Positions 1-64,000 of a stretch of DNA of 64,000 bases are shown in pieces (within the stretch, counting starts at the first letter, position 1; the number at the start of each line of letters is the position of its first letter). The stretch lies in NCBI RefSeq assembly GCF_000217955.3, contig NZ_AFOY02000004.1:1-64000 (forward strand), in the 5' to 3' direction. This DNA is from Pseudomonas fluorescens HK44. Lineage in GTDB: Bacteria; Pseudomonadota; Gammaproteobacteria; Pseudomonadales; Pseudomonadaceae. The notes under the pieces are model-generated. The model saw only the letters and a program-made list of their open reading frames with translations. It searched no databases and had not been told where the DNA came from. The position numbers were made by a program, and so were the translations under genes.

Positions 1-30
1 AAAAAAAAGCCCGCGGGAGGGTGCGGGCCG
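1..30 (-). terminator. Rho-independent terminator, leftward
   Basis: Read on the minus strand, a GC-rich stem (GCCCGC pairing with GCGGGC across an 8-nt loop) is followed by eight T. It would end leftward transcription. The gene it serves is not clear, because no convincing minus-strand gene lies immediately to its right. Confidence 0.6.
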
Positions 31-202
31 AATGTTTCTTGAATGAGCGGCGAACAATATAAGCGCTAAGCGTCGAAATCACTGTGAAAGATGTTTCATA
101 TGTAATGCCGGGCCATTCGACCGTTCGACCTATTCAGCCCACAGAACGCCAGACCGGGTGTAAGTTAGGTCCGGACCTGTCTGTACTTGAATGGAGGTGA
201 CT

Positions 203-394
203 ATGAGCGCTCCGATGCTTAGCAAAATGCAGATGAACGGCTATCAAGTGGTCAGCGTCAACAGCGGTCTCTGGAAGGTCTGTACCCGTAGTGACCGGCT
301 CGGGTCCTTTGGCAGCCGAGAAGAAGCGCTGGCCTACGCCGCGTCGTTGCCCGCCCGTGCATCCCGAACGAAACCCGTTTCCAATACACAGTGA
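203..394 (+). CDS. Small conserved hypothetical protein
   Basis: A 63-residue protein starting at the ATG at 203, chosen because GGAGGTG lies 4 bases upstream; the ATG at 191 overlaps that ribosome site. The middle (WKV...S.EEALAYA) resembles small Pseudomonas proteins with one beta-hairpin and helix, but I cannot name a family. No signal peptide or membrane segment. A bidirectional terminator follows at 445-474. Confidence 0.55.
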   Translation: MSAPMLSKMQMNGYQVVSVNSGLWKVCTRSDRLGSFGSREEALAYAASLPARASRTKPVSNTQ

Positions 395-444
395 GGCGAT
401 CATCTGGATGAATGTGTCGGCCTTTCTTCCAGCCGCCGCAAACG

Positions 445-474
445 AAAAAGAGCCCGCTTTCAGCGGGCTCTTTT
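445..474. terminator. Bidirectional terminator
   Basis: GAGCCCGC and GCGGGCTC form an 8-bp stem with a 5-nt loop, with A5 on the left and T4 on the right. It separates two convergent small genes and can serve both. Confidence 0.75.
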
Positions 475-475
475 G

Positions 476-676
476 TCAGGTGTTATCGGTCGACTGAGGT
501 TTGCGTCGATCCTTGCCGGCAGGGTTGCCGGTGTTCAGAAGCCTCCTCTCCACCAGTACATTTTCAAGTGCCTGGCGGTCTGAAGGTTGCAGCTGATGTT
601 CCCTCTCTTTGAGCTCAAGCAGGATCGGGCTGGACCAAGTACGATAGGTCCGCTCGGCCATTCGAATCGGGTTCAT
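476..676 (-). CDS. Small hypothetical protein
   Basis: A 66-residue, charged, helix-rich protein beginning MNPIRMAERT. The start at 676 is preferred over 724 because GGGAGAC lies just upstream. No membrane segment or signal. It reads into the bidirectional terminator at 445-474. Function unknown. Confidence 0.5.
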   Translation of the reverse strand: MNPIRMAERTYRTWSSPILLELKEREHQLQPSDRQALENVLVERRLLNTGNPAGKDRRKPQSTDNT

Positions 677-767
677 TTTCGTCTCCCAGACCAAGTGCGC
701 GCTAACAGCGCGACGCGTTTCCATATCGCGAAAATCCTAGTCGAGAAACCTCGGTGTCGCCACCCGA

Positions 768-1481
768 TCAGCCATTGCTTTTGTGAGCACCACTGATGAT
801 CTTGCCGATCGGCGTGATGAGATCAGGTCTCTGGTTCTTCACGTTGCCGATCGCCATATCTACCTTGAACCACTCGAAGGTTTCGGCAGGTTCGCCCTGG
901 TGCAGCACCATCTGCTCGGCGCTCTCCTTGGGCATTGCCAGGTTGAGCCATTCGCGGGCCAACTCCGGCGATAGCACCACCGGTCGCCGATCATGCAGAT
1001 CGACCAGGCCACCCCCACTGTCGGCAGTGAAAATCACAAATCCATCGTCCTTCTTCGGTTCCCGCCCACCCGCGGGGTACTGACCAATGGCCGCGCAGAG
1101 TATGGGAGCCCGATCCCGGCGCCGGATAAGGTAAGGCTGTTTATTCGGGCCGCCTTCATAAACCCATTCGAACCAGTTATCGATGGGGACGATGGCGCGA
1201 TGCGGCCAGATCGCCCGGAAGTATGAGCCGTGGGCAACTTTCTCGACTCGGGTATTGATGGGCACGGAGTTGTCTTTCGACCAGGCCGGTCGCCATCCCC
1301 AGCGTACCCGGTCAGCGTGCAGGGTTTCGCCTTCGAGGTGCAAGAGCGCAACCTGGGTCGATGGCGCGACGTTGTAAAGGCCCAGAGGCTGGTCGCCCAC
1401 AGCGTTGACCAAGGGATTGGGCATGCTCAGCGCCGCGACGAATTCGTGGATGCCTCGGTACTGCGAAAGTCTTCCACACAT
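768..1481 (-). CDS. yedK: SOS response-associated peptidase family protein (YedK/HMCES)
   Basis: A 237-residue SRAP-domain protein. After removal of Met1, Cys2 of MCGR forms a thiazolidine cross-link with abasic sites in single-stranded DNA, shielding them during replication. The family's key residues are visible: Cys2, Asn76 and Arg78 (PINTR), Glu105 (WFEWV) and His163 (DLHDRRP). Length is typical. It is monocistronic. The ATG at 1481 is fixed by the need for Cys at position 2. Confidence 0.93.
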   Translation of the reverse strand: MCGRLSQYRGIHEFVAALSMPNPLVNAVGDQPLGLYNVAPSTQVALLHLEGETLHADRVRWGWRPAWSKDNSVPINTRVEKVAHGSYFRAIWPHRAIVPIDNWFEWVYEGGPNKQPYLIRRRDRAPILCAAIGQYPAGGREPKKDDGFVIFTADSGGGLVDLHDRRPVVLSPELAREWLNLAMPKESAEQMVLHQGEPAETFEWFKVDMAIGNVKNQRPDLITPIGKIISGAHKSNG

Positions 1482-1767
1482 TGGAAAATCCTCCGGTGGA
1501 GCTTTCAGCTTAGTCGAGTCGCGCCGGGGGTGAGGCGAGTGGATCTATAAACTCGCCAAGACGCGCAGGCCGGCTAGCTTCAGGCTTGAGTTGCGAGCAC
1601 CCGACTCGGCCATCAGATGCTCGAGGGCCGAGGTGGCGAAGACCTGCCACCACTGGCGAATATCGGGGGGCAGGCGTCCGAATCTCGAAGACCAGTCTCG
1701 CCGTCCAACTGCTACGCTTTTTAGGCGCTATCAAATCAATGGCCGAACAAGAAGAGGTCCGAAAACC

Positions 1768-2292
1768 ATGGATAGCACCGAAGGCGTAGTTCAACAGCAT
1801 TCAGCTGGCTGGCGCTTCAAAGTAGGCATCGTCATTATCTGTTTGATGCTGGGATCCTGGCTGATGGTGCCGCTCGCCGCAGTCGCTGATGTGCCTGGCT
1901 CAAAGATCGCGGCGCTGACCGGCGTCCTGTTTATCAGCAACAAAATCTTGTTGATCCTGGTCATCGCGGTCATGGGAAAGTCCGGTTTTCAGCAGTTGAA
2001 ACGCAGCCTGTTCGGTTACGTGGCCGCGCTTGCGCCCAGCCGAGAATTCGAAGTAGGTCCCGCTCGTCACAGAATCGGTCTGGTCATGTTCTGCCTGCCG
2101 CTGATCTCATCCTTTCTTGAACCCTACATCGATAACATCTGGCCTGGGCTCAGACCGAATATCTGGCAGCTGCAACTGTTGGGCGACGCGATGTTGGTCG
2201 GCAGCTTTTTCGTGTTGGGGGGGAATTTCTGGGAGAAGGTACGCGCACTGTTTATCCGAACCGCACGGGTCAGTAACTCAAGCGCTGCCTGA
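1768..2292 (+). CDS. Transporter suffix domain-containing membrane protein
   Basis: A 174-residue integral membrane protein with about four hydrophobic segments, at roughly residues 18-42, 50-68, 95-115 and 135-155. The pattern VMGKSGFQQLK...LFGY followed by IGLVMFCLP and FFVLGGNFWEK matches the small 'transporter suffix' family of Pseudomonas inner-membrane proteins, whose function is not established. The start at 1768 has a purine-rich GAAGAGG site; upstream in-frame ATGs lack one. Confidence 0.7.
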   Translation: MDSTEGVVQQHSAGWRFKVGIVIICLMLGSWLMVPLAAVADVPGSKIAALTGVLFISNKILLILVIAVMGKSGFQQLKRSLFGYVAALAPSREFEVGPARHRIGLVMFCLPLISSFLEPYIDNIWPGLRPNIWQLQLLGDAMLVGSFFVLGGNFWEKVRALFIRTARVSNSSAA

Positions 2293-2320
2293 GATCGAAT
2301 TGAATCTGCGGTGTGTTTTT

Positions 2321-2935
2321 TCAGGCAACCTTTATCTGAATATCTGGCAGTTCACCGCAAGCATGGGCCAGCAAACGCTCAATGGCTCCGCTCAGCAGGT
2401 TCTCCAGCAGTTCGTTGCGTTCCCGATCATCCAGCGGGTGCAGCGCCAGCCAGCTGGGTGCGCTGTTGAGCATGCTGGCAATGGCGTGCCCTGTGGCGAG
2501 CAGGCCTTGTTCACTGAATCGGGGGGTGGGGCAGAGGATCATCAGCAATTGCCGTTCGTAATGTTCCTGCAACTGCCGAACATGCGCTTGCTGATCCTCG
2601 TTCAGGCAACCGCTGTCGCGCTCCACCAGGCGAAAATGCCAGGGCATTTCCCGATGCAGGTTCAGGTGCGCATGGATGACGTTGTGCAGGCTGCTGTGCA
2701 AGTTTCGCGGCTGTCGCTCGAGGCGTCCTAGGGTTGCCAGCAGCTCCTCGTAAAACTCTTCGATCAAGTCGAGCAGCAAGTGCTGCTTGCTCGGGTAATG
2801 GTGATACAGCGAGCCTGGGGCGAGGCCCAGGAACGCTGCCAGCTCACGCATGCCGACCTGGCCAAAACCCTTGCTGGCGAACAGCTCCAGGGCCTTGTCC
2901 CGGCTCTCGGCGAAGCGTGAGCAACGCTCAGCCAT
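2321..2935 (-). CDS. TetR family transcriptional regulator
   Basis: A 204-residue regulator with an N-terminal helix-turn-helix (residues about 8-52, ending GLAPGSLYHHYPSKQHLL, typical of TetR) and a ligand-binding helical C-terminus. The start codon overlaps the stop of the upstream dehydrogenase by 8 bases, so the two are translationally coupled. Longer in-frame extensions upstream run through the dehydrogenase gene and are not credible. It probably controls the thiolase/dehydrogenase operon in response to an acyl-CoA-type ligand; that is inference from context. Confidence 0.85.
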   Translation of the reverse strand: MAERCSRFAESRDKALELFASKGFGQVGMRELAAFLGLAPGSLYHHYPSKQHLLLDLIEEFYEELLATLGRLERQPRNLHSSLHNVIHAHLNLHREMPWHFRLVERDSGCLNEDQQAHVRQLQEHYERQLLMILCPTPRFSEQGLLATGHAIASMLNSAPSWLALHPLDDRERNELLENLLSGAIERLLAHACGELPDIQIKVA

Positions 2936-3779
2936 AGCTATGGAAACCGCGACCGGTCTTGCGCCCCAGATAACCGGCCGCGACCATTTCCTTGAGCAGC
3001 GGAGCGGGGCGGTACTTGCTGTCGTTGAAGCCGTCGTAGAAGGCCTGCATGATCGCCAGCAAGGTATCCAGGCCAATCAGGTCGGCCAGTGCCAACGGAC
3101 CTATCGGCTGGTTGCAGCCCAGACGCATGCCCGCATCGATGTCTTCGGCGCTGGCCAGGCCTTCCTGGAATACCAGGATCGCTTCGTTGATCATCGGCAC
3201 CAGAATCCGGTTCACCACAAAGCCCGGACGGTTACCGGCGGTGATCGCGGTCTTGCCCAGGCGTTGCGCCAGTTCCAGGGCCAGGGTGTGAGTAGCGTCG
3301 CTGGTTTGCAGGCCGCGGATCACTTCGATCAGCCCCATGACCGGCACCGGGTTGAAGAAGTGCAGGCCGATGAAACGCGCCGGCGAACTGACGCTGGCGG
3401 CGAGCTCGGTGATCGACAACGATGAGGTGTTGGAGGCAATCACGCAGTCGGCGCTGACCTGAGCGGCGATCTGTTGCAACACCCGCCGTTTCAGTTCGAG
3501 GTTTTCGGTCGCGGCCTCGATCACCAACTGCACATTGTGCAGGGTGCCGTAGTCGGTGCTGGTGCGGATCTTGTCCAGTGCTGCGAGCTTTTGCTCCTCG
3601 GTCAGCGACGCCTTGGCGACCTGCCGGTCGAGGTTCTTGCCCACGGTCGCCAGCGCTTTTTGCAGGGCGCTGTCGGAGATGTCCAGCAAGGTCACGTTAA
3701 AACCGGCCAGTGCGCAGATTTGCGCAATGCCGTTGCCCATGGTGCCGGCGCCGATGACGCCAATGTTCTGCAGATTCAT
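2928..3779 (-). CDS. 3-hydroxyacyl-CoA (3-hydroxybutyryl-CoA) dehydrogenase
   Basis: A 283-residue NAD(P)-dependent dehydrogenase converting 3-hydroxyacyl-CoA to 3-ketoacyl-CoA. The Rossmann motif GAGTMG is at residues 10-15, the catalytic His is at 140 (GLHFFNPVP), and the C-terminal dimerisation domain starts near GNRPGFVVNRI. Length matches the single-domain short-chain enzymes, not the FadB fusion. The start at 3779 is chosen over 3785 because the GGAAGG site sits 8 bases before it. It lies 16 bp downstream of a thiolase and overlaps a TetR gene, so it is the middle gene of an operon. Confidence 0.9.
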   Translation of the reverse strand: MNLQNIGVIGAGTMGNGIAQICALAGFNVTLLDISDSALQKALATVGKNLDRQVAKASLTEEQKLAALDKIRTSTDYGTLHNVQLVIEAATENLELKRRVLQQIAAQVSADCVIASNTSSLSITELAASVSSPARFIGLHFFNPVPVMGLIEVIRGLQTSDATHTLALELAQRLGKTAITAGNRPGFVVNRILVPMINEAILVFQEGLASAEDIDAGMRLGCNQPIGPLALADLIGLDTLLAIMQAFYDGFNDSKYRPAPLLKEMVAAGYLGRKTGRGFHSYG

Positions 3780-3795
3780 CGTCATGTCCTTCCCG

Positions 3796-4980
3796 TCAAA
3801 CCCGTTCGAACAACACGGCAATGCCTTGGCCGCCGCCAATGCACATGGTCGCCAGGGCATAACGTCCCTGAATCCGATGCAGTTCGTGAATGGCCTTGGT
3901 CGCGATGATTGCGCCGGTGGCGCCGACTGGATGGCCCAGCGAGATGCCTGAACCGTTGGGGTTGACCTTCTCGGGGTCGAAGCCCAGCTCTTGCGCCACG
4001 GCACACGCCTGGGCGGCGAAGGCTTCGTTGGACTCGATCACGTCAAGGTCGGCAACGGTCAGACCGGCGCGTTTGAGCACCAGACGGGTGGCAGGAATCG
4101 GTCCCAGTCCCATCATCGAGGGCTCAACGCCTGCGTGGGCATAACCCACCAGTCGGGCCATAGGCTTGAGACCTTGTTCCTGGACGACTTGCCCGGTGGC
4201 CATGATCAGCGCGCCGGCGCCATCATTGAGGCCAGACGCGTTGCCGGCGGTGACGCTGCCGTCTTTTTTGAACGCAGGTTTCATGCCGCTCAATTGCTCG
4301 AAGCTGACCTCTGCCCGTACATGCTCATCCGTCGAAAACGAAACTGTCCCTTTGCGGCTCGCCACTTCGATCGGCACGATCTGCCCGGCAAAACGTCCTT
4401 CGGCAATCGCCCGCGCGGCACGCTGCTGGCTGAGCAGCGCCAGTTGATCCTGGGTCTGACGGGAGATGCCATAGTGCTCGGCGATGTTTTCTGCAGTGAT
4501 GCCCATGTGGAAACCGGCAAACGGGTCTTGCAGTACGCCGAGCATGTAGTCGATGCCTTGAATGTCGCCCATTCGTGCACCCCAGCGCGCCTGTGGCAAC
4601 AAGTAGGCACCGCGGCTCATGGATTCGACACCACCGGCCAGCGCGGCACCTGCATCCCCGAGCATCAGACTTTGTGCAGCACTGACAATCGCCTGCAAAC
4701 CCGAACCGCAGAGACGGTTGACGTTGAAGGCAGGGGTCTCTTTCGGCAGGCCGGCATTCATCGCCACGGCCCGTGAAATGTAGGCGTCGCGCGCCTCCGT
4801 CGGAATCACATGCCCCATCACCGCATGACCGATGAGTTCGGGCGCCAGGCCTGAACGTTCAATGGCTGCGCGGCACACGTCGGTTGCCAACTGGATAGGT
4901 GGTACATCCTTGAGTGAACCGCCAAAACTGCCGATGGCAGAACGGACCGCGCTCACAACAAAAATATCGGAAGGGTTCAT
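3796..4980 (-). CDS. Acetyl-CoA C-acyltransferase (thiolase)
   Basis: A 394-residue biosynthetic/degradative thiolase. The acyl-accepting Cys91 (NRLCGSGLQA), the NEAFA motif, His350 (GHPVGATG) and Cys380 (CIGGGQG) are all present. It pairs with the adjacent 3-hydroxyacyl-CoA dehydrogenase, so the operon interconverts acetyl-CoA or acyl-CoA with 3-hydroxyacyl-CoA. The exact chain-length preference cannot be read from sequence. The ATG at 4980 is preferred to the in-frame ATG at 5016. Confidence 0.92.
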   Translation of the reverse strand: MNPSDIFVVSAVRSAIGSFGGSLKDVPPIQLATDVCRAAIERSGLAPELIGHAVMGHVIPTEARDAYISRAVAMNAGLPKETPAFNVNRLCGSGLQAIVSAAQSLMLGDAGAALAGGVESMSRGAYLLPQARWGARMGDIQGIDYMLGVLQDPFAGFHMGITAENIAEHYGISRQTQDQLALLSQQRAARAIAEGRFAGQIVPIEVASRKGTVSFSTDEHVRAEVSFEQLSGMKPAFKKDGSVTAGNASGLNDGAGALIMATGQVVQEQGLKPMARLVGYAHAGVEPSMMGLGPIPATRLVLKRAGLTVADLDVIESNEAFAAQACAVAQELGFDPEKVNPNGSGISLGHPVGATGAIIATKAIHELHRIQGRYALATMCIGGGQGIAVLFERV

Positions 4981-5113
4981 GTGGGTTTCCTGAAAGAGGT
5001 CTTTTTTGTTGGGCACGAGTCTAGAATCAGCAACGCCGCTGGCCTATGCCGGAACTGTTCAACGGTGATGGCGTTTTTTGCCACTTTCAGATGCTGAGGA
5101 GAGAGACGATCAC
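4981..5113. promoter_or_regulatory. Divergent promoter region, thiolase operon and AraC gene
   Basis: This 133-bp gap separates a leftward thiolase operon from a rightward AraC-type regulator, so both promoters and the regulator's sites should lie here. I see a good ribosome site (AGGAGAG) for the AraC gene at its right end but no operator I can defend. Confidence 0.4.
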
Positions 5114-6136
5114 ATGCGGGATACGGATTCGGTGGCGGTCTATTTCATGTATCCAATGATCCATGCCCTGCGTGAAAATCCGCAGCGCCTGCGGTCGGTA
5201 CTCGAGCAGGTGGGAATCGATCCGGCACTGATGGATCAGCCTACGGCACGGGTGCCGGCCACGGCTTTTGCGGCGTTATGGCTGGTGCAGATTCGTGAGC
5301 TGAATGACGAGTTCTTTCAGTTGGACTCCCACGGCATGCTGCCGGGCAGTTTTGCCTTGATCTGTCGGGCGTTGATTCAGGAACCGACGCTGGAAAAAGC
5401 CATGCGTCAGTGCCTGGCCAATTTCGGCTTGTTCCTGCGGGATTTTCGCGGCACGTTAACGGTGCGTGGCAAGCGTGCAGTCATCAGCTTGCAGACTCAG
5501 GCGCAAAACAGCGACGTCGCGCATTTCGGTGAGGAGACGTTTCTGGTGTTGATGATCAGTCTGCTGTGCTGGCTGGGCGGGCGGCGCATTCCCATCGATC
5601 GTGCAGACTTTCGTCATGAGCGTTTGTCACTCAGTGATGATTTGTTGCTCTGGGGCGCCAACCTGACCTTTGGCGCCGAGCGCACCGAGATCGAGTTCGA
5701 CAGCCGTTATCTGCAATTGCCGGTGGTTCAGGACCTTGTTTCGCTCAAGGCATTTTTGCGCAGTGCGCCGCAGTGGCTGGTGATTCGTTTCCGTAACCAG
5801 CATGGTCTGGCCTCGCAGGTTCATCAGCGTTTGCGCAACAGCCATTACAGCCAATGGCCGACCTTGGAGGCGTTTGCGCTCGAACAGCATTTGAGCCCCA
5901 GCACCGTTCGCCGAAAACTGGAGCGTGAAGGTTGTTCATTTCAGGAGATCAAGGACGAAGTGCGTCGTGGCGTTGCCTTTGAACAGCTGCGCCAGAGCCA
6001 ATCGAGCATCACTGCGATTGCCGAGCAGATCGGGTTTCAGGAGCCCAGCGCGTTCCATCGGGCGTTCAAGAAATGGACCGGAGAAAGTCCGGGTCGTTAC
6101 CGGGCGAGGTTTCAGGGCAAGCGCGTCGATACCTGA
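5114..6136 (+). CDS. AraC family transcriptional regulator (arabinose-binding-like N-domain)
   Basis: A 340-residue regulator. The N-terminal 200 residues resemble the Arabinose_bd domain found in OruR/ArgR-like Pseudomonas regulators. The C-terminal 100 residues carry two helix-turn-helices, the second with IAEQIGFQEPSAFHRAFKKWTG, the AraC signature. Transcribed divergently from the thiolase/dehydrogenase operon, which is the likely target. The start at 5114 has AGGAGAG upstream. Confidence 0.88.
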   Translation: MRDTDSVAVYFMYPMIHALRENPQRLRSVLEQVGIDPALMDQPTARVPATAFAALWLVQIRELNDEFFQLDSHGMLPGSFALICRALIQEPTLEKAMRQCLANFGLFLRDFRGTLTVRGKRAVISLQTQAQNSDVAHFGEETFLVLMISLLCWLGGRRIPIDRADFRHERLSLSDDLLLWGANLTFGAERTEIEFDSRYLQLPVVQDLVSLKAFLRSAPQWLVIRFRNQHGLASQVHQRLRNSHYSQWPTLEAFALEQHLSPSTVRRKLEREGCSFQEIKDEVRRGVAFEQLRQSQSSITAIAEQIGFQEPSAFHRAFKKWTGESPGRYRARFQGKRVDT

Positions 6137-6144
6137 GAAGTATC

Positions 6145-6235
6145 TGTGGCGAGGGAGCTTGCTCCCGCTGGATTGCGTAGCAGGCCCAATTCAGGGCCGC
6201 TTCGCGCCCCAGCGGGAGCAAGCTCCCTCGCCACA
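6145..6235. repeat. REPIN (inverted pair of Pseudomonas REP sequences)
   Basis: The word TGTGGCGAGGGAGCTTGCTC at 6145 recurs in inverted orientation ending at 6235, enclosing about 40 bp. Each arm also forms its own short hairpin (GGGAGC/GCTCCC). This is the common extragenic REP of the P. fluorescens group, mobilised by RAYT transposases, and can act as a transcription stop between the flanking convergent genes. Confidence 0.9.
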
Positions 6236-6279
6236 ACTGCGGTCGGTCGACAGAAACTGAAAGAACGGTATCGGCACGC

Positions 6280-6693
6280 TTACTTGTCTGCTTCGCAATT
6301 GACCATCCATGGCACCCCGAAACGGTCAACCAGCATGCCGAAGCGTGCGGCCCAGAACGTCGCCTCCAGCGGCATCTGAATGGTGCCCCGGTCCGCCAGC
6401 GCGGTAAAAATCCGCTCGGCTTCAGCGATGCTGGTGACATTCAGCGAAACAGAGCAACCGCTGATGCCATGGTAGGGCCGCTCAGGTGTGGTGTCGGACC
6501 CCATAAGGACCTGGTCGCCGACCACCAACCGGGTATGCATGATCAGGTCATGGCTACTCGCCGGAATTTGATCGCGAGCCGGCGACTCGCCGAAGGTCAT
6601 CATCATTTCAAGGGTGCCTTGCAGGCATTGCGCGTAGAACGTGAAGGCTGCTTTGCAATCACCGTTGAAGATCAGGTAGGGATTGATTTTCAT
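6280..6693 (-). CDS. VOC family / PhnB-like protein
   Basis: A 137-residue protein of the glyoxalase/bleomycin-resistance fold. It shows the two beta-alpha-beta repeats, opening with INPYLIFNGDCKAAFTFY and closing with FGMLVDRFGVPWMVN, as in PhnB/YjdN-like proteins. The substrate is unknown. The ATG at 6693 begins the conserved fold; the upstream in-frame ATG at 6726 adds unrelated residues. It is separated from the AraC gene by a REPIN. Confidence 0.85.
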   Translation of the reverse strand: MKINPYLIFNGDCKAAFTFYAQCLQGTLEMMMTFGESPARDQIPASSHDLIMHTRLVVGDQVLMGSDTTPERPYHGISGCSVSLNVTSIAEAERIFTALADRGTIQMPLEATFWAARFGMLVDRFGVPWMVNCEADK

Positions 6694-6911
6694 CGTCAGC
6701 TCCAGGAACGCAGAGGGAGAGGGCACTATGTGTTCCAGCGTGCCCGTGTGGTTAAAACCATGGGAAAGACGTTCAGCTATCGAGTAGCAGGGTGCTAATT
6801 ATGGCTGACATGTGTGGTTTTTTTAGATGATTTTGTTTGCTGCGGGCGAGCGTTATGACTGGAGGACAAACGATCGCAGGGGGCATAGCGCCCCCAGGTA
6901 TTGAGGCATAG

Positions 6912-7197
6912 CTACATCAAGTTGTTTTGCGGCAACCCCAGCAGGCCGGTCAGCGTATTGAGGATGGTCTGTTGCCGGGCGCGGTTGACCTGGTGCTCGG
7001 CTTCTGCGGCGGCGACATCGGCGGCGCAATGCGGGCAGGTGTACTCGCCCCAGACATCGGAATGCACATCCACTGACAGTTTGCTCGGGTGTAAAAACCA
7101 GCAAATTGAGCGCCAGGTTTTGTGCGTCCAGTGCCGAAGTACCAATTTGATAGCAGAGTGGGAATAAACCGATAGAGTGCTGAGAAGAACCAGACAT
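6912..7197 (-). pseudogene. Decayed DUF1842-like gene (frameshifted)
   Basis: From 7197 one frame reads MSGSSQHSIGLFPLCYQIGT and on to TPEQTVSG, which resembles the start of DUF1842 proteins. Near 7100 the similarity jumps to another frame (VDVHSDVWGEYTCPHC) that continues to the stop at 6912. About a dozen family residues seem to be missing at the junction, so I read it as an out-of-frame internal deletion. Upstream (7238-7330) an open stretch ending YEQLAKEIARLERH looks like the tail of a DUF1843-type partner without a start. Confidence 0.4.
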
Positions 7198-7355
7198 AAT
7201 AATTGCCTCCATTGCAATAGGGGAGCGGAAACAGCAGTTAGTGCCGTTCCAGGCGTGCGATTTCCTTAGCCAACTGCTCGTACGCGCTACGTTGTTTATT
7301 TTTCGGGTAATTCAGTACGATAGTTCCAGTAAGTGCATTGTTTAATGATGACTGT

Positions 7356-8897
7356 TCAGCCTTCTTGCGCGGCGATTCGTCGAATGATCTGCAGGGCTTC
7401 CTCGCGGAGCAAGGGCTGTTTCATCCGCTCGGCCAGCAATGCCATTTGCCGCGAATATTCGCAGGCGACCACCGCCTCGACCTGTTCGCCCTTGCACAGC
7501 AACGCGATGAAGGCGTATTGCTCGGGGTTGCCTTCGAAGACGATTCGGTCCCATTGGTCGGCGTGACCGAGCATCTCGAAGGTCTTGTCGAAGTGATACG
7601 TCCAGAAGAACGGCACATCCACGTAGCGTGTTTCAGCACCCAACATGTTTTGCGCAGCGATCCGTGCCTGCTGTTGGGCCAGGCGCCAGTGCTCAATGCG
7701 TGTGGGGACACCTTGCAATGCAAAGGAGGCGATGTCGCCAGCGGCCCACAAGCCAGGCGCCGCGCGCATGCCTTCGTTTACCGGTAACCCGCCGTCATCG
7801 TCCAGCTCAATACCTTCGAGCAGATCGGTGACCGGGTTGACGCCGATGCCGATCAGCACCAGGTCGGCAGGCAGTCGTTGGCCATTCTCGAGCAGAACGG
7901 CCTCGACGTTGTCCTGGCCCTCGAACGCCTTCGGCTGGGTATTGGCATGAAAGACCACGCCGTTGTCTTCGTGCAGGGACAAAATCGCCATGCCGATGCG
8001 CTCACCAAACAGCGTGCTGAACGGTGTTTCATGGTGCGCGACCACGCTGACTTCCAGGCCATGGCGGCGCAAGGCCGATGCCGACTCCAGACCGATGAAG
8101 CTGGCACCGATGATGACCACACGGGCACCGGGTTTTGCGATGTGCAAAATGCGCTCGGCGTCTGCTCGCGAACGCAGCGCCAGGATGTTGTGCAGATGCG
8201 CACCGTCTACCGAAAGCGGCCTGGGTTCGCCGCCACTGGCCAGGAGCGCGGCGTCGTAGTCGAAGGTACGCCCGTCACCCAGGGAAACCCTTTTGGCGGC
8301 CACATCGAGACGGATGACTTCACCTTGAACACGCTCGATGCGCTGTTCGTTGTAAAAGCGTTCATCGAGCAGCGGCGGCGTTTCTTCAGCAGACATTTCC
8401 CCGGCAAGCACGTATTTGCTCAGTACGGTGCGGTCATAGCCAGGGTCTGTTTCGCGATCGATCAACACCAGGCGCCCGACAAAGCCGTGCTCACGCAGGG
8501 CGGCTGTTGCCGCCGTGCCCGCAGCGCCTGCACCGACGATCACAAAGCAACGCGAGTCGGGGGCACGAGCCGCTACGATGGGCGTAAGGGGTTGGTCGTC
8601 CACATGGACATCGCCATCGACGACCTGGACCGGATAGCGGGTCAGTCCACTCAGGGCTGGCGGCTCGCACACTTGACCGTCCTCGACCGTGAACATCGCC
8701 TTGTGCCACGGGCAAATCAACCGACCATTGCAGACAACGCCTTCGTCCAGTGGAGCCTGTGCGTGCGGACATTCGCCCTGATAGGCGTAGACCCGTTCGC
8801 CGGCCCGCAACAGCACGATCTTCAGTGAGCCGATTTCAACGCGAGTACCGCGGTCTTCACGAAGGTCGATAAAGCGGGCGACGTTGTGCAGGGACAT
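7356..8897 (-). CDS. Rieske [2Fe-2S] / FAD-dependent pyridine nucleotide-disulfide oxidoreductase fusion
   Basis: A 513-residue fusion resembling AIFM3-type and bacterial ferredoxin-reductase-like proteins. An N-terminal Rieske domain has the ligands Cys43, His45, Cys62 and His65 (CPH...CPWH). It is followed by an FAD-binding GAGAAG motif, a second NAD(H)-binding dinucleotide fold (IIGASFIGLESA), and the FAD-closing ...LWAAGDIASF. It probably passes electrons from NAD(P)H through FAD to the cluster; the partner is unknown. The ATG at 8897 begins the Rieske domain. It is divergent from the FAD oxidase gene. Confidence 0.9.
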   Translation of the reverse strand: MSLHNVARFIDLREDRGTRVEIGSLKIVLLRAGERVYAYQGECPHAQAPLDEGVVCNGRLICPWHKAMFTVEDGQVCEPPALSGLTRYPVQVVDGDVHVDDQPLTPIVAARAPDSRCFVIVGAGAAGTAATAALREHGFVGRLVLIDRETDPGYDRTVLSKYVLAGEMSAEETPPLLDERFYNEQRIERVQGEVIRLDVAAKRVSLGDGRTFDYDAALLASGGEPRPLSVDGAHLHNILALRSRADAERILHIAKPGARVVIIGASFIGLESASALRRHGLEVSVVAHHETPFSTLFGERIGMAILSLHEDNGVVFHANTQPKAFEGQDNVEAVLLENGQRLPADLVLIGIGVNPVTDLLEGIELDDDGGLPVNEGMRAAPGLWAAGDIASFALQGVPTRIEHWRLAQQQARIAAQNMLGAETRYVDVPFFWTYHFDKTFEMLGHADQWDRIVFEGNPEQYAFIALLCKGEQVEAVVACEYSRQMALLAERMKQPLLREEALQIIRRIAAQEG

Positions 8898-9100
8898 GGC
8901 AACTCTCCAAGAGGCATTTTCCGTTGGAGTCGGGCGGGGAACGTCAATGAAACTGTGCCCCGTTTGGCAGGCTCGACCCTTACAGTAAAGCAGCGAAAGC
9001 GATTGCCTGGCGGTGCCTGTAATTGCAGGTGCCTGGCGACTCATCCGGCTGCGAAGGATGAGACGAGTGTTGCGCTCATGAAATTTATTCTGTAGTTTTT

Positions 9101-9128
9101 CATGAAATTATAAAAACATAATTTCATG
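9101..9128. promoter_or_regulatory. 11-bp perfect inverted repeat, probable operator
   Basis: CATGAAATTAT and ATAATTTCATG are separated by 6 bases, just before the FAD oxidase start at 9138. A further half-site-like TCATGAAATTTAT lies at 9077. The AT-rich palindrome in an otherwise GC-rich region, directly upstream of a gene set containing an HTH-cupin regulator, suggests the binding site of that regulator (inference). Confidence 0.6.
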
Positions 9129-9137
9129 GGTGCCTGA

Positions 9138-10427
9138 ATGTTTCAGCAGTCCTCGCAGCACGTCGCCAGCTATTACGCTCACAGTTGCGCTGATCGCCTG
9201 TTGGATCGAGCCGCTTTGGAAGGTGAACACACTGCCGAGGTGCTGATCATCGGCGCCGGTTTCAGTGGTCTGCATACCGCCTTGCGACTGGCCTTGGCTG
9301 GCAAGCGCGTGACGTTGCTGGAAGCCAGTCGCGTCGCCTGGGCGGCCTCGGGGCGCAATGGTGGGCAGGCGATTCTCGGCTGGTCGTGTGACATGCCGCC
9401 CCTGGAGGCTGCGCTGGGTCATGAACGCGCGCGGCGCTTGTGGGATGGCATGCGCTGGGCGGCGCAGGAGCTGCGCGAGTTGCCTGCGCGCCATGGTTTC
9501 GACTGCGATTATCACCCCGGTCACTTGTGGACGTCGGTCATGCCGCGTCGGGTCAGTCTCCTGACAGAGTGGCAACGCGAGGCCAGCCATAAGTGGGGCC
9601 ACGATGGCCTGCAATTCATTGCGCGTGAACAGTTACCACAGTGGGTCGCCAGCGAGCGTTATCAAGCGGGGCTCTATGACCCCGAAGGCGGCCATCTGAA
9701 TCCATTGAAACTGGCGCTTGGCCTGGCCGCAGCCATCGAACGTGCTGGCGGCTGCATCTTTGAGCAAAGCAAGGCGCTGAGCTATCGCGAAGAAGGCGAT
9801 CAGTACCGGGTGACTACCGAGCGCGGGAGCATTCGGGCCAATGTCCTGGTGCTGGCGTGCAACGCCTATCTCGATCAACTCGATCCTGCACTTGCCAGTT
9901 GCGTGTTGCCGGTGGGCACTTATCAGGTGGCCACCGCGCCGCTGACAGCCGAGCAAGCCAGCGCGCTGCTGCCAAGTAATGTCTGCGTCACCGACAACCA
10001 GTTCGTCCTCGATTATTTCCGTCGCACACCGGATCACCGCTTGTTGTTCGGTGGCGGCTGCACCTATCTGGGCGGGATGCCCAAGGACATCGCCGCCGCG
10101 ACACGGCCCTATCTGGAGCGGGTCTTCCCGCAGCTCAAAGGTGTCGAGCTGGAGTTTGCCTGGGGCGGGCATATCGACCTGACCCTCAAGCGCACCCCTG
10201 ACATTGGCCGGCGCGGCGACCTCTACTGGCTGCAGGGTTATTCCGGGCATGGCGTGCTTCCAACATTGGCAGGGGCTCGTGCCGTGTCCGATGCGATTCT
10301 CGGTCAGTCGGACGAGCTGGCCTTGTACCAGGGTTTGAGTAATGACAGCTTCCCCGGCGGTAAATACCTGGCAGCGCCATTGGAAGCCATCGGCAAGGCC
10401 TGGTACCGACTGCGCGACAGCATTTGA
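9138..10427 (+). CDS. FAD-dependent oxidoreductase, gamma-glutamylputrescine oxidase-like
   Basis: A 429-residue DAO-family flavoenzyme. The FAD-binding motif is IIGAGFSGLHTALRLA (residues about 36-51), SGRNGGQ follows near 75, and the C-terminal GYSGHGVLPTLAG is typical of PuuB/OrdL-type enzymes. The family oxidises gamma-glutamylated amines. The neighbouring glutamine-synthetase-like ligase and PuuR-like regulator support a polyamine or related amine pathway, but the substrate is not shown by sequence. It sits behind the inverted repeat at 9101-9128. Confidence 0.82.
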   Translation: MFQQSSQHVASYYAHSCADRLLDRAALEGEHTAEVLIIGAGFSGLHTALRLALAGKRVTLLEASRVAWAASGRNGGQAILGWSCDMPPLEAALGHERARRLWDGMRWAAQELRELPARHGFDCDYHPGHLWTSVMPRRVSLLTEWQREASHKWGHDGLQFIAREQLPQWVASERYQAGLYDPEGGHLNPLKLALGLAAAIERAGGCIFEQSKALSYREEGDQYRVTTERGSIRANVLVLACNAYLDQLDPALASCVLPVGTYQVATAPLTAEQASALLPSNVCVTDNQFVLDYFRRTPDHRLLFGGGCTYLGGMPKDIAAATRPYLERVFPQLKGVELEFAWGGHIDLTLKRTPDIGRRGDLYWLQGYSGHGVLPTLAGARAVSDAILGQSDELALYQGLSNDSFPGGKYLAAPLEAIGKAWYRLRDSI

Positions 10428-10452
10428 TGAGTCATCTTCCGGAATTACTGGC

Positions 10453-11010
10453 ATGAACAAGCAAGAAGAAATCGCCGCGCTGGCGATCCTGATCCACGAT
10501 CTGCGCAAGCACAAGAAATACACCCTCAAGGAATTGGCCGACAAAATCGACCGTTCCGTGGGCTTTCTTTCGCAAGTCGAAAGGGGGTTGTCACGGCCGA
10601 CCGTGGCGGACCTGACCGCGATCAGCGAAACCCTCGGCGTGCCAACCACCTATTTTTACAGCCTGCCGAAACCCAAGGTGTTGCCTTGGGTGACCCGGCC
10701 GGATGAGCGGCGCACGTTGTACTACGCCAACGGAATTACCGACATTCTGGTCTCGCCGAAGATCAGGGCCTCGTTCTCGATGCTTGAAAGCCAACTGGAG
10801 GCGGGCGCCAGCAGTGGCGAGCGGCACTTGAGCGACAGCTCCGAGCAGGGCGGCTACGTCCTGGAAGGCGCATTGACACTGTGGTTGGGCGATGACGACG
10901 AGCCGGTCACCTTGCAGGCCGGCGACAGTTTTCAGCTCGACAGTCACACGCGCTGTCGCTACGGCAACCTCACCGACCAGCTCACGCGAGTGCTTTGGGT
11001 TTACACCTGA
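10453..11010 (+). CDS. HTH-cupin transcriptional regulator (PuuR-like)
   Basis: A 185-residue protein with an XRE helix-turn-helix (residues 12-66, YTLKELADKIDRSVGFLSQV) and a C-terminal cupin (residues about 105-180, GYVLEGALTLWLGDD and AGDSFQLDSHTRCRY). This architecture is that of PuuR and relatives that repress amine catabolism. It lies between the oxidase and the ligase genes in one direction, with 25 bp to each side. It probably acts at the palindrome at 9101-9128. Confidence 0.85.
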   Translation: MNKQEEIAALAILIHDLRKHKKYTLKELADKIDRSVGFLSQVERGLSRPTVADLTAISETLGVPTTYFYSLPKPKVLPWVTRPDERRTLYYANGITDILVSPKIRASFSMLESQLEAGASSGERHLSDSSEQGGYVLEGALTLWLGDDDEPVTLQAGDSFQLDSHTRCRYGNLTDQLTRVLWVYT

Positions 11011-11034
11011 TAACGAAAAAAAGGAACAACAACG

Positions 11035-12381
11035 ATGGATGCTGCCTGCTCTGATCTGCTGGCCGAAGTTCGTGCTTTTCGCCAACGCTACCCCGAGGTG
11101 CGCTATGTCGACCTGATTTCCCTGGACATTCCAGGGCATTTCTACGGCAAGCGTTATCCGATAGAGATGCTCGAAAAGGTGGCTGCCGGCAGCGCCCTCA
11201 AGCTGCCGCAGAACTGCGTATTGCTGGGCGTGCAGGGTGGGCTGTTCAAAATCGGCGACTACTGTTTTAACGACGGCGACCCGGATGCTCTGCGGCGCCT
11301 GGTGCCAGGCACACTCAAGCCGGTGAGCTGGGAATCAAAGCCACTGGGTCAGATGCTGATCACCTCGGACGGCACTGAAAAGCCGATCGTCTTCGAGCCC
11401 CGCGAGGTCCTCGCGCAAGTGCTGGAGCGGTTGCGTGGTAAAGGTATTCATCCGGTGGTGGCGTTCGAGCTGGAGTTCTATCTGTTCGATAAACAGCTGC
11501 GCGAGGGGCAGCCACAGTTCCCCCGCGATCAGCTGTCGGACGATGCCGATGACCAGCCGAACATGCACATCGAGCGGCTGTCGCGCTTTTCACCGGTGCT
11601 CGATGAAATGGTCGAAGCGGCGAGGGCGCAAGGTATCGATACCACGGTGATCACTGCCGAACTTGGGCCGGGCCAGTTCGAGATCAACTTCGGCCACCTT
11701 GATGACGGCCTGCGCGCTGCCGACTGGGCGGCGCTGTTTTGCCGTAGCACCCGTGGCGTCGCGCTCAAGCACGGATACCGCGCCAGCTTCATGGCCAAGC
11801 CCTACTTGCAGCATCCGGGCAGCGGCATGCATGTGCATGTCAGCCTCTATGATGCCGAGGGTAAAAACCTGTTGGCAGCCAATCAGCTGCAAGCACTGCG
11901 GCATGCGGTGGCAGGTTGCCTGGAACTGTTGCCGCATTGCATGCCGATCTTCGCGCCGAACCAGAACGCCTTCCGGCGTTTGGGCGGTACGGTGAACGCG
12001 GCGACACGTGCCAGCTGGGGTTTCGAGGATCGCGATGCGTGTGTGCGGATTCCCGATTCGGATTCGAAAAATCTGCGTATAGAGCATCGCCTGGCGGGCG
12101 CGGATGCCAACCCTTATCTGGTGCTGGCAGCGATTCTGGTGGGGCTGGAGCAGGGGCTGGAAGCCGGTCGCGAGCCGATTGCAGCCCTCAATGAAGACCG
12201 CAACAGCGGGATCGATTTCCCTCTGGAAATGCTCGAAGCCGTGCGCGCCATGCAGCATCAGCCACACTTGCGTGAGGGTTTGGGGGCCGAGTTTGTTGAT
12301 GTGTACTGCGAGAACAAGCGCCAGGACCACCTGGCCTTCATGCAGGAGATCAGTGCGCGCGAGTACCGTTGGTATCTGTAA
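11035..12381 (+). CDS. Glutamine synthetase family protein (gamma-glutamylpolyamine synthetase-like)
   Basis: A 448-residue GS-fold ligase. Visible motifs: the VAFELEFYLF glutamate pair, ELGPGQFEINFG, GSGMHVHVSLYD (ATP/glutamate binding), NQNAFRRLGGT, and the RIEHRLAGADANPYL arginine/glutamate stretch. The family (PuuA, SpuI) attaches glutamate to an amine using ATP. Together with the oxidase and regulator upstream it forms a gamma-glutamylation pathway; the precise amine is unknown. RBS AAAGGAAC precedes the ATG. Confidence 0.87.
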   Translation: MDAACSDLLAEVRAFRQRYPEVRYVDLISLDIPGHFYGKRYPIEMLEKVAAGSALKLPQNCVLLGVQGGLFKIGDYCFNDGDPDALRRLVPGTLKPVSWESKPLGQMLITSDGTEKPIVFEPREVLAQVLERLRGKGIHPVVAFELEFYLFDKQLREGQPQFPRDQLSDDADDQPNMHIERLSRFSPVLDEMVEAARAQGIDTTVITAELGPGQFEINFGHLDDGLRAADWAALFCRSTRGVALKHGYRASFMAKPYLQHPGSGMHVHVSLYDAEGKNLLAANQLQALRHAVAGCLELLPHCMPIFAPNQNAFRRLGGTVNAATRASWGFEDRDACVRIPDSDSKNLRIEHRLAGADANPYLVLAAILVGLEQGLEAGREPIAALNEDRNSGIDFPLEMLEAVRAMQHQPHLREGLGAEFVDVYCENKRQDHLAFMQEISAREYRWYL

Positions 12382-12385
12382 CGAC

Positions 12386-12420
12386 CGCCGACTCAGCCCC
12401 GTGAACTGAGTCGGCGTTTT
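12386..12420. terminator. Terminator after the GS-like gene
   Basis: CGCCGACTCAG pairs with CTGAGTCGGCG over a 9-nt loop, followed by TTTT. It lies directly after the ligase stop and between convergent genes, so it may also serve the DUF3313 gene on the other strand. Confidence 0.85.
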
Positions 12421-12429
12421 ACCCCGTTG

Positions 12430-13104
12430 TTAGCGAAGGAATGCCTGCATGTCGCTGGTCAGTTTTTTGATTGCCGCCTTGAAATCGTTGGCAGTCACCT
12501 GCTGGCTTGTATTCTTCAACTGTTCACCGAAGACCTTGCGAGCAACTTTAGCCACGGTTTGGCCGTTGCTCGCATCGATCATCTCGGCTTCGATGTACAA
12601 CTCGGTGTCTTGGTCGCGGTGACCGGTGGCCGCCTGAGTCGCACCGATCGCGGCCGCGACCGGAACCACTTCATACCATTTCATGCCCTCGTTAGAGGCC
12701 GTGACCCCGGTGATCGCGGCGCGTACGATCAGAACTCGCGAACCGGCAGGGGCCGACTGAACGTTTGGTACCACACGGTACTTCTGGCTCAGTGTGCTCT
12801 TGGCACTGTCCGTCATGTAGGTTTGCAGCTGATCCAGCGTCTGTCGGTTGACTCGCTCATTGGGCTTGGGGGCCGGGTACAGTTCCAGTTGCTTGAAGGC
12901 CACCGTGTTGTAAGCGTTCGGGTTCCAGGAAGGCGTCACCCAACGCATGGCTTTCTCGCCACTGGGTGTGGTGACTTCTTGCAGGTTGCTGTAGTTGGAA
13001 AGAAACCCTGAGTATTGTTCCTTCTCTGTAACTTTTGAGGTGCAGCCGCCGAGCAGCAGGCCGGTCAAGGCAACACCGATAAGCAAGTTTCTGGACAGGT
13101 TCAT
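12430..13104 (-). CDS. DUF3313 domain-containing lipoprotein
   Basis: A 224-residue envelope lipoprotein. The signal peptide MNLSRNLLIGVALTGLLLGG ends in a lipobox with Cys21 (LLGGC). The rest follows the DUF3313 pattern, with a long soluble periplasmic domain rich in NPNAYNTVAF and QLQTYMTDSAK-type blocks. The biochemical role of the family is unknown. Ribosome site AGGGAGT precedes the ATG. Confidence 0.85.
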   Translation of the reverse strand: MNLSRNLLIGVALTGLLLGGCTSKVTEKEQYSGFLSNYSNLQEVTTPSGEKAMRWVTPSWNPNAYNTVAFKQLELYPAPKPNERVNRQTLDQLQTYMTDSAKSTLSQKYRVVPNVQSAPAGSRVLIVRAAITGVTASNEGMKWYEVVPVAAAIGATQAATGHRDQDTELYIEAEMIDASNGQTVAKVARKVFGEQLKNTSQQVTANDFKAAIKKLTSDMQAFLR

Positions 13105-13569
13105 ATTTTTTACTCCCTGGGTTGAGACGTTTTATTCGGGTCGCCTTGTACTTGGCTCGAGTCCGCCGGGCAAGTGGGGATAACTGATGATTTTTGCGCC
13201 CGGTTGGCAGCGCCGGTATTGGTGAGGCCTGCTTTATTCGTGCCGCGCTCAACCACAACCCGCCAGAAACCTGGAACCCTTGCGAATCAGCGTAGGTACG
13301 AATGGCGAAATATCCAGTAGTTATGCTCGTGGACGCATTACCCCGTGACATCGTCTGCCTGGTTGCAGAATGCACTTGGTAGCGTGCTATAGAATTTTTT
13401 TCTTCCTGTCCTTGACATGCCCGGCGAACACGTCCAGAATTGCGTCCATTCCTGATTCAGGAAAGAGAAAAACCCTTTAGATATCAAAGGGTTGGAAACA
13501 GATAACAATCCAGTTTCCCTCTCCAGTTTGTATGCGTTTGATGTTGTTTTTAAGGCATCGGACGTTTGA
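13105..13569. other. 465-bp host intergenic region upstream of tRNA-Cys
   Basis: No credible gene. It must hold the promoter of the lipoprotein gene at its left end and that of the tRNA at its right end. A TTGACA at 13412 with CAGAAT 17 bp downstream is a possible rightward promoter. A hairpin of AACCCTTT/AAAGGGTT lies at 13471-13493. Confidence 0.4.
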
Positions 13570-13643
13570 GGCCGAGTAGCAAAATGGTTATGCAGCGGAT
13601 TGCAAATCCGCCTACGCCGGTTCGATTCCGACCTCGGCCTCCA
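13570..13643 (+). tRNA. tRNA-Cys (GCA)
   Basis: A 74-nt cloverleaf with encoded CCA. The acceptor GGCCGAG at 13570-13576 pairs with CTCGGCC at 13633-13639. The anticodon loop is TTGCAAA with GCA at 13602-13604, and the T-arm loop is TTCGATT. It is intact, and it marks the left boundary of the prophage. Confidence 0.95.
13611..13643. other. Presumed attL core (3' half of tRNA-Cys)
   Basis: The integrase gene begins its 3' end 100 bp from the tRNA and points toward it. That is the usual layout when a phage recombines into a tRNA 3' end and rebuilds it. The matching attR should repeat some of these bases beyond position 64000. The exact core cannot be set without it. Confidence 0.5.
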
Positions 13644-13653
13644 CTATTAAAAG

Positions 13654-13683
13654 CCCCGCAGATTAACGTCTGCGGGGTTTTTT
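13654..13683 (+). terminator. Rho-independent terminator after tRNA-Cys
   Basis: CCCCGCAGA and TCTGCGGGG form a 9-bp stem with a 6-nt loop followed by T6. It stops tRNA transcription before the integrase gene; it is probably phage-borne if recombination is within the tRNA. Confidence 0.85.
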
Positions 13684-13743
13684 ATTGCGTGCAGGAAAGT
13701 GCAGGAGTTCCGAAACTTTAGGGGGTGGAGTTCCGAAACTATT

Positions 13744-14793
13744 TCATTTTGCCGGCTGGGCGATCGCACCGATACGACGATAAACGCGCTTGGTAATCTC
13801 CTGCTCAGAGTGGCCCAGAAGCAAACTCGCATCCGCGATGTCGGTGATTTCCGAGGCTGCTTTTGGTCGGATATCCTTGAACTGGAACTGGCGGATCTTC
13901 TCTGCGTCATCAGTCCAGCCCTCTTTGACCGCCAGCGTTCGAGCCGCTTCCCGGGCGCCATCCCATCGATTGCGCAGCATCTGCTGAGAAACGCGCATCC
14001 CTGACCTGCTGAGGATGAAGTGCTGCGAGCTGTGCTGTTTGTTCCGTTCCATGATTTCCTCAATGAGAAGACCTAGGCTGTTTTTCACACCGCCGGCCTG
14101 CATCTGGATTCGAAGGCGCTTACTGGTTTTTCCTTGCTGCACTGTCAAGTAATCCCCCTCGATGTCTCCACTCGTCATTGCGATAACGTCTGCCGGGCGC
14201 TGCCCTGTTAGATAGGCTAAGTCCATCGCGTCCTTCAGCTCCTGCGGAGCCTGTCCATAAACCGCTGCCCAGACCATGTCGTTGGCGTAGTAGTCCCGGA
14301 CCTTTTCCTTGTTTTTCCGAACGCCTGCGCATGGGTTCTCCCGGTCGGTGAAGCCCCATTCCCGTGCCATGTTGAACACATGGGAGAGAAGGGCAATTTC
14401 TCTGTTCGCCCTGGTCTTGGCTATCCTCGCATCCCGATATTGCGCAACCATGGATGGGGTGATTGCGTCGATTGGCGCGTCTTCAAACCCTTTGCGCAGG
14501 TGCTTGAGCTCAGCCTTGTTGTCCTTCTGCGTGCGCGGCGCCTTCTTCGGGATGATGTCCCGCTCGTACCTGTCAAAAATCCCCATCATGATCTTCAGGT
14601 CGGCCGGCTTGGCCTTGGCTTCCAGTTCGGCCCATTTCAGCCTTGCCTTGTCGAAGTCACTGCCAAGCGACAGCTCCTTGCCGTTCGCATCCCGGTAGTA
14701 GTACCCCACCCAAACAGTTCCGTTCTTTCGGGGTCGCTTACGCCGCACCATCCCTGGCGGCAAATCCCTATTTTCTGTCTTGCGCGGGCGCAT
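13744..14793 (-). CDS. int: Phage tyrosine integrase
   Basis: A 349-residue site-specific recombinase. An N-terminal arm-binding region (about 1-65) and core-binding domain (66-165) precede the catalytic domain. Catalytic residues visible: Arg199 (TGQRPADV), Lys222/225 (GKTSK), Arg309 in KDIR, His328 (LGHS) and nucleophile Tyr338 (KRVYRR). The usual first His of the HxxR box is Lys306 here. It is adjacent to tRNA-Cys and one base from a DUF4224 gene, a common phage arrangement. Confidence 0.93.
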   Translation of the reverse strand: MRPRKTENRDLPPGMVRRKRPRKNGTVWVGYYYRDANGKELSLGSDFDKARLKWAELEAKAKPADLKIMMGIFDRYERDIIPKKAPRTQKDNKAELKHLRKGFEDAPIDAITPSMVAQYRDARIAKTRANREIALLSHVFNMAREWGFTDRENPCAGVRKNKEKVRDYYANDMVWAAVYGQAPQELKDAMDLAYLTGQRPADVIAMTSGDIEGDYLTVQQGKTSKRLRIQMQAGGVKNSLGLLIEEIMERNKQHSSQHFILSRSGMRVSQQMLRNRWDGAREAARTLAVKEGWTDDAEKIRQFQFKDIRPKAASEITDIADASLLLGHSEQEITKRVYRRIGAIAQPAK

Positions 14794-14794
14794 A

Positions 14795-15040
14795 TCAGTT
14801 CACTCTGGAGAAGTCAGGCGTCCAGGCCGGACGAGCCGGGGGTGGGTTTGGGTCTGCGATGGCAGGAGAAACCATGCCCAGCTTCATGCGGGCATACATT
14901 CGGCCAACGAGTGGGCGCTTGCCGCGGCTCTCGACAAACACCCACTGTCGATCGATCAGCCATCGGCGCTGATAGGCCCGGGCTTTGTAACCGGTGATCT
15001 CCGCGAGCTCTTCGTCGGAGAGGATTTCAGCTTCCATCAT
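14795..15040 (-). CDS. DUF4224 domain-containing protein
   Basis: An 81-residue protein whose N-terminus, LSDEELAEITGYKARAYQRR, is the DUF4224 signature seen next to phage integrases. It may act as an excisionase-like or small DNA-binding factor; this is not proven for the family. AGGAGG lies ahead of tandem ATGs at 15040 and 15037. The integrase start follows one base after its stop. Confidence 0.75.
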   Translation of the reverse strand: MMEAEILSDEELAEITGYKARAYQRRWLIDRQWVFVESRGKRPLVGRMYARMKLGMVSPAIADPNPPPARPAWTPDFSRVN

Positions 15041-15360
15041 GGCTTTACCTCCTTGCCCATATCTCTGTCGATCTCCGCATCCCAGTCTTCAGGGAGCACG
15101 TTGTCCGCAAGGTGTCGAATCAGGCCGCCGTCGCTCCAAGTCGCCTTGAGGTGCAGGTATCGGTCTGAATTCTTGCGCAGCGCCTCTATCTCTGCCAGCT
15201 GGTGAATTTCTCGCTCGGTTGAGCGGGCGACTTCGGCCTTGAGCTTCTCCACCTCCTGCCAAAGCCGATCCGCCAGCGGGTCAAACCAGCCGGCCATCCT
15301 TTGCAAGCTGCGCATGTGCGCGGCAAGCTCGTCGGATGATTGCTCTCTGACGTAGGTCAT
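15037..15360 (-). CDS. Phage hypothetical protein
   Basis: 107 residues, mostly helical and charged, with a coiled-coil-like stretch (residues 30-70). Overlaps the DUF4224 start by 4 bases (ATGA), so it is coupled in the leftward operon. I recognise no domain. Confidence 0.65.
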   Translation of the reverse strand: MTYVREQSSDELAAHMRSLQRMAGWFDPLADRLWQEVEKLKAEVARSTEREIHQLAEIEALRKNSDRYLHLKATWSDGGLIRHLADNVLPEDWDAEIDRDMGKEVKP

Positions 15361-15369
15361 GACTTCTCC

Positions 15370-15999
15370 TCAGAATGGAATTTGGCAGTGATGCTTGAAG
15401 ATGCAGCCAGCCTCGCCGCAGTCGTCGCATGGCTCATCGGATGGTGCGACGTGTTTTTCGGGCTCATGCGTCATGCTCATCCAGTCCGGCTTCTCGAAAC
15501 TGATCTCTGTCAGCTCCCATCCCGGCCGGAAAAGGACATTGCCGCATTCATCACTTTCACCTTGATCGTGGCAGGCGTAATAGACGTACTCGCCAGGGCC
15601 ATTGCTGAATTCGTGCTCGCCCTTCAATTCCTCTTCAATCTCGGCCAGGGCGTCTACCGTTACCTCGCCGTTTACAGCGCAGATGAACGCGTCATCGTCA
15701 TCGCCTGCATTCCAAACCCTGACCACTAAATCCTTTCTAGGCCGGAACATCACCACGCTCGCCACCCCATCCCTGAGCCGCAGCGGTGTCATGTCGGCAG
15801 CTGTGTAGCCTGAAGGCATTGATTCGCGGGAGGCTTGCCATGCCAAGCAGGCCAGTCTGAGCATCGGGTCTGCAAAGCTGCCATCCTGACGCACCCAATC
15901 CAGATTCTTCTGTGCCTGAGGCCTGACGCTCTCGCCGTATGATTGAGTAACCTCGGCCAGATACCAGGCGGAAAACTCTTCGCGCATCTGATCGCTCAT
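15370..15999 (-). CDS. Phage hypothetical protein with C-terminal Cys cluster
   Basis: 209 residues. Residues about 10-60 (WYLAEVTQSYG...ACLAWQAS) are seen in many small phage accessory proteins. The C-terminus has CDDCGEAGC and could bind a metal. The start MSDQMREE at 15999 overlaps the next upstream stop by 4 bases. Function unknown. Confidence 0.65.
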   Translation of the reverse strand: MSDQMREEFSAWYLAEVTQSYGESVRPQAQKNLDWVRQDGSFADPMLRLACLAWQASRESMPSGYTAADMTPLRLRDGVASVVMFRPRKDLVVRVWNAGDDDDAFICAVNGEVTVDALAEIEEELKGEHEFSNGPGEYVYYACHDQGESDECGNVLFRPGWELTEISFEKPDWMSMTHEPEKHVAPSDEPCDDCGEAGCIFKHHCQIPF

Positions 16000-16205
16000 A
16001 CCTTCCTCCATGCCGCAGCCGACACCCGCGCCCAGCGCTCGGTCGTGACGATGATGAAGTTGCGAATCCCGGTCAGCACCGGGTGCATCTCGCCGTCGAA
16101 CTCGACGAACTGGCCGGTCTTGCGGTGTTCTGGCTGGCGGTCGATGACGTCGAGCAGCTTGCCGACGCCACCGCCTGGGCGTCTTTCATGGATGTCAAAG
16201 TTCAT
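15996..16205 (-). CDS. Small phage hypothetical protein
   Basis: 69 residues beginning MNFDIHERRPGG. The start at 16205 is preferred over 16217 because of the 4-base ATGA overlap with the upstream gene. No recognised domain; a TERWARVS-like ending suggests a small cytosolic protein. Confidence 0.6.
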   Translation of the reverse strand: MNFDIHERRPGGGVGKLLDVIDRQPEHRKTGQFVEFDGEMHPVLTGIRNFIIVTTERWARVSAAAWRKV

Positions 16206-16591
16206 GGCTTCCTCCACTTAAATGGCAGATCCGCTGGCGGGAAGAACAGGTGGCGCATGTTCGCGACGTTCACGATGTCGCGATCAGCCGGGAAGACTTC
16301 CACGGCATCCCGATCGCCTCGACCGCATTCACGCTTGAGCCGCATCAGTTCGTCCCACGTCACTTGGTCAACCCAGCTATCACCGTTGTGCGCCGACCGG
16401 CAGACGCTCATGCGTTGGTAATCGTTCAGCTCGGTGTAGATCTGCACTAGGAAGTGTCGCGATCGCCATACCTCGACCAGGTCAGGCGGCCTGAAGTTCT
16501 CCCATTGATCTGCTGGAACCTGCTGAAGGTACGGTGGCAGCTTGGCGTTTACTTTCTCCAGCGCCCGGCGCTGTTGTCTGGATGGACTCAT
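16202..16591 (-). CDS. DUF7694-like phage protein
   Basis: 129 residues. The block VWRSRHFLVQIY, then RMSVCR, W-DQVTWDELMRLK and AVEVFPADRDIVNVANMRH, is a recurrent phage domain of unknown role (DUF7694 as I recall it). Overlaps its neighbours by 4 bases on both sides. Confidence 0.65.
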   Translation of the reverse strand: MSPSRQQRRALEKVNAKLPPYLQQVPADQWENFRPPDLVEVWRSRHFLVQIYTELNDYQRMSVCRSAHNGDSWVDQVTWDELMRLKRECGRGDRDAVEVFPADRDIVNVANMRHLFFPPADLPFKWRKP

Positions 16592-16641
16592 CGCCGTGGC
16601 CCTGTGTAGATGAGCCAGGCCATGTAGGCGAGGGCGATCAT
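16588..16641 (-). CDS. 17-residue hydrophobic microprotein
   Basis: A tiny reading frame (MIALAYMAWLIYTGPRR) with 4-base ATGA overlaps to the genes on both sides, which is strong evidence of coupled translation for so short a frame. It could be a single membrane-spanning peptide. A similar MIALLWLYVF microprotein lies at 27653-27742. Confidence 0.45.
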   Translation of the reverse strand: MIALAYMAWLIYTGPRR

Positions 16642-17075
16642 GGGGTCACCTGCTGGCCGAGGTCAGCCAGCGCAAACACGATGCCGCGGCAGTAGTGATC
16701 CTCATCGTCCATCACATCAAAGGTGGAGTGCGGGATATCAGTTGAGTAGGTCCAGGAGTAGCCGTCCTCTCTGCACCAGAGCGCTTCGATCTTCATGGCG
16801 GTAGCTTTGCGCTTGAAGAACGATTCAAGCTCGTCGTCTTCCTCGATGTTCTCCCGATCTGGCAGCAATCCTTCTGCATCGACCAGTGCGGTGCCGCCGT
16901 TGTAGCAGCTGAACTCATCACGGATGGCACCTTCGAACTCCATCAGGTCGTCGCTGGCGCCGAACACGATTACCAGTCCGGCAGCCTTTGCTGCTTCGAT
17001 ATGGTCCTTGGTGATGTTGCGATGTGCTGGGTATTGAATACCGCTCAACTGTGTTGCGAGCTGTTCTTTGGTCAT
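16638..17075 (-). CDS. Phage hypothetical protein
   Basis: 145 residues, acidic. The C-terminal stretch EALWCREDGYSWTYSTDIPH recurs in phage accessory genes of Pseudomonas and Burkholderia, without a known role. It starts MTKEQLATQL at 17075. Confidence 0.65.
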   Translation of the reverse strand: MTKEQLATQLSGIQYPAHRNITKDHIEAAKAAGLVIVFGASDDLMEFEGAIRDEFSCYNGGTALVDAEGLLPDRENIEEDDELESFFKRKATAMKIEALWCREDGYSWTYSTDIPHSTFDVMDDEDHYCRGIVFALADLGQQVTP

Positions 17076-17152
17076 GACAAAGCTCCGCCAGGCCGCTATA
17101 GCGGCTGACTTTGAAGGGGGAGGGAGTTACTGCGGAGTTGAGAGCAGGTCGG

Positions 17153-17941
17153 TCAGCTGTTCGCGATGGATGGATTCAGCTCCTTGACCTTGTCGAGGCT
17201 GTCTTCGCCCTGTTGAGTGATTTCCCACAATGCCGGGCTGCGTTGAACTCGATTCAGCAGGCCTAGCTGGGTAAGCAGGTCAAACCAGTGGCGGCCAATA
17301 TCTGCGCCCTGACCGTCATCGCAACACTCTTGAAACCGCTGCAACTTGCGGATCACTTTGTCAGCGAACGGCAGCACCACCGATACCGGCGCGGGCTGCG
17401 AGGTGTAGAGCGGCGTCTCAACCTTGCAGCAGATGTCGAAAGACTTGCCGCATTCATCCTTGGTTAGTACGGTTCCGTCTGCGTATAGCACAGCCACCGG
17501 CTCACCCTTCAGCCGCTCAATCTCGGCGCGCAGGGTGCTGCATTGGCGCAAAGCAGCATCACGCCCTCTGCGCATCACATCTACCTCGTCATGCAATCGC
17601 TCGTTCTCCGCCGTCAGCTGTGCGATGGTGGCTTGCAGTTCGGCGAGTTCGGGCGGGGCGGGATGCTCTGCGCGACCATACTTCAGAAAGTTGCAAACAT
17701 CAGATACCCACTCGTTCCGCATGTATTCGTTCGGCATCCAATTGGATTCGTCGGCAGCCTTTTGGATGGTTTCCCAATCGACTGCATCAAGGTCAATGAC
17801 ATTGGGCTGGCGCTCGACGACAGGGGCGGCTATCAATGCATCAAGCTCTTTTGCTGCTCCGGTTTTCTCGGCGTCATGCATGTACAGGACGTGAGCAAGC
17901 CTCTCTGCCAGCTCCCGCGACACTTCAATTTTACTGCTCAT
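17153..17941 (-). CDS. Phage hypothetical protein with coiled coil
   Basis: 262 residues. Residues about 95-145 form a heptad-rich coiled coil (ELQATIAQLTAENERLHDEV). The C-terminal third (about 205-255) looks like a compact winged-helix-type segment ending LWEITQQGEDSL. Four-base overlap with the neighbour upstream. Function unknown. Confidence 0.6.
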   Translation of the reverse strand: MSSKIEVSRELAERLAHVLYMHDAEKTGAAKELDALIAAPVVERQPNVIDLDAVDWETIQKAADESNWMPNEYMRNEWVSDVCNFLKYGRAEHPAPPELAELQATIAQLTAENERLHDEVDVMRRGRDAALRQCSTLRAEIERLKGEPVAVLYADGTVLTKDECGKSFDICCKVETPLYTSQPAPVSVVLPFADKVIRKLQRFQECCDDGQGADIGRHWFDLLTQLGLLNRVQRSPALWEITQQGEDSLDKVKELNPSIANS

Positions 17942-18183
17942 TCGCTTGCTCCTACTGACTTCGGCTCAAGGCGCGCAAGACGCTCACGCAGGCTATTAAT
18001 CTCGTCTTGGTACTGGTCAGCCAAGGTTGTCAGGTCATTGAAGTTAACCCAGTGGCCGTGTTTTTCTGGGACACGAATAACGCTGCCTTTTTCATCTTCG
18101 CCACCACGCCAAAAGTTGAAGCGTGGCAATTCGTGGACCTTATCCCAAAGGTCAAAGCCTTCACGCGTTTTTATGTTTCTCAT
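17938..18183 (-). CDS. Small phage hypothetical protein
   Basis: 81 residues; the second half (DQYQDEINSLRERLARLEP) is a predicted helix or coiled coil. The last residues, GASE, are repeated at the end of the upstream protein, suggesting a small duplication or recombination at gene ends. Coupled by 4-base overlaps. Confidence 0.55.
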   Translation of the reverse strand: MRNIKTREGFDLWDKVHELPRFNFWRGGEDEKGSVIRVPEKHGHWVNFNDLTTLADQYQDEINSLRERLARLEPKSVGASE

Positions 18184-18839
18184 TCGCTTGCTCCCGATTC
18201 TTCATAGCCTGACCCTTTGCAGGCATAACATGTTCCGCCTATGGGCATACCATTACTGTAAGCCTGCCCAGTTCCGAAGCAGGCTGAACATTTGTCTTCA
18301 CTTGCTCCTGATTCGGTGGGCTTAGTCAGTGCGTTTATCGACTTGACCACATTCAGAATGTGCTGGGCCTGAGTTTCCATAGTCTGATCAGACTTGTTTT
18401 GTTGGCATGTCGAATCAGAATCCGCTTGCTGCCAATAAACCTGACCGAGACTGAATGACCGTCTAAGAGCGCTTTCAACCATGGCGACGATCTCGGTATT
18501 ACAGGCTGCATTCCGCTGCTCGGCGGCTGTCAGGCGATGTTGCAGGTTGTCTCGGCTGGCTTTGAATTCGTTTCGCGCACGTTTGCTATTGCTGGCCGCC
18601 TCTCCAGCTATGGCACGAACACTTGCCAGCTCTTCCCGCAGCGCATCACGCTCTTCCTTGAATCGCTGACCTTCTTTATGCTTGCCGTGTACTGAGTTGG
18701 AGTTGATCTCAACGTAACGCTTTTGGCGCTCAAGCTCTTCCCGCAGCGCAGCCTCGCGGGCCAGGGCGGCGTCATAATCAGATGCTTTGACCCACTCAAT
18801 TCCGTCGTCACATATCTTGAATCGCTTCACTTCGCTCAT
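18180..18839 (-). CDS. Coiled-coil phage protein with DnaJ-like Cys motif
   Basis: 219 residues. Residues about 20-115 are coiled coil. The C-terminus has CSACFGTGQ and CYACKGSG, two CxxCxGxG motifs as in the DnaJ zinc finger, so it may bind zinc. It lies directly downstream of the reverse transcriptase gene in the same direction (29 bp gap, RBS ATGGAG), but nothing links it to the DGR mechanism. Confidence 0.6.
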   Translation of the reverse strand: MSEVKRFKICDDGIEWVKASDYDAALAREAALREELERQKRYVEINSNSVHGKHKEGQRFKEERDALREELASVRAIAGEAASNSKRARNEFKASRDNLQHRLTAAEQRNAACNTEIVAMVESALRRSFSLGQVYWQQADSDSTCQQNKSDQTMETQAQHILNVVKSINALTKPTESGASEDKCSACFGTGQAYSNGMPIGGTCYACKGSGYEESGASE

Positions 18840-18867
18840 CCTGCAATCTCCATCGATACCAGATCAT

Positions 18868-19830
18868 TCACGGCGGCCCCGTGCGGCTCTTTGCGTCCAG
18901 CCAGGAACGACATGACAAGAGGGGCAACGGTTGCAGGATGGTCTTCGTCGGGTTCAGCTTTGCGCCAAGGTAGGGCAGGAACGCTTCAACCTCTGTCAGC
19001 CAGGCGTTGAGCTGTTGCGGTGATTCATGCAGAAACACGAAGTCGTCGACGTAGCGAACGTAATGCTTGGCGCCGAGCTTGTGCTTGGCGAACTGGTCCA
19101 GCGCGTCGAGGTACACGTTGGCAAAGAATTGCGATGACAGGTTGCCGATCGGCAGACCGAGGCGTGCCGGCTGCGCGGTGAGGCGTTTGTGCTGCGGTAC
19201 CCGGTTGAACAGATGGGCCGGGCTGCGCACTTCATAGTCTTCGCGAGGGTCGTGCATCAGGATCTGTTCGGCGAGTGCCAACCACCAAGGTTCGGTGATC
19301 TTGGCGGCCAACTGCTTGCGCAGGACCTCTTTGTCGATCGCAACGAAGAAGTTGGCCAGGTCGCACTTCAGGTAGAAAATCGGCTTCGACCAGTTTTGAC
19401 TGGCGCTGCGGATTTTTGCCTCAAGCCGTTTAGCAGCGTACAGCGTGCCGCGCTCTGGGATGCAGGCGCAACTGTCCGCTATGAAGCTGGCGTAGAAGCG
19501 CGGTGCCACACGGTTGTACAGCAGGTGGTGGACGACGCGGTCCCTGAACGCTGCCGCCCAAACCTCGCGGGCTTTCGGGCGGGTGACCACGAAGCATATC
19601 GAACGGCCTGGCCGGTAGGTGCCGGCGATCAGGTCGTCGTGTAGACCGATCAGGTTCTTCTCCAGGTCCATCTCGAAAGCCAGTGCACTGGCGCTGTTGC
19701 GCTTCGTGCGGCGGCAGTCGTAATAAGCCTGAACAAGCTCGCTGAACGGGTAGGGACCAACATTCGAATCTGCGGACGGGGCGGACGCGGAGCTCGTTGT
19801 TCTTGTCGTTGTTGTTGGAGTTGCCATCAT
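18868..19830 (-). CDS. DGR reverse transcriptase
   Basis: 320 residues. It copies TR RNA into cDNA with random changes at adenines; the cDNA then replaces VR sequence in the targets. Motifs: Asp157 in LKCDLANFF, GLPIGNLSSQ at 225-234 (DGR enzymes have SQ where retroviral and group II types have SP), and YVDD at 260-263. No maturase or endonuclease domain, as expected. The only in-frame ATGs (19830, 19827) lie inside the TR, read in a different frame from the repeat, and I see no ribosome site before them. Order on the strand: target 2, target 1, avd, TR, RT. Confidence 0.95.
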   Translation of the reverse strand: MMATPTTTTRTTSSASAPSADSNVGPYPFSELVQAYYDCRRTKRNSASALAFEMDLEKNLIGLHDDLIAGTYRPGRSICFVVTRPKAREVWAAAFRDRVVHHLLYNRVAPRFYASFIADSCACIPERGTLYAAKRLEAKIRSASQNWSKPIFYLKCDLANFFVAIDKEVLRKQLAAKITEPWWLALAEQILMHDPREDYEVRSPAHLFNRVPQHKRLTAQPARLGLPIGNLSSQFFANVYLDALDQFAKHKLGAKHYVRYVDDFVFLHESPQQLNAWLTEVEAFLPYLGAKLNPTKTILQPLPLLSCRSWLDAKSRTGPP

Positions 19831-19870
19831 CGAAGTTCATGTTGAATGCGTTGTTGGCGGAGCGCTGCGA
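19771..19870 (-). repeat. DGR template repeat (TR)
   Basis: 100 bp, read on the minus strand. The first bases and the last 26 (GC-rich, encoding ELRVRPVR) match all VRs. The core is packed with AAC codons, giving NNAFNMNFDDGNSNNNDKNN if translated in the VR frame. AAC codons cannot become stops when A is mutated, the usual TR design. About 27 adenines lie in the core. Five further bases on the left (19766-19770) match VR2. Confidence 0.95.
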
Positions 19871-20041
19871 CCTATCGTGCTATCTACGTCGCCAAGCCGA
19901 AGGCAGGGCCGATCAGCGAGGAAACTACGCGAGACCTGCACGGACGCTTTAGACCGTCGGTATCTCTGATGCGTATGGCGGTGACCCAGAGGTCAGCGGC
20001 ACGACCAGATTCAATTCGCACAGACCTGAAAGCCGTGACTC

Positions 20042-20398
20042 TCAGGTGGCGGGCGCGGTTGGGGTGGAGCGTTTCCAGGCATTGGCCTGTTTGCCGATTG
20101 AGGTGGTGACCTCGATCGCGGTGGCGTGCTGCCCGACACTGATGAACCGGCTCTCTTTGAAAAGCCGCATCAGGAACTCGATCACCTGGACCTTCTCAAC
20201 CAGCAAGGTCAGGTGTGGGCGCTTGTCCCGGGTCGAGTTAGCCCGGGCAATCAACATCAGCACGTCGATGCACTCATCGATGACTCGCTTTCCGAGAGAC
20301 TGCTTGAGATCTCGGGGTATGTTGCGAGTGAGGTTCGTGGCCATCTGAAGCAGGCCGAGCGAAGCCTTATAGATGCTCAAATCCGTGTGCATCGCCAT
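20042..20398 (-). CDS. avd: DGR accessory variability determinant (Avd-like four-helix protein)
   Basis: 118 residues, all helical and basic, beginning MAMHTDLSIYKASLGLL and containing PRDLKQSLGKRVIDECIDVL. This matches the Avd / four-helix-bundle family that binds the DGR reverse transcriptase and TR RNA as a pentamer. It sits between target 1 and the TR, the standard position. The start at 20398 has GGAGAG nine bases upstream; 20419 is an alternative. Confidence 0.88.
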   Translation of the reverse strand: MAMHTDLSIYKASLGLLQMATNLTRNIPRDLKQSLGKRVIDECIDVLMLIARANSTRDKRPHLTLLVEKVQVIEFLMRLFKESRFISVGQHATAIEVTTSIGKQANAWKRSTPTAPAT

Positions 20399-20419
20399 TC
20401 GGCAGCTCTCCAAGAGCAA

Positions 20420-20437
20420 CCGGCCGCAAGCGGCCGG
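20420..20437 (-). promoter_or_regulatory. GC hairpin downstream of VR1 (candidate DGR cruciform)
   Basis: On the minus strand CCGGCCG-CTTG-CGGCCGG forms a 7-bp stem with a 4-nt loop, 31 bases past the VR1 end and just after the target stop. DGRs often have a short hairpin or cruciform with a 4-nt loop here that boosts retrohoming. No T-run follows, so a terminator is less likely. Confidence 0.55.
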
Positions 20438-20451
20438 ATTAAATAAGCGAA

Positions 20452-21072
20452 TTAATCAATCAATTGACTGCGGACGGGGCGGACGCGGAGCTCGTAGCTC
20501 TTGCCGCTGGTGTCGGAGTAGCCATCATCGAAGAGCATGAGGAATGCGTAGTCGGCGGAGCGCTGCGAAGATGACCAGTACCAGGTTGGTTTAAAGGCTT
20601 CAGCGCCACCAGCCTGGAAGGCTTCCATCGTGGTCTGGGCTGGCGAGTCTTCAGTGTGAAGCAGCCCCACAGGCTCGCTGTTCGGGTTGTCACCGCTGCG
20701 ACCGTACTGCCAGTTCGTTTCGGTTGTCGGCTTGAAGAGGCGGTATTGCAGCTCTTGCACGTCTCGGGCCGGGATCGCCCAGTCGGTGAAGCCGCCGATA
20801 TCCAGAGCTAGCACTTGCTGTGCTAGTTCGCTGCCAGCGGCCGCCATCGCTTCGGTGTTGGCGCGGCTGCTGGTGAAGCTGTTAGCACCCTCGATCTTTT
20901 CGCCGTACTCGCCCCAGGCACCGCTCAGTTCGTGCGCGGCGCCGGCGGTGATGTTCAGGTAGCGCTTGCCGGTGTCCGGGTCACGGGTGATACCAGAGAA
21001 GAAGCCGCCGCCGTAGGCTTGGCCGATTTCCGGGATAGTTATTGCTGGCGCTGCTTGCTGTGCTGCTGACAT
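20452..21072 (-). CDS. DGR target protein 1 (C-type-lectin-like variable protein)
   Basis: 206 residues. The middle and C-terminus (FTDWAIPARDVQELQYRLF ... YWSSSQRSA ... ELRVRPVR) have the formylglycine-enzyme/DUF1566-like C-type lectin fold used by DGR targets, with the VR forming the ligand-binding face at residues about 168-201. No signal peptide or membrane segment. The start at 21072 is chosen for AGAGGAAAG upstream; 21099 would run through the terminator. Avd follows 53 bp downstream. The ligand is unknown. Confidence 0.9.
   Translation of the reverse strand: MSAAQQAAPAITIPEIGQAYGGGFFSGITRDPDTGKRYLNITAGAAHELSGAWGEYGEKIEGANSFTSSRANTEAMAAAGSELAQQVLALDIGGFTDWAIPARDVQELQYRLFKPTTETNWQYGRSGDNPNSEPVGLLHTEDSPAQTTMEAFQAGGAEAFKPTWYWSSSQRSADYAFLMLFDDGYSDTSGKSYELRVRPVRSQLID
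20469..20568 (-). repeat. DGR variable repeat 1 (VR1)
   Basis: Exactly 100 bp, aligning to the TR without gaps. By eye there are 13 differences and all 13 fall on TR adenines (T on the plus strand). The outer blocks, including the 26-bp GC-rich end, are identical. This is the signature of adenine-directed mutagenic retrohoming. Confidence 0.95.
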
Positions 21073-21097
21073 GGTCTTTCCTCTTTTCGAAGGCAAC

Positions 21098-21117
21098 AAA
21101 AAAGGCGCTGCTGCGCC
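21098..21117 (-). terminator. Terminator between targets 2 and 1
   Basis: GGCGC-AGCA-GCGCC followed by T6 on the minus strand. It lies after target 2 and immediately before the ribosome site of target 1. Target 1 and the RT would therefore need antitermination or their own promoter. Confidence 0.8.
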
Positions 21118-21162
21118 CGGTGCCGATCAAGAACGAATGATTGAAGGATTAAATAAAGAATC

Positions 21163-21262
21163 TGCGGACGGGGCGGACGCGGAGCTCGTTGCCCTTGTCG
21201 TTGTAGGTCTGAGTGCCATCAGCGAAGGTCATGCCGAATGCGAAGCTGGCGGAGCGCTGCGA
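21163..21262 (-). repeat. DGR variable repeat 2 (VR2)
   Basis: 100 bp matching the TR, with five extra matching bases (GAATC) at the IMH side. About 12 differences fall on TR adenines. A block at 21213-21216 also differs at four non-adenine positions (TR codon TCC and its neighbour read CAG), equivalent to a one-base gain plus a one-base loss. Confidence 0.92.
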
Positions 21263-21612
21263 ACTCGACCAGTAGCAATCCTTCGCGAACAGTTCCGGCA
21301 CGTTCACCCAGCAGTGGTACAGCTCGGCACAGGCTGGCAGGTAGAAGTCGTGATGACCGTCTGCCTGGTGTTCGGCGCATGCATCTGCTGCTGGATACTT
21401 TCTCTCGTCATCGTTGCCAATCAGTACCTGCGTGTTGCTATAGCCGTCGGTCTTGCTGAGGCCTTCCACCTCAACTCCACGGCCACCCCACTCAAGACTG
21501 CCGACATCCTTGGCTGCGATGATCAGGTAGTGCGCCGGCACATCGCCACGAGTCGCTACCAGACCTCCGTTGAAACCACCTTGGCCGGGCCACTCAGCGC
21601 CGAGCGCCGGGA

Positions 21613-21662
21613 TGTTGGTTGGTGCGATTGGCTGGACTGTTGGTTGGTGCGATTGGCTGGAC
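21613..21662. repeat. Perfect 25-bp tandem duplication in target 2
   Basis: Two identical 25-bp copies (21613-21637 and 21638-21662), each starting TGTTGGTTGGTGCG and ending GGCTGGAC. On the coding strand each contains CCAATCGCACCAACC. Because 25 is not a multiple of 3, one extra copy breaks the frame. Confidence 0.95.
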
Positions 21663-21810
21663 ATTCGCAGCTGGCGGTAGCACCAGGGCAAACGTACTGG
21701 CCAGCGCCAGTTTTGCCAGTTGTGACGCGGGCATCTTGATCGTGGTGTCGCCGTGCTTGAGGGTGATCATTTCAGGTTTCATCGTGATACCTCTTTATGT
21801 GAAGTTGAAG

Positions 21811-22121
21811 TTATTCGTCGTGGCAGATGCGCAGAGCCTCTCGGTTGTAGGCGAGCTCCAATTTGCGCGACACGTTTTCGGGTATTGCGTAATTGTGTCG
21901 CGGAGGTGCGAAGAATGGCGCTGAACCCTGCGGTCCGAGGGCATGCAGATGATGTAGGGCCAAGGTCATTGCCTCGCCTTGCTCATCGATCTGGTGCCAC
22001 TCCATCAAGTCGGCCAACACCTGCCGGGACCGGCCATGGCATGCATTCGCAACTCTTCCTCGCCGCGAGTCTTTCGTCTCGCCGCAGCCTTGGCTGAGCG
22101 GTCTTTCGGTTCGGCAGCCAT
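21811..22121 (-). pseudogene. Phage hypothetical gene, apparently frameshifted
   Basis: A strong start at 22121 (AGGAG, 7 bases, ATG) gives MAAEPKDRSAKAAARRKTRG and ends at a stop at 22005. A second frame entering at 22020 continues VLADLMEWHQIDEQGEAMTL to the stop at 21811. Together they look like one basic-N-terminus, roughly 100-residue phage protein split by a one-base shift near 22022. Alternatively the second part starts at its GTG (22020). Confidence 0.5.
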
Positions 22122-22130
22122 CGTCAACTC

Positions 22131-22769
22131 CTATCGCTTTGGCTCTTTCGCGAAAAAGGCCGGCTGAGGGCCGCTGCTAGCCTTCGGATAGTCAATATCG
22201 AACTTTGCCAGTAGCCGCTCGAAGTTTTTGGCGGTGGATTGGATGCTTTCTCGCGCCTTATTTCTGCTGAATCCGAGTGCTTTGAACTCCTTGATCATCT
22301 CGGCGTTCTTGGCGTCCCGCTCATCATCAACAATCTTTCCGCCCTTGTTGGCCCGGGTATGTGCTGGCTGGAACTTGAAGTCACCCTTCTTGGCAATCCT
22401 GTTCAGCTCGCGGAGCGGAATCCCTGTGCACAGAACTGCTTGTGCGTAGGTCATGGTCTCAGCCAGGCAACGGATATGTTCCACCTGTTCAGCCTTAGCC
22501 TGTTCGCGCATTGCCGCCCGCTCTTCGCGCTCGATGTCGCGCTGAGCCAGCTTGTCGAGCCATTTAGGCTCAACTGCTTTCTGGACTGGCTTGACCTTCT
22601 TGCGTGGTGGCGGCTCATGGCGAATCGGCGGAGGGATGAAGTTCGGCCCTTGCAATACCTCAATAGTCCCTCCTTTGTTCAAGAAGGCTTCCTGAAGTAG
22701 GGCCAGTTCGTGGCGTTGAGGGTCGAGCATCTGGATCATGGAAAGCTCAGTGCTGACGTATGCGTTCAT
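22131..22769 (-). CDS. Phage hypothetical protein, basic
   Basis: 212 residues. A proline-rich linker (about 45-65, PPPIRHEPPPRKKVK) is followed by a charged coiled coil (75-110) and a helix-turn-helix-like stretch (TYAQAVLCTGIPLRELNRIA, about 110-130). It may bind DNA. It lies next to the exonuclease gene, but no family is recognised. Confidence 0.55.
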   Translation of the reverse strand: MNAYVSTELSMIQMLDPQRHELALLQEAFLNKGGTIEVLQGPNFIPPPIRHEPPPRKKVKPVQKAVEPKWLDKLAQRDIEREERAAMREQAKAEQVEHIRCLAETMTYAQAVLCTGIPLRELNRIAKKGDFKFQPAHTRANKGGKIVDDERDAKNAEMIKEFKALGFSRNKARESIQSTAKNFERLLAKFDIDYPKASSGPQPAFFAKEPKR

Positions 22770-22782
22770 GCTGCTTTACCTC

Positions 22783-23424
22783 TCACGCCGCCTTTTTCAT
22801 AAGGCGAATGACCATGTCATCGACACCGCGAAGAAAGTCGACTATCTCGACTTCGTAGTCTGCGATTGCCTTTTCATTGCGCTCGACGCGGTGAATGAAT
22901 AGCTGTAGATGCTCGGGCATGCGCGGATCGAACGAGACGAAATCAGCGAACTCCGCATCCGATGCCCACATGTTGTGTAGGATCTGCGGGGCATGCTCTG
23001 GTGGTAGGCGATCAGCTTCAAGGTAACCAAGGTGCGTGGCACTCTTCGGGCACTTGGCTTCCCATACGCCTTTGCGGCCCTGGTCCTCGATGAACCCATC
23101 CACGCTGCAACCGGCCATGAAGTCGGTCAGGCAGATGAATCCGCACTCTTGAACGATCAGGCCAGTTTTCTGTTCGTAGGCCATGCGGGCGAACGGCTCT
23201 TGCTCGGTGCCCCACATCATTTCCTTGCTGACGAAGAAGTCATCGGCGGGTAGGCCGGTTAGACGCTCAAGGCCAAGCTGGATTCGGTAATCGCGCCGCG
23301 TCGCTGCTTCGCCTGATTTGATTGCCGCCAGGATGTCCTTGGCGCGCGAGCCGGTTGCGCGTCCTGCACGGTCCTGCTTCCATTCAAGGGTGCCCTGGGC
23401 ATGAGTTGAGATAGTGGATTTCAT
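22783..23424 (-). CDS. YqaJ/lambda-type viral exonuclease
   Basis: 213 residues of the lambda exonuclease fold, degrading double-stranded ends for recombination. Seen: an early WGTEQEPFAR, then the catalytic D-E-K set in SVDGFI and GVWEAKCPKSATHLGYL. Overlaps the next gene upstream by 4 bases (ATGA). With the two genes upstream it forms a Red-like recombination cassette. Confidence 0.88.
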   Translation of the reverse strand: MKSTISTHAQGTLEWKQDRAGRATGSRAKDILAAIKSGEAATRRDYRIQLGLERLTGLPADDFFVSKEMMWGTEQEPFARMAYEQKTGLIVQECGFICLTDFMAGCSVDGFIEDQGRKGVWEAKCPKSATHLGYLEADRLPPEHAPQILHNMWASDAEFADFVSFDPRMPEHLQLFIHRVERNEKAIADYEVEIVDFLRGVDDMVIRLMKKAA

Positions 23425-24317
23425 TGGGGAATCTCCTCAAATTCGACTTCGTCATCGGCATCCGACTGTTCCGGCTCCGACTCAGCTTTAGGTGCGGAGG
23501 CTTTCAGCACTACGCCGCGAGCACCGACCGCCGTCTTAAATGCATCGTAAGAGGTCATGTCCTTGACCTCATTGATGGCCGAAACGCCGGCCTTCCATAC
23601 CTCGGTGAGAGCTTCCGGGGTTGCCGCTGCGTTGGCTTGGGCGATCCAGTGAGCGGCAAGTTCTGGATCATGCGGCGCCGGGCCAGGCTTCTGATTGGTG
23701 GTCTGGGTACCTTCCTGCGGCCGAAGCTCTTCCGGCAGGTCTTCAATGTCCTGCGTGAAGATGTCCGAAGCGGCGGTTACGTTCAGCGTCATGGCGATCA
23801 TGGCGCGCTTGCAGGCCATCTTTAGAATGGTGTTGGCAAGATCGGCGGCCTCGGTGCGGACCTGATCTGCGGTGTTGCCGTTTTTGTAGTACTTCTTCCG
23901 ACGCAGGTTTTCCGGGGTTGCGTTCAGCTCCGCCTTGCAGATCACGGCACGCCACTTGTACTTTTCTTCGTTGGACGAGCATTCTCCAACGCCTTCGCCC
24001 AAGGCTACGCCGGTCGTCTGGTGACGCCCCATACAGGTGACGCGGTAGCGGGCCTCGCCTTGCACTGACAGGTCTTCGATCTTGTATTCCTGCGCCACCC
24101 GGAAGGTCACGCACAGCACCTCAGCGCCGGGCTTGTAGAGGGTCGGCTTATTGGTGCCAGGGATGGTGCCGTAGTGGGTCTCACGCTTCATGATGTCTCG
24201 CATCACTTCCTGCACCAGGTTAACGCGCTGGCGAATCTCGACGGCAGAGAAGCGGTGTGCCTCGGCGGCGGTAAGGCCAGAGGTCTCGCGCGCTGGCATT
24301 TGGATAATCTCGTTCAT
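23421..24317 (-). CDS. Conserved phage protein of the recombination cassette
   Basis: 298 residues. The block HYGTIPGTNKPTLYKPGAEV, then YRVTCMGRHQTTGVALGEG and VGECSSNEEKYKWR, is shared by many proteobacterial phages next to exonuclease genes. The C-terminus is acidic (DADDEVEFEEIPQ), as in ssDNA-binding partners. A role as the single-strand annealing partner of the exonuclease is inferred from position only. Confidence 0.7.
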   Translation of the reverse strand: MNEIIQMPARETSGLTAAEAHRFSAVEIRQRVNLVQEVMRDIMKRETHYGTIPGTNKPTLYKPGAEVLCVTFRVAQEYKIEDLSVQGEARYRVTCMGRHQTTGVALGEGVGECSSNEEKYKWRAVICKAELNATPENLRRKKYYKNGNTADQVRTEAADLANTILKMACKRAMIAMTLNVTAASDIFTQDIEDLPEELRPQEGTQTTNQKPGPAPHDPELAAHWIAQANAAATPEALTEVWKAGVSAINEVKDMTSYDAFKTAVGARGVVLKASAPKAESEPEQSDADDEVEFEEIPQ

Positions 24318-24324
24318 GACGACC

Positions 24325-24888
24325 TCAGTAGGTGATAGCGATGGCTGGAATCTTGCGCTGAGCGATGAGGGTGATCGCCTGCTTCGCGCATTCCTCGGTC
24401 ATACCGCCAGCAACAAAAGCGTCGAGTGCCGCGCGATTGATCTTGGCTTTGTGGGCCTTGTCAGCCTCGCGCAGCTTCTCTTGGCGCAGGATCTCGTCGG
24501 CGGCGGCCTTCTGGCGGGCGATCTCGTCTTGCTTGGCCTTTTCAACTGCAGCCTTCTGGTTCTCGATGGCTGCCAGCCGATCACGCTCGGCCTTTTGTTC
24601 GGCCTCTATCTGTTCACGCTTTGCCTGCTCAGCCTTGCGCTCAGATTCGGCGGCAGCGAGCTTCAGATCGTTCTCGCGCTTCTCGGCGGCAACCTTGGAC
24701 TTGCTGACCTTGGCGGCCAGCGAGGCGATACGGTCGCGGCCCTTGGCGGTGGACAGGTCCGGTACCTGGGAGCCTACTTCCTCCTTCACCGCTTGTAGGA
24801 ATGGCTTCAGGCCGTCCTTCACGTAGATGGCCGGAGCATTGGCTTCGCTGATGTCGTCGATGGTGACGGCAAGCTGATTGGCGGACAT
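24325..24888 (-). CDS. Coiled-coil phage protein
   Basis: 187 residues. Residues 60-145 are an almost uninterrupted Ala/Glu/Lys/Gln coiled coil; the N-terminus (VTIDDISEANAPAIYVKDGL) and the C-terminus (LDAFVAGGMTEECAKQAITL) flank it. This type sits at the head of many recombination cassettes; its role is unknown. RBS AAGGAA at the ATG. Confidence 0.65.
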   Translation of the reverse strand: MSANQLAVTIDDISEANAPAIYVKDGLKPFLQAVKEEVGSQVPDLSTAKGRDRIASLAAKVSKSKVAAEKRENDLKLAAAESERKAEQAKREQIEAEQKAERDRLAAIENQKAAVEKAKQDEIARQKAAADEILRQEKLREADKAHKAKINRAALDAFVAGGMTEECAKQAITLIAQRKIPAIAITY

Positions 24889-24931
24889 GGGGATTCCTTG
24901 CCGCCATGCAGGCAGCGCTTGAAGTTATTGT

Positions 24932-25048
24932 TTATTGAGTGACGCGATCAGCGAGAGCACCGAGCAGCATCAGGAAGGTGAAGACGGCGAGAGCAGGGAA
25001 GGAGCCGCGCCAGATCAGAAGTCGGCGTGCGCGTTGGTGAGAGGTCAT
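24932..25048 (-). CDS. 38-residue membrane microprotein
   Basis: MTSHQRARRLLIWRG followed by a single hydrophobic segment (FPALAVFTFLMLLGALA). Its ATG overlaps the upstream stop by 4 bases, supporting expression. Basic residues before the helix predict the N-terminus inside. Confidence 0.5.
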   Translation of the reverse strand: MTSHQRARRLLIWRGSFPALAVFTFLMLLGALADRVTQ

Positions 25049-25242
25049 GGCTTCAGCTCCTCGTCTGGGTCAAGGCCGAACTCACGACAAAGCGCATATG
25101 CCACGCCCGATCCGACTCCAAAAATATCCATGAAGAGAATCCAGCGCTGATTCATGTATCCGCCGCGCCGTTTCCCGCGCATGTTTCGCATGACACTTTC
25201 CAGCAGCTCGCGCTCAGTGTATTCGCATCCTGAGAGCATCAT
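25045..25242 (-). CDS. Small phage hypothetical protein
   Basis: 65 residues, with a hydrophobic centre (WILFMDIFGVGSGVAYAL) that may be one membrane segment. Overlaps both neighbours by 4 bases. No family recognised. Confidence 0.55.
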   Translation of the reverse strand: MMLSGCEYTERELLESVMRNMRGKRRGGYMNQRWILFMDIFGVGSGVAYALCREFGLDPDEELKP

Positions 25243-25424
25243 TCCGCCACCGCCTCAGCCAAGCTGATCTTCTTCCACGATGGTGGCAGCTTTACGGCTG
25301 CGATCTTGCCGTCGTCGTTGGCTTGCAAGATGCTCAGGATCATGTGTTCCATGCCCTGTGGCACTTTAGCGTTACAGAGTTGGCCGTCGACTTCGATGAT
25401 GATTTGCACGATCGAGATGTTCAT
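25239..25424 (-). CDS. Small phage hypothetical protein
   Basis: 61 residues (MNISIVQIIIEVDGQLCNAK...). The start at 25424 is set by a 4-base overlap with the upstream microprotein; the longer in-frame ATG at 25571 runs across two other genes. Compact alpha/beta, unknown role. Confidence 0.55.
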   Translation of the reverse strand: MNISIVQIIIEVDGQLCNAKVPQGMEHMILSILQANDDGKIAAVKLPPSWKKISLAEAVAE

Positions 25425-25540
25425 CGCGACACCGCCACAGGCAGGCTGATCTGCCGAGGCGCGCCGGTTTCTTTGAATAGGCTGTATTGCATGAGCCAGA
25501 TGGTCAGGCCACAGGCGAGGATCCAGTAGAAGGTCTTCAT
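25421..25540 (-). CDS. 39-residue membrane microprotein
   Basis: MKTFYWILACGLTIWLMQYS is a membrane-spanning or signal-like segment, followed by a polar tail. A strong GGAGG ribosome site and a 4-base overlap downstream support it. Confidence 0.55.
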   Translation of the reverse strand: MKTFYWILACGLTIWLMQYSLFKETGAPRQISLPVAVSR

Positions 25541-25542
25541 TG

Positions 25543-25674
25543 CTACTCCCTCCAATACTGAATCGGCACAAAGGTGTATTGCCCTGGTCCGTGCCGATGG
25601 ACCCGCCACAGGTCCAAGTCGATGCGCTTCAGGAGTTCGTCGAAGGTGCAAATGCGAGTGGCGAGGCGTTTCAT
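25543..25674 (-). CDS. 43-residue phage protein
   Basis: MKRLATRICTFDELLKRIDL... ends YTFVPIQYWRE. The start overlaps the upstream stop by 4 bases. A small basic protein with no recognised family. Confidence 0.5.
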   Translation of the reverse strand: MKRLATRICTFDELLKRIDLDLWRVHRHGPGQYTFVPIQYWRE

Positions 25675-25868
25675 GGAGACACCTCAACCAGCCGGCCTCT
25701 AGGGTCTATATCCCAGTCGCCCTCCATGAATGCGCCGTTGTCACGGCAATGATGACGCCAGCTGCCTTTCACTGGGCATTCAAGCTCGCATACGAGGGTT
25801 TCGCGCGGACGCTTGAGAACCCCTTCCAACTCTTCGTCGATCAGGGTTTTTACCAGGGAAGTTGTCAT
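25671..25868 (-). CDS. Small phage hypothetical protein
   Basis: 65 residues: MTTSLVKTLIDEELEGVLKR, then two Cys (CELECPV) and an acidic end. Coupled to both neighbours by 4-base overlaps. Confidence 0.5.
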   Translation of the reverse strand: MTTSLVKTLIDEELEGVLKRPRETLVCELECPVKGSWRHHCRDNGAFMEGDWDIDPRGRLVEVSP

Positions 25869-26026
25869 TCCGGATCTCCATGCCGATCGTGTCGGGCGTC
25901 GTCGAAGCCGAGCTGCCAGCTGAACGCCTCGTTACTGCCGTACTCATACGGGTTGCAAGTGGTCTTGCCGTAGGCCAGGAAGCCTTCGCCGTACTTGCAG
26001 TTGGGATTCACAGTTATCTTGAGCAT
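25865..26026 (-). CDS. Ribosome-modulation-factor-like small protein
   Basis: 53 residues with NPYEYGSNEAFSWQLGFDDA, the NPY...W..GF..A pattern of Rmf/CrpP-like proteins. In hosts such proteins bind ribosomes or other targets; a phage role is unproven. AAGGAG lies 8 bases before the ATG. The start lies within the upstream gene (13-base overlap). Confidence 0.5.
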   Translation of the reverse strand: MLKITVNPNCKYGEGFLAYGKTTCNPYEYGSNEAFSWQLGFDDARHDRHGDPE

Positions 26027-26226
26027 GCAGACAACTCCTTGCGCTGCCGGCTGATCTTCAGCAGCTTGGCGCTGTAGTGGTGGAATTCTTCGGCGGTGAT
26101 GTCGCTGGCGGTGAAGTGGCGGACGATCAGGCCCTCAGTGAGGGTTTCGTCAAGATCGGTCGCCTCTGGCAGTTCAAGGGCTTCCAGTGCCCGGTCGATG
26201 GCGATGTGCGGGCTCAAAATCCGCAC
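26014..26226 (-). CDS. Small phage hypothetical protein
   Basis: 70 residues, helical and acidic in the first half, basic at the end (KLLKISRQRKEL). Overlaps neighbours on both sides. No family recognised. Confidence 0.5.
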   Translation of the reverse strand: MRILSPHIAIDRALEALELPEATDLDETLTEGLIVRHFTASDITAEEFHHYSAKLLKISRQRKELSACSR

Positions 26227-26663
26227 CGTCGCTTTTCATGGTCAGCTTCGCGCTTGGCCTCGATGTACTCGTCGACCTTGCTCTCGACCAGCGCATCAGC
26301 CAGGGCATGAATGACCGTGCCTTCGCCCTGATGAGGCCCTAGCGCCGAGACTGCCCACTTGTACAGATGGTCATCCGTATGGCCGCGACGGACGATCTCG
26401 ATCAGGATCTTTTCGATTCCGCACTCCTGGTCTAGCTGGGCTTCCATGTGGGTGACCACGGAGCGGACCAGATCCTTGTGCCGGACCAGTTCGCGCTCAC
26501 GCCCCCAAGGGTTCGGGGCATAGGCGGACCCTTGGTCCATAAGGTCCTCTATTGCCGCCTTCTTCCACTCGGCGACGTCTTGCTCGTCAACCGGCGCCTC
26601 TTCGTCTTCCGGAGGCAGCATGTTGTCGTACCGCGCCTGGCAATCTCTCAGTGCTTCTTGCAT
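26214..26663 (-). CDS. Phage hypothetical protein
   Basis: 149 residues, acidic N-half (PPEDEEAPVDEQDVAEWK) and helical C-half. Overlaps its neighbours by 13-16 bases. Function unknown. Confidence 0.55.
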   Translation of the reverse strand: MQEALRDCQARYDNMLPPEDEEAPVDEQDVAEWKKAAIEDLMDQGSAYAPNPWGRERELVRHKDLVRSVVTHMEAQLDQECGIEKILIEIVRRGHTDDHLYKWAVSALGPHQGEGTVIHALADALVESKVDEYIEAKREADHEKRRCGF

Positions 26664-26791
26664 GGCCGAACCCTCCGACGTTTAACCGCTGGCACGAACA
26701 CGCACGCCAGGCCGTAAAGCTCTGCATTCGAAAAGCATGTACGCAGGAGAAGCGCGTCGGCTTCACGGTTGCGCGGGATGCTGGTGTTCAT
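26648..26791 (-). CDS. 47-residue phage protein
   Basis: MNTSIPRNREADALLLRTCF... with a very basic end (VKRRRVRPCKKH). The GGAGG site 5 bases before the ATG fixes the start at 26791. Unknown role. Confidence 0.5.
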   Translation of the reverse strand: MNTSIPRNREADALLLRTCFSNAELYGLACVFVPAVKRRRVRPCKKH

Positions 26792-26997
26792 GATTTCCTC
26801 CAACTGTTTGGTTGCTGAAAACACTCGGCTGCACTCATCCATTCCACTGGTTGCCGTTGGGCGTGGAGGGGAGTGCATGCGGGTGGATTCGGAGGGAAGT
26901 GGGTGCAGGCGGCCGGCACGTCCCGGCACGTATCAGGTCTGGCCACGCCGACTCGCGCAGCCCCTCGATTCACCTGCAAAGAAGAGCAATAAATGAA

Positions 26998-27576
26998 TTA
27001 ACGAATGAATAATCTGCGGACGGGGCGGACGCGGAGCTCGTTGACCTTGACGCCGCCGTAGTAGGAGTAGCCACCACCGAAGACCATGGTGAACGCGAAG
27101 TCGGCGGAGCGCTGCGTGCTGGTCCAGTACGCCCCTTTGGTAATCAGTCCATTCACCCACACCTGGTGCATATCTGCAGGTGAGCCTAGGAAGAAGTCAT
27201 GGTGACCGTCGGCGGTGTATTTGGCGGCGGCGTTGGCGGCAGGGCGATCACCTTCCGATACAAGCTGCTCGGTGTTCCTCATGCCGTCCCACTTGCTTGT
27301 GGCGCCAGATTCGATACCGCGACCGCCCCATGCGTGCTCACCGACGTCCTCGGTGGCGAGGATGAGGTAGTGGAAAGGAGCACCTTCGCGAGCTGGAACT
27401 GGGCCGCCATTCACACCGCCTTGGCCGGGCCAGTAATCGCCCAGCGCCGGAATGAAGTCGGTGGCCTGAGTGTTGGCTGGCGCGGCACCGACAAGGCCGG
27501 TCAGCACTTGTAGAGCCAGCGCGGCGCAAGGAGTGGTTAGTGTGGTTGCGCCGTGGTTTACGGTAATCAGTTGCAT
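26998..27576 (-). CDS. DGR target protein 3 (remote C-type-lectin-like variable protein)
   Basis: 192 residues, an intact homologue of target 2. It begins MQLITVNHGATTLTTPCAAL with a hydrophobic stretch, then PALGDYWPGQGGVNGGPV, HYLILATEDVGEHAWGGRG, ADGHHDFFLG and YWTSTQRSA leading into VR3 at residues about 155-188. This is the C-type lectin fold of DGR targets. It lies 7.1 kb upstream of the TR on the same strand. The start at 27576 has AAGGAA upstream; 27615 lacks one. The hydrophobic start resembles a weak signal or membrane anchor but is not a clear signal peptide. It is followed by 206 bp without a gene. Confidence 0.9.
   Translation of the reverse strand: MQLITVNHGATTLTTPCAALALQVLTGLVGAAPANTQATDFIPALGDYWPGQGGVNGGPVPAREGAPFHYLILATEDVGEHAWGGRGIESGATSKWDGMRNTEQLVSEGDRPAANAAAKYTADGHHDFFLGSPADMHQVWVNGLITKGAYWTSTQRSADFAFTMVFGGGYSYYGGVKVNELRVRPVRRLFIR
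27015..27116 (-). repeat. DGR variable repeat 3 (VR3)
   Basis: 102 bp (99 TR-equivalent plus one inserted codon). About 18 substitutions, all at TR adenines, with a 3-bp in-frame insertion in the run between the GGG and VNEL codons. The 26-bp GC-rich end is identical to the TR. Confidence 0.93.
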
Positions 27577-27652
27577 GATTGGGTTCCTTGTCGGGATTGT
27601 TCGTTGCCTTCCCACTGCCGACGATCCATCGACACTGGTGAAAATCGTGGGT

Positions 27653-27742
27653 TTACGCAGCTTGAGCCGAGCGGGTGTCGGGCAGCTTCGGGCTTGGCGC
27701 GTCTTGCGTGATGAAGACGTAAAGCCAGAGAAGGGCGATCAT
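27653..27742 (-). CDS. 29-residue membrane microprotein
   Basis: MIALLWLYVFITQDAPSPKL..., a hydrophobic N-terminus and polar tail, with GGAGC ahead of the ATG. It resembles the microprotein at 16588 in its first residues. Weakly supported. Confidence 0.35.
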   Translation of the reverse strand: MIALLWLYVFITQDAPSPKLPDTRSAQAA

Positions 27743-27928
27743 GATTTGTGCTCCATGGGAGTGAATGAAGAAAGCCCGAGGGGTAGTCGGGCTTTCCAAT
27801 CAACCAGACCGCAAGCCAGAAACAGCTGGCCGCGATCTGTGAGCCGGTCGCACTCTGCTGGAGTCGGCGACCGGGTGTTTCGTCAGTGGTGTGATGCAGG
27901 GGGCCGCATTGCGCGGTGTGGACTCTTC

Positions 27929-28065
27929 CGCATCGGGGTGTGATCTGGCAGGGATTCGAACCCAAAAGACTTACGTCGATTTCGGCAGCGCTACCTAGTC
28001 GACCGCACCGGCTATACCGGGCACCCTGATCCGCCGAGTGAAACTCCAGATCACACCCCGATGCG
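27929..28065 (-). other. tRNA-like element closed by a 20-bp perfect inverted repeat
   Basis: On the minus strand, arms at 28046-28065 and 27929-27948 pair perfectly over 20 bp. The 97 nt between them end in GGGTTCGAATCCC, a T-arm hallmark, directly before CCAGATC, which pairs as a 7-bp acceptor with GATCTGG. A possible anticodon stem is poor and position 33 would be C, so this is not a normal tRNA. The 376-bp gap 27743-28118 holds nothing else I can name. A degenerate tRNA or a structured phage RNA are both possible. Confidence 0.45.
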
Positions 28066-28118
28066 CTCTCATAGAGAGGATCGGGCAGTTTTCGTCAGAC
28101 TGACGTGGCGCTGGTTGT

Positions 28119-28562
28119 TCAGCCTTCACGAACTCGGCTGATCGAGTTCGGCTCATTCAGAAATGGCGACAACCTCAGCTGAAGCATTTTCACGTGGTCG
28201 GCCTGCTGGTCGATCAGACCGCGAATGTCTTTGACTTCGTAGAACTGCATCAACTGCTGAACCTCCGTGTCGGGCATTGGAATTGTCCGTGGCTTCATAT
28301 CTGCCACGCGCACGGTGTAAACCTTGTCCTCGCTTATCCCGCAGACAATCACACGAGCTACTGCTTCCATGTTGCCCTTGTGAATCGTTGCAGTTGGCGG
28401 GGACTGGATCGGCACATCCACCCAAGTGTTCGACTGATAGGTGCCGACCACCTTGTGGGTGTAGATCTCGTTCGGCACGCCGTGGCGTTTCATCTCGATC
28501 AGCGCGTAATCGCCAAAGCTGGGGAACGATGATTTAGCTAAGTCGTAATTGAATTCACTCAT
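28119..28562 (-). CDS. Phage hypothetical protein
   Basis: 147 residues, soluble. The central part (THKVVGTYQSNTWVDVPIQS, then ARVIVCGISEDKVYTVRVAD) looks like a small beta-domain, and the C-terminus is helical. GGGAGT lies before the ATG. One of the first genes of the leftward operon. Function unknown. Confidence 0.6.
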   Translation of the reverse strand: MSEFNYDLAKSSFPSFGDYALIEMKRHGVPNEIYTHKVVGTYQSNTWVDVPIQSPPTATIHKGNMEAVARVIVCGISEDKVYTVRVADMKPRTIPMPDTEVQQLMQFYEVKDIRGLIDQQADHVKMLQLRLSPFLNEPNSISRVREG

Positions 28563-28636
28563 TTGTGACTCCCGTTGATTTCCAATGCCGCCTCATCGAA
28601 GCGGCATCAGTAAATCTGTGGGTATTGCCTTTCTCC

Positions 28637-28792
28637 TCAGTAACCCAGCCAACCCAGCACTTCTTCACCGCTGTATTCTTCGCGGTCGCCAATGTCCTGC
28701 ATGAACTCGACGAACGATGAACCGTGCTTGTCGATCTCTCGGCGAGCTTCTTCTCGGCTGACGGTGGCATCGCAGGCTTCTTGGTAGTTCAT
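28637..28792 (-). CDS. Small phage protein, first gene after PL
   Basis: 51 residues, MNYQEACDATVSREEARREI ... YSGEEVLGWLGY, a small acidic family found in early phage operons. AAGGAG precedes the ATG at 28792. The frame stays open back to an ATG at 29008 with an AAGG site just past the nut-like hairpin. A 123-residue form with a basic N-terminal extension, in the position of lambda N, is therefore possible but unproven. Confidence 0.65.
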   Translation of the reverse strand: MNYQEACDATVSREEARREIDKHGSSFVEFMQDIGDREEYSGEEVLGWLGY

Positions 28793-29024
28793 GGCGCTGC
28801 TCCTTTTCGGGGTGATTTTCCAGATGACCCTGTCGCCAAGGTCATCGAGGAAATCTGTTCGCCGTGACCCGCTACTGGCGTCGGCCACTGGCTTGAATCT
28901 CTTGTTGTTTGTCTGATCGCGGCTCTGCCCATCAGAAAACTGTTTTCGGTGCTTTACGCTGCACACCCGGGTCAGTTGCCAACCCTCTGAACCGTTAGGC
29001 CGGTTCATCGCTGCCTTCTTGCTG

Positions 29025-29070
29025 GCCGGTGTTGATCCGGCAGTCTTGAAGCTGGTGCATCTAAAGAGCG
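29025..29070 (-). promoter_or_regulatory. nut-like site: boxA plus hairpin in the PL leader
   Basis: On the minus strand CGCTCTTTA (29070-29062) matches boxA. Twenty bases later GCCGG-ATCAACA-CCGGC (29041-29025) forms a boxB-like hairpin. The order and position, 60-110 bases after the PL promoter, are those of lambda nutL. It suggests processive antitermination of the leftward operon, which contains internal terminators. Confidence 0.5.
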
Positions 29071-29132
29071 GTCGGTCCTTTTCAGGCCCTTCGCTGCCGG
29101 TCCCTTGTTAGGTGCTCGGTGGCGATGGGTGA

Positions 29133-29161
29133 AATATAGGATAGCCTTTATTTCGAGTCAA
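29133..29161 (-). promoter_or_regulatory. Leftward early promoter PL
   Basis: TTGACT (-35, 29161-29156), a 17-bp spacer, and TATATT (-10, 29138-29133) on the minus strand. Both elements overlap CI-type operators. It drives genes from 28792 down toward the DGR and integrase. Confidence 0.85.
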
Positions 29162-29174
29162 CAGGCTTGCCTTT
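29136..29174. promoter_or_regulatory. OL: two repressor operators
   Basis: ATAGGATAGCCTTT at 29136-29149 and ACAGGCTTGCCTTT at 29161-29174 match the AAAGGnnnnCCTTT palindrome found three times at OR, each with one arm imperfect. Centres are 25 bp apart, and they cover the -10 and -35 of PL. Confidence 0.8.
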
Positions 29175-29192
29175 ATTTTTTTGCTCGGGCAC

Positions 29193-29217
29193 AAAAAATC
29201 CCGCTCAGTGGCGGGAT
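29193..29217 (-). terminator. Terminator upstream of PL
   Basis: TCCCGC/GCGGGA stem with a 6-nt loop followed by T6 on the minus strand. It insulates PL from the genes to its right. Confidence 0.8.
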
Positions 29218-29387
29218 CATAAATTCGGGTGGGATGTCAGGGGCGTAAAAAAGCCCACACGATGGCGGGCCAATGCCGAGAGAAAGGAGTTTAAGACTCG
29301 GCGAACTCAGTGTAAGCGGTATATGCGGTATTGCAAGGCGAGAACCAAAAAGCCCGCGCTGGACGGCCTCATCTATCCGGGACTGGT

Positions 29388-29633
29388 TCAGTCTTCTGGA
29401 TCGATCTCTTCCTCTGGTTTCCACCTGGCAACCAGGTTAGCCATCAGCTCGGCAATGGCGTCACTGTTGTCCGCCAGTACCTCTAGATGCTCGCTGACTC
29501 GGCCATATGTATCCGTGGAGCCGCGCTGATCAATCCAGATGCTGATCTCTTCGATCGCGCAACCGAGCGCCATGATGTTCTGGTTGAGGCGGTAGAGCAG
29601 GGCGGGGGTCGGATCGTCGGGAAGGGTCGGCAT
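29388..29633 (-). CDS. Small conserved phage protein
   Basis: 81 residues, MPTLPDDPTPALLYRLNQNI ... WIDQRGSTDTYG, a helical protein common in Pseudomonas prophages with no known role. GGAGGAAAT lies before the ATG. Terminators flank it on both sides (29673-29701 upstream, 29193-29217 downstream). Confidence 0.65.
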   Translation of the reverse strand: MPTLPDDPTPALLYRLNQNIMALGCAIEEISIWIDQRGSTDTYGRVSEHLEVLADNSDAIAELMANLVARWKPEEEIDPED

Positions 29634-29672
29634 GGCATTTCCTCCATTAGAGAAGGAAAGGGTAGCAGCGGC

Positions 29673-29701
29673 CAAAAAAATGGCCCGCATGAGGGCGGAC
29701 C
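29673..29701 (-). terminator. Imperfect hairpin with T-run, leftward
   Basis: A GGTCCGC/GCGGGCC stem with one mismatch, then ATTTTTTT on the minus strand. Probably a second stop after the P63C gene. Confidence 0.5.
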
Positions 29702-29857
29702 TAAGGGAATCCTTGAAGGGAGTGTCACTGATACGTCAGCTGAGGTCAGTGTAGGTCGAAAGGAAGAGGGCGCCAGGTCGATACGAAAAGCTCCGTACTC
29801 GGCGGGCTTGGCCATTCAAGGAGCCTCGCCCCTATGCGTGAATACCGATTCAATAAT

Positions 29858-29883
29858 ATAAAAGCCCGGCGCTGGGCCGGGCT
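29858..29883 (-). terminator. Terminator of the P63C gene
   Basis: AGCCCGGC/GCCGGGCT, 8-bp stem with 5-nt loop, followed by TTTTATATT on the minus strand, 20 bases past the P63C stop. Confidence 0.85.
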
Positions 29884-29903
29884 TGAGGCGAAATGCGATC
29901 TTC

Positions 29904-30884
29904 CTAGTCTTCAGCAAGTTTCAGGTCGAGCTCTTGTTGTGTACCAAATCTCGCGGAAAATTTCTTTTCGTAGTCAGCGCTTGAACTTGATGACTCGGCC
30001 ATCTCCAAAATGCGGCCCATGTGAATACGTAGTGCTCGAGCGCCAATTTCATTGAGGAACTGGAAGAGTTTCTTCTTTTTTGGGTCTCGATCCCTCAGAG
30101 CGCGGAGTAGCTCAAGAATCTTTCCGCTGCTTTGAGCGAGGGGATAGTAAATGTGCCGGCGAGTGAGGTGCATCAACTTCCATGGTTTACCTCTAGCGGG
30201 CACTGGAATTTGGTAGAGTCGGTGCCAAGCAAGATAGAGCTCATTAGGGAATTCCTGCTCGTACTTCCGAGCCTCTTCCTGCACAAAATGTTTGAAGGCT
30301 GCAACGATTTCTTCTCTGGTTCTGTCGAACCCGGAAAGAGCATAAACCAGTCCAGTAATACCAGCTTTTGCCGAGGCGTTCAGGATGATGTGAGCTTGCC
30401 TGGCGGCGTTGACCTGGGACGGCAGCAATTTCCCGTCATTTTCGACCGCAATTACTACCTTGCAGATATCGATAAGGATTGTTACATCATAGCCATTAAG
30501 CTGCCTAGGCGGCTGATTGTGGCCCACGGGAGGCCCTTGAAAAACAAGAGGATTATCTAACTTTTCGCGGAGTTCTGGCCCGACGTAAGCAGATATCGTT
30601 TTCCCGCTTACGAAGCGTGGAAGACGACTCCCCCCCTCCCCAAGACCTAGCGCTTCACCCATACCACGCTGGCTTATTACCGCTGTCTTCCTATCGTCAT
30701 CAAGAACGTAACATTCGACGTCGAATCCAAAATCGGTGCTGAAATTTCCTTTGTGCGTGGCGCGCATTGGCTTATCTCCCCAGCGAGCTGCAGCGGCTTT
30801 CTTCGCTATCGCTTTTCGCTCTGCTTCCGTTAGAGCTTCCGCTCTTGCTATACCGCCTTTAGCTTTTCCAGATGGTTCCGACAT
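29904..30884 (-). CDS. P63C domain-containing protein (moron)
   Basis: 326 residues. A short basic N-terminus (KAIAKKAAAARWG), a BRO/KilA-like stretch (VISQRGMGEALGLGEGG ... LPRFVSGK), and a P63C domain of about 110 residues (NELYLAWHRLYQIPV ... HLTRRHIYYPLA). P63C proteins are found in phages and plasmids; their function is not established. The gene is an isolated unit with its own promoter, operator cluster, upstream terminator and downstream terminator, more AT-rich than its neighbours. The start at 30884 lies within one of the operator-like motifs. Confidence 0.8.
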   Translation of the reverse strand: MSEPSGKAKGGIARAEALTEAERKAIAKKAAAARWGDKPMRATHKGNFSTDFGFDVECYVLDDDRKTAVISQRGMGEALGLGEGGSRLPRFVSGKTISAYVGPELREKLDNPLVFQGPPVGHNQPPRQLNGYDVTILIDICKVVIAVENDGKLLPSQVNAARQAHIILNASAKAGITGLVYALSGFDRTREEIVAAFKHFVQEEARKYEQEFPNELYLAWHRLYQIPVPARGKPWKLMHLTRRHIYYPLAQSSGKILELLRALRDRDPKKKKLFQFLNEIGARALRIHMGRILEMAESSSSSADYEKKFSARFGTQQELDLKLAED

Positions 30885-30968
30885 GCAAGCATCCTCACTT
30901 TTGTATGCTTGCATAGTATTGGTATGGGCTGGGGAAGTGCAAGCATAAAAAAGGCGCCATGCTTGCAA
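30883..30968 (-). promoter_or_regulatory. P63C promoter with four ATGCTTGCAT-type motifs
   Basis: The motif occurs at 30883-30892, 30905-30914, 30937-30946 and 30959-30968 in either orientation. Two of them make a 10-bp perfect inverted repeat (30904-30913 with 30938-30947). On the minus strand TTGCAC (30942-30937), 18 bp, TACTAT (30918-30913) fit a promoter lying between the arms. Autoregulation is likely, by inference. Confidence 0.7.
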
Positions 30969-30979
30969 AGCTGGCGCCT
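30949..30979 (-). terminator. Terminator upstream of the P63C promoter
   Basis: AGGCGCCA pairs with TGGCGCCT, with an extra GC/GC pair inside, followed by T6 on the minus strand. It ends the transcript from the CI-side genes. Confidence 0.75.
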
Positions 30980-31051
30980 CTGTAATTTCTTGTGCTATTC
31001 GGTTTTTCGGATGCTTATGTTTAATAAATATACAAATCCCCGCCACCCCAC

Positions 31052-31279
31052 CTACTCGGCCTTCCCCCGCACAATCCTTCCCGCTTTCACCTCATCAGCA
31101 TACGAAGTCAGCCGATCCGCATCCTCATAGAGTCTGCCGACCAGCTGCATCAGCTCCAGAGCATCAGCGTCACTGATCCGTTGCGCCAGCCTGCCGAGGT
31201 CAATGCAGGACTGTTCAAGGTTGAAGGCGATCCCTTTCAGGTCGCGCCTCAGGTCCTGCTCAGGTTTTGTCAGACCCAT
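31052..31279 (-). CDS. Small phage hypothetical protein
   Basis: 75 residues, helical, likely a two-helix bundle (LKGIAFNLEQSCIDLGRLAQ). AGGAGG before the ATG. Lies downstream of the CI gene on the same strand. Unknown role. Confidence 0.6.
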   Translation of the reverse strand: MGLTKPEQDLRRDLKGIAFNLEQSCIDLGRLAQRISDADALELMQLVGRLYEDADRLTSYADEVKAGRIVRGKAE

Positions 31280-31317
31280 GATGACCTCCTACAAATCCCC
31301 GCCGCGCCAGTTGGCAT

Positions 31318-31506
31318 TCAGCCTGCCATAGCCATTCTCAGCACTATCACAGCCTCAAGTAGCTTTTGTACCTGGGTCACGACAACCGAAGCCAGATCGT
31401 CACTCCCTGCTACTTGAAGAGCGTCCACAACATCGAGCAGTTTCTCCACCTCGACCTCGATGGCGTGGACGGATTCGCCTATATGGTATTGAAGTGAGTG
31501 CGCCAT
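31318..31506 (-). CDS. Small phage hypothetical protein
   Basis: 62 residues starting MAHSLQYHIGESVHAIEVEV, helical. The start at 31506 has GAGGAT upstream. Unknown role. Confidence 0.5.
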   Translation of the reverse strand: MAHSLQYHIGESVHAIEVEVEKLLDVVDALQVAGSDDLASVVVTQVQKLLEAVIVLRMAMAG

Positions 31507-31576
31507 CTTGGTCAATCCTCGCGCTAGATCTCCTACAAATCCCCGCCGCACCAGATGACTCGGCCCAAGAGGCTCA

Positions 31577-31879
31577 TCAGGCTTCTTCGGCCAGCCTCAG
31601 AAGATGGGTATATACCGTCTGGGCATCTGCAAACCTCAGGTGCCCACAGCTGGAGCAGGTGAGCTGAAAGGCAGCCGTGTAACCCCTTGCCAAGCCTTCG
31701 AATCGTATAGGAGTGGCCTTTCCCTTCAGGCTTTCGAGAATCCATTTCGAGGAGTCGCAGATCCAGCAGGACTTCATATGCCCAATTTCCTTGAGCGCGG
31801 CGCTTACCGCCGAAGATGGAAGATCAACTATCTTTTCCAGATCCTCGACCTTGTCCCTTTTTTTCTTGATGCCTGACAT
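31577..31879 (-). CDS. Small phage protein with zinc-ribbon-like cysteines
   Basis: 100 residues. CWICDSS near residue 38 and CSSCGHLRF near residue 75 form two CxxC pairs, a possible zinc ribbon. The N-terminus (VEDLEKIVDLPSSAVSAALK) looks like a winged-helix DNA-binding start. GAGAGG before the ATG. Confidence 0.6.
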   Translation of the reverse strand: MSGIKKKRDKVEDLEKIVDLPSSAVSAALKEIGHMKSCWICDSSKWILESLKGKATPIRFEGLARGYTAAFQLTCSSCGHLRFADAQTVYTHLLRLAEEA

Positions 31880-31944
31880 ATTGACCTCTCTACTATCGGG
31901 AGTTTGGCTTGCATCGCTGCGCCGGATCGCCAGACTTGGAATGC

Positions 31945-32583
31945 TCAGTAGCGGCCGAGCACCTTGCTGGGCGCGAGGATGTTGCCGACGTAGTGGATCT
32001 TCTCGATGTCGCTGCGCTCGATCGTCCGGCGCTCACCATAGGCAGCATTGACCGACATCAGGCTGACTTCTTCATCGTTCTGGAACAGCAGCTCCTTGAC
32101 CATGCTCTGGCCGTCCAGGGTGGTCACCATGACGTACTCGCCGGGAACCAAGCGGTGGTTCGGCTCGCAAATGGCTACCCAGCCATTGCGGATGGCTGGG
32201 GCCATGGAATCGCCTTTGAGCCTCAAGGCATAAGCATCCTCATCCCGCGAGTAGGTTTCAACCCAGCCATCGGCCTGATTGACGCCGATCCAATAGCCGT
32301 CCGGCCCAAGCTGAGCGGTGCCCACAATGTCGATCCTTCGCGGAGGGGAGGTTATTGGTGGTCCGGGCTCAACGTTTGACTCTGCCGCTCCAGATCCGTC
32401 AGACAGCCACACAGGGTCGACGCCACATACCTGCGCAAGCTTTACCAGATAACCGCTGGTGCGCGTAAGGCCTCGCTCTATCTCGGAAACGGAGGCCTGC
32501 TTTATTCCTGCGCGTTCGGCGAGCTGGGCCTGCGTTAGACCTGCATCTTTGCGAGCTTTTTTCAGTCTGTCTTTGAGTTCCAT
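31945..32583 (-). CDS. cI: CI-type prophage repressor (XRE + S24 peptidase)
   Basis: 212 residues. Helix-turn-helix at 4-60 (LTQAQLAERAGIKQASVSEI); a LexA/CI-type S24 domain from about 85 with Ser126 (GDSMAP) and Lys163 (SMVKE) as the self-cleavage dyad. Cleavage probably falls near GTAQLG (88-93). It should hold lysogeny by binding the three OR sites just upstream and the two OL sites 3 kb left, and be inactivated in the SOS response. The start at 32583 precedes the HTH; the in-frame ATG at 32643 would run through the operators. Confidence 0.92.
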   Translation of the reverse strand: MELKDRLKKARKDAGLTQAQLAERAGIKQASVSEIERGLTRTSGYLVKLAQVCGVDPVWLSDGSGAAESNVEPGPPITSPPRRIDIVGTAQLGPDGYWIGVNQADGWVETYSRDEDAYALRLKGDSMAPAIRNGWVAICEPNHRLVPGEYVMVTTLDGQSMVKELLFQNDEEVSLMSVNAAYGERRTIERSDIEKIHYVGNILAPSKVLGRY

Positions 32584-32595
32584 GACCGGAAAGAT

Positions 32596-32657
32596 AAAGG
32601 GCAGCCTTTGAAGTTGCAAAAAGGTGTTCCTTTGCTCTAACATAAAGGCATCCCTTT
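32596..32657. promoter_or_regulatory. OR: three 14-bp operators at exact 24-bp spacing
   Basis: AAAGGGCAGCCTTT (32596-32609), AAAGGTGTTCCTTT (32620-32633) and AAAGGCATCCCTTT (32644-32657) share perfect AAAGG/CCTTT arms. Start-to-start distance is 24 bp in both cases, placing them on nearly the same helix face. They lie between CI and Cro, as OR3-OR2-OR1 do in lambda. Confidence 0.88.
32614..32643 (+). promoter_or_regulatory. Rightward early promoter PR (candidate)
   Basis: TTGCAA at 32614-32619 and TAACAT at 32638-32643 with an 18-bp spacer, embedded among the OR operators and 30 bp ahead of cro. A moderately good match. Confidence 0.6.
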
Positions 32658-32673
32658 AAATGGGCGGAGAATC

Positions 32674-32883
32674 ATGAATAATTCCTTTGAAAAGCTGGTC
32701 GATCATTTCGGCTCGCAAATGGCTACAGCTGCCGCCCTTGGCGTTAAGCAGGGGACTGTGAGCGGGTGGGTTCGCGGCCTGCATGGCTGCACCGCCGAAG
32801 TTGCTATGCGCGCAGAGATCGCAACGGCAGGCGCTATCAAGGCCCGCGATCTCCGCCCGAGCATTCCAGTTTTAGCCGCCTAA
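32674..32883 (+). CDS. Cro/YdaS-like repressor
   Basis: 69 residues with a helix-turn-helix (LVDHFGSQMATAAALGVKQG...VSGWV) of the YdaS/Cro type. First gene of the rightward early operon, opposite CI. It probably competes with CI at OR to favour lytic growth. GGCGGAG ribosome site. Confidence 0.85.
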   Translation: MNNSFEKLVDHFGSQMATAAALGVKQGTVSGWVRGLHGCTAEVAMRAEIATAGAIKARDLRPSIPVLAA

Positions 32884-32915
32884 CCAAAATTCCAACCACG
32901 TAAGGAAGCCTCCCT

Positions 32916-33131
32916 ATGCACTCAGACCCAGCCAACAAGCGCGACGCCATCTGCAAGGTTCGCTTTACCCAGCGCGCCAAGAGACAGCTGCAGATGGAAG
33001 CAAAAATGGCCGGCATGCAGCTCGCCACCTACCTGCATGAACTGGCAGAGCTTGGGCGCGCCCACCGTGCTGCTGAAGCAGTCCGGGAAATCCACGGGGT
33101 AAGCGCCCAAGACAATCATAAGACGGCCTGA
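32916..33131 (+). CDS. Small phage protein, RHH-like
   Basis: 71 residues; VRFTQRAKRQLQMEAKMAGM and QLATYLHELAELGRA resemble a ribbon-helix-helix or CopG-like start. AAGGAAG before the ATG. Possible small DNA-binding protein. Confidence 0.55.
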   Translation: MHSDPANKRDAICKVRFTQRAKRQLQMEAKMAGMQLATYLHELAELGRAHRAAEAVREIHGVSAQDNHKTA

Positions 33132-33150
33132 GGGCCCTCAGGAGGGTCGT

Positions 33151-33369
33151 GTGCCCGAATTTGACTGCGAATTTAGTTCGCTCCCCGCGGGGGCGCAGCA
33201 GGAGATTCGAGAACTAGCCCATCAGCTCGGATGGAGCCTTGATTTGGCGACTGAAGAGTACTTGTTGGCAGCCAGCTCGATAGCTGCCGCAGGAAGGGTT
33301 GTTCAGAACTCCCGCAAAGCCCCGGTACTGGAGCTTGTAGGACACAAAAGGGCCCTCGATAGGGGCTAG
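33151..33369 (+). CDS. Small phage hypothetical protein (GTG start)
   Basis: 72 residues from a GTG, set by the GGAGGG site 6 bases upstream. Helical, with an Ala-rich centre. Unknown role. Confidence 0.55.
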   Translation: MPEFDCEFSSLPAGAQQEIRELAHQLGWSLDLATEEYLLAASSIAAAGRVVQNSRKAPVLELVGHKRALDRG

Positions 33370-33396
33370 TTAAGCAGCACAACCAGGGGCTTCCAG

Positions 33397-33756
33397 ATGG
33401 CCTACGACAACAAAGCGCACTGCAACACCCACCAGTTGAAGTCGCGCCTGAATGACGACGCCTACGCCGATCTCAGAGCGGAAGCGCTGGAGCGGGAGAC
33501 TCAGCCGGGCGCACTGGTTCGCGACCTGACTTTGGCAGCGTTGCAGTTCAAGCGTGAGCACGGGTACTTCCCGCTGCTGGACGACCAGGGGGTTGAGGGG
33601 CGTGAACTGGACGACTTTCCGGCCCTGCGTGAGCTGGCCCGCGAACTGAACATTCAGCCTCGCGAACTGATCCTTGATCTCGCCCGCAAAGCGCTGGCGA
33701 TCAAGCTGGAGCACGAGCAGCTGTCGTTGCTCGATGACAAGAAACACAGCGCTTAA
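33397..33756 (+). CDS. Phage hypothetical protein
   Basis: 119 residues, charged and helical, with two similar halves ending in LDD (PLLDDQGVEG and SLLDDKKHSA). No family recognised. Confidence 0.55.
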   Translation: MAYDNKAHCNTHQLKSRLNDDAYADLRAEALERETQPGALVRDLTLAALQFKREHGYFPLLDDQGVEGRELDDFPALRELARELNIQPRELILDLARKALAIKLEHEQLSLLDDKKHSA

Positions 33757-33774
33757 TTCCGAAGGGAGGCACCT

Positions 33775-33990
33775 ATGTCTGCAGTAACAGCAGTAGGGCA
33801 GTGCAAGCAGGACGAGAAGGATGCGTTGGAGTGCTTGGCTGATGAGATGGGTATCAGCGCGGTAGATTTTTTCGACCAGCTCCTGGCTGGAGCAGAGGAG
33901 GCTGCGCAACGTCGCGCCGCTCGCCGTGCTGCCAAGACAATCACTGAGGCATTGGGCGGAAACGTCCTTCCGTTCGGCCCTGTGAAGTGA
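33775..33990 (+). CDS. Small phage hypothetical protein
   Basis: 71 residues, acidic first half and an Arg/Ala-rich helix (EEAAQRRAARRAAKTI) near the end. GGAGG before the ATG. Confidence 0.5.
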   Translation: MSAVTAVGQCKQDEKDALECLADEMGISAVDFFDQLLAGAEEAAQRRAARRAAKTITEALGGNVLPFGPVK

Positions 33991-34000
33991 GCTTCGGAGC

Positions 34001-34034
34001 CCTAATTAGGGGCCGTGGCTGGCACCTAATTAGG
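34001..34034. repeat. Two copies of the palindrome CCTAATTAGG, 24 bp apart
   Basis: Perfect 10-bp palindromes at 34001-34010 and 34025-34034, both followed by GG, between two early genes. The spacing equals that of the OR sites but the sequence differs, so a second regulator may bind here. Confidence 0.6.
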
Positions 34035-34096
34035 GGTAAGCGCAGGACAAGCCAGCAACTCAAACGAAAGACCTGAACTTGATAACGGAGAAGGGC

Positions 34097-34525
34097 ATGA
34101 ACCTGACATCCAAAGAGCGTGAAATCGCTATTCAGGCCATCGCGGCCAGGGCAGGCGGCTCTCCAGCCGAGGCGGCAAGGCAAATCCTGGAAGGGATTGT
34201 TGCATTGGATATGCCTGGCAGGCCGGTCGTGTTCTGGCCCGAACGCTCAAGCATTCGAGACCCTTCGATGACTCTGGCAGAAATGGCGGCCTGGCATGAA
34301 AGCCAGGCGACCGAGCTTCGTAAGTTGATTGCAGAGGGTGAAGCTTACTGGGTCCAGAGAGGTATCAAATGTGAACTCCCCTCCCTTCAAGAAAATCGAT
34401 GTCCTTCTGCACAGGGTCGTACATCGGAGATCCCTGTAGGTGAAGAAGCTCGTCGTGAAGCACAAGAAGAAGCAGCTCGTTCGAAAGAGCTGAAACCTGA
34501 TCAGGGTGCCAGTGATGCTTCTTGA
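34097..34525 (+). CDS. Phage hypothetical protein
   Basis: 142 residues from the ATG with AGAAGGG upstream. The N-terminal half (KEREIAIQAIAARAGGSPAE) is helical; the C-terminal 50 residues are charged and overlap a minus-strand gene over 161 bp, so the true C-terminus or one of the two genes is uncertain. Confidence 0.5.
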   Translation: MNLTSKEREIAIQAIAARAGGSPAEAARQILEGIVALDMPGRPVVFWPERSSIRDPSMTLAEMAAWHESQATELRKLIAEGEAYWVQRGIKCELPSLQENRCPSAQGRTSEIPVGEEARREAQEEAARSKELKPDQGASDAS

Positions 34526-34730
34526 TCAGGTAGGCGCTCACCGGCTTGTTGCCGTCCATTGGCTCCCAAAAGGTTGCCTGCGCCTCCCGTTGCATTTCGC
34601 AAAAACAGAAGAGCAGGTATCCGGGAATAGCCTTGATGACAGCCGACTTGATAACCCCGAGATTCTGCTCGGAATCCGAAAGCCCGGTGTGCTCCCTCCA
34701 TACCTTCGGGTAGTTCACAGGTTCGCTCAT
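34365..34730 (-). CDS. Phage hypothetical protein on the opposite strand
   Basis: 121 residues, MSEPVNYPKVWREHTGLSDS ..., with AGGAGG 8 bases before the ATG. It runs against the early rightward genes and overlaps the tail of the previous gene. It may be transcribed as part of a small leftward unit together with 34901-35119. Unknown role. Confidence 0.6.
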   Translation of the reverse strand: MSEPVNYPKVWREHTGLSDSEQNLGVIKSAVIKAIPGYLLFCFCEMQREAQATFWEPMDGNKPVSAYLIKKHHWHPDQVSALSNELLLLVLHDELLHLQGSPMYDPVQKDIDFLEGRGVHI

Positions 34731-34828
34731 ATGTCCGGCCTCCTAGGCCTTTTTGTGTGTAAGCAAAAAGCTATCACGGATGCGCCGGACACCTATACCG
34801 CGACACGCCAATCAGCAGGAGAAAGGTA

Positions 34829-35116
34829 ATGGCCGAACACCAGCAAGTGACGTTTTCGATCACCATAAAACCATTTGCCGACCAAGTTGAGTCGACCGCT
34901 TTAAAGCTCGCCCCGGAGGCGCGCCTTCAGTTTCTCAACGATGTCCTTGCCCTGCTTTCGGATGCGCGCGTTGAGCTCATCGACAGTGCAGAGAGCCGCA
35001 CATTCACCGCAGACAACCATTACGTCATCCCCACCAGCTTCGCCGGGCTTGATGAGCTTTGTGCTGCCGCATTGCTCGCAGGTGGGGCTGAAGCTCCCCA
35101 CGGGAATAATTTCTGA
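34829..35116 (+). CDS. Phage hypothetical protein, overlaps an antisense gene
   Basis: 95 residues, MAEHQQVTFSITIKPFADQV ..., with GGAGAAAGG before the ATG. Two thirds of it lie opposite the zinc-ribbon gene at 34901-35119. Codon third positions look acceptable in both frames, so I cannot exclude either. Confidence 0.45.
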   Translation: MAEHQQVTFSITIKPFADQVESTALKLAPEARLQFLNDVLALLSDARVELIDSAESRTFTADNHYVIPTSFAGLDELCAAALLAGGAEAPHGNNF

Positions 35117-35119
35117 CAT
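34901..35119 (-). CDS. Zinc-ribbon phage protein, overlaps an antisense gene
   Basis: 72 residues. CEQCGSTKLIKPGEAGGDD and VVCGECAALC give a CxxC...CxxC zinc ribbon; the tail is a basic helix. AGGAGG precedes the ATG at 35119. Similar small zinc-ribbon proteins occur in Pseudomonas phages. It lies antisense to 34829-35116. Confidence 0.6.
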   Translation of the reverse strand: MSEIIPVGSFSPTCEQCGSTKLIKPGEAGGDDVMVVCGECAALCTVDELNARIRKQGKDIVEKLKARLRGEL

Positions 35120-35359
35120 CGGAACCTCCTGATTCACTGGGTTGGGTGAGAGCTTCCCAGCGTAGCAGGTGGTTCCGACCTTAACCGCGATGACAAATCG
35201 CAGACATGAAAAAGCCGGGGTAAGAGCCCGGCTGATTCGACAACATTTAGTGAGGCCGATAATGAACCATCACACCGAATCAGGCAATACCCACGAATCC
35301 GCGACACGCTTTCAGATTCATAAAAACGTGTCGCGCACTAATTTGCCGGAGGTCACCCA

Positions 35360-36202
35360 ATGACAACCGACAACATCATCGCAATCAATCCTCGGGGGTT
35401 CACCCGAATGGAAAACAGCCTGATGGATGCCTTAATGGTCATTGATCTGCCAGGCCGTGAGCTGAAGGTTGCCCTGTTCATCGCCAAGGCCACTATCAAC
35501 TTCCAGGCTGGCCCTGTTCGCATCAAGGCTGCTGAGGTATCCAAATCCACTAACCTGCACCCTGACGTCGTCTCCAAGGCCATCAGCCACCTACTGAAGC
35601 GCCGCGTGATCTTCCGTGAGGGTGGTTCGCGCGGCGATATCGGTCTGTGCGACCCGAAGGAATGGGCCTATGTTGAATGTCCGAGTCGGACCAAACGGTC
35701 TGACTCGGGCCATATGGGCCGAGTCGTAAGCATCACGAGACAGACCAAAACAGACGACTCCCTTCTTTATTCTAAGAAAGAAACCTTATTACCTCTTTCT
35801 ACGAAAGAGAGTAATGCCCCCCTTGAGAAATCCAAGCGCGCTCCCCGAAAAACCAAGCCAGCTGCCGACTCGGCTTTCGGAAAGGCTCAGATGCTCGCTG
35901 ACAACCCGCACCAGATCCCTGATCAACTGCTTGTCGATTGGTTGGCCCTGCGCAAGACCAAGCGCGCCGCCGTCAGCCTGACCGTGTGGGATGCCCTGAA
36001 CGCCGAACTGACCAAGTGCGCCGAGCTGGGGATCCTCGCTAAGGACGCGATGACCGAGGCCCTGTCCGCTGGCTGGCAGGGGTTCAAGGCCGACTGGATC
36101 GCTAATCGACTCGCTCAAGCTGGCCGTGCCCCGTCTGCCGCTTCTGCCGGCCCAGACTTCTACAGCACCGCATGGCGCAATGACTTGAGCGACGAGCTAT
36201 GA
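35360..36202 (+). CDS. Replication initiator, lambda O-like
   Basis: 280 residues. The N-terminal winged-helix domain (residues 1-105, GFTRMENSLMDALMVIDLPG ... ISHLLKRRVIFREGGSRGDIG) is that of phage O proteins. A linker follows whose DNA carries repeats and AT-rich sequence (candidate origin), then a C-terminal domain that should contact the helicase loader. Its stop overlaps the next gene by 4 bases. Confidence 0.88.
   Translation: MTTDNIIAINPRGFTRMENSLMDALMVIDLPGRELKVALFIAKATINFQAGPVRIKAAEVSKSTNLHPDVVSKAISHLLKRRVIFREGGSRGDIGLCDPKEWAYVECPSRTKRSDSGHMGRVVSITRQTKTDDSLLYSKKETLLPLSTKESNAPLEKSKRAPRKTKPAADSAFGKAQMLADNPHQIPDQLLVDWLALRKTKRAAVSLTVWDALNAELTKCAELGILAKDAMTEALSAGWQGFKADWIANRLAQAGRAPSAASAGPDFYSTAWRNDLSDEL
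35681..35812. other. Candidate phage replication origin inside O
   Basis: The word CCGAGTC recurs as CCGAGTCGGACC (35681), its near-inverse GGTCTGACTCGG (35697) and GCCGAGTCG (35718), followed by an AT-rich stretch at about 35765-35812. Lambda-type origins have this order of iterons then an AT-rich region in the middle of O. Confidence 0.5.
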
Positions 36203-36921
36203 GAATCGTCAAGTCGGTCACGCCCGCCGCTGCAAAGGCGATACGCACCGGACAAGGATCTGCCCCGGCACCTGTCCAGCTGGGCAATGTCGACAGCCAG
36301 ACCGCTGAAGTGGTCGAGAAGATTTTCCGCCAGCTCAAGGCTATTTTCCCGGCATGGAAAACCGCTTGGCCAGACGAAAAGGCGCTCGGTTCGGCGCAGC
36401 GCAGTTGGACCAAGGGCTTCATCGACGCCGGTATCTGCGACATCAACCAAGTCGAGTTCGGGATCAAGCAATGCCGCAAGAGCGGCTCGCCGTTCGCGCC
36501 AAGCATCGGCCAGTTCATCCAGTGGTGCACGCCTGGACCAGCGGCTTACGGCATGCCAGCAGCCGCTGACGCATGGATGGAGGCTCTCATGGGTACTGCC
36601 AGCCACGAAGCAGTGCGAATCGCCGCCAACGCTACCGGAATTTTCGACCTGCGATCAGCCAAGCAGGATGACAAGGCGATGCGTGCACGCTTCGAACGCA
36701 ACTACGAAATCGTTCTACGCCGCGCCCAGTCCGGCCAGCCGCTCGACGGCAAGATTCTCACCGGCATCGGTCACGACAGTCAGAAATCCCAGCTTGAACT
36801 GGCTGATGAACTGGCTGACCAGCAGACCCAAGAGCGGATCGCGAAGCAAGGCATCCCGTCCGACGGCGCATCTGCTCGTGCTCAGCTGATGGCGAAATTT
36901 GGCAAGAGGAGTGCGCAATGA
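36199..36921 (+). CDS. Replication protein P-like helicase loader
   Basis: 240 residues. The block FRQLKAIFPAWKTAWPDEKA, WTKGFIDAGI and FAPSIGQFIQWC is the phage P-protein signature. It should bring the host DnaB helicase to the O-bound origin. Coupled to O by an ATGA overlap. Confidence 0.87.
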   Translation: MRIVKSVTPAAAKAIRTGQGSAPAPVQLGNVDSQTAEVVEKIFRQLKAIFPAWKTAWPDEKALGSAQRSWTKGFIDAGICDINQVEFGIKQCRKSGSPFAPSIGQFIQWCTPGPAAYGMPAAADAWMEALMGTASHEAVRIAANATGIFDLRSAKQDDKAMRARFERNYEIVLRRAQSGQPLDGKILTGIGHDSQKSQLELADELADQQTQERIAKQGIPSDGASARAQLMAKFGKRSAQ

Positions 36922-37151
36922 AGATCAGCAACCCGTTTAAGAAGGCCGTCAGGGAGTTCCTGAAGACACTGGGCTTTATTGCTCTGTGCGTGACGGTGAC
37001 GGCGTGCATTGGGGTTGTAGTCATAGCCTCCCTGAACTACGTGAACTCTCTCGGCTTCAGCGTGGTTGAGTCAGTACTGATTGCCGTTGGTGCGTATTCA
37101 CTGCTGCTCGCTCTATGGGCCGCATTTCTGGCTTACCGGAGGGCCAAGTAA
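36918..37151 (+). CDS. Small phage membrane protein
   Basis: 77 residues with two hydrophobic segments (about 15-40 and 48-72) and a basic end. Overlaps both neighbours, so it is coupled to the replication genes. Unknown role. Confidence 0.65.
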   Translation: MKISNPFKKAVREFLKTLGFIALCVTVTACIGVVVIASLNYVNSLGFSVVESVLIAVGAYSLLLALWAAFLAYRRAK

Positions 37152-37366
37152 TGGCTGACATCGCAGATCTGGCAGACAACGAAATCGAAGAAGCCCTCAA
37201 TCGGACTTTGGCCCAGCGCACGGTTTACACCGGCATCAGCGCCACTGAATGCGAGTGTGGCGAGGAGATCCCTGAAGGACGTCGCCTGGCCATTCCGGGG
37301 GTGAAGCTGTGCACGCCTTGTGCTGAGCGTGAAGCGCTGGTGAAACAGGGAGTGCGCAGAGCATGA
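37151..37366 (+). CDS. DksA/TraR-type zinc finger protein
   Basis: 71 residues with CECGEEIPEGRRLAIPG then CTPC, the four-cysteine finger of DksA/TraR phage proteins. Family members can bind the RNA polymerase secondary channel; that is not shown for this one. The start at 37151 overlaps the upstream stop by one base. Confidence 0.8.
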   Translation: MADIADLADNEIEEALNRTLAQRTVYTGISATECECGEEIPEGRRLAIPGVKLCTPCAEREALVKQGVRRA

Positions 37367-37590
37367 GCAACTGGAAGCTGTTCCGCCTATCCCTCGCCAA
37401 TCACCCCGGCCTGACTATTGGCTGGATGTGGCCGGCACTACTCGCTGTCGCAATGCTGGTCCGTAACGATATGCCACCGCTGATTTTCTGGCTGACCGTG
37501 TACCCGGCAGTCGCGGCGCTTCCATGGATTCCGATCCTGTGCACAGCCTGGAGCGGGCGCAAGGAATACGACGAGGTGGATCATGACTGA
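37363..37590 (+). CDS. Small phage membrane protein
   Basis: 75 residues with two hydrophobic segments (about 18-33 and 40-62) and an acidic end. 4-base overlap upstream and 8-base overlap with NinB downstream. Unknown role. Confidence 0.6.
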   Translation: MSNWKLFRLSLANHPGLTIGWMWPALLAVAMLVRNDMPPLIFWLTVYPAVAALPWIPILCTAWSGRKEYDEVDHD

Positions 37591-38053
37591 CAAGATATCA
37601 GTCAACAGCTCAGCCCGACTCTCCGAGGCCATCACCAAGCTGACCGCCATGTTCCGCGAGAAGAAGTTCGTGGTGGTGTCGCTGCGTCCGGGCAAGGACC
37701 GCACCCTCGATCAAAACGCCCTGTGGTTCGCCCTGTATCAGCGTATCTCCGAAATGACACAGATCGGTGTTGTCGAGGATGCGCGGCGTTACTGCAAGCT
37801 CCATTTTGGCGTGCAGATCCTGCTGAACGAGGACGAAGACTTTCGCACTGGTTGGTACCGAACCATGCGGCACCTGTCTTACGAGGAAAAGCTGGACTTG
37901 ATGGGCGCGAACGCGCTGTTCGGCCCCGATGGTTTCCCGGTGACGCGCCTGTTCAACCGCGCGCAGGGCATCGCCTTCACCGATCGCATCGTGGATGAGT
38001 TCACAGCCAAGGGCGTCTTCTTCAGCGACATCCTCGGGGAGGTGGCGGCATGA
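37583..38053 (+). CDS. NinB-like recombination protein
   Basis: 156 residues. KDRTLDQNALWFALYQRISE, DARRYCKLHFGVQIL and FPVTRLFNRAQGIAF match NinB/Orf, a phage single-strand DNA recombination mediator that can replace RecFOR functions. In a ninR-like region with NinG downstream. Confidence 0.85.
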   Translation: MTDKISVNSSARLSEAITKLTAMFREKKFVVVSLRPGKDRTLDQNALWFALYQRISEMTQIGVVEDARRYCKLHFGVQILLNEDEDFRTGWYRTMRHLSYEEKLDLMGANALFGPDGFPVTRLFNRAQGIAFTDRIVDEFTAKGVFFSDILGEVAA

Positions 38054-38322
38054 ACCACAACTTCAACGCGGGCGATCTTGCCCTGACCATCGTTCACGAC
38101 GTCGAGCTGCCGGCCTACAGCGTGGTGCAGATCGAGTCGCGGATTCAGAAAGGCGATCTGCTCGAGACGCGTGACTGGAAGGAAGTCCCTTCGCCTGGCG
38201 CTGGCTGGCTGGTATCTCGCGAAGGTCTTGCCTTCCAATTGGCCTACGGCGACGGGGAGCTGATGCCGCTGCGCAAAGACTTCGCCCCAGAGCAGCAGAG
38301 GGTGCTGGAGGTGGTCGCATGA
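38050..38322 (+). CDS. Phage hypothetical protein
   Basis: 90 residues, probably a small beta-domain (NAGDLALTIVHDVELPAYSV). Four-base overlaps on both sides. No family recognised. Confidence 0.6.
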   Translation: MNHNFNAGDLALTIVHDVELPAYSVVQIESRIQKGDLLETRDWKEVPSPGAGWLVSREGLAFQLAYGDGELMPLRKDFAPEQQRVLEVVA

Positions 38323-38540
38323 AAACCGGCGAAGAAATCAGGCTCTGTCCTGAAGCGAATCGTCAGTTTTGGACTGATCGTGCGCGTTTCAATCTGGCTT
38401 GCTACCGGTACAACGGGGCGGGTCCTGCTGATCGTCGCCTTGAGCGCGCCGCTTTCCGTAAGTGCATGGCGCATCGCCGAGCACAGACCTATCTCGATGT
38501 GCAGCATGGACAATTGGATCTGTTCGAGGCTGCAGCATGA
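38319..38540 (+). CDS. Small phage hypothetical protein
   Basis: 73 residues, MKTGEEIRLCPEANRQFWTD ..., basic and helical. Overlaps both neighbours by 4 bases. Unknown role. Confidence 0.55.
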   Translation: MKTGEEIRLCPEANRQFWTDRARFNLACYRYNGAGPADRRLERAAFRKCMAHRRAQTYLDVQHGQLDLFEAAA

Positions 38541-39121
38541 GTCTTCCAGCCAAGCAGCCACGCCCCAAGAAATGTCGCGTCGAATCATGCAGGGCCTTAT
38601 TTGTCCCTTCGCGTCTGGGTCAGGCAGTTTGCAGCCCGGCCTGCGCGATTCTTGATGCTCCGAAGAATCACGAGAGGGCAGGCAAGGCTCTTGCCGATGT
38701 GGGGCGCAAGGAGCTGCGTGCGGCGAAGGAAAAGGTCAAGACGCGCGCCGACCACATGAAGGATGCGCAACGATCCTTCAACACCTGGATTCGCCTCAGA
38801 GACGCCGGGCAGCCATGTATCTCATGCGGCACAACCGCGAATGTCCAGTATTGCGCCGGCCACTATCGGACAGTTGGATCATGCCCAGAGCTCCGCTTCG
38901 AACCCCACAACGTGCATCTCCAATGCAACAAGAACTGCAACATGGAGAAGTCCGGGAACATCGTTGCCTATCGCCCGCGCCTACTGGAAAAGATCGGGCC
39001 TGAAATGCTGGCTTGGATTGAAGGGCCTCATGAGCCCCAGCGATACACCATCGAAGACCTGAAAGCCATCACCGCTGAATACCGAGCAAAGACCCGTGAA
39101 CTGAAGAGGGCGATCGCATGA
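38537..39121 (+). CDS. NinG-like recombination protein (Rap)
   Basis: 194 residues. An N-terminal zinc finger (CRVESCRALF ... CSPAC), the NinG central domain (FNTWIRLRDAGQPCISCGTT), and CAGHYRTVGSCPELRFEPHN with HLQCNKNCN. NinG/Rap is a structure-specific endonuclease promoting phage recombination. The start at 38537 overlaps the upstream stop by 4 bases. Confidence 0.9.
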   Translation: MSLPAKQPRPKKCRVESCRALFVPSRLGQAVCSPACAILDAPKNHERAGKALADVGRKELRAAKEKVKTRADHMKDAQRSFNTWIRLRDAGQPCISCGTTANVQYCAGHYRTVGSCPELRFEPHNVHLQCNKNCNMEKSGNIVAYRPRLLEKIGPEMLAWIEGPHEPQRYTIEDLKAITAEYRAKTRELKRAIA

Positions 39122-39315
39122 TCTGGAAAGCCATCAGCAAAAACTGCATGTCCTCCGAAGAGGGCTATCTGGTCAGCCGGTACGCCCTGCAGCACGGGTA
39201 TGGCTACACCGTGCGCTGCCCGAAAGGGAAACTCATCCACGCTGGCGACGACGCGGCAAAGGCCAAAGCAGCATGTGTTGACCATTTTGAATTGACCCAG
39301 GGGAAAGCAGCATGA
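39118..39315 (+). CDS. Small phage hypothetical protein
   Basis: 65 residues, mixed alpha/beta (MIWKAISKNCMSSEEGYLVS). Four-base overlaps on both sides place it firmly in the nin-like operon. Unknown role. Confidence 0.55.
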   Translation: MIWKAISKNCMSSEEGYLVSRYALQHGYGYTVRCPKGKLIHAGDDAAKAKAACVDHFELTQGKAA

Positions 39316-39506
39316 GCGAGTCAGTCCGTCAAAGATTCGAGAGTTGGTTCGCGCTGCAGCACTTGCGAGTCACAGGCAACCATCTGTCGATCGAGGAAAT
39401 GCAGCACTTGCGCGGGGAAAGTGACGACTACAGCAAACACGCCTATATGCACGGCTGCTGGATTGGCTTCTGTGCCGCCAACACCATCGCCGGGGAGCAT
39501 GTCTGA
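39312..39506 (+). CDS. Small phage hypothetical protein
   Basis: 64 residues: RFESWFALQHLRV ... KHAYMHGCWIGFCAAN, a phage accessory pattern with no known activity. It overlaps the phosphoesterase start by one base. Confidence 0.55.
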   Translation: MSESVRQRFESWFALQHLRVTGNHLSIEEMQHLRGESDDYSKHAYMHGCWIGFCAANTIAGEHV

Positions 39507-40645
39507 TGCCAGTCCGCACCGTCACCGACGAGCAGATCATCGAAGCGCTGAAGACGATGGATAACCCTACGGCGGCGGCTCATCTGGGCATGCATCCGCG
39601 TTCGCTGCTGAAGCGCAAGGCTCAACTGGCCCGTAAAGGGTTCAGCCCCGAACACGACATGACGCACGCGGTACCGGACGGTTTCCACCTGAAGGGCACC
39701 TCAAGTTTGTATAAGGAGGGCGTCAAGGCGCCGGTTTTACAGTGGGTGAAAAGTTCGATAGACCATGAGCGGCAGCGCGAGTTGATGGAAGCGGCTATCG
39801 CAGCAATGGGCGAAGACCTGCCGCGCATGGCATTCGCTCCGGCGCCGGCCGCGTGCAATACCGATCTGCTGAACTGCTACGTGGTGACCGATTACCATCT
39901 CGGCCTTCTCTCCTGGCACGAGGAAACGGGCGCGGACTACGACCTGAACATTGCAGAACAGCAGCTGGTTGCCTGGTTCGCCACTGCAATCACCATGGCG
40001 CCTGATGCCGAGATCGGGGTGTTCGCACAACTCGGGGATTATTTGCATTGGGACGGCCTCGATGCCGTGACTCCGGCCAGCAAGCATCTGCTCGACGCTG
40101 ACACCCGGTTCCAGAAGCTAGTGCGTGTGGCAATCCGCGTGACTCGTCGCGTCGTCGACATGCTGCTAACCAAGCACCAGAAGGTGCACGTCCTGATGGC
40201 TGAGGGCAACCACGACACCGCTAGCTCAATCTGGCTGCGCGAATGGTTCTCCGCGATCTACGAGAACGAGCCGCGTATTACCGTCGACCGCAGCCCCGAT
40301 CCTTACTACTGCGTCGAGCACGGCCAGACCAGCCTGTTCTTTCATCACGGGCACAAAAAGAAACCAGCGTCGGTGTCAGACGTGTTCGTGGCCAAGTTCC
40401 GCGACGTCTTCGGCCGCACCCAGCACAGCTACGCACACCTCGGCCACCTGCATCACGTCGACATCAAGGAAAACAACCTGATGATCGTGGAGCAGCATCG
40501 TACCCTGGCCGCGCCTGACGCGTATGCCAGCCGTGGTGGCTGGATCAGTGGGCGTGACGCCAAGGTCATCACCTACCACAAGCAGTACGGCGAGGTAGGG
40601 CGCCTGACGATCAATTCCGACATGTTGAAAGTGGGGGCGGCATGA
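39506..40645 (+). CDS. Phage metallophosphoesterase
   Basis: 379 residues. The N-terminal 50 residues look like a helix-turn-helix (PTAAAHLGMHPRSLLKRKAQ). The catalytic domain has Asp129 and His131 (TDYHLG), Asp178 (GDYLHWDG), Asn235-His236 (GNHD), HHGH and GHLHH, the binuclear metal set of calcineurin-like phosphatases and nucleases. The substrate is unknown; a nuclease or phosphatase role in the early region is possible. Confidence 0.82.
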   Translation: MPVRTVTDEQIIEALKTMDNPTAAAHLGMHPRSLLKRKAQLARKGFSPEHDMTHAVPDGFHLKGTSSLYKEGVKAPVLQWVKSSIDHERQRELMEAAIAAMGEDLPRMAFAPAPAACNTDLLNCYVVTDYHLGLLSWHEETGADYDLNIAEQQLVAWFATAITMAPDAEIGVFAQLGDYLHWDGLDAVTPASKHLLDADTRFQKLVRVAIRVTRRVVDMLLTKHQKVHVLMAEGNHDTASSIWLREWFSAIYENEPRITVDRSPDPYYCVEHGQTSLFFHHGHKKKPASVSDVFVAKFRDVFGRTQHSYAHLGHLHHVDIKENNLMIVEQHRTLAAPDAYASRGGWISGRDAKVITYHKQYGEVGRLTINSDMLKVGAA

Positions 40646-40800
40646 AAACTCAATCGTCTATTTCATGGCTTGCGATGGTGACTGCATGGGTTTGCGGCAT
40701 TGCACTAGCGAAGGGTTTCTGGATGACAGTCTTGTGTTCCGTCATCCCACCGGTGGCATGGGTTCTTTTCGCTGAGCATGTGTTGGGGGTGGCAGCATGA
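40642..40800 (+). CDS. 52-residue membrane microprotein
   Basis: MKTQSSISWLAMVTAWVCGI ... with two hydrophobic stretches. Its start overlaps the phosphoesterase stop and its stop overlaps the next start by 4 bases each, so coupled expression is likely. Confidence 0.6.
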   Translation: MKTQSSISWLAMVTAWVCGIALAKGFWMTVLCSVIPPVAWVLFAEHVLGVAA

Positions 40801-41342
40801 CCTACAGAAACGTCGTTTCCGCAGTGGTGCGCGCTCTGGCCGCCGAGACCATCAACTCTGCAGGTGGGTGTGATTTTGAACCGAAGGTCCAGTGTGCCAA
40901 GCAGAAGGGGGAGATCGTCGGGAAGGAAGCTGCTTTCCTCACTGACTGCTGGGTGTTCGGCCGCTTGCATAAAGGGCTTGAAGCCTCACAGTGGCGCGCT
41001 CTGGTTGCGAAGTTCTCCACGCACACCGATCGTAAGCATGCGGCCATTGCTGAACTGACGCGCGCTATCCGCTCGCCTGCGCCAGAACGGTTTCGCCATT
41101 GCGCAGTGGTCACCTGGGCGCTCCCGAAGCTGCCAGGCGTGGAAGGAAAGCGCTCGACGAATGTGCTACCGGCCGCATGGTACGAGCTCGATAACTGGAG
41201 TGATGAGCCGCATCCAATCAAGACACAAGAGCGGTGGCGCAGAGAGATTCGCAAGAGCCTGGAGTCGGCGGTAGACAACGCCTTGCAGGCTGCCCAAGAA
41301 ATTCTTGATCAAGAAGACCTAATTGGCACAGAAGCTGCTTGA
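40797..41342 (+). CDS. Phage protein in the Q-antiterminator position
   Basis: 181 residues. I do not recognise the family with certainty. It contains a Cys pair (GGCDFEPKVQCAK) and basic helical stretches, and is the last gene before three successive terminators and the late genes. That place is normally held by the late regulator Q, so it may be an antiterminator; the role is inferred from position. Confidence 0.5.
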   Translation: MTYRNVVSAVVRALAAETINSAGGCDFEPKVQCAKQKGEIVGKEAAFLTDCWVFGRLHKGLEASQWRALVAKFSTHTDRKHAAIAELTRAIRSPAPERFRHCAVVTWALPKLPGVEGKRSTNVLPAAWYELDNWSDEPHPIKTQERWRREIRKSLESAVDNALQAAQEILDQEDLIGTEAA

Positions 41343-41412
41343 CAATGGCTGAGCCAATGAGCCATTATCTCGTCATCCTGTTGAATTTACGTGTGTAGGT
41401 AGCGCAGGAAGA

Positions 41413-41438
41413 AAGCCCGGCCAAGCGTCGGGCTTTTT
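41413..41438 (+). terminator. Terminator after the Q-position gene
   Basis: AAGCCCG/CGGGCTT stem, 9-nt loop, TTT following. First of three stops before the late genes. Confidence 0.7.
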
Positions 41439-41579
41439 GCTATGCGGGTGATGCGCCATGACTGTCGTGCCGGGGCTCTCAGGAGCGATATCCAGACATA
41501 CGTGGTACACCGGGTCGCGCGAACACCCGCACCTGTTCAAGTCCGGACAGCCTCTCGACGATGCACAAATCGTCCGGCA

Positions 41580-41610
41580 AAGCCCAGCCCTAAACCAGCT
41601 GGGCTTTTTT
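41580..41610 (+). terminator. Strong terminator in the late leader
   Basis: AAGCCCAGC/GCTGGGCTT, 9-bp stem, 9-nt loop, then TTTT. Lies in the 405-bp region 41343-41747, which has no gene I trust and should hold the late promoter. Confidence 0.8.
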
Positions 41611-41704
41611 ATGTCCTTCGTCCTAGGACAGTGGACGCCGTCTTGCACATCAAGGTCGCACCCGCAAGTATTTATTTTCCCATCTACTGCTCCCAAGCAG
41701 TCTT

Positions 41705-41729
41705 GGCCGCTCACACTGCGGCCTTTTTT
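41705..41729 (+). terminator. Third terminator before the holin
   Basis: GGCCGC/GCGGCC with a 7-nt loop and T6, ending 19 bp before the holin ATG. Three stops in a row fit a late operon that needs antitermination. Confidence 0.8.
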
Positions 41730-41747
41730 ATTCCTTGGAGTCAAACC

Positions 41748-42062
41748 ATGGCCGAACCAGCGAGCACAACTGCCGCGGGCATGCTGCTCGTGAAGTACGG
41801 CGCATTCATTGCTGGCTTCGCTGGAGCGCTGCTGTCGTTAACCTTCTTGCAGGGGCTGACCAGAAAGCAGGCTGCGAGCGCATTTTTGACGGGCTTCGCC
41901 TCTTCAGTGTTCACCACGCCGCTTGCCTTGCATTACTTCGCGCTGCCGGCTGACGGGGCCATTCAATACGGCGTCGCCTTCCTGATTGGCCTCCTCGCAA
42001 TGAACATCATTCCGGGCCTGAAGGCGCTGGCAGGGAAGTTCGGCTCTACAGGAGCGTCCTGA
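41748..42062 (+). CDS. Putative holin (three membrane segments)
   Basis: 104 residues with hydrophobic segments at about 14-35, 43-63 and 72-92 and a short charged tail. Size and topology fit a class I holin, which permeabilises the inner membrane at lysis. TTGGAG before the ATG. No endolysin follows directly. Confidence 0.65.
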   Translation: MAEPASTTAAGMLLVKYGAFIAGFAGALLSLTFLQGLTRKQAASAFLTGFASSVFTTPLALHYFALPADGAIQYGVAFLIGLLAMNIIPGLKALAGKFGSTGAS

Positions 42063-42063
42063 C

Positions 42064-42336
42064 ATGAACATCATTCTTGTCTCTATTGACGCTTTCCTGT
42101 GCGTGCTGGTCGTCACGGCCGCTGTCGAGTACCTGCGCAAGGTCCGACCGGCTGATCAGCCGTTGCTGAGCCTATCATTTTACATGGTGGCGATTGCCGC
42201 ATTCGGCAGTTTCGTTCAGGCGCTGCATGGCCAGATTGTCAGCCCGTACGCAGTCCTGCTGCATGCGGCCCTCGTGTTGTACGCCTGGGTACGCCGGGAG
42301 CACATCTTCGACTCTGTCGGGATGGCTCAGAAATGA
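42064..42336 (+). CDS. Putative phage holin / 3TM protein
   Basis: 90 residues with three hydrophobic segments (about 3-22, 35-52, 60-78) and basic loops, like Phage_holin_3-type proteins. It follows the first holin by one base; the pair may be holin and antiholin. Confidence 0.65.
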   Translation: MNIILVSIDAFLCVLVVTAAVEYLRKVRPADQPLLSLSFYMVAIAAFGSFVQALHGQIVSPYAVLLHAALVLYAWVRREHIFDSVGMAQK

Positions 42337-42716
42337 GCCTTCTGAATTCACTCATCGCATGGATTGCGAAGCACTTCACCGAGAGTAAGACCATGACTGA
42401 CACCAATGATGGCGCGCCAGCAGCTGAAATGACCGTGAACGATCTGCAAGCAACGCTGGCTCCAGCTGCCGCCCCAGCACTGCTCGATGCGGGTTCAGCG
42501 TCCCCAGCCTCAGAGCCTGTCGATTTGCTCGGTCTGGCTGCTGTAGCCGTGAAGCTGGTCGATCCCGCAGCTGCGCCCGCAGTTGATGCGGTCCTTGCCT
42601 TGGACGCCATGATCCCGGCCGGCACCATCACCAAGCTCGAAACCATCCTAGGTGCACTGGGCCACGAACTCCCTGCGTTCTGGGCTGAGGCTGTAGCGCT
42701 GGCGAAGAAGGCTTAA
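42333..42716 (+). CDS. Ala/Pro-rich phage protein
   Basis: 127 residues, low complexity in Ala, Pro and Val, helical C-terminus ending ALAKKA. Four-base overlap with the holin-like gene. The N-terminus (MSLLNSLIAWIAKHFTES) is amphipathic. Possibly a lysis accessory by position. Confidence 0.5.
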   Translation: MSLLNSLIAWIAKHFTESKTMTDTNDGAPAAEMTVNDLQATLAPAAAPALLDAGSASPASEPVDLLGLAAVAVKLVDPAAAPAVDAVLALDAMIPAGTITKLETILGALGHELPAFWAEAVALAKKA

Positions 42717-42778
42717 CAGTTAAACCAAAGGGCGCCTGGCTTCGTGCGGGCGCCACTCTACACATCCACGGTGACGAT

Positions 42779-42955
42779 ATGGCCAAGACCTTCCAGTTGC
42801 AGGCCTATCTCCCGTGGTGGTTCGTGTTTTACCTGAGAGCCGTCTACGTCTTCGCTTGGATGACTAACCTGGACGTCGATACCGGCAAGGTGACCGAGCA
42901 GGCCCGCAAGGCCATCCGGTTTCGCAAGCTTGAGATCCGCGAAGATCAACAGTAA
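42779..42955 (+). CDS. Small conserved phage protein
   Basis: 58 residues: MAKTFQLQAYLPWWFVFYLR ... with an aromatic amphipathic segment that may sit at the membrane. A similar small protein is common before the terminase in Pseudomonas prophages. The ribosome site is weak (GGTGA). Confidence 0.6.
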   Translation: MAKTFQLQAYLPWWFVFYLRAVYVFAWMTNLDVDTGKVTEQARKAIRFRKLEIREDQQ

Positions 42956-42975
42956 GTGCCAAAAGGTGAGACTTA

Positions 42976-43407
42976 ATGACGACCATTGCCTACAAAGACG
43001 GCGTGATCGCCTATGACTCTCGGATCACCAGCGGCACACAGATCTCGTATGACGATTACGAAAAATGCGTGGAGCGTGACGGCGTCCAATTCGTGATTAC
43101 CGGGCACACCTCTGATTACGCGAAGCTCACAGGCGCCTACTTCGGTGAGCCGGCAACTGATATCAGTGCAAGCGCCATGGCTGTAGAGGACGGGCAAGTC
43201 TGGTATATCGGCCACGATGACGACACCGGAATCTGGAAGAGCATCATCCTCGCCGACAAGTCCTATGCCATCGGTTCAGGCTCCAGCCACGCACTCACCG
43301 CAATGGACATGGGCGCATCCGCTTACCAAGCCGTCGAGATGGCCATGAAGCGTGACAGCTGCACTGGCGGCAAGATCAGAACGCTCACCGTGAAGGTGGA
43401 GCAGTAG
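42976..43407 (+). CDS. Ntn-hydrolase family protein (proteasome beta-like)
   Basis: 143 residues. It opens MTTIAYKDGVIAYDSRIT, where Thr2 or Thr3 becomes the N-terminal nucleophile, and has the GSG..HA..AM..GASA.QAV helix typical of HslV/20S-like phage proteins. Activity and substrate in phages are unknown; head-protein processing or defence against the host are possibilities. Directly upstream of the terminase. Confidence 0.8.
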   Translation: MTTIAYKDGVIAYDSRITSGTQISYDDYEKCVERDGVQFVITGHTSDYAKLTGAYFGEPATDISASAMAVEDGQVWYIGHDDDTGIWKSIILADKSYAIGSGSSHALTAMDMGASAYQAVEMAMKRDSCTGGKIRTLTVKVEQ

Positions 43408-43419
43408 AAGGAATTCAAC

Positions 43420-44019
43420 ATGGCAGTAAAGCAACCCGACTGGGAGGCGATTGAACGAGCCTACCGGGCTGGCGCGCTTTCCATCAGAACCATCGCCGAA
43501 CGACACGACGTAAGCGACACGGCGATCAGAAAGAAAGCCAAGGCTCACGGATGGACAAGAGACCTTTCTGAGCAGGTGCGTAAAGAGGTTCGCAGCAAGC
43601 TGGTTCGCGGAGAGGTTCGCAACAGCCAAGGCGCGAACTGCGAACCTGATGCAGAGATCATCGAAGAGGCCGCAGAAGAGGGCGCTCAGGTAGTTCGCAG
43701 TCATCGCCGCGACATCCGCAAGGCCACGAACCTTGCGAACCTACTGATGGATGATCTGCTGATGACCATTCAGCAGCGTGAAGCCATCGAAGATGCGATT
43801 GACGAAGAGACCAAGGAAGATAGCAATGGTATGCGCCGAAGCTCGATGCTCTCGGCTGTTGGCCTTCCGAGCAATGCCAAGACTTTGTTTCAGTTGTCGT
43901 CGGCAATGAAGAACCTGCAGGTCCTTGAGCGCCAGGCATTCGGCCTGGACGACAAAGAGCAGCCCGGAGACTCGGATGAATTGTCCAGAATGATTGACGA
44001 TCTATCGAAGGAAGCCTGA
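43420..44019 (+). CDS. Terminase small subunit
   Basis: 199 residues. N-terminal helix-turn-helix (AGALSIRTIAERHDVSDTAI) for pac/cos recognition, a long central helical region, and an acidic C-terminus (DELSRMIDDLSKEA) to contact the large subunit. Followed by the large subunit after one base. Confidence 0.87.
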   Translation: MAVKQPDWEAIERAYRAGALSIRTIAERHDVSDTAIRKKAKAHGWTRDLSEQVRKEVRSKLVRGEVRNSQGANCEPDAEIIEEAAEEGAQVVRSHRRDIRKATNLANLLMDDLLMTIQQREAIEDAIDEETKEDSNGMRRSSMLSAVGLPSNAKTLFQLSSAMKNLQVLERQAFGLDDKEQPGDSDELSRMIDDLSKEA

Positions 44020-44020
44020 C

Positions 44021-45502
44021 ATGAAGCCCGAGCACTTGAAGCTGCTCCGGGACAAGAAATGGCGCCTTAATAATCTCTACTTCATCACGGACAAGCAGGG
44101 CAAGAAGGTCCGCTTCCGGATGACGGACGAGCAGGTCGAGTACTTCGATGGTTTGCATACCCGCAACATCATCCTGAAAGCTCGCCAGCTCGGCTTCACC
44201 ACCGAATGCTGCATTATCCAACTGGACGCGGCTCTGTTCGAGTCGGCCAAGTGCGCATTGATTGCTCATACCCTGAACGACGCCAAGCGCCTGTTCCGGG
44301 AGAAGGTGAAGTACGCCTACGACAACCTGCCGCTTGAGATCCGCAAGGCCAACCCGGCGCGCAACGATGCATCTGGCGAGCTGGTGTTCAGCAAGGGCGG
44401 ATCGATCTACGTTTCCACGTCCTTCCGGGGCGGCACGCTGCGTTACCTGCATGTGTCCGAGTTCGGGAAGATCTGTGCCAAGTTTCCACACAAGGCCCGC
44501 GAGATTGTCACCGGCGCCTTCGAAGCCGTGGCCACTGACTGTTTCGTCACCATTGAGTCGACGGCGGAGGGCCGGGCCGGCTACTTCTTCGATTACAGCC
44601 AGATGGCAGAAAAGCAGGCCTCTTCAGGGGCTGCGCTCGGCCCGCTGGACTGGAAGTTCTTCTTTTTCAGCTGGTGGAAGAACGCGCAGTACGCAATTGA
44701 GCCGCTTGCCGTGCTCCCGCAGCGACTGGCTGACTATTTTGCAGAGCTGAAGGCGAAGCATGGGATCAGCATCAGCGCCGCTCAGGCAGCCTGGTATGCA
44801 GCCAAGGAGAAGACACTCGGCGACGACATGAAGCGGGAATACCCGTCAGTGCCGGCCGAAGCGTTCCAGCAGTCGATCGAAGGCGCCTACTACGCCAAGC
44901 AGTTCGCCAAGCTCTACGCCAACCAGCGCGTCGGCGTCATTCCGAACAATGATCACCTACCAGTGCACACGTTCTGGGACATCGGCGTCGGCGACTCTAC
45001 GGCGATCTGGTTCGTCCGGATGGTTGGTGAGGAATACCACATCGTCGACTTCTACGAGAACAGCGGCGAAGGCCTGCGGCACTACATGAAGACGCTGAAG
45101 GATCGAGGCTACACCTACGGCGAGCACTGGGGTCCGCACGACATCGACAACCGCGAGTTTGGCAGCGACGGCAAGACCCGCCGTGAACTGGCCCGTGAGG
45201 GCTACGAGATCGACGGCAGCAAATACAGCATCAAATTCAGCGTCGTTCCAAAACTCGGCATCGACGAAGGCATTGAGCAGGCCCGGGAGATCCTGGCCCG
45301 CTGCGCCTTCGATGATTCCAAGTGCGAGAAAGGGGTTTCCGCCCTGGAAAACTACCGCAAGGAATGGGACGACAAGCGCGGCTGCTGGAAAGACAAGCCG
45401 CTGCACGACTGGTCATCCCACGCCGCCGACGCCTTCCGTTACTTCGCCGTGGCCAAAGGCCGCCGCAAACGCATCGCCACCAGCGAACCTCTGAGAATGT
45501 GA
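44021..45502 (+). CDS. Terminase large subunit
   Basis: 493 residues, the packaging motor and nuclease. ATPase region: Walker A-like KARQLGFTT at 53-61 and a FRGGTLRYLHVSEFGK Walker B-like acidic pair. Nuclease region: Asp in FWDIGVGDST and the late Asp in DWSSHAADAFRYFAV. The start at 44021 with AAGGAAG is preferred to the in-frame start at 43994. Confidence 0.93.
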   Translation: MKPEHLKLLRDKKWRLNNLYFITDKQGKKVRFRMTDEQVEYFDGLHTRNIILKARQLGFTTECCIIQLDAALFESAKCALIAHTLNDAKRLFREKVKYAYDNLPLEIRKANPARNDASGELVFSKGGSIYVSTSFRGGTLRYLHVSEFGKICAKFPHKAREIVTGAFEAVATDCFVTIESTAEGRAGYFFDYSQMAEKQASSGAALGPLDWKFFFFSWWKNAQYAIEPLAVLPQRLADYFAELKAKHGISISAAQAAWYAAKEKTLGDDMKREYPSVPAEAFQQSIEGAYYAKQFAKLYANQRVGVIPNNDHLPVHTFWDIGVGDSTAIWFVRMVGEEYHIVDFYENSGEGLRHYMKTLKDRGYTYGEHWGPHDIDNREFGSDGKTRRELAREGYEIDGSKYSIKFSVVPKLGIDEGIEQAREILARCAFDDSKCEKGVSALENYRKEWDDKRGCWKDKPLHDWSSHAADAFRYFAVAKGRRKRIATSEPLRM

Positions 45503-45504
45503 AT

Positions 45505-46893
45505 ATGAGTGATGACCCGAGCAAAACGCTCCCTGTCGTAGATGAAATGCGAAAGGACTGGGCCATCGTTGACGCTCTCATGGGTGGGACGAGGGCCATG
45601 CGCGATGCTGGCAAGAAGTTCTTGCCGCAATGGCCGAAGGAAGAGAGTGATATCTACCAAGCGCGGCTCAATGCCTCGACGCTGCTACCAGCGCTGAGCG
45701 AGACCGTGCAGAACATGACCGGACGCGTCTTTGCTGATCCGATCAAGTTCACCGAGGATGTTCCCAAGCCAATCCAAGAGATGGCCGAGGACTTCGACCT
45801 CCAGGGCAATAACCTGCAGGTCTGGGCTCAGTCGCTGTTCAGCATTGGCCTGTCGCATGCGATCTGTCACGTACTGGTCGACTATCCGCAGGCGGATGGG
45901 CTCAAGACCAAGGCTGACGAGAAATCGGCGGGTGTGCGCCCCTACGCGGTGATCATCAAGCCGGGCCAGGTGCTCGGCTGGCGCTCTGCGAACAAGGGCG
46001 GTGAACAGGTTTTGACCCAGTTCCGCTACATGGAGAGCGTCGAAGTCGACGACGGCGAGTTTGGAACCAAGAGCGTGCCGCAGATTCGCGTGCTCGTTCC
46101 GGGCGCCTGGGCCACTTACGTCGAGGTTGATGATGGCAACGGCAAGAAGACCTGGCAGAAGAACGCCGAGGGCCTGACAAGCCTCGATGTGATCCCGCTG
46201 ACCACCTTCTACACCAAGCGCACCGGTTTCATGACGGCAACACCGCCACTCCTTGAACTGGCGAACATGAACATCAAGCATTGGCAGTCCCAGAGCGACC
46301 AGGACAACATCCTGCACGTCGCCCGAGTGCCGATGCTGGCGGTGATTGGCCTCGATGAGGGTGATTCGATCACCGTCGGTGCCGGCGCGGCCACCAGACT
46401 GCCAAAAGACTGCGACATGAAGTGGGTTGAGCACACCGGCAAGTCCATTGAGGCCGGTCGGCAATCGCTGATGGATCTCGTCGACGACATGCGCCTCGCT
46501 GGGGCCAAGCTGCTCCAGAAGGAAAAGCAGACGCTCAAGACTGCCACGCAGGCCGAGGACGAAGCGGCTCAAGAGCTGAGCCCGCTGCAAACCATGGCCG
46601 GCCAGTTTGAAGATGCGCTCGACCAGATCCTGCAGTACTTCGCGCTCTGGATGAAGCTTCCGGAAGGCGGTCACGTTCAGGTCAATGGCAACTTCGATAT
46701 CGACTTCTCGCCCGAAATGACCATGCCGTTCCTGCTCAACATGAACATCAACGGCGTGCTGTCCGATCAAAGCCTGTTTGCCGAGGTCCAGCGCCGCGGC
46801 ATGCTTAGCGAAGACCTCGATTGGGAGGAAGAGCTGGAGAAAATCAAGGCTCAGCCGGTGAAACCGACCGCTCGACCGCTCGATCAGCAATAA
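45505..46893 (+). CDS. Portal protein (DUF4055 type)
   Basis: 462 residues. The portal ring through which DNA is packaged. LNASTLLPALSETVQNMTGR near the N-terminus and the long helical C-terminus with LLQKEKQTLKTATQAEDEAA (wing/stem region) match the DUF4055 portal group. Directly downstream of the terminase. Confidence 0.88.
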   Translation: MSDDPSKTLPVVDEMRKDWAIVDALMGGTRAMRDAGKKFLPQWPKEESDIYQARLNASTLLPALSETVQNMTGRVFADPIKFTEDVPKPIQEMAEDFDLQGNNLQVWAQSLFSIGLSHAICHVLVDYPQADGLKTKADEKSAGVRPYAVIIKPGQVLGWRSANKGGEQVLTQFRYMESVEVDDGEFGTKSVPQIRVLVPGAWATYVEVDDGNGKKTWQKNAEGLTSLDVIPLTTFYTKRTGFMTATPPLLELANMNIKHWQSQSDQDNILHVARVPMLAVIGLDEGDSITVGAGAATRLPKDCDMKWVEHTGKSIEAGRQSLMDLVDDMRLAGAKLLQKEKQTLKTATQAEDEAAQELSPLQTMAGQFEDALDQILQYFALWMKLPEGGHVQVNGNFDIDFSPEMTMPFLLNMNINGVLSDQSLFAEVQRRGMLSEDLDWEEELEKIKAQPVKPTARPLDQQ

Positions 46894-46910
46894 CCGAACA
46901 CCGAATAACA

Positions 46911-46936
46911 GCCCTGGCACTCGCCGGGGCTTTTTT
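46911..46936 (+). terminator. Stem-loop with T-run after portal
   Basis: GCCCTGGC/GCCGGGGC with one T-G pair, 4-nt loop, T6. Probably reduces transcription into the head genes unless antiterminated. Confidence 0.75.
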
Positions 46937-47014
46937 ATGGGCGCGATTCCGGATGGATAGCGCCGCTGCGGGCCGGATGGCTCAACAAATGGGCGGATGC
47001 CCGGAGATGCATCA

Positions 47015-47773
47015 ATGAAACTGAAACTGGACGACCAAGGCCACGTTGTACTGCAAGACGGCAAGCCGGTGTACGTGTACGACGATGGTAAAGAGGTCGC
47101 ATTCGATGCGCCTGGCACCGTCAACACGATCACTCGACTGAACGCTGAAGCCAAGACCCACCGCGAAGGCAAAGAGGCTGCTGAAACAGCCCTGAAAGCT
47201 TTCGAGGGGATCACGGACGGCGCTGCCGCCAAGAAAGCCCTGGAGCTTGTGTCGAAGCTCGATCAGAAAAAGCTGGTGGATGCCGGCGAAATCGACGTGG
47301 TGCGCACCGAAATCAGCAAGGCCTTCCAAGGCCAGGTTGATGAATGGTCCACCAAGGCGCAGGCCTTCGAAAAGCAGCTCTACGAAGAAAAGATCGGCGG
47401 TGCATTCAGCCGTTCCAAGTACATCGGCGAGAAGCTGGCAATCCCCGCAGACCTGGTCCAGTCCAAATTCGGCGCCGCCTTCAAAGTCGAGGATGGCAAA
47501 ACCATCGCCTATGACCAGCACGGCCAGAAGATCTACAGCCGTACCCGCCCTGGCGAAATCGCTGACTTCGACGAAGCAATCGAAACCCTTGTTGAGCAAT
47601 ACCCGCACCGCGATCACATCTTGAAGGGTTCTGGAGCCACCGGCTCTGGCGCCACGAACAACGGTGGGAATGGCGGCCAAGGCAAAAAAACTATCTCCCG
47701 CACGCAGTTCGACGCACTTGACCCCATGGGCAAGCATGCGCACGTCACTGCGGGCGGTGAAGTGACCGACTGA
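47015..47773 (+). CDS. Head scaffolding protein
   Basis: 252 residues. A short beta start (MKLKLDDQGHVVLQDGKPVY), a long coiled coil (about 48-135), and a basic or glycine-rich C-terminus. Located directly before the coat gene, as scaffolds are. The start at 47015 is chosen for GGAGA upstream. Confidence 0.8.
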   Translation: MKLKLDDQGHVVLQDGKPVYVYDDGKEVAFDAPGTVNTITRLNAEAKTHREGKEAAETALKAFEGITDGAAAKKALELVSKLDQKKLVDAGEIDVVRTEISKAFQGQVDEWSTKAQAFEKQLYEEKIGGAFSRSKYIGEKLAIPADLVQSKFGAAFKVEDGKTIAYDQHGQKIYSRTRPGEIADFDEAIETLVEQYPHRDHILKGSGATGSGATNNGGNGGQGKKTISRTQFDALDPMGKHAHVTAGGEVTD

Positions 47774-47788
47774 TCCTAGGAGTAATCC

Positions 47789-48943
47789 ATGAGCAACACT
47801 CTCACCGGCCTGACAACCACGATCTACAACGCACTGGACGTCGTGTCCCGCGAACTGGTTGGGTTTATCCCCGCCGTTTCGGCAGACATGACCTTCGAGC
47901 GTGCCGCGAAAGGTCAAACCGTGACCTCGCCAGTCGCACCTGCGGCTACCGCGTCCGACTTCACGCCTGCGGTGACAGCGCCAAACGATGGTGATCAGAC
48001 CATCGGCAGTGTGTCGATGACCATCACCAAGTCTCGCCGTGTACCGGTTCGCTGGAACGGTGAAGAGAAACGCGGCCTGGACAACAACGGCGCCTCGTAC
48101 AACGTCATCCTGCGCGACCAGCTCGCTCAGGGCATGCGTGCGCTGGTCAACGAGGTTGAAAGCGATATCTCCAACCTCTGCCTCGGTGCCTCCCGCGCTT
48201 ACGGCACTCCAGGCACCGTGCCATTCGCCACCAACCTGGCCGAAGCCGCGCAGATGCGCAAAATCCTGGCCGACAACGGCGCGCCGATGAGCGACCTGCA
48301 GATGGTGCTGGACACCTCGGCCGGCGCCAGCATGCGCACCCTCGGTCAACTGACCAAGGCGAACGAAGCGGCTGATACCACCATGCTGCGCCGTGGCGTT
48401 CTGCTCGACGTGCACGGTTTCGCAATCCGTGAATCGGCGCAGGTCAAGACCGTCATTGCTGGCACTGGCGCTTCGGCGACCACCAACACCGCCGGTTATG
48501 CCGTTGGTGCGACAGTCATCACTCTGGCCGTAGCCGGCACTGGCACCCTGTTGGCGGGCGACATCATCACCATCGCCGGTGACACCAACAAGTACGTGCT
48601 GGCCTCCGGTGATGGCGATGTCTCCAACGGTGGCACCTTCACCCTGGCGGCTCCCGGCCTGCGCAAGGCGATCCCTGCTTCTGCGACGGCCATCACCGTC
48701 ATCGCTGCGACCACTCGCAGCATGGCGTTCGCTCGATCGGCCCTCGCCGTGGCAACCCGCGCACCAGCCCTGCCAGAAGGCGGCGACAGTGCATCGGATC
48801 GGATGATCATCACCGACCCAACCAGCGGCCTGTCGTTCGAGATCTCGTTGTACAAGCAATACCGCCAGATTCAGTACGAGATCGCGCTGGCCTGGGGTGT
48901 TGCCATGGTCAAGCCAGAGCACACCGCGCTGCTGCTGGCGTGA
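47789..48943 (+). CDS. Major capsid protein, P22 coat-like
   Basis: 384 residues. N-terminal TTTIYNALDVVSRELVGFIP and C-terminal SLYKQYRQIQYEIALAWGVA are typical of the P22 gp5 group with an HK97 fold. Residues about 225-310 form an inserted beta-rich domain (AGDIITIAGDTNKYVLASGD), the counterpart of the P22 I-domain. Confidence 0.9.
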   Translation: MSNTLTGLTTTIYNALDVVSRELVGFIPAVSADMTFERAAKGQTVTSPVAPAATASDFTPAVTAPNDGDQTIGSVSMTITKSRRVPVRWNGEEKRGLDNNGASYNVILRDQLAQGMRALVNEVESDISNLCLGASRAYGTPGTVPFATNLAEAAQMRKILADNGAPMSDLQMVLDTSAGASMRTLGQLTKANEAADTTMLRRGVLLDVHGFAIRESAQVKTVIAGTGASATTNTAGYAVGATVITLAVAGTGTLLAGDIITIAGDTNKYVLASGDGDVSNGGTFTLAAPGLRKAIPASATAITVIAATTRSMAFARSALAVATRAPALPEGGDSASDRMIITDPTSGLSFEISLYKQYRQIQYEIALAWGVAMVKPEHTALLLA

Positions 48944-48948
48944 TGACT

Positions 48949-48980
48949 GAGCCCGGGGCTTCGGCTCCGGGCTCACTCTT
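48949..48980 (+). terminator. Stem-loop after the coat gene
   Basis: GAGCCCGG/CCGGGCTC, 8 bp, 10-nt loop that itself can pair (GGCTTCGGCT), followed by ACTCTTTT. Terminator or mRNA stability element behind the most highly expressed gene. Confidence 0.6.
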
Positions 48981-48994
48981 TTCAGGGGATACGC

Positions 48995-49240
48995 ATGAGC
49001 GACAAGACTATTCAGGTCAAGCCGTGGGGTGAAGGGCAGGGCGACTTCGTGATCATCAACGAAGACGACTTCAACGAGGACTTCCATGAGTTGCTGGAAG
49101 CCAAGAAACCGACCGCCAAGGAAGTGAAAGCTGCCAAGTTGCTGGTTGACACTCAGGCCGCACTGACCGCCAAGGGCGTTGCCTTCGGCGAGTCGGATAC
49201 GCAGGAACAGCTTCAGGCCCTGCTTGACGCTGCTCAGTAA
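48995..49240 (+). CDS. Small head-region protein
   Basis: 81 residues, acidic, helical C-terminus (EVKAAKLLVDTQAALTAKGV). Position between coat and head-tail genes suggests a head-completion or decoration role; no family recognised. Confidence 0.6.
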   Translation: MSDKTIQVKPWGEGQGDFVIINEDDFNEDFHELLEAKKPTAKEVKAAKLLVDTQAALTAKGVAFGESDTQEQLQALLDAAQ

Positions 49241-49257
49241 AACCCAAGGGGCTCACC

Positions 49258-49650
49258 ATGCTTACCGATCAACAAAAGTCTGACGCCCGCCGCTATGCCG
49301 GTTACCCGATGCAAGGCGACGTGGTGCTGGATGATCGGCGCGATACGGCGTGGGGCTGGGTTGCTCCGGCGATCTGGCAGACGATGAATCATCGGCTGAA
49401 CAATCTGCGCCCTGAGGAAGAGGTCACCATGATCTCGTTCCTGACCAAGATTGCCGGGCTCGAGGCGGACGTGCTGTCCTCGACCGACAACCTTGACACC
49501 GATCAGGCCGCCGTCTGGGTGCACAACAAGAACGAAGTGCGCGACCGCATGGGCCTTTACCGGATGTGGCGGCGCGAACTGTGCGGCTTTCTCGGCGTGC
49601 CGGCCGGTCCATCCCTAGGCGACGGCAGCATCAGCCTGGCAAGGGGCTGA
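49258..49650 (+). CDS. Probable head-tail connector protein
   Basis: 130 residues, helical, with QQKSDARRYAGYPMQGD and a middle RPEEEVTMISFLTKIAGLEA. This kind of protein follows coat genes and often corresponds to a gp4/gp6-like head completion ring. Assignment is by position and fold type. Confidence 0.65.
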   Translation: MLTDQQKSDARRYAGYPMQGDVVLDDRRDTAWGWVAPAIWQTMNHRLNNLRPEEEVTMISFLTKIAGLEADVLSSTDNLDTDQAAVWVHNKNEVRDRMGLYRMWRRELCGFLGVPAGPSLGDGSISLARG

Positions 49651-49651
49651 C

Positions 49652-50290
49652 ATGGACGGCACCAAGCTCCAAGCCAAGATTTACAAAGGATACGCGCAGG
49701 CAGCCAAGCGAATCGGTTTCCCTTACCAGCAATTTCGCGCCACCAGCGCCAATAATCCGCTGCTGACAACCGCTTTGCAGACACTGCCTGCGTCGTTCAC
49801 TACGAACTTCACCTACAGCGCGCCGAACAAGTACGGACAGGCCACTTGGCTGGGCCTATTTGATGGGCGCACGTTTCTGCCCGGCGATTACCTGGTGGGT
49901 AAGGGCGGCACGTTCTTCATTGCCGCCATGCAAGCCACGCTGCCGATCTACTGCGTGCAGACCAACCGGGTTGTCTCGGTCCTGCGCGTGGCGATGGATA
50001 CCGGGCCGGGATTGCTTGGCTATGCCGGCGATACCGCGGCGACCGAGGTCGCTTTGATGCAAGGCTGGCCTGCCAGCGTCTTGCAGGGCACCAAAGGCGA
50101 GCAGAACCCGACCCAGCTGCCGGGTGATGTGCGCACGCCGTGGTGGCTGGTGCTGATGCCGGCTTGGCCCGGTATCACGCTGCGGACCAGCGACATCATC
50201 CGCGACGAGTTGGGCCGCAAATACGTGATTTCCAGTGCCGAGCTGACCGATATGGGTTGGCGGTGCACGGCAATGCAGGCGCAGGTGTGA
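49652..50290 (+). CDS. Phage structural protein (head closure region)
   Basis: 212 residues, beta-rich, starting MDGTKLQAKIYKGYAQAAKR. Found between head-tail connector and tail-terminator-like genes. The function is inferred from order. Confidence 0.6.
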   Translation: MDGTKLQAKIYKGYAQAAKRIGFPYQQFRATSANNPLLTTALQTLPASFTTNFTYSAPNKYGQATWLGLFDGRTFLPGDYLVGKGGTFFIAAMQATLPIYCVQTNRVVSVLRVAMDTGPGLLGYAGDTAATEVALMQGWPASVLQGTKGEQNPTQLPGDVRTPWWLVLMPAWPGITLRTSDIIRDELGRKYVISSAELTDMGWRCTAMQAQV

Positions 50291-50291
50291 T

Positions 50292-51113
50292 ATGGCGAGC
50301 CTAACCGACGTACTGAAGCAGGTCGCGGCGCAGATCGCCACCATCGTCTACCCGGCCGGGACCGGGCAGCCAAGTATTGCCGGGATGCCCATCAAGGTTT
50401 ACCCCGGCTGGCCTATTCCTAAAACGCTTGAGGCGGATCTGGCGGCGGGGAAGGTACACGTCAGCGTCTACGCCGCCGGCAGGGATAAGAAGACCACCCG
50501 CTACCTGGGTAAGTCGTGGATCACGCTCTCCGCCCCAGTGCATACGGTCGCCATGACCGTCGCCGGCTCGGTGGTGACGCTCTCCGGCACGGTCAGCAAG
50601 CAAAACCTGCTGATCAGCCTGAATGGCATCAGCTACGTCTACGCCATGCAGCCTAGCGACACGCTCACGACCGCCGCAGCCGGCCTTGCATCGCTAGTGC
50701 CTGGCGCTTCCAGCGCTGGGCCAGTCGTTACGCTCACGGGCGCGCACAGCGTCTTCACGCGAGTCGGCGGTTTCGGTGCGGCAATCAAGGAAACCAAGCG
50801 CCAGGCGCAATCGGTGCAGGTCACTGTTTGGGCCAGCACGCCGAATGCCCGCGATCTCGTCGAAAGCGCGATCGATTCCACGCTGTCCGACAGCAACAAT
50901 ATTGCGTTCCCAGATGGCTCGGTGGGGATCATTGAGTACTCCGGCCGACTCATGGACGACAAGCTGCAAAAGGCCAACCTCTACCGGATGGACCTCTTCT
51001 ACCTGATCGACTACGCCACCACCCAGACACAACAAGCGGCCGAAGTTATCGCTCCGGTGCTGAATATCGTCAACGCCCAGTCCGGGCTTCCAATCGCAAC
51101 GCTGAACCCTTGA
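50292..51113 (+). CDS. Probable tail completion/terminator protein
   Basis: 273 residues. A first part (MASLTDVLKQVAAQIATIVY) and a last part (SVQVTVWASTPNARDLVESA ... NLYRMDLFYLIDYATTQTQQ) fit tail-end proteins; the middle (about 85-160) is an inserted beta domain of about 75 residues. Starts one base after the previous stop. Confidence 0.6.
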   Translation: MASLTDVLKQVAAQIATIVYPAGTGQPSIAGMPIKVYPGWPIPKTLEADLAAGKVHVSVYAAGRDKKTTRYLGKSWITLSAPVHTVAMTVAGSVVTLSGTVSKQNLLISLNGISYVYAMQPSDTLTTAAAGLASLVPGASSAGPVVTLTGAHSVFTRVGGFGAAIKETKRQAQSVQVTVWASTPNARDLVESAIDSTLSDSNNIAFPDGSVGIIEYSGRLMDDKLQKANLYRMDLFYLIDYATTQTQQAAEVIAPVLNIVNAQSGLPIATLNP

Positions 51114-51121
51114 GGCCCGAC

Positions 51122-51328
51122 ATGGACTCCGATACCCCAGATAGCAGTGTGGTTGCTGCACCAGCATCCGCACCGGCCGCAAAGGCCAAGACTTCGCCAT
51201 TTTCGCTGACCGTTAAGTTCGCCTTCGCCGACTACCAGGTCGGCCAAAGCATTACCGACCCCAGTGAAGTCGCCGCCGTCCTGGCTGGCGAATGCGCCGG
51301 CAACGTCCTGAAAGTCGCCACCGCCTGA
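51122..51328 (+). CDS. Small tail-region protein
   Basis: 68 residues, Ala/Pro-rich start, then SLTVKFAFADYQVGQSITDP. The ATG at 51122 is 8 bases past the upstream stop; an in-frame TTG lies at 51110. It is often seen just before sheath genes. Unknown role. Confidence 0.55.
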   Translation: MDSDTPDSSVVAAPASAPAAKAKTSPFSLTVKFAFADYQVGQSITDPSEVAAVLAGECAGNVLKVATA

Positions 51329-51350
51329 CAAGCGAAACCCACACACAAGA

Positions 51351-51374
51351 AACCGCCCACTGAGGCGGTTTTTT
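51351..51374 (+). terminator. Terminator before the sheath gene
   Basis: AACCGCC/GGCGGTT, 6-nt loop, T4. Lies 16 bp before the sheath start. Confidence 0.75.
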
Positions 51375-51390
51375 CATTTAGGAGGAAGCC

Positions 51391-52944
51391 ATGCCAATTT
51401 ATCCGGCAGGCAGCTTGAACACGGCGGCGCTCACAGCACCCGATTTGTACATTCAGATCGTTCCGCCGAAGACTCGATACATCAACGGGGTGCCGACCGA
51501 CATTCTGGGGATTGTCGGTGTGGCTTCTTGGGGCGCAGTGAACAGTCCAGTGCTGATTGGTTCGCCCGGCGATGCATCACAGAAGATCGGCACCCAACAG
51601 GTGCGCAAGTACGACCTGGCCACCGCCATCGCGGTATCGATCGGACTGGGCGCCTCGAACATCCGTGCGGTGCGCGTGACCGACGGCACGGACACTGCCG
51701 CGACCTCGACCCTTAAGGATACGGCGGCCGCCATCGGTGCCACCCTGACCGCTTTTTACACCGGCACCCTCGGCAACTCGCTCACCGCCACGCTCACCGC
51801 CGGCACCGCGCTGGCGAGCTGGAAGCTGGTCATTTCGCTGCCGGGTGTATCGCCTGAAGTATTCGACAATATTACCGGCACTGCCGGCGCGCTCTGGGCC
51901 AACATCGTCGCAGCCGTCAACAACGGCCAGTCCGGGATTCGCGGCGCGTCGCAGTTGGTGATTGCTACCACCGGGGCCTCCATTCTTGCGCCAGCAGTCA
52001 CGCAGACTGTCGCATTCACAGCCGGTACGGATGGTGCGACCACCATCACCGATGCAGTGCTGATCGGTGTCGATGGCGTGACCGGCTCGACCCGCAAGGG
52101 CATGTATGCCCTGCGCGGCAGCGGCGCCCAAGTCGCCAATCTGGTGGATCTCACCGATTCGACCCAATGGCCGACCATGGTTACCTTCGGCTTGTCCGAG
52201 GGCTGTTACATGATCACCCAGGGACCGGCTGGCGCTTCCTACGTCACGGTTTCCGCCAGCCTGGTCACCGCCGGTTGCGACAGCTACGCGCTGAAAGTAC
52301 TGGTGGGTGACTGGACCTACTGGATGGACCAGGTCAACGGCCAGCGCCGGATGCTGGCCCCGGCCACCTTCTCAGCCGCCGAGATCGCCGCCCTGGCACC
52401 GCACCAGTCGCCGCTGAACAAGCCGCTGAGCAACGCGGTATCGACTCAGCGCAATCTTTCCCAGCAGCCGTACAGCCTGGCCGAGATCGGCGCGATCAAC
52501 CTCGCTCGACTGGACGTGATCACCAACCCGTGCCCGGGAGGAAACTATTTCGGGCATCGGATCGGCATGAACAGCTCGAGCAACCCGACGATCAATGGCG
52601 ACAACTACACGCGGATGACCAACTTCATTGCGCTGACGTTGGCCGCATCGTTCGGGTACGTGATCGGGCGACTGCAGGTGGAGGATCTTCGTCGCACCAC
52701 GAAGTCGACCATCGAAAGCTTCCTGCAGAACCTGGTTGGGCAGGGGATGATCGGCGACCCGAATGGCGGCCCGGCGTTCTCCGTGCAGATCAACGCCGCC
52801 AACAACCCTGACTCGCGAGTCGCTCTGGGCTACATGCAGGCCGACGTGCAGGTCAAGTACCTGTCGGTCGTTTACTACTTCCTGGTGAATCTGGAGGCGG
52901 GGCAGTCCGTCACCATCACCGTATCCACCAATCCGCGCCAATAA
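51391..52944 (+). CDS. Contractile tail sheath protein
   Basis: 517 residues. The C-terminal domain (ALTLAASFGYVIGRLQVEDL ... NNPDSRVALGYMQADVQVKY) is the conserved sheath fold that locks subunits together; the middle is variable. Its presence shows a myovirus-type contractile tail. AGGAGGAAG before the ATG. Confidence 0.92.
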   Translation: MPIYPAGSLNTAALTAPDLYIQIVPPKTRYINGVPTDILGIVGVASWGAVNSPVLIGSPGDASQKIGTQQVRKYDLATAIAVSIGLGASNIRAVRVTDGTDTAATSTLKDTAAAIGATLTAFYTGTLGNSLTATLTAGTALASWKLVISLPGVSPEVFDNITGTAGALWANIVAAVNNGQSGIRGASQLVIATTGASILAPAVTQTVAFTAGTDGATTITDAVLIGVDGVTGSTRKGMYALRGSGAQVANLVDLTDSTQWPTMVTFGLSEGCYMITQGPAGASYVTVSASLVTAGCDSYALKVLVGDWTYWMDQVNGQRRMLAPATFSAAEIAALAPHQSPLNKPLSNAVSTQRNLSQQPYSLAEIGAINLARLDVITNPCPGGNYFGHRIGMNSSSNPTINGDNYTRMTNFIALTLAASFGYVIGRLQVEDLRRTTKSTIESFLQNLVGQGMIGDPNGGPAFSVQINAANNPDSRVALGYMQADVQVKYLSVVYYFLVNLEAGQSVTITVSTNPRQ

Positions 52945-52965
52945 GCGCTAACACCCACTTCCAAG

Positions 52966-52987
52966 CCCGGCCTAGCGCCGGGTTTTT
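52966..52987 (+). terminator. Stem-loop after sheath
   Basis: CCCGGC/GCCGGG, 5-nt loop, T5. Between sheath and tube genes, where partial termination could set their ratio. Confidence 0.75.
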
Positions 52988-53002
52988 CATTTGGAGAACG
53001 CC

Positions 53003-53431
53003 ATGCAAGGTGGATACAACACGGGCAAGGATGTCTCGATCGACATCAACGGCCCCTACGGCCCGATCCGCATCCCGGCCCTGATGGACTTCGACAGCAA
53101 GCCGAAGATCACCAGTACAGAAATTACGCCGCTCAACGGTCAGACCGATGAGCTGAACGTCCCCAAGGGCTGGACTGGCACGTTCAGCATTGAGCGAAAA
53201 GACGCGACCATTGATAACTACTGGGCGCAGTGGGAGGCCGACTACTACGCCGGCGTGTCGCAGCCTGCCTCGACCATCACCGAGACCTTCTCGGAGCCGG
53301 ACGGCAGCGTCAGTACCTTCCGCTACACCCAAGTCCAGCTGAAGTTGGATGACGCCGGCAAGAAGGAAGGCGACAAGACCATCAAGCAGTCGATGTCGTT
53401 CACTGCCCGTCGTCGCCTGAAAGTCTCCTAA
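53003..53431 (+). CDS. Tail tube protein
   Basis: 142 residues. KDVSIDINGPYGPIRIPALM and the beta-rich core match phage tail tube proteins that form the inner tube in contractile tails. The start at 53003 has TTGGAG 6 bases before it; the in-frame ATG at 52991 overlaps that site. Confidence 0.85.
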   Translation: MQGGYNTGKDVSIDINGPYGPIRIPALMDFDSKPKITSTEITPLNGQTDELNVPKGWTGTFSIERKDATIDNYWAQWEADYYAGVSQPASTITETFSEPDGSVSTFRYTQVQLKLDDAGKKEGDKTIKQSMSFTARRRLKVS

Positions 53432-53526
53432 TCCAGTTTTGCATGGCAGCCCGGCACGCAGGGCGCGGGACTCGTCACCCCGCACGCCATGCTCCTTTGA
53501 CGACTCGCTGACCAGAGGATTTACCT

Positions 53527-53925
53527 ATGACCAAAGTAACTGTTAACCACGATGCAGCGGCGCCTGTTGAAACACCAAAAAAGTCCAGGAATGCCACTAT
53601 CACCGACAGTACCGGGCGCACGATCCAGCTGCGCGAGCTTGACCCGTTGCAGAAAGGCCGACTGGTAATGTCGGTCGGCGGTGAAATTGCAGCCAACAAC
53701 GTTTTTATGTCCGGATTTGCAATCCCGGCCGCCATGGTCACCCATGTCGACGACGATTTCTTTGGCATGCCAGCCAACATCAAGCAGATTGAAGCGATGA
53801 TCAGCATTTTGGGCGAAGAGGGCATGGAGGCGATTGGTGCTTATCTGCTGAAAAAGTATGAAGCCCAGAAAAAAGAGCAGGAACAAGCAGCGCTGAGCGC
53901 TGAGCAGGCCGCAGCAAAAAACTAG
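53527..53925 (+). CDS. Tail assembly chaperone, short form (gpG-like)
   Basis: 132 residues. The N-terminal region (TITDSTGRTIQLRELDPLQK) and helical middle are those of phage tail assembly chaperones. The gene ends in a poly-A stretch that holds a -1 slippery heptamer directly before the stop, so most ribosomes make this form. AGAGGA before the ATG. Confidence 0.87.
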   Translation: MTKVTVNHDAAAPVETPKKSRNATITDSTGRTIQLRELDPLQKGRLVMSVGGEIAANNVFMSGFAIPAAMVTHVDDDFFGMPANIKQIEAMISILGEEGMEAIGAYLLKKYEAQKKEQEQAALSAEQAAAKN

Positions 53926-54104
53926 GAACGAACCCTGATTTTCGCAGCCGTTGCTGGTTGGTGAAGAACGGGGTTCCCTTCAGTGTAGTTTTTGAGTGCG
54001 ATTACTTGGATGAATACGAGCGAATGGCGTTTTCCATCATCTTCTCCGAGTTCGAGGGGAGTGAGTTCGACTGGGACTCTATGACGTTCAAGGAGAAGAA
54101 GTAG
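53527..54104 (+). CDS. Tail assembly chaperone, frameshifted long form (gpGT-like)
   Basis: A -1 slip at 53916-53922 carries reading into the next frame from 53922 to the stop at 54102-54104. This gives 192 residues, with the added part LGTNPDFRSRCWLVKNGVPF ... FEGSEFDWDSMTFKEKK. The added segment has no start codon of its own and no ribosome site. It is similar in kind to the T part of the lambda G-T fusion that recruits the tape measure and tube during assembly. Confidence 0.85.
53916..53922 (+). promoter_or_regulatory. Programmed -1 frameshift slippery site
   Basis: A AAA AAC in the zero frame, directly before the TAG at 53923-53925. This is the classic X XXY YYZ heptamer; both tRNAs can re-pair after slipping one base back. 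Confidence 0.87.
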
Positions 54105-54589
54105 TGGAGCTGAAAAGTCTTGGAGATTTGGCCGCGCACCTCGTTGGCATAGAGGCGGGGATGCTGAAACATCTTGAGGCTGGTCTTGAGGATTGCGCTG
54201 TTCGCCTCGAGCAGACCATGAAGGCTGAGATTGGCCATTACCAGGCCGGTATCGGCCCATTTGAGGCTTGGGCGGATCTTGCTGACTCGACAGAGGCCAG
54301 CAAGGCGGCAAATGGCTATCCAGCTGATTCTCCGTTGCGTGCAAATGGCGATCTGGCAGAGAGCTTCACGCATACAACTCACGGACTTGAAACCGTTGTT
54401 GGCTCGACAGACCCAGTGATGGTCTATCACGAATTTGGTACGCCAAAGATGCCGCCGCGCAACGTTGTAGGGGCCGCGCTTCTCAGGAACAAGGAGTACA
54501 TCCGGCGCCGAATTGGCCATGCAGCAACCAGCGGCCTAATTGGAGGTAATCCGATCCATGCTTCGCTGGGCTACGATGGCGAAACTTAA
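54104..54589 (+). CDS. Tail completion protein, HK97 gp10-like
   Basis: 161 residues from a GTG that overlaps the chaperone stop by one base. WADLADSTEASKAANGYPAD, LRANGDLAESF, VVGSTDPVMVYHEFGTPKMP and PRNVVGAALL form the gp10/gpS pattern of tail-completion proteins. Here it is followed by a moron cassette, not by the tape measure. Confidence 0.75.
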   Translation: MELKSLGDLAAHLVGIEAGMLKHLEAGLEDCAVRLEQTMKAEIGHYQAGIGPFEAWADLADSTEASKAANGYPADSPLRANGDLAESFTHTTHGLETVVGSTDPVMVYHEFGTPKMPPRNVVGAALLRNKEYIRRRIGHAATSGLIGGNPIHASLGYDGET

Positions 54590-54601
54590 AGGGGGGGGGT
54601 A

Positions 54602-55015
54602 TTACTTGGCTTTTTCCCGAAGCTCTCGACTCTCTTCAATCCCTCGCTTGATGCTGGCGGCGAACTCGGGATCTTCCTTGAACATTTTTAGACCCCATCT
54701 GAGGGTCTCGGATACGACCTCTTTAAAGGATTTTCCGGACTCGTCTGCAATTCTCTGGAGCTCGTCCAGGGAATCTTGAGGCAAGCCAATGCTTAGATCG
54801 CGGGGTTTGCTTTCTTGGATTCCCAGCAAATCCTCGCTAGAAACGCCAAGGGCCTCAGCCAGGCGCAGCAGTACCTTGAGCCTTGGCTTGGATTGTCCAG
54901 ACTCGTATTTAGAAATCATCGACCAGGCAATGCCGGTCAAGGCCGCCAGCTCTCTCTGAGTCAGCCCTTTTTGTGCTCGCAAATACGCGAGCTTGTCAGC
55001 GAATGTGTCGTTCAT
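54602..55015 (-). CDS. XRE family regulator with Arc-like C-terminus
   Basis: 137 residues. XRE helix-turn-helix at residues 8-62 (LTQRELAALTGIAWSMISKY), followed by DSLDELQRIADESGKSFKEV, which resembles an Arc-type segment. It is divergent from the Arc-like gene and antirepressor, so it probably represses them and itself. Confidence 0.83.
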   Translation of the reverse strand: MNDTFADKLAYLRAQKGLTQRELAALTGIAWSMISKYESGQSKPRLKVLLRLAEALGVSSEDLLGIQESKPRDLSIGLPQDSLDELQRIADESGKSFKEVVSETLRWGLKMFKEDPEFAASIKRGIEESRELREKAK

Positions 55016-55167
55016 GACCGCCTTAGCATTTTGTACGCGGAGGAATTATCCCCGTACCTAAAGGGTACGGGCGCACGCTGCGCCGTGCAACAAAGGAAAC
55101 ATTGTTGTTGACAAAAGAAACAAAAGACACAAAACTACACAAACGAAACGACACAAAGGAAGCGGTC

Positions 55168-55338
55168 ATGAGCGCGGAAAAACAGAAGAGGGTAGTAGGT
55201 GTCCGACTGGTAGATCAGATGCGTGAGACGCTCTCCAGAAAGGCCGAACAAAACGGGCGAAGCTTGAGCGGCGAGATTATCTACCGACTGAGGAAGTCGT
55301 TAGAGCAGGAGGCGGAACATGAAAAGCAACAGCCATAA
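55168..55338 (+). CDS. Arc-like ribbon-helix-helix regulator
   Basis: 56 residues: VVGVRLVDQMRETLSRKAEQ then GRSLSGEIIYRLRKSLEQ, the RHH fold of Arc/MetJ proteins. Short A-rich repeats (ACAAAAG, ACACAAA) upstream at 55109-55160 may be operators. The next gene's in-frame ATG at 55319 overlaps its end. Confidence 0.8.
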   Translation: MSAEKQKRVVGVRLVDQMRETLSRKAEQNGRSLSGEIIYRLRKSLEQEAEHEKQQP

Positions 55339-55405
55339 AAAAGCCCCAAGCGCGCCAACGCTTGAGGCTCATGAAGCAGAACGTCAATCTACTAGGAAAA
55401 ACGTC

Positions 55406-56272
55406 ATGACGAATAATAGCACAGCTGTATCCAATGTCATCCCGTTCGATTTTCGCGGACATAGCGTCCGCGCAGTCTCCATCAATGGAGAGCCGTGGTT
55501 CGTCGCTGTCGATGTTTGCAAGGTACTTGGCCAGACCAATACAACCAAAGCCTTGTACGCGCTGGACGATGACGAACGGTCTAACTTTAAGTTAGGGCGT
55601 CAGGGCGATGTAAACATCATCAGTGAGTCGGGCCTTTACACCCTCACACTGCGCTGCCGCGACGCGGTGACGAAGGGCAGCAAGCCTCACGCCTTTCGCC
55701 GCTGGGTGACATCAGAGGTTCTGCCAGCCATCCGCAAGCATGGTAACTACGTCGACCGCTACAACGCCATGGGCGACCTCGTTGGCGCCGTCATCGGCAC
55801 CAGCGGCGAGAACGTCCTTGACCGTGTGATCGACCAGAAAGCATCGCCGGTCCCGCATGCCCTTCAGCGCAGTTTCAAGCACACCATGAAGAGCCGGCTG
55901 CGCTCGCGCTTCAATGTTCAGCGGACAGCACTCATTCCAGCCGAGCATTTGGCGGACGCATGCAATTTCGTGGCTGCGTATGCCCTGGATGGTGAATGGA
56001 TCGGTCGGTCCGACAAGGATGGGGTGTTTTTCAACGTTCATGAGGTCCAGCACATCTACTTGCTGATGTCTCGTCACGCCTCGCTCATGCGGGATCGCGA
56101 AGCCATCCTTTCGGCTGGTCGGCTCCTTGACTCAAGAACGCTCATTCGCGTGTTCGACCAGATCAATGAGGGGCGATCTTCATTTTCTTTTCTCGATGCA
56201 CGGAGGTCGGAAATTTACAGCACGTATCTGTCTACCGGCTGCTCTCCGGGTGGGTATGCAGCTACTGCTTGA
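55406..56272 (+). CDS. Antirepressor, BRO-N type
   Basis: 288 residues. The BRO-N domain (IPFDFRGHSVRAVSINGEPW ... WFVAVDVCKVLGQTNTTKAL, then FRRWVTSEVLPAIRKHGNYV) lies at about 12-125. The C-terminal part is helical and unlike P22 Ant. Such proteins bind and neutralise prophage repressors. The start at 55406 has AGGAAAAA upstream; a longer form from 55319 (GGAGGCGG site) is possible and would read through a hairpin at 55341-55370. Confidence 0.8.
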   Translation: MTNNSTAVSNVIPFDFRGHSVRAVSINGEPWFVAVDVCKVLGQTNTTKALYALDDDERSNFKLGRQGDVNIISESGLYTLTLRCRDAVTKGSKPHAFRRWVTSEVLPAIRKHGNYVDRYNAMGDLVGAVIGTSGENVLDRVIDQKASPVPHALQRSFKHTMKSRLRSRFNVQRTALIPAEHLADACNFVAAYALDGEWIGRSDKDGVFFNVHEVQHIYLLMSRHASLMRDREAILSAGRLLDSRTLIRVFDQINEGRSSFSFLDARRSEIYSTYLSTGCSPGGYAATA

Positions 56273-56285
56273 TTTGAGGTAAAAG

Positions 56286-56313
56286 AAACCCCGCTTCGGC
56301 GGGGTTTATTTTT
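56286..56313. terminator. Bidirectional terminator after the antirepressor
   Basis: AAACCCCGC-TTCG-GCGGGGTTT, 9-bp stem with UUCG loop, T-rich on the plus side (ATTTTT) and A-rich before. Separates convergent genes of the inserted cassette. Confidence 0.9.
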
Positions 56314-56315
56314 GA

Positions 56316-56786
56316 CTACCGTTTATTCAAAAATGCTTTGGGCATCCAGAACGGCTTATTATCAGAGCCAGAAACCCAGATAGACATGGTGTCTTCTGGG
56401 TTGTTCATAACTGTTACAGAGATTTTGGATTTGCCTTTTTGGCACTGCGCCTGAGCTTCGTCGTAAGTAGAAACTTCCGCTTTAGAGCGCAACATGTCTA
56501 ACATTTCTTTCGTCTGGCCCTCGAACTCTGGCTCTCCTGTTTTAGTGGAGATGTTTGGGAGCTTGCCTGTTATCTGGTAAGTCGCCTCTACCATTCCAAT
56601 GGTTGTAGTCACGTATTCTGCGATATCCAGGGTTGGACAGGCAAAATAAAATTCATTCTTGGACTCTATAAATGTTACCGCCTTGTCTCCGGGGTTGCAG
56701 TCGACGATTGAGCACGACTTGCTCATGTCAGCTGCCGTACAAGTAGCGGATAATAACAGCGCTGCTATAAACGATATTGTCTTCAT
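56316..56786 (-). CDS. Secreted/periplasmic moron protein
   Basis: 156 residues with a signal peptide (MKTISFIAALLLSATCTAAD, cleavage after TAA likely) and four Cys in the mature part that could form disulfides. More AT-rich than the tail genes. The start at 56786 has AAGG 6 bases upstream. Likely expressed in the lysogen; unknown role. Confidence 0.7.
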   Translation of the reverse strand: MKTISFIAALLLSATCTAADMSKSCSIVDCNPGDKAVTFIESKNEFYFACPTLDIAEYVTTTIGMVEATYQITGKLPNISTKTGEPEFEGQTKEMLDMLRSKAEVSTYDEAQAQCQKGKSKISVTVMNNPEDTMSIWVSGSDNKPFWMPKAFLNKR

Positions 56787-56794
56787 ATTCATCC

Positions 56795-57025
56795 TTACTC
56801 TGGCTGAAGTGCCGCAATTGCAAAAAAGCCGACAACGATTATCACCGGCCCAAATATCCACCACATAGCAACCGCAAAAATCATCAGCCTCCCAATTTTG
56901 TCTAGCCAATCCAACTCCTTCTGAGCAACCTGATTTTTCGGAATGAATTTCTGCTTAGGGTACTGAGCACGCTTGGTGCGGCTCGCAAGCCACTCTTGAA
57001 CCCTGAATTTCAAAGGAGCTTTCAT
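56795..57025 (-). CDS. Small membrane moron protein
   Basis: 76 residues: a basic N-half (KFRVQEWLASRTKRAQYPKQ) and a strongly hydrophobic C-half (LMIFAVAMWWIFGPVIIVVG). The secreted-protein gene begins 9 bases after it on the same strand, suggesting a two-gene operon. The ATG overlaps the tape-measure ATG on the other strand; the ribosome site is weak, so the start may be further in. Confidence 0.5.
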   Translation of the reverse strand: MKAPLKFRVQEWLASRTKRAQYPKQKFIPKNQVAQKELDWLDKIGRLMIFAVAMWWIFGPVIIVVGFFAIAALQPE

Positions 57026-59033
57026 GTCAGCAGAATCCTATAGTGTTGCCGTCAGGTTGAGCCTGACCAATATGGTCAGCTCAGGGCTTAAGATCATTGC
57101 AGCGGACTTGCTTGGCCTGGAAAAGAACGTCGGCCGGGTAGAAGAGAAGCTCAAAGCCCTCAAAATGATAGGCGTCGGTTGGGGTATTTCCAAGGCTGGC
57201 GACGGCATGCTAGGGATGATTGGCAAGACGGTTGAGGCGAGCAAGGAATACACGCACCAAGTCGCACAGATGAATATTCTGGGCATGAAGCAGGCCGAAA
57301 TTGCCGATGTCATCTCCACAGCCTGGAAAACCTCGCGCGACGTAATTACTTCAAGTGCCGCTGACAATATTGAAGCATACCGTGAGCTGCGCGCCGTGTT
57401 CGGCGCAGGTCATGAACACGAAGCCTTGGCGGTACTTCCGATTGCTCAGCGGGCCAGTGCAATCATATCGTCGCTGACGGGAAAAATGGCATCGGTTAAG
57501 GACGTTGGCTACGACATCTCAAAGGCCGCTGAACTGACCACTGTTGGCGGCATGAATGAGGCACAGCTGGCCAAGCGCGCCGAGCAATTCACCAAGGCGT
57601 CGATCGCCTTTGGCGGCAAAATCAACATGCATGACTTTCACGGCGCTCTAAAGATGACTCGCGGCGCCTCGCTGAACTACAACGACGATTTCATCGCGCA
57701 CTATTTCCCGACTCTGATTCAAGAAATGAAGACCGGTCATGCGGGCGCTTCAGGTGCTGGCGTGCTGCTGCGAAACTTCGACAGAGCAGTTGTTGGCCAA
57801 GTCATTCCACTGAACAAGCTTCAGACCTGGATGGATGCCGGCTTGGTTAAGGCGGGAAGCGTGGTCTGGAACAAGCATCATACCGGCCTGAAAAAGATCA
57901 ATCCGGGCGGCGTGGTGGGGCAGGATTTGGCGAGCGCCAACCCACGCGACTGGTGGGAGCTTTATGGCGAGGCGGCCATCTCCAAGCTGATGAAGACGAA
58001 GGGGTTGACCGATATTCAGGCGATCAGCGCCTTGGGCACCAACCAGATGACGACTGACTTTTTTAAGAAGCTCCACTTCCAGAAGGTTCAGTTTGACAGA
58101 GACAAGATCCTCATCGACCAGGTTGGAAGCAGCAAGGATTCCTACGACAAATTGCTGAAGACAGATCCATTGCTCGCGCACAAAGCCCTGGATAAGCAGT
58201 GGGATAATGTTCTGGCTCGCATCGGTTACACAATTCTGCCAGTGATACTCCCTTACATGGTTAAGTTTGCGGACTGGCTCGACGGGATAGGGCAATGGAT
58301 GCAGCACCATCCGGTCAAGCTGCAAGCCTTGGTTGGCAGTTTCCTTGCGATGGGTGTCGCATTCAGTATCCTCGGCAAAGTCATGATGGCGGCCGGCATT
58401 ATCAAGCTCCTCGGGATTGGGCCGATGCTCATGGCGGCAGTAGCGCCGGTAGGGCTGGCCTTAGCTGCCATCGTAGTAGTCGGCCTCCTGCTCTGGAACA
58501 ACTGGAATGAGATCAGCAGGGCGCTGACGGTGATGTGGGGCGATATCAAAACTGGATTCATCCAGCTGTTCCATGGCGATATATCGGGCGCCTTCAAGTC
58601 CTTTACTCATGTGTTTCTACTGGGCTGGCAAACGATCTTCAATACGCTGATTGCCGGGGCGAACACGATACTTCCAGAGTCTTTGAAAATAAAGAAAGTG
58701 CACTTTGCGGGCAATTACGACGGTGGGGAGACGCCCAATTCGGAACTCCCTGGAATACTGCCGAAGTACAGTTTCGCTCCGCCAGTGCTGTCACTGCTTC
58801 CCGAACTTGCAAAGCCGCCCGTGCCCAGCCCTCTGGTTGCTCCGGTCCCCCCAAAACAATCGGTGCTACTGCAGCTCACTCAGCCCATTCACTTGGACGG
58901 GAAGAAGATTGCCGAGTCGGTCACGACTCACATGACCCGCGAAGCTTCCAAGCCACAGACTGGCACCCAAGGCTTTGACCCATCCCGCAACCCATTCATG
59001 CCGGGCACTCCGAGCGTGGTCTACCCGAGGTAA
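57024..59033 (+). CDS. Tail tape measure protein
   Basis: 669 residues. Mostly helical, with hydrophobic segments near 430-500 (LQALVGSFLAMGVAFSILGK, MLMAAVAPVGLALAAIVVVG), as in tape measures that insert in the membrane during DNA entry. Length sets tail length; it is short, so the tail should be short for a myophage. AAAGGAG before the ATG. Confidence 0.87.
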   Translation: MSAESYSVAVRLSLTNMVSSGLKIIAADLLGLEKNVGRVEEKLKALKMIGVGWGISKAGDGMLGMIGKTVEASKEYTHQVAQMNILGMKQAEIADVISTAWKTSRDVITSSAADNIEAYRELRAVFGAGHEHEALAVLPIAQRASAIISSLTGKMASVKDVGYDISKAAELTTVGGMNEAQLAKRAEQFTKASIAFGGKINMHDFHGALKMTRGASLNYNDDFIAHYFPTLIQEMKTGHAGASGAGVLLRNFDRAVVGQVIPLNKLQTWMDAGLVKAGSVVWNKHHTGLKKINPGGVVGQDLASANPRDWWELYGEAAISKLMKTKGLTDIQAISALGTNQMTTDFFKKLHFQKVQFDRDKILIDQVGSSKDSYDKLLKTDPLLAHKALDKQWDNVLARIGYTILPVILPYMVKFADWLDGIGQWMQHHPVKLQALVGSFLAMGVAFSILGKVMMAAGIIKLLGIGPMLMAAVAPVGLALAAIVVVGLLLWNNWNEISRALTVMWGDIKTGFIQLFHGDISGAFKSFTHVFLLGWQTIFNTLIAGANTILPESLKIKKVHFAGNYDGGETPNSELPGILPKYSFAPPVLSLLPELAKPPVPSPLVAPVPPKQSVLLQLTQPIHLDGKKIAESVTTHMTREASKPQTGTQGFDPSRNPFMPGTPSVVYPR

Positions 59034-59039
59034 GAACCC

Positions 59040-60026
59040 ATGAGCTTCACCAGCTTCCTGGACAATTTCGCTCCGGGCGGGGATCCCTTTGCCACGCGGG
59101 TCATCTTGGGGGATTTCGAGTTCCAGGGATTGGAGGTTCCCGAGTCGGCCACACCGGGCGCCGGCAAGCAGCAACTGGTCATGCATAAGCTGGTCGGCGG
59201 CAAACGCGTCATCGACGTCATGGGCGTCGATTATGAGCCGATCAGTTGGTCTGGCTGGATTCTGGGGGCGACGGCGGGGCAACGGGTCACCGAGCTGGAG
59301 ACCCTGCGTGATGCCGGCGAGCCGTTGGCGTTCAGTCTGGACGGCTACCACTTCCGGGTGATTCTTTCGGACTTCGTGCCGCGCTTCGAACACGTCTACC
59401 GGCGCCATTACAGCCTGGAGCTGACGGTGATCGAGCGCTTGGACGCGCCGGTCACAACCAATTCACTGTCGGGCACGCTGGATGCGCTGGTCAATAGCGA
59501 TGTCGGCAAGTCCTTGGGACTGGCCAGCATCATCAATTCGGATGCCGTGACCAGCAGCATCAACACGGTGAAGGATGCGGTGTCGCAGGTGCAGGGCTTC
59601 GCCAATGCCACCATCGACACGGTGCAGACGGTGATTCGTCCGCTGGTGGCCGCGCAGGCGGTCGTGCAGTCGACGATTGCGCAGGTCGCCGGCTCGGTGA
59701 ACGACATCACCACGCTCGGCGGCCTGATTCCGGGTAATCCGGTGTCGTCGGCGGCCAACAACGTGTTGCGTCAGGGTATGGCGCTGACCCAGCTCGCGCC
59801 GCTGTACCAGATGCAGAGCGTGCTGGAACGGATGCAGAAGAACGTGCTCGCCGGTCCGCTGGCCAATGGCACCTCCAGCGTCACCACCAGCAATTCCAGC
59901 CTTCAGAAGATCGCCGCCGACAGCTATGGCGATCAGTCGCGCTGGACCGAGATTGCCGCGGCCAACAGCATTGTTGACCCGCAACTCAACGGCATCCAGA
60001 CGATCAAAATCCCCATAGGTGAATAA
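59040..60026 (+). CDS. Baseplate/tail hub-associated protein with LysM-like end
   Basis: 328 residues. N-terminus SFTSFLDNFAPGGDPFATRV and a beta-rich first half typical of tail proteins after the tape measure; long helical middle (about 150-270). The last 45 residues, SSLQKIAADSYGDQSRWTEI, resemble gpX/LysM modules. Probably the gene corresponding to gp53/X-type baseplate proteins. Confidence 0.7.
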   Translation: MSFTSFLDNFAPGGDPFATRVILGDFEFQGLEVPESATPGAGKQQLVMHKLVGGKRVIDVMGVDYEPISWSGWILGATAGQRVTELETLRDAGEPLAFSLDGYHFRVILSDFVPRFEHVYRRHYSLELTVIERLDAPVTTNSLSGTLDALVNSDVGKSLGLASIINSDAVTSSINTVKDAVSQVQGFANATIDTVQTVIRPLVAAQAVVQSTIAQVAGSVNDITTLGGLIPGNPVSSAANNVLRQGMALTQLAPLYQMQSVLERMQKNVLAGPLANGTSSVTTSNSSLQKIAADSYGDQSRWTEIAAANSIVDPQLNGIQTIKIPIGE

Positions 60027-61137
60027 GTTGGATCTGAACACCGATGCGACAGCCCAAGACGTCCGACAAATAGTCGGACGTTTGCTTTTGAATGGGGTGG
60101 AAGTTCCGTTTTATTCGTGCGACGTCGACAGCAACGCCTTCTACTCGGCCGATACCTTCTCGGTCGTGTTCGTGCTGTCGGACATGCAGCCGCCCTACAA
60201 CACGGTCAAATGGTGGGGTGATCAAACGGCGATTGAGGTGTCAATTTCCATCGGCGTGATCGGTCAGGGCATCACCGACTGGCGCACGCTGATTGTTGGT
60301 GGGGTGGACCGGCTGAAGATCCGCCTGGCGAAGCGCGAAGTGAGCGTCGAAGGACGGGATTACACCAGCCGCTTCATCGATACCAAGACCAACGAGAAGT
60401 TTTCCGGACAGACCACCAGTGAAGTGGCCACGCTGCTGGCCAAGCGTCGCGGCCTTACACCTGTGGTCACGGCGACCAAGACCAAGGTGGGCGACATCAC
60501 CAAATGGGATCACGCGCACGTCACCGATGAGCGCACAGAATGGGACTTGCTGGCGTACTTGGCCGGCCTTGACGGCTTTCAGGTGTACGTCACCGGTGAC
60601 GAACTGCACTACGAGCCGGCGCTCGACCCGGCGACCACCGACCAGTACCTGATTCGCTGGGTCGAGCCAGGATTGCTGGCCTACCCGCAATCCAACACCT
60701 CGGATGACTTGGAATTTGAGCGTGACCTGACCATCGCCAAGGGCGTGACGGTGCAGGTCATCTCCTACAAGGACGGCAAGACCTATACCGCGACCTTTCC
60801 GAACAACTCGGCCAAAGGCATTGCGCCCGGCCAATCGACGTCGAAGCGCCAGGTCTACGAGATCAAGCGCAACGGCCTCGACCTGAACCAGGCACAGCAA
60901 CTCGCCCAGAAGATCCACAAGCAAATCACCGACCACGAAATGCGCCTGTCCTGCTCGATGCCCGGCGACAACTCGCTGATGCCGAACACGATCGTCCGGC
61001 AGGAAGGGACCGGATCGGGCTTCGACCAGCTGTATTACGTGGACGCGGTGCGGCGCTCGCTGAGCTTCGAGTCGGGCTACACCATGAGCCTCACGGCGAA
61101 GAACCATAACCCCAATTCACTGCAGGTGGCGCCATGA
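60019..61137 (+). CDS. Baseplate hub protein (gpD-like)
   Basis: 372 residues from a GTG that overlaps the previous gene by 8 bases. VSVEGRDYTSRFIDTKTNEK and GKTYTATFP patterns and the order before the spike gene fit the phage late-control D/gp27 hub that carries the spike. The TTG at 60028 is an alternative start. Confidence 0.78.
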   Translation: MNKLDLNTDATAQDVRQIVGRLLLNGVEVPFYSCDVDSNAFYSADTFSVVFVLSDMQPPYNTVKWWGDQTAIEVSISIGVIGQGITDWRTLIVGGVDRLKIRLAKREVSVEGRDYTSRFIDTKTNEKFSGQTTSEVATLLAKRRGLTPVVTATKTKVGDITKWDHAHVTDERTEWDLLAYLAGLDGFQVYVTGDELHYEPALDPATTDQYLIRWVEPGLLAYPQSNTSDDLEFERDLTIAKGVTVQVISYKDGKTYTATFPNNSAKGIAPGQSTSKRQVYEIKRNGLDLNQAQQLAQKIHKQITDHEMRLSCSMPGDNSLMPNTIVRQEGTGSGFDQLYYVDAVRRSLSFESGYTMSLTAKNHNPNSLQVAP

Positions 61138-61679
61138 TCGCAGGTTTCGCGAATGCCTTGCGCCAGCATGGCAACACAGACGATACAGGGCCGCGCACCG
61201 GGATAATCTCCAGCTACGATCCTGGCAGCGGTGTAAAGGTCAAGATTCAGCCAGAAGACCGAGAAACGAACTGGATTCAGCTGGACTGCCCTGGCGTCGG
61301 GAATGGCTGGGGCGTCCAGATCGGCCCCCAGATAGGCGACGAGGTAACCGTCTCGTTTGAATCGAATGACCCGAACCTCGGCAAAGTCACGGCTCGCCAC
61401 GCAAACAGCAATAACCTGCCTATGCCGGTGCCGTCCGGCGAAATCTGGATGGTTCACAAGTCTGGCTCGCTGCTCAAGTTCCATAACGACGGATCGGTCG
61501 AGATCAAGGCGGCAGCCGGAATGGCCTATACGGCGACCGTGCACCAATTCCATGGGCCAATAACCACTGACAGCACCATTACGGCGGCCGGCGATGTTGT
61601 GGCCGGCACAGTCAGCCTGGAAAACCACCTGCATAACGGTGGGACCATCAGCGGCAAGACCTCGGCGCCTATCCCATGA
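61134..61679 (+). CDS. Baseplate assembly / spike protein (gpV-like)
   Basis: 181 residues. OB-fold start (TGIISSYDPGSGVKVKIQPE), a central repeat-rich beta-helix, and an ENHLHNGG end, where HxH can bind iron at the spike tip as in P2 gpV. Four-base overlap with both neighbours. Confidence 0.85.
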   Translation: MIAGFANALRQHGNTDDTGPRTGIISSYDPGSGVKVKIQPEDRETNWIQLDCPGVGNGWGVQIGPQIGDEVTVSFESNDPNLGKVTARHANSNNLPMPVPSGEIWMVHKSGSLLKFHNDGSVEIKAAAGMAYTATVHQFHGPITTDSTITAAGDVVAGTVSLENHLHNGGTISGKTSAPIP

Positions 61680-62041
61680 AAGACCTGAACCACTACGTCG
61701 GCGGCGATCTTTCGCTATCGCCGACCGGCAGTCTATCGACTGTCGAAGGCATCGAGCGCGGTAAGCAGCGGATTCTACGCCGGCTGATCACTAACCCCGG
61801 CGACTACCTGTTCCACCCGGAATACGGCGCCGGTCTCGGCCGCTACGTCGGCGCGCTGATGAACATCCCGGAAATCATCGCCCTCATTCGCGGACAGATT
61901 CTGCTCGAGGACTGCGTGGCGAAAAAGCCTGCGCCGGTCATATCGGTCTCGTCATCGAACGACACCCTGTCCGTCACTATCAGCTACACCGACTCTGCTT
62001 CTGGCGAGCCGGTGACGCTCTCGTTTGAGGTAAATCGCTGA
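61676..62041 (+). CDS. Baseplate wedge protein gp25/gpW-like
   Basis: 121 residues. GIERGKQRILRRLITNPGDY then FHPEYGAGLGRYVG is the gp25 lysozyme-like fold without lytic activity, the sheath initiator in contractile tails. Confidence 0.85.
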   Translation: MKDLNHYVGGDLSLSPTGSLSTVEGIERGKQRILRRLITNPGDYLFHPEYGAGLGRYVGALMNIPEIIALIRGQILLEDCVAKKPAPVISVSSSNDTLSVTISYTDSASGEPVTLSFEVNR

Positions 62042-62042
62042 T

Positions 62043-63170
62043 ATGGCAACGCTCAATATCAAGGACTTCACCACCCTCGTAAGGGACCAGGTGACTGCCG
62101 TTCAGGGTAGGGCGGCCGGACTGGTCGACTTCACCATTGGTTCCCTGTTGCGGGCCTGCGCCGAGAGCAATGCCAGCGTGCTGCAATGGCTCCAGCAGCT
62201 GATCGTGACGCTGCTGATCAATACTCGCGCCTCGACCTGTGTCGGGCCTGATCTTGATAGCTGGATGGCTGACTTCGGCTTCTATCGGCTGTCGGCCAGT
62301 TTCGCGACCGGCAGCGTCACCTATTCGCGCTTCACGCCGACCAATTCTGCACTGATCCCGATTGGCGCTCTGGTCGGCTCGACCGATGGCTCTCAGCAGT
62401 TCGCGGTGACGATCGACACCACAAATGCGATGTACAGCGCCACGCTGGGCGGCTACCTGATCCCGGCTGGGACTGCATCTGCGACGGTTCCGGTGATTGC
62501 CAGTACGGCCGGCGCTGCAGGTAATGCGCTGATCGGCACCGTCACGGTGATCGTCGGCAGCATCAGCGGCGTCGATACGGTGTCCAATGCCGCAGTCTTC
62601 GCCAACGGTGTTGATCCAGAGCTAGATCCAGCATTCCGCGCGCGCTTCGTGCTCTGGGTGCAGTCGCTGTCCAAGGGTACGAAAGCAGCCATCGGTTACG
62701 TACTGTCCTCGATGCAGGCCGGTGTCACCTATACGCTGACCGAGAACCAGGACTACAGCGGAAATGTGCTCTACGGCTACTTCTATGCGGTGGTCGATGA
62801 CGGCAGTGGTGCGCCATCAGGTGCGTTCTTGGTAACGGCTGGCGCGACCATTGAGTCAGTCAGGGGGTTTACCACATGGTATGGCGTATTCGCCCCGGTA
62901 TTGGTGACGGCCAACGTCGGCATGACCATTACGACCGATGCGACGGTGACGCATAGCGTGGCGGTTGCTCAAGTCACAACCGCCATACAGACCTACATCT
63001 CAAAGCTCAGGCTCGGGCAAATGCTTCCCTATACCCAACTTGCAGCCATCGCCTATGCCGTGAGCCCGGCCATCACGAACGTCTCTGGCGTTCTACTCAA
63101 CGGCAGCACGGCCGACCTTGGCGCAACCAAACAGCAGGTCATTCGACCCGGCACAGTGACGGTGGCTTAA
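62043..63170 (+). CDS. Baseplate wedge protein gpJ-like
   Basis: 375 residues. FTIGSLLRACAESNASVLQW near the N-terminus and the C-terminal PYTQLAAIAYAVSPAITNVS are Baseplate_J signatures. Forms the wedge with gpI and gpW. Confidence 0.88.
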   Translation: MATLNIKDFTTLVRDQVTAVQGRAAGLVDFTIGSLLRACAESNASVLQWLQQLIVTLLINTRASTCVGPDLDSWMADFGFYRLSASFATGSVTYSRFTPTNSALIPIGALVGSTDGSQQFAVTIDTTNAMYSATLGGYLIPAGTASATVPVIASTAGAAGNALIGTVTVIVGSISGVDTVSNAAVFANGVDPELDPAFRARFVLWVQSLSKGTKAAIGYVLSSMQAGVTYTLTENQDYSGNVLYGYFYAVVDDGSGAPSGAFLVTAGATIESVRGFTTWYGVFAPVLVTANVGMTITTDATVTHSVAVAQVTTAIQTYISKLRLGQMLPYTQLAAIAYAVSPAITNVSGVLLNGSTADLGATKQQVIRPGTVTVA

Positions 63171-63827
63171 ATGAGTGTCGGCGACCAAGACGATATGTTC
63201 GGCCGGCTGAAGAACTTGCTTCCAGTCGGCTGGTTTGGTGACAACAACCCGGTCAGGGACGCACTGCTGTGGGGTTATGCGCAGGCGCTGTCATGGGGCT
63301 TCACCCTCTATCTCTATGCGAAGAACCAGACGCGGATCAAAACCGCTTCTGACGGCTGGCTCGACCTGATCGGGCTGGATTTCTTCGGCAACAACCTGAT
63401 CCGCTATTCCAATCAGCTCGACCCGAGTTACCGGAATCGAATCCTGATCAATATTTTCCGAGAGCGCGCCACGCGCCACGGCATGGATCGGGTGCTGTTT
63501 GACCTGACCGGCCGGCACCCACTGATCATTGAGCCAGCCTGCCCGACAGACGCGGGCTGCTTGGGCCTGACGCTGGGTCTTGGCGTTGCCGGGCCGCTTG
63601 GCTCTACCTCATGCCCCTATCAGGCGTTCGTCACTGCCTATCGGCCCGCAGGAAGTGGTGCGGCCAACTGGCCAGGCGTTGCCACGAACTGGTTTGGCCT
63701 CTCCCAGACCAGCGGCCTAGTCCCAGCAGCGCAAATCGCCCCCGCGGTATCGGATGCCGACATCGTCGCGGCCATTGAAGCCACCAAACTCTATGGCACG
63801 ACCGTCTGGTATCGAATCACCAACTGA
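63171..63827 (+). CDS. Baseplate protein gpI-like
   Basis: 218 residues, starting one base after gpJ. WLDLIGLDFFGNNLIRYSNQ then NRILINIFRERATRHGMDRV, and a Cys pair near 165-185, match DUF2612-like or gpI-type baseplate proteins. Links wedge to fibres. Confidence 0.78.
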   Translation: MSVGDQDDMFGRLKNLLPVGWFGDNNPVRDALLWGYAQALSWGFTLYLYAKNQTRIKTASDGWLDLIGLDFFGNNLIRYSNQLDPSYRNRILINIFRERATRHGMDRVLFDLTGRHPLIIEPACPTDAGCLGLTLGLGVAGPLGSTSCPYQAFVTAYRPAGSGAANWPGVATNWFGLSQTSGLVPAAQIAPAVSDADIVAAIEATKLYGTTVWYRITN

Positions 63828-63849
63828 TTTCACTCATTCAACTCTATAG

Positions 63850-63870
63850 CCCGCCTTGAGCGGGTTTTTT
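63850..63870 (+). terminator. Terminator before the fibre gene
   Basis: CCCGC/GCGGG, 5-nt loop, T6. Separates baseplate from fibre genes. Confidence 0.75.
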
Positions 63871-63882
63871 ATTGGGGATTCC

Positions 63883-64000
63883 ATGGACAGACAGATCGTT
63901 TATCCCGGCCAGATTCTGCCGGAAACCAGCCTGCTCCAGATGGCGAAAGATTCCATGATTGGTCTGGCAAAGCTATCGGCTGCGGTTCTCGGTACCAGCA
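63883..64000 (+). CDS. Tail-fibre-region protein, partial
   Basis: 39 residues visible before the window ends: MDRQIVYPGQILPETSLLQM ..., a start common to tail-associated proteins just after gpI in Pseudomonas prophages. GGGGAT precedes the ATG. The C-terminus is outside the window, so I cannot tell whether it carries another VR. Confidence 0.6.
   Translation, partial: MDRQIVYPGQILPETSLLQMAKDSMIGLAKLSAAVLGTS

What the first reader, a model, noticed from the sequence alone, without database searches (positions are those of the whole stretch)
18868..27576. A three-target diversity-generating retroelement in the leftward operon of a prophage
One TR, an Avd-like protein and a DGR-type reverse transcriptase serve three C-type-lectin-like targets. 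All lie on the integrase-side strand of a lambdoid-type prophage, not in the tail-fibre module where phage DGR targets usually sit. None of the targets has a clear signal peptide. The system might diversify proteins made early or in the lysogen, such as receptors, anti-host factors or superinfection proteins, though they could still be added to virions.
Basis: partly seen in the sequence, partly recalled or inferred. Interest (0 to 1): 0.95.

Follow-up and report, generated by a model that had tools for sequence, protein, structure and literature searches.

The report
Retroelement editing a prophage's early genes
A Pseudomonas-like prophage carries a retroelement whose adenine-only marks indicate that it likely rewrote three small lectin-like genes lying on the integrase strand rather than in the tail genes; its reverse transcriptase lacks the end that relatives keep, so this copy is likely silent, while relatives with a complete enzyme sit in the same place in many other phages, where the edited proteins would act inside the infected cell.

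Summary
Observation confirmed: one TR, an Avd, a DGR-type RT, an RT-15 RNA and three VR-bearing lectin-like targets lie on the integrase strand of a 54-kb prophage. VR1 and VR3 differ from the TR only at adenines (13/30 and 17/30; 0/69 elsewhere).

(1) The element is broken: the RT ends where 37 of 37 relatives continue into motif 7 and the thumb, and a 25-bp tandem duplication splits target 2. (2) VR2 fits the relatives' TR, not the present one: the TR changed, VR1 and VR3 carry the new text, VR2 the old.

The layout is a conserved class. In 7 of 7 distinct DGR phages every VR found in the whole record is on the RT strand; in the 5 whose repressor and integrase are both named there, all lie between the two. 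VRs on the RT strand were found in 31 of 33 genome regions of the genus. VR-bearing homologues also occur in 16 phage records with no RT match, nine of them jumbo phages. Phage Magia's announcement already reported one such DGR without discussing its early position in the passages I saw. What the targets bind is untested; I favour soluble proteins acting in the cell. New variant of a known kind; this copy is likely a recent fossil.

The parts
18868..19830 (-). DGR reverse transcriptase, truncated: departs from all compared relatives after residue 302 (about 18925), before motif 7 and the thumb
19770..19868 (-). template repeat (TR), with the GC-rich IMH-like end at 19770-19795; overlaps the 5' end of the open RT frame
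19868..20058 (-). RT-15 RNA (RF03018), between Avd and TR, full model length
   Evidence: 179.4 bits, gathering 82, E 1.6e-44
20042..20419 (-). Avd accessory protein gene
20452..21072 (-). target 1, DUF1566/Lcl_C protein of 206 aa (listed ORF runs to 21099)
20468..20566 (-). VR1, written from the present TR (13/30 A, 0/69 other)
21149..21691 (-). target 2, lectin part in one frame; its native start and N-terminal part (21594-21782) are in another frame
21613..21662 (-). exact 25-bp tandem duplication that splits target 2
21162..21260 (-). VR2, fits the relatives' TR (12/31 A, 0/68 other), not the present TR (12/30 A, 4/69 other)
26998..27576 (-). target 3, 192 aa, predicted C-type-lectin fold behind a small N-terminal hairpin-helix part (listed ORF runs to 27615)
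27014..27115 (-). VR3, written from the present TR (17/30 A, 0/69 other, three extra bases)
22783..24317 (-). YqaJ-type exonuclease (22783-23424) and a phrog_10048 gene (23421-24317): recombination-type genes between target 3 and target 2
31945..32643 (-). CI-type repressor, upstream end of the leftward gene block
13744..14793 (-). integrase, downstream end of the leftward gene block
13596..13652 (.). attL, 57 bp exactly repeated at 68027-68083 of the contig (attR, outside the window), overlapping the tRNA-Cys gene

Best explanation
This is a prophage diversity-generating retroelement whose reverse transcriptase ends before the motif-7 and thumb part that all 37 compared relatives keep, so the element, which likely rewrote its three lectin-like targets at template adenines until recently, is likely silent now, and its targets are predicted to be soluble early proteins that would act in the infected or lysogenic cell rather than as tail fibres. 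In the intact relatives (mechanism inferred from known DGRs) an RNA that holds the RT-15 segment and the TR is copied by the RT with Avd, with errors at adenines, and the cDNA replaces the VR of each target next to the conserved GC-rich IMH. In the window the sequence gives an order of events: the TR took on a new text in one short stretch, VR1 and VR3 carry the new text and VR2 the old; when the RT lost its end and when target 2 was split is not known. The function is inferred and untested: early-made binding proteins, each with a variable lectin domain behind its own N-terminal part, facing a fast-changing partner inside the cell, such as host defence or rival-phage proteins.
For: DGR: RT, Avd, TR, three VRs, RT-15 RNA; adenine-only differences; in 40 homologues of target 1 the ten AAC codons average 2.91 bits of entropy against 0.44 for the 169 residues before the VR. 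Broken: RT end missing against 37 of 37 relatives and against 71 of 77 IMG/VR stretches with the relatives' TR, the other 6 being 4 cut by an edge and 2 without RT in the stretch; alignment to PDB 8ub7 stops at residue 247 against 288 for a relative; end not elsewhere in the genome; target 2 split. TR change: with the old TR text in 77 IMG/VR stretches and the new in none. Placement: all IMH copies of whole records on the DGR strand in 7 of 7 distinct phages, between named repressor and named integrase in 5 (Cruim01, Haboob, Magia, phPA-G, QDWS); VRs on the RT strand in 31 of 33 genome regions. Host phages have unlike tails: the window's phage has a sheath and Magia is a myophage, whereas D3 is a siphophage (recalled); D3 has a VR-bearing homologue as the next annotated gene after cI. 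Lectin fold.
Against: No expression or virion data. Early timing rests on operon position. In SC_8 the one annotated integrase is on the other strand, with terminase. LPPA56 has no named repressor. VRs were not found in 2 of 33 genome regions (L068, L069). VR1 and VR3 show no decay, so the RT loss may be very recent; the truncated RT was not assayed. Foldseek found no match at E <= 0.001 for target 3; the lectin match comes from a re-alignment with middling Z except the first row. The target 1 model failed (pLDDT 46). No signal-peptide predictor was run.
Confidence: 0.62

Rival explanations
1. The targets are accessory virion adhesins: made from the left operon but added to virions, so that the DGR tunes adsorption as in Bordetella phage BPP-1.
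For: Viral DGR targets of clades 1, 4 and 6 are mostly tail proteins (PMC8144416). The lectin fold is the usual adhesin scaffold of DGRs.
Against: No IMH copy in the tail genes of this genome or on the late strand of 7 of 7 phages. The window's phage has its own tail-fibre-like ORF without a VR (naming is my reading). The family occurs in phages with unlike tails and in jumbo phages.
Confidence: 0.2
2. The targets work as fixed proteins and diversification matters little now: the cassette is kept for the lectin proteins and the retroelement is often lost.
For: VR-bearing targets occur in 16 of 16 tested records with no RT match. PMG1 and the D3-type records share VR and flanks. Within the jumbo VR types almost no A column changes. 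G221 has a 2669-bp insertion in Avd.
Against: All 21 genomes with target 1 (of 396) also have the RT. The AAC codons are the most variable positions of target 1. Within each phage TR and VRs keep the same non-A text while it differs between phages, which implies continued rewriting.
Confidence: 0.25
3. The element in the window is still active: the short RT suffices, a co-resident phage supplies RT in trans, or the truncation is an assembly error.
For: VR1 and VR3 carry no non-adenine change against the TR; TR, RT-15 RNA and Avd look intact.
Against: The missing part holds motif 7 (recalled as primer grip) and the thumb. The two other RT-like matches in the genome are weak (E 3.6e-4 and 7.0e-4) and the genome holds no other IMH copy. 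The junction is an out-of-frame fusion to the end of another gene, not a homopolymer slip. It was not seen in a second record, so an assembly error is not excluded.
Confidence: 0.1

Closest known systems
Burkholderia phage Magia DGR (NC_070954; PMC7883833, passages seen)
   Same: Avd, RT, RT-side targets on the integrase strand, one target close to the repressor and two next to Avd; RT about 69% identical.
   Different: Magia's RT is complete. The paper names two targets, genes 47 and 57; the scan shows a third VR in gp46.
Pseudomonas phages Cruim01 and SC_8_H2H8_2017
   Same: Closest isolated relatives by RT (89.7% over 88%); same order of two targets, Avd, TR, RT; Cruim01 also has a distal target and an annotated RT-15 RNA.
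   Different: RT complete; old TR text; SC_8 shows no distal target.
Bordetella phage BPP-1 DGR (PDB 8ub7; that this entry is the BPP-1 RT is recalled)
   Same: RT homology (E 1.1e-29), Avd family, adenine-specific TR/VR pair, lectin-fold targets; BPP-1 details recalled.
   Different: BPP-1's target is a tail protein (PMC8144416); here the targets are on the integrase strand and the RT is truncated.
RT-less VR carriers: phage D3 orf68 and the PA5oct group of jumbo phages
   Same: VR-bearing homologue of target 1; next annotated gene after cI in D3 and within the terminal repeat in PA5oct.
   Different: No RT match in the whole records.

Membership tests
Diversity-generating retroelement (DGR) | TR/VR pairs that differ at template adenines | tested here: met
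   VR1 13/30 A and 0/69 other; VR3 17/30 and 0/69; VR2 12/31 and 0/68 against the relatives' TR
Diversity-generating retroelement (DGR) | RT of the DGR type beside the TR | tested here: met
   phrog_1423, E 3.6e-98; homologous to the RT of PDB 8ub7
Diversity-generating retroelement (DGR) | Avd accessory protein | tested here: met
   bAvd and phrog_3206; no PDB match by sequence
Diversity-generating retroelement (DGR) | C-terminal VR in a C-type-lectin-fold target, next to a conserved IMH | tested here: met
   VRs at the 3' ends of all three targets; IMH-like 26-mer in TR and VRs; lectin fold shown for the target 3 model only
Working DGR | RT complete through motif 7 and thumb | tested here: not met
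   ends after residue 302 where 37 of 37 relatives continue
Working DGR | new adenine substitutions appear in the VR in culture | not testable with these tools
   needs VR amplicons
Tail-fibre DGR of the BPP-1 kind | target gene in the late tail module | tested here: not met
   all 4 IMH copies of the genome are on the integrase strand; whole-record scans of 7 phages likewise
Tail-fibre DGR of the BPP-1 kind | target protein is part of the virion | not testable with these tools
   needs virion mass spectrometry

The most novel reading that the evidence does not exclude
Temperate phages of Pseudomonas, Burkholderia and Shewanella run an antibody-like repertoire inside the cell: early-made lectin proteins, diversified by a phage retroelement, that recognise fast-changing host-defence or rival-phage proteins. 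The variable genes circulate on their own, even into RT-less jumbo phages, and there a resident prophage's DGR rewrites them in trans: in PA5oct the VR is a near-pristine product of a Haboob-like TR (15/32 A, 1/64 non-A), while the gene on both sides of it matches its jumbo sister Ettore.
Probability: 0.2. Interest if true: 0.92.

Novelty: new variant of a known kind. Interest (0 to 1): 0.62.

Why it matters
Phage DGRs are usually read as machines for changing tail fibres. A conserved class whose diversified proteins come from the repressor-to-integrase block, in phages with unlike tails, would point to a second use of targeted hypermutation, inside the cell. It turns an open question (what non-structural viral DGR targets do) into a plain experiment: are the targets in the virion, and what do variants bind? 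The window itself is useful as a fossil: an RT-damaged element with undecayed VRs and a TR change caught half-way orders the writing of each VR relative to the template.

Tried and rejected
Group II intron or retron: rejected; the RT sits with Avd, TR and VRs, and its best phage family is phrog_1423.

RT completed elsewhere in the genome: the missing end gave a best E of 0.44.

A second record with the same junction or TR: junction 29-mer 0 in IMG/VR and 0 in GTDB contigs; window-type TR 36-mer 0 and 0. The tools may leave out records very near the window.

Target 1 without RT in the genus: none of the 21 genomes (of 396, own included) with target 1 at E <= 1e-20 lacks the RT; isolated phage records do. 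One search warned that an empty answer alone shows nothing; the same query rang in 4 of 4 DGR phages.

Structure: the target 1 model failed (pLDDT 46) and was not searched. Foldseek gave no match at E <= 0.001 for target 3 (best 0.8). A profile search of target 3 homologues gave one weak PDB hit, 8q4e HbP1, E 0.015, not followed beyond one paper search.

Trans rewriting in jumbo phages: the replaced tract cannot be delimited, because beyond the first 80 bases the jumbo gene bodies compared are themselves 91-100% alike to Haboob's; short-tract recombination fits as well. Between several jumbo types the differences are not confined to A columns, so most of those VRs look old.

Sub-threshold Rfam hit sX6 at 24529-24707 (25.7 bits, gathering 40): taken as chance.

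Literature: ten searches, of which one search was on PA5oct and on a PDB name, listed no paper whose title or abstract start describes early-operon DGR targets as a class. Seen: PMC8144416 passages and section 9; PMC7883833, PMC10053308 and PMC10743442 passages only; all others as search listings.

Rows dropped before counts: of 36 other RT places, 33 were fetched; G391 (3.3-kb contig), G286:C153 and G126 (35% identity, partial) were not. One search was given 18 of the 31 other RT-bearing genomes and 4 phage records; it matched in 20 of 22, missing G370 and Magia, whose IMH differs (Magia then done).
Full report
What is there. The window lies in a 6.2-Mb genome (G000 contig C8). I call it Pseudomonas-like because the named homologues of its targets are Pseudomonas; no tool named the organism. 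A prophage begins in a tRNA-Cys gene: a 57-bp exact repeat joins 13596-13652 to 68027-68083, so the prophage is about 54 kb. Integrase, recombination-type genes and a CI-type repressor (31945-32643) are on the minus strand; replication protein O, terminase, portal, tail sheath, tape measure and baseplate genes are on the plus strand. Beyond the window follow a 626-aa ORF and others that I read as tail fibre and lysis genes (naming is mine).

The retroelement. On the minus strand, in order of transcription, lie target 3, recombination-type genes, target 2, target 1, Avd, an RT-15 RNA, the TR and the RT. VR1 and VR3 differ from the TR at 13 and 17 of 30 adenines and at 0 of 69 other positions. 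The IMH-like 26-mer occurs only in these four places of the genome.

It is broken. In 37 of 37 relatives (4 phage records, 33 genome regions) the RT continues past the point that corresponds to residue 302 into a DFVG segment and some 80 residues; the window's does not. Of 77 IMG/VR stretches that carry the relatives' TR, 71 show the segment, 4 are cut by an edge and 2 hold no RT within the stretch. Against PDB chain 8ub7 (328 aa) the window's RT aligns up to residue 247 and a relative's up to 288, through the corresponding segment. That this is motif 7 (primer grip) and that the thumb follows is recalled knowledge. In its place the frame runs out of register into the end of another gene. Target 2 is split, with an exact 25-bp tandem duplication between its two frames; an undivided homologue is P0182.

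It worked until recently. VR1 and VR3 carry no non-adenine change. VR2 has 4 non-adenine mismatches against the present TR, all within one short stretch, but 12/31 adenine mismatches and 0/68 others against the TR of the relatives. So the TR text changed, VR1 and VR3 carry the new text and VR2 the old. Whether target 2 was already split by then cannot be told. The new TR text was found in no IMG/VR or GTDB contig, the old in 77 IMG/VR stretches.

It belongs to a class. The RT was found in 32 of 398 genus genomes, own included. At least one VR besides the TR, on the RT strand, was found in 31 of 33 genome regions and in 4 of 4 phages; the two regions without are L068 and L069. A distal VR like that of target 3 is in 7 of 33 regions, a lower bound because stretches end. 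Whole-record IMH scans of the 7 distinct DGR phages gave 3 copies in SC_8, 4 in Cruim01, 3 in Haboob, 3 in phPA-G, 4 in QDWS, 3 in LPPA56 and 4 in Magia, TR included, on the DGR strand each time. Three of the 7 (Cruim01, QDWS, Magia) thus have a third, distal target; in QDWS it lies between the repressor and RecT. Repressor and integrase are both named on the DGR strand, with all copies between them, in Cruim01, Haboob, Magia, phPA-G and QDWS. LPPA56 has a named recombinase on that strand but no named repressor; in SC_8, sparsely annotated, the one integrase named is on the other strand with terminase. An IMH scan of 18 whole bacterial genomes matched in 17, always at DGR cassettes except that two G221 copies lie on a second contig's end.

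VRs without a retroelement. Sixteen phage records with VR-bearing homologues of target 1 have no RT match: Aurca01, Medea1, U7, U9, D3, phi_D3, PMG1 and nine jumbo phages. PMG1 and the D3-type records share VR and flanks, so that case says little about time. The jumbo VRs form four types. PA5oct's is close to a fresh copy of a Haboob-like TR (15/32 A, 1/64 other), while the gene around it resembles its sister Ettore (93-99% before and 91-100% after the VR, 78% within). Import of a short tract, by recombination or by retrohoming in trans, explains this; the data cannot separate the two.

Verdict. Observation confirmed; interpretation partly supported. The window's copy is likely a recent fossil of a conserved class of DGRs in the repressor-to-integrase block. 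Of that class the papers I saw describe one member, Magia (PMC7883833).

Noticed in passing
L079 6001-6438 and L080-L087 2001-2438: Nine RT-less jumbo phage records carry DGR-type VRs in a target 1 homologue; four VR types, with VR much less alike than the gene around it in most pairs.
   Followed up: partly
L078 8016-8576: Phage D3 orf68, the next annotated gene after cI, is a VR-bearing homologue of target 1; the D3 reference record has a frame-disturbing difference inside the VR that phi_D3 and PMG1 lack.
   Followed up: partly
L036 12163-12627: Magia gp46 carries a third VR that the genome announcement does not name among its targets in the passages seen.
   Followed up: yes
L195 and L197 (QDWS 44694-45131): Shewanella phage QDWS has a distal third target between repressor and RecT, the same place as the window's target 3.
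   Followed up: yes
L039 (G221), RT-oriented 557-3227: A 2669-bp insertion splits Avd; one long frame in it reads like an ISL3-type transposase (my reading): a second damaged element of the class.
   Followed up: partly
L060 and L061 (G361): Two prophages of one genome carry the same VR letter for letter in the 119 bases printed, beside TRs that look the same.
   Followed up: no
L055 (G271): The TR has G where both VRs have A: the TR changed after the VRs were written, a second case of a TR that moved on.
   Followed up: no
window 20420-20437 and 21104-21117: Short GC-rich perfect inverted repeats a few dozen bases downstream of VR1 and VR2; VR3 has none evident by eye. They could be hairpins that aid retrohoming, or terminators (read by eye).
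   Followed up: no
window 55319-56272: An anti-repressor Ant-like gene sits among the tail genes on the plus strand.
   Followed up: no
L075 and L034: Aurca01 and Cruim01, both with host P. syringae CC1557, have alike left blocks, but Aurca01 has the VR-bearing targets without RT and a RecB-like gene in that place.
   Followed up: partly
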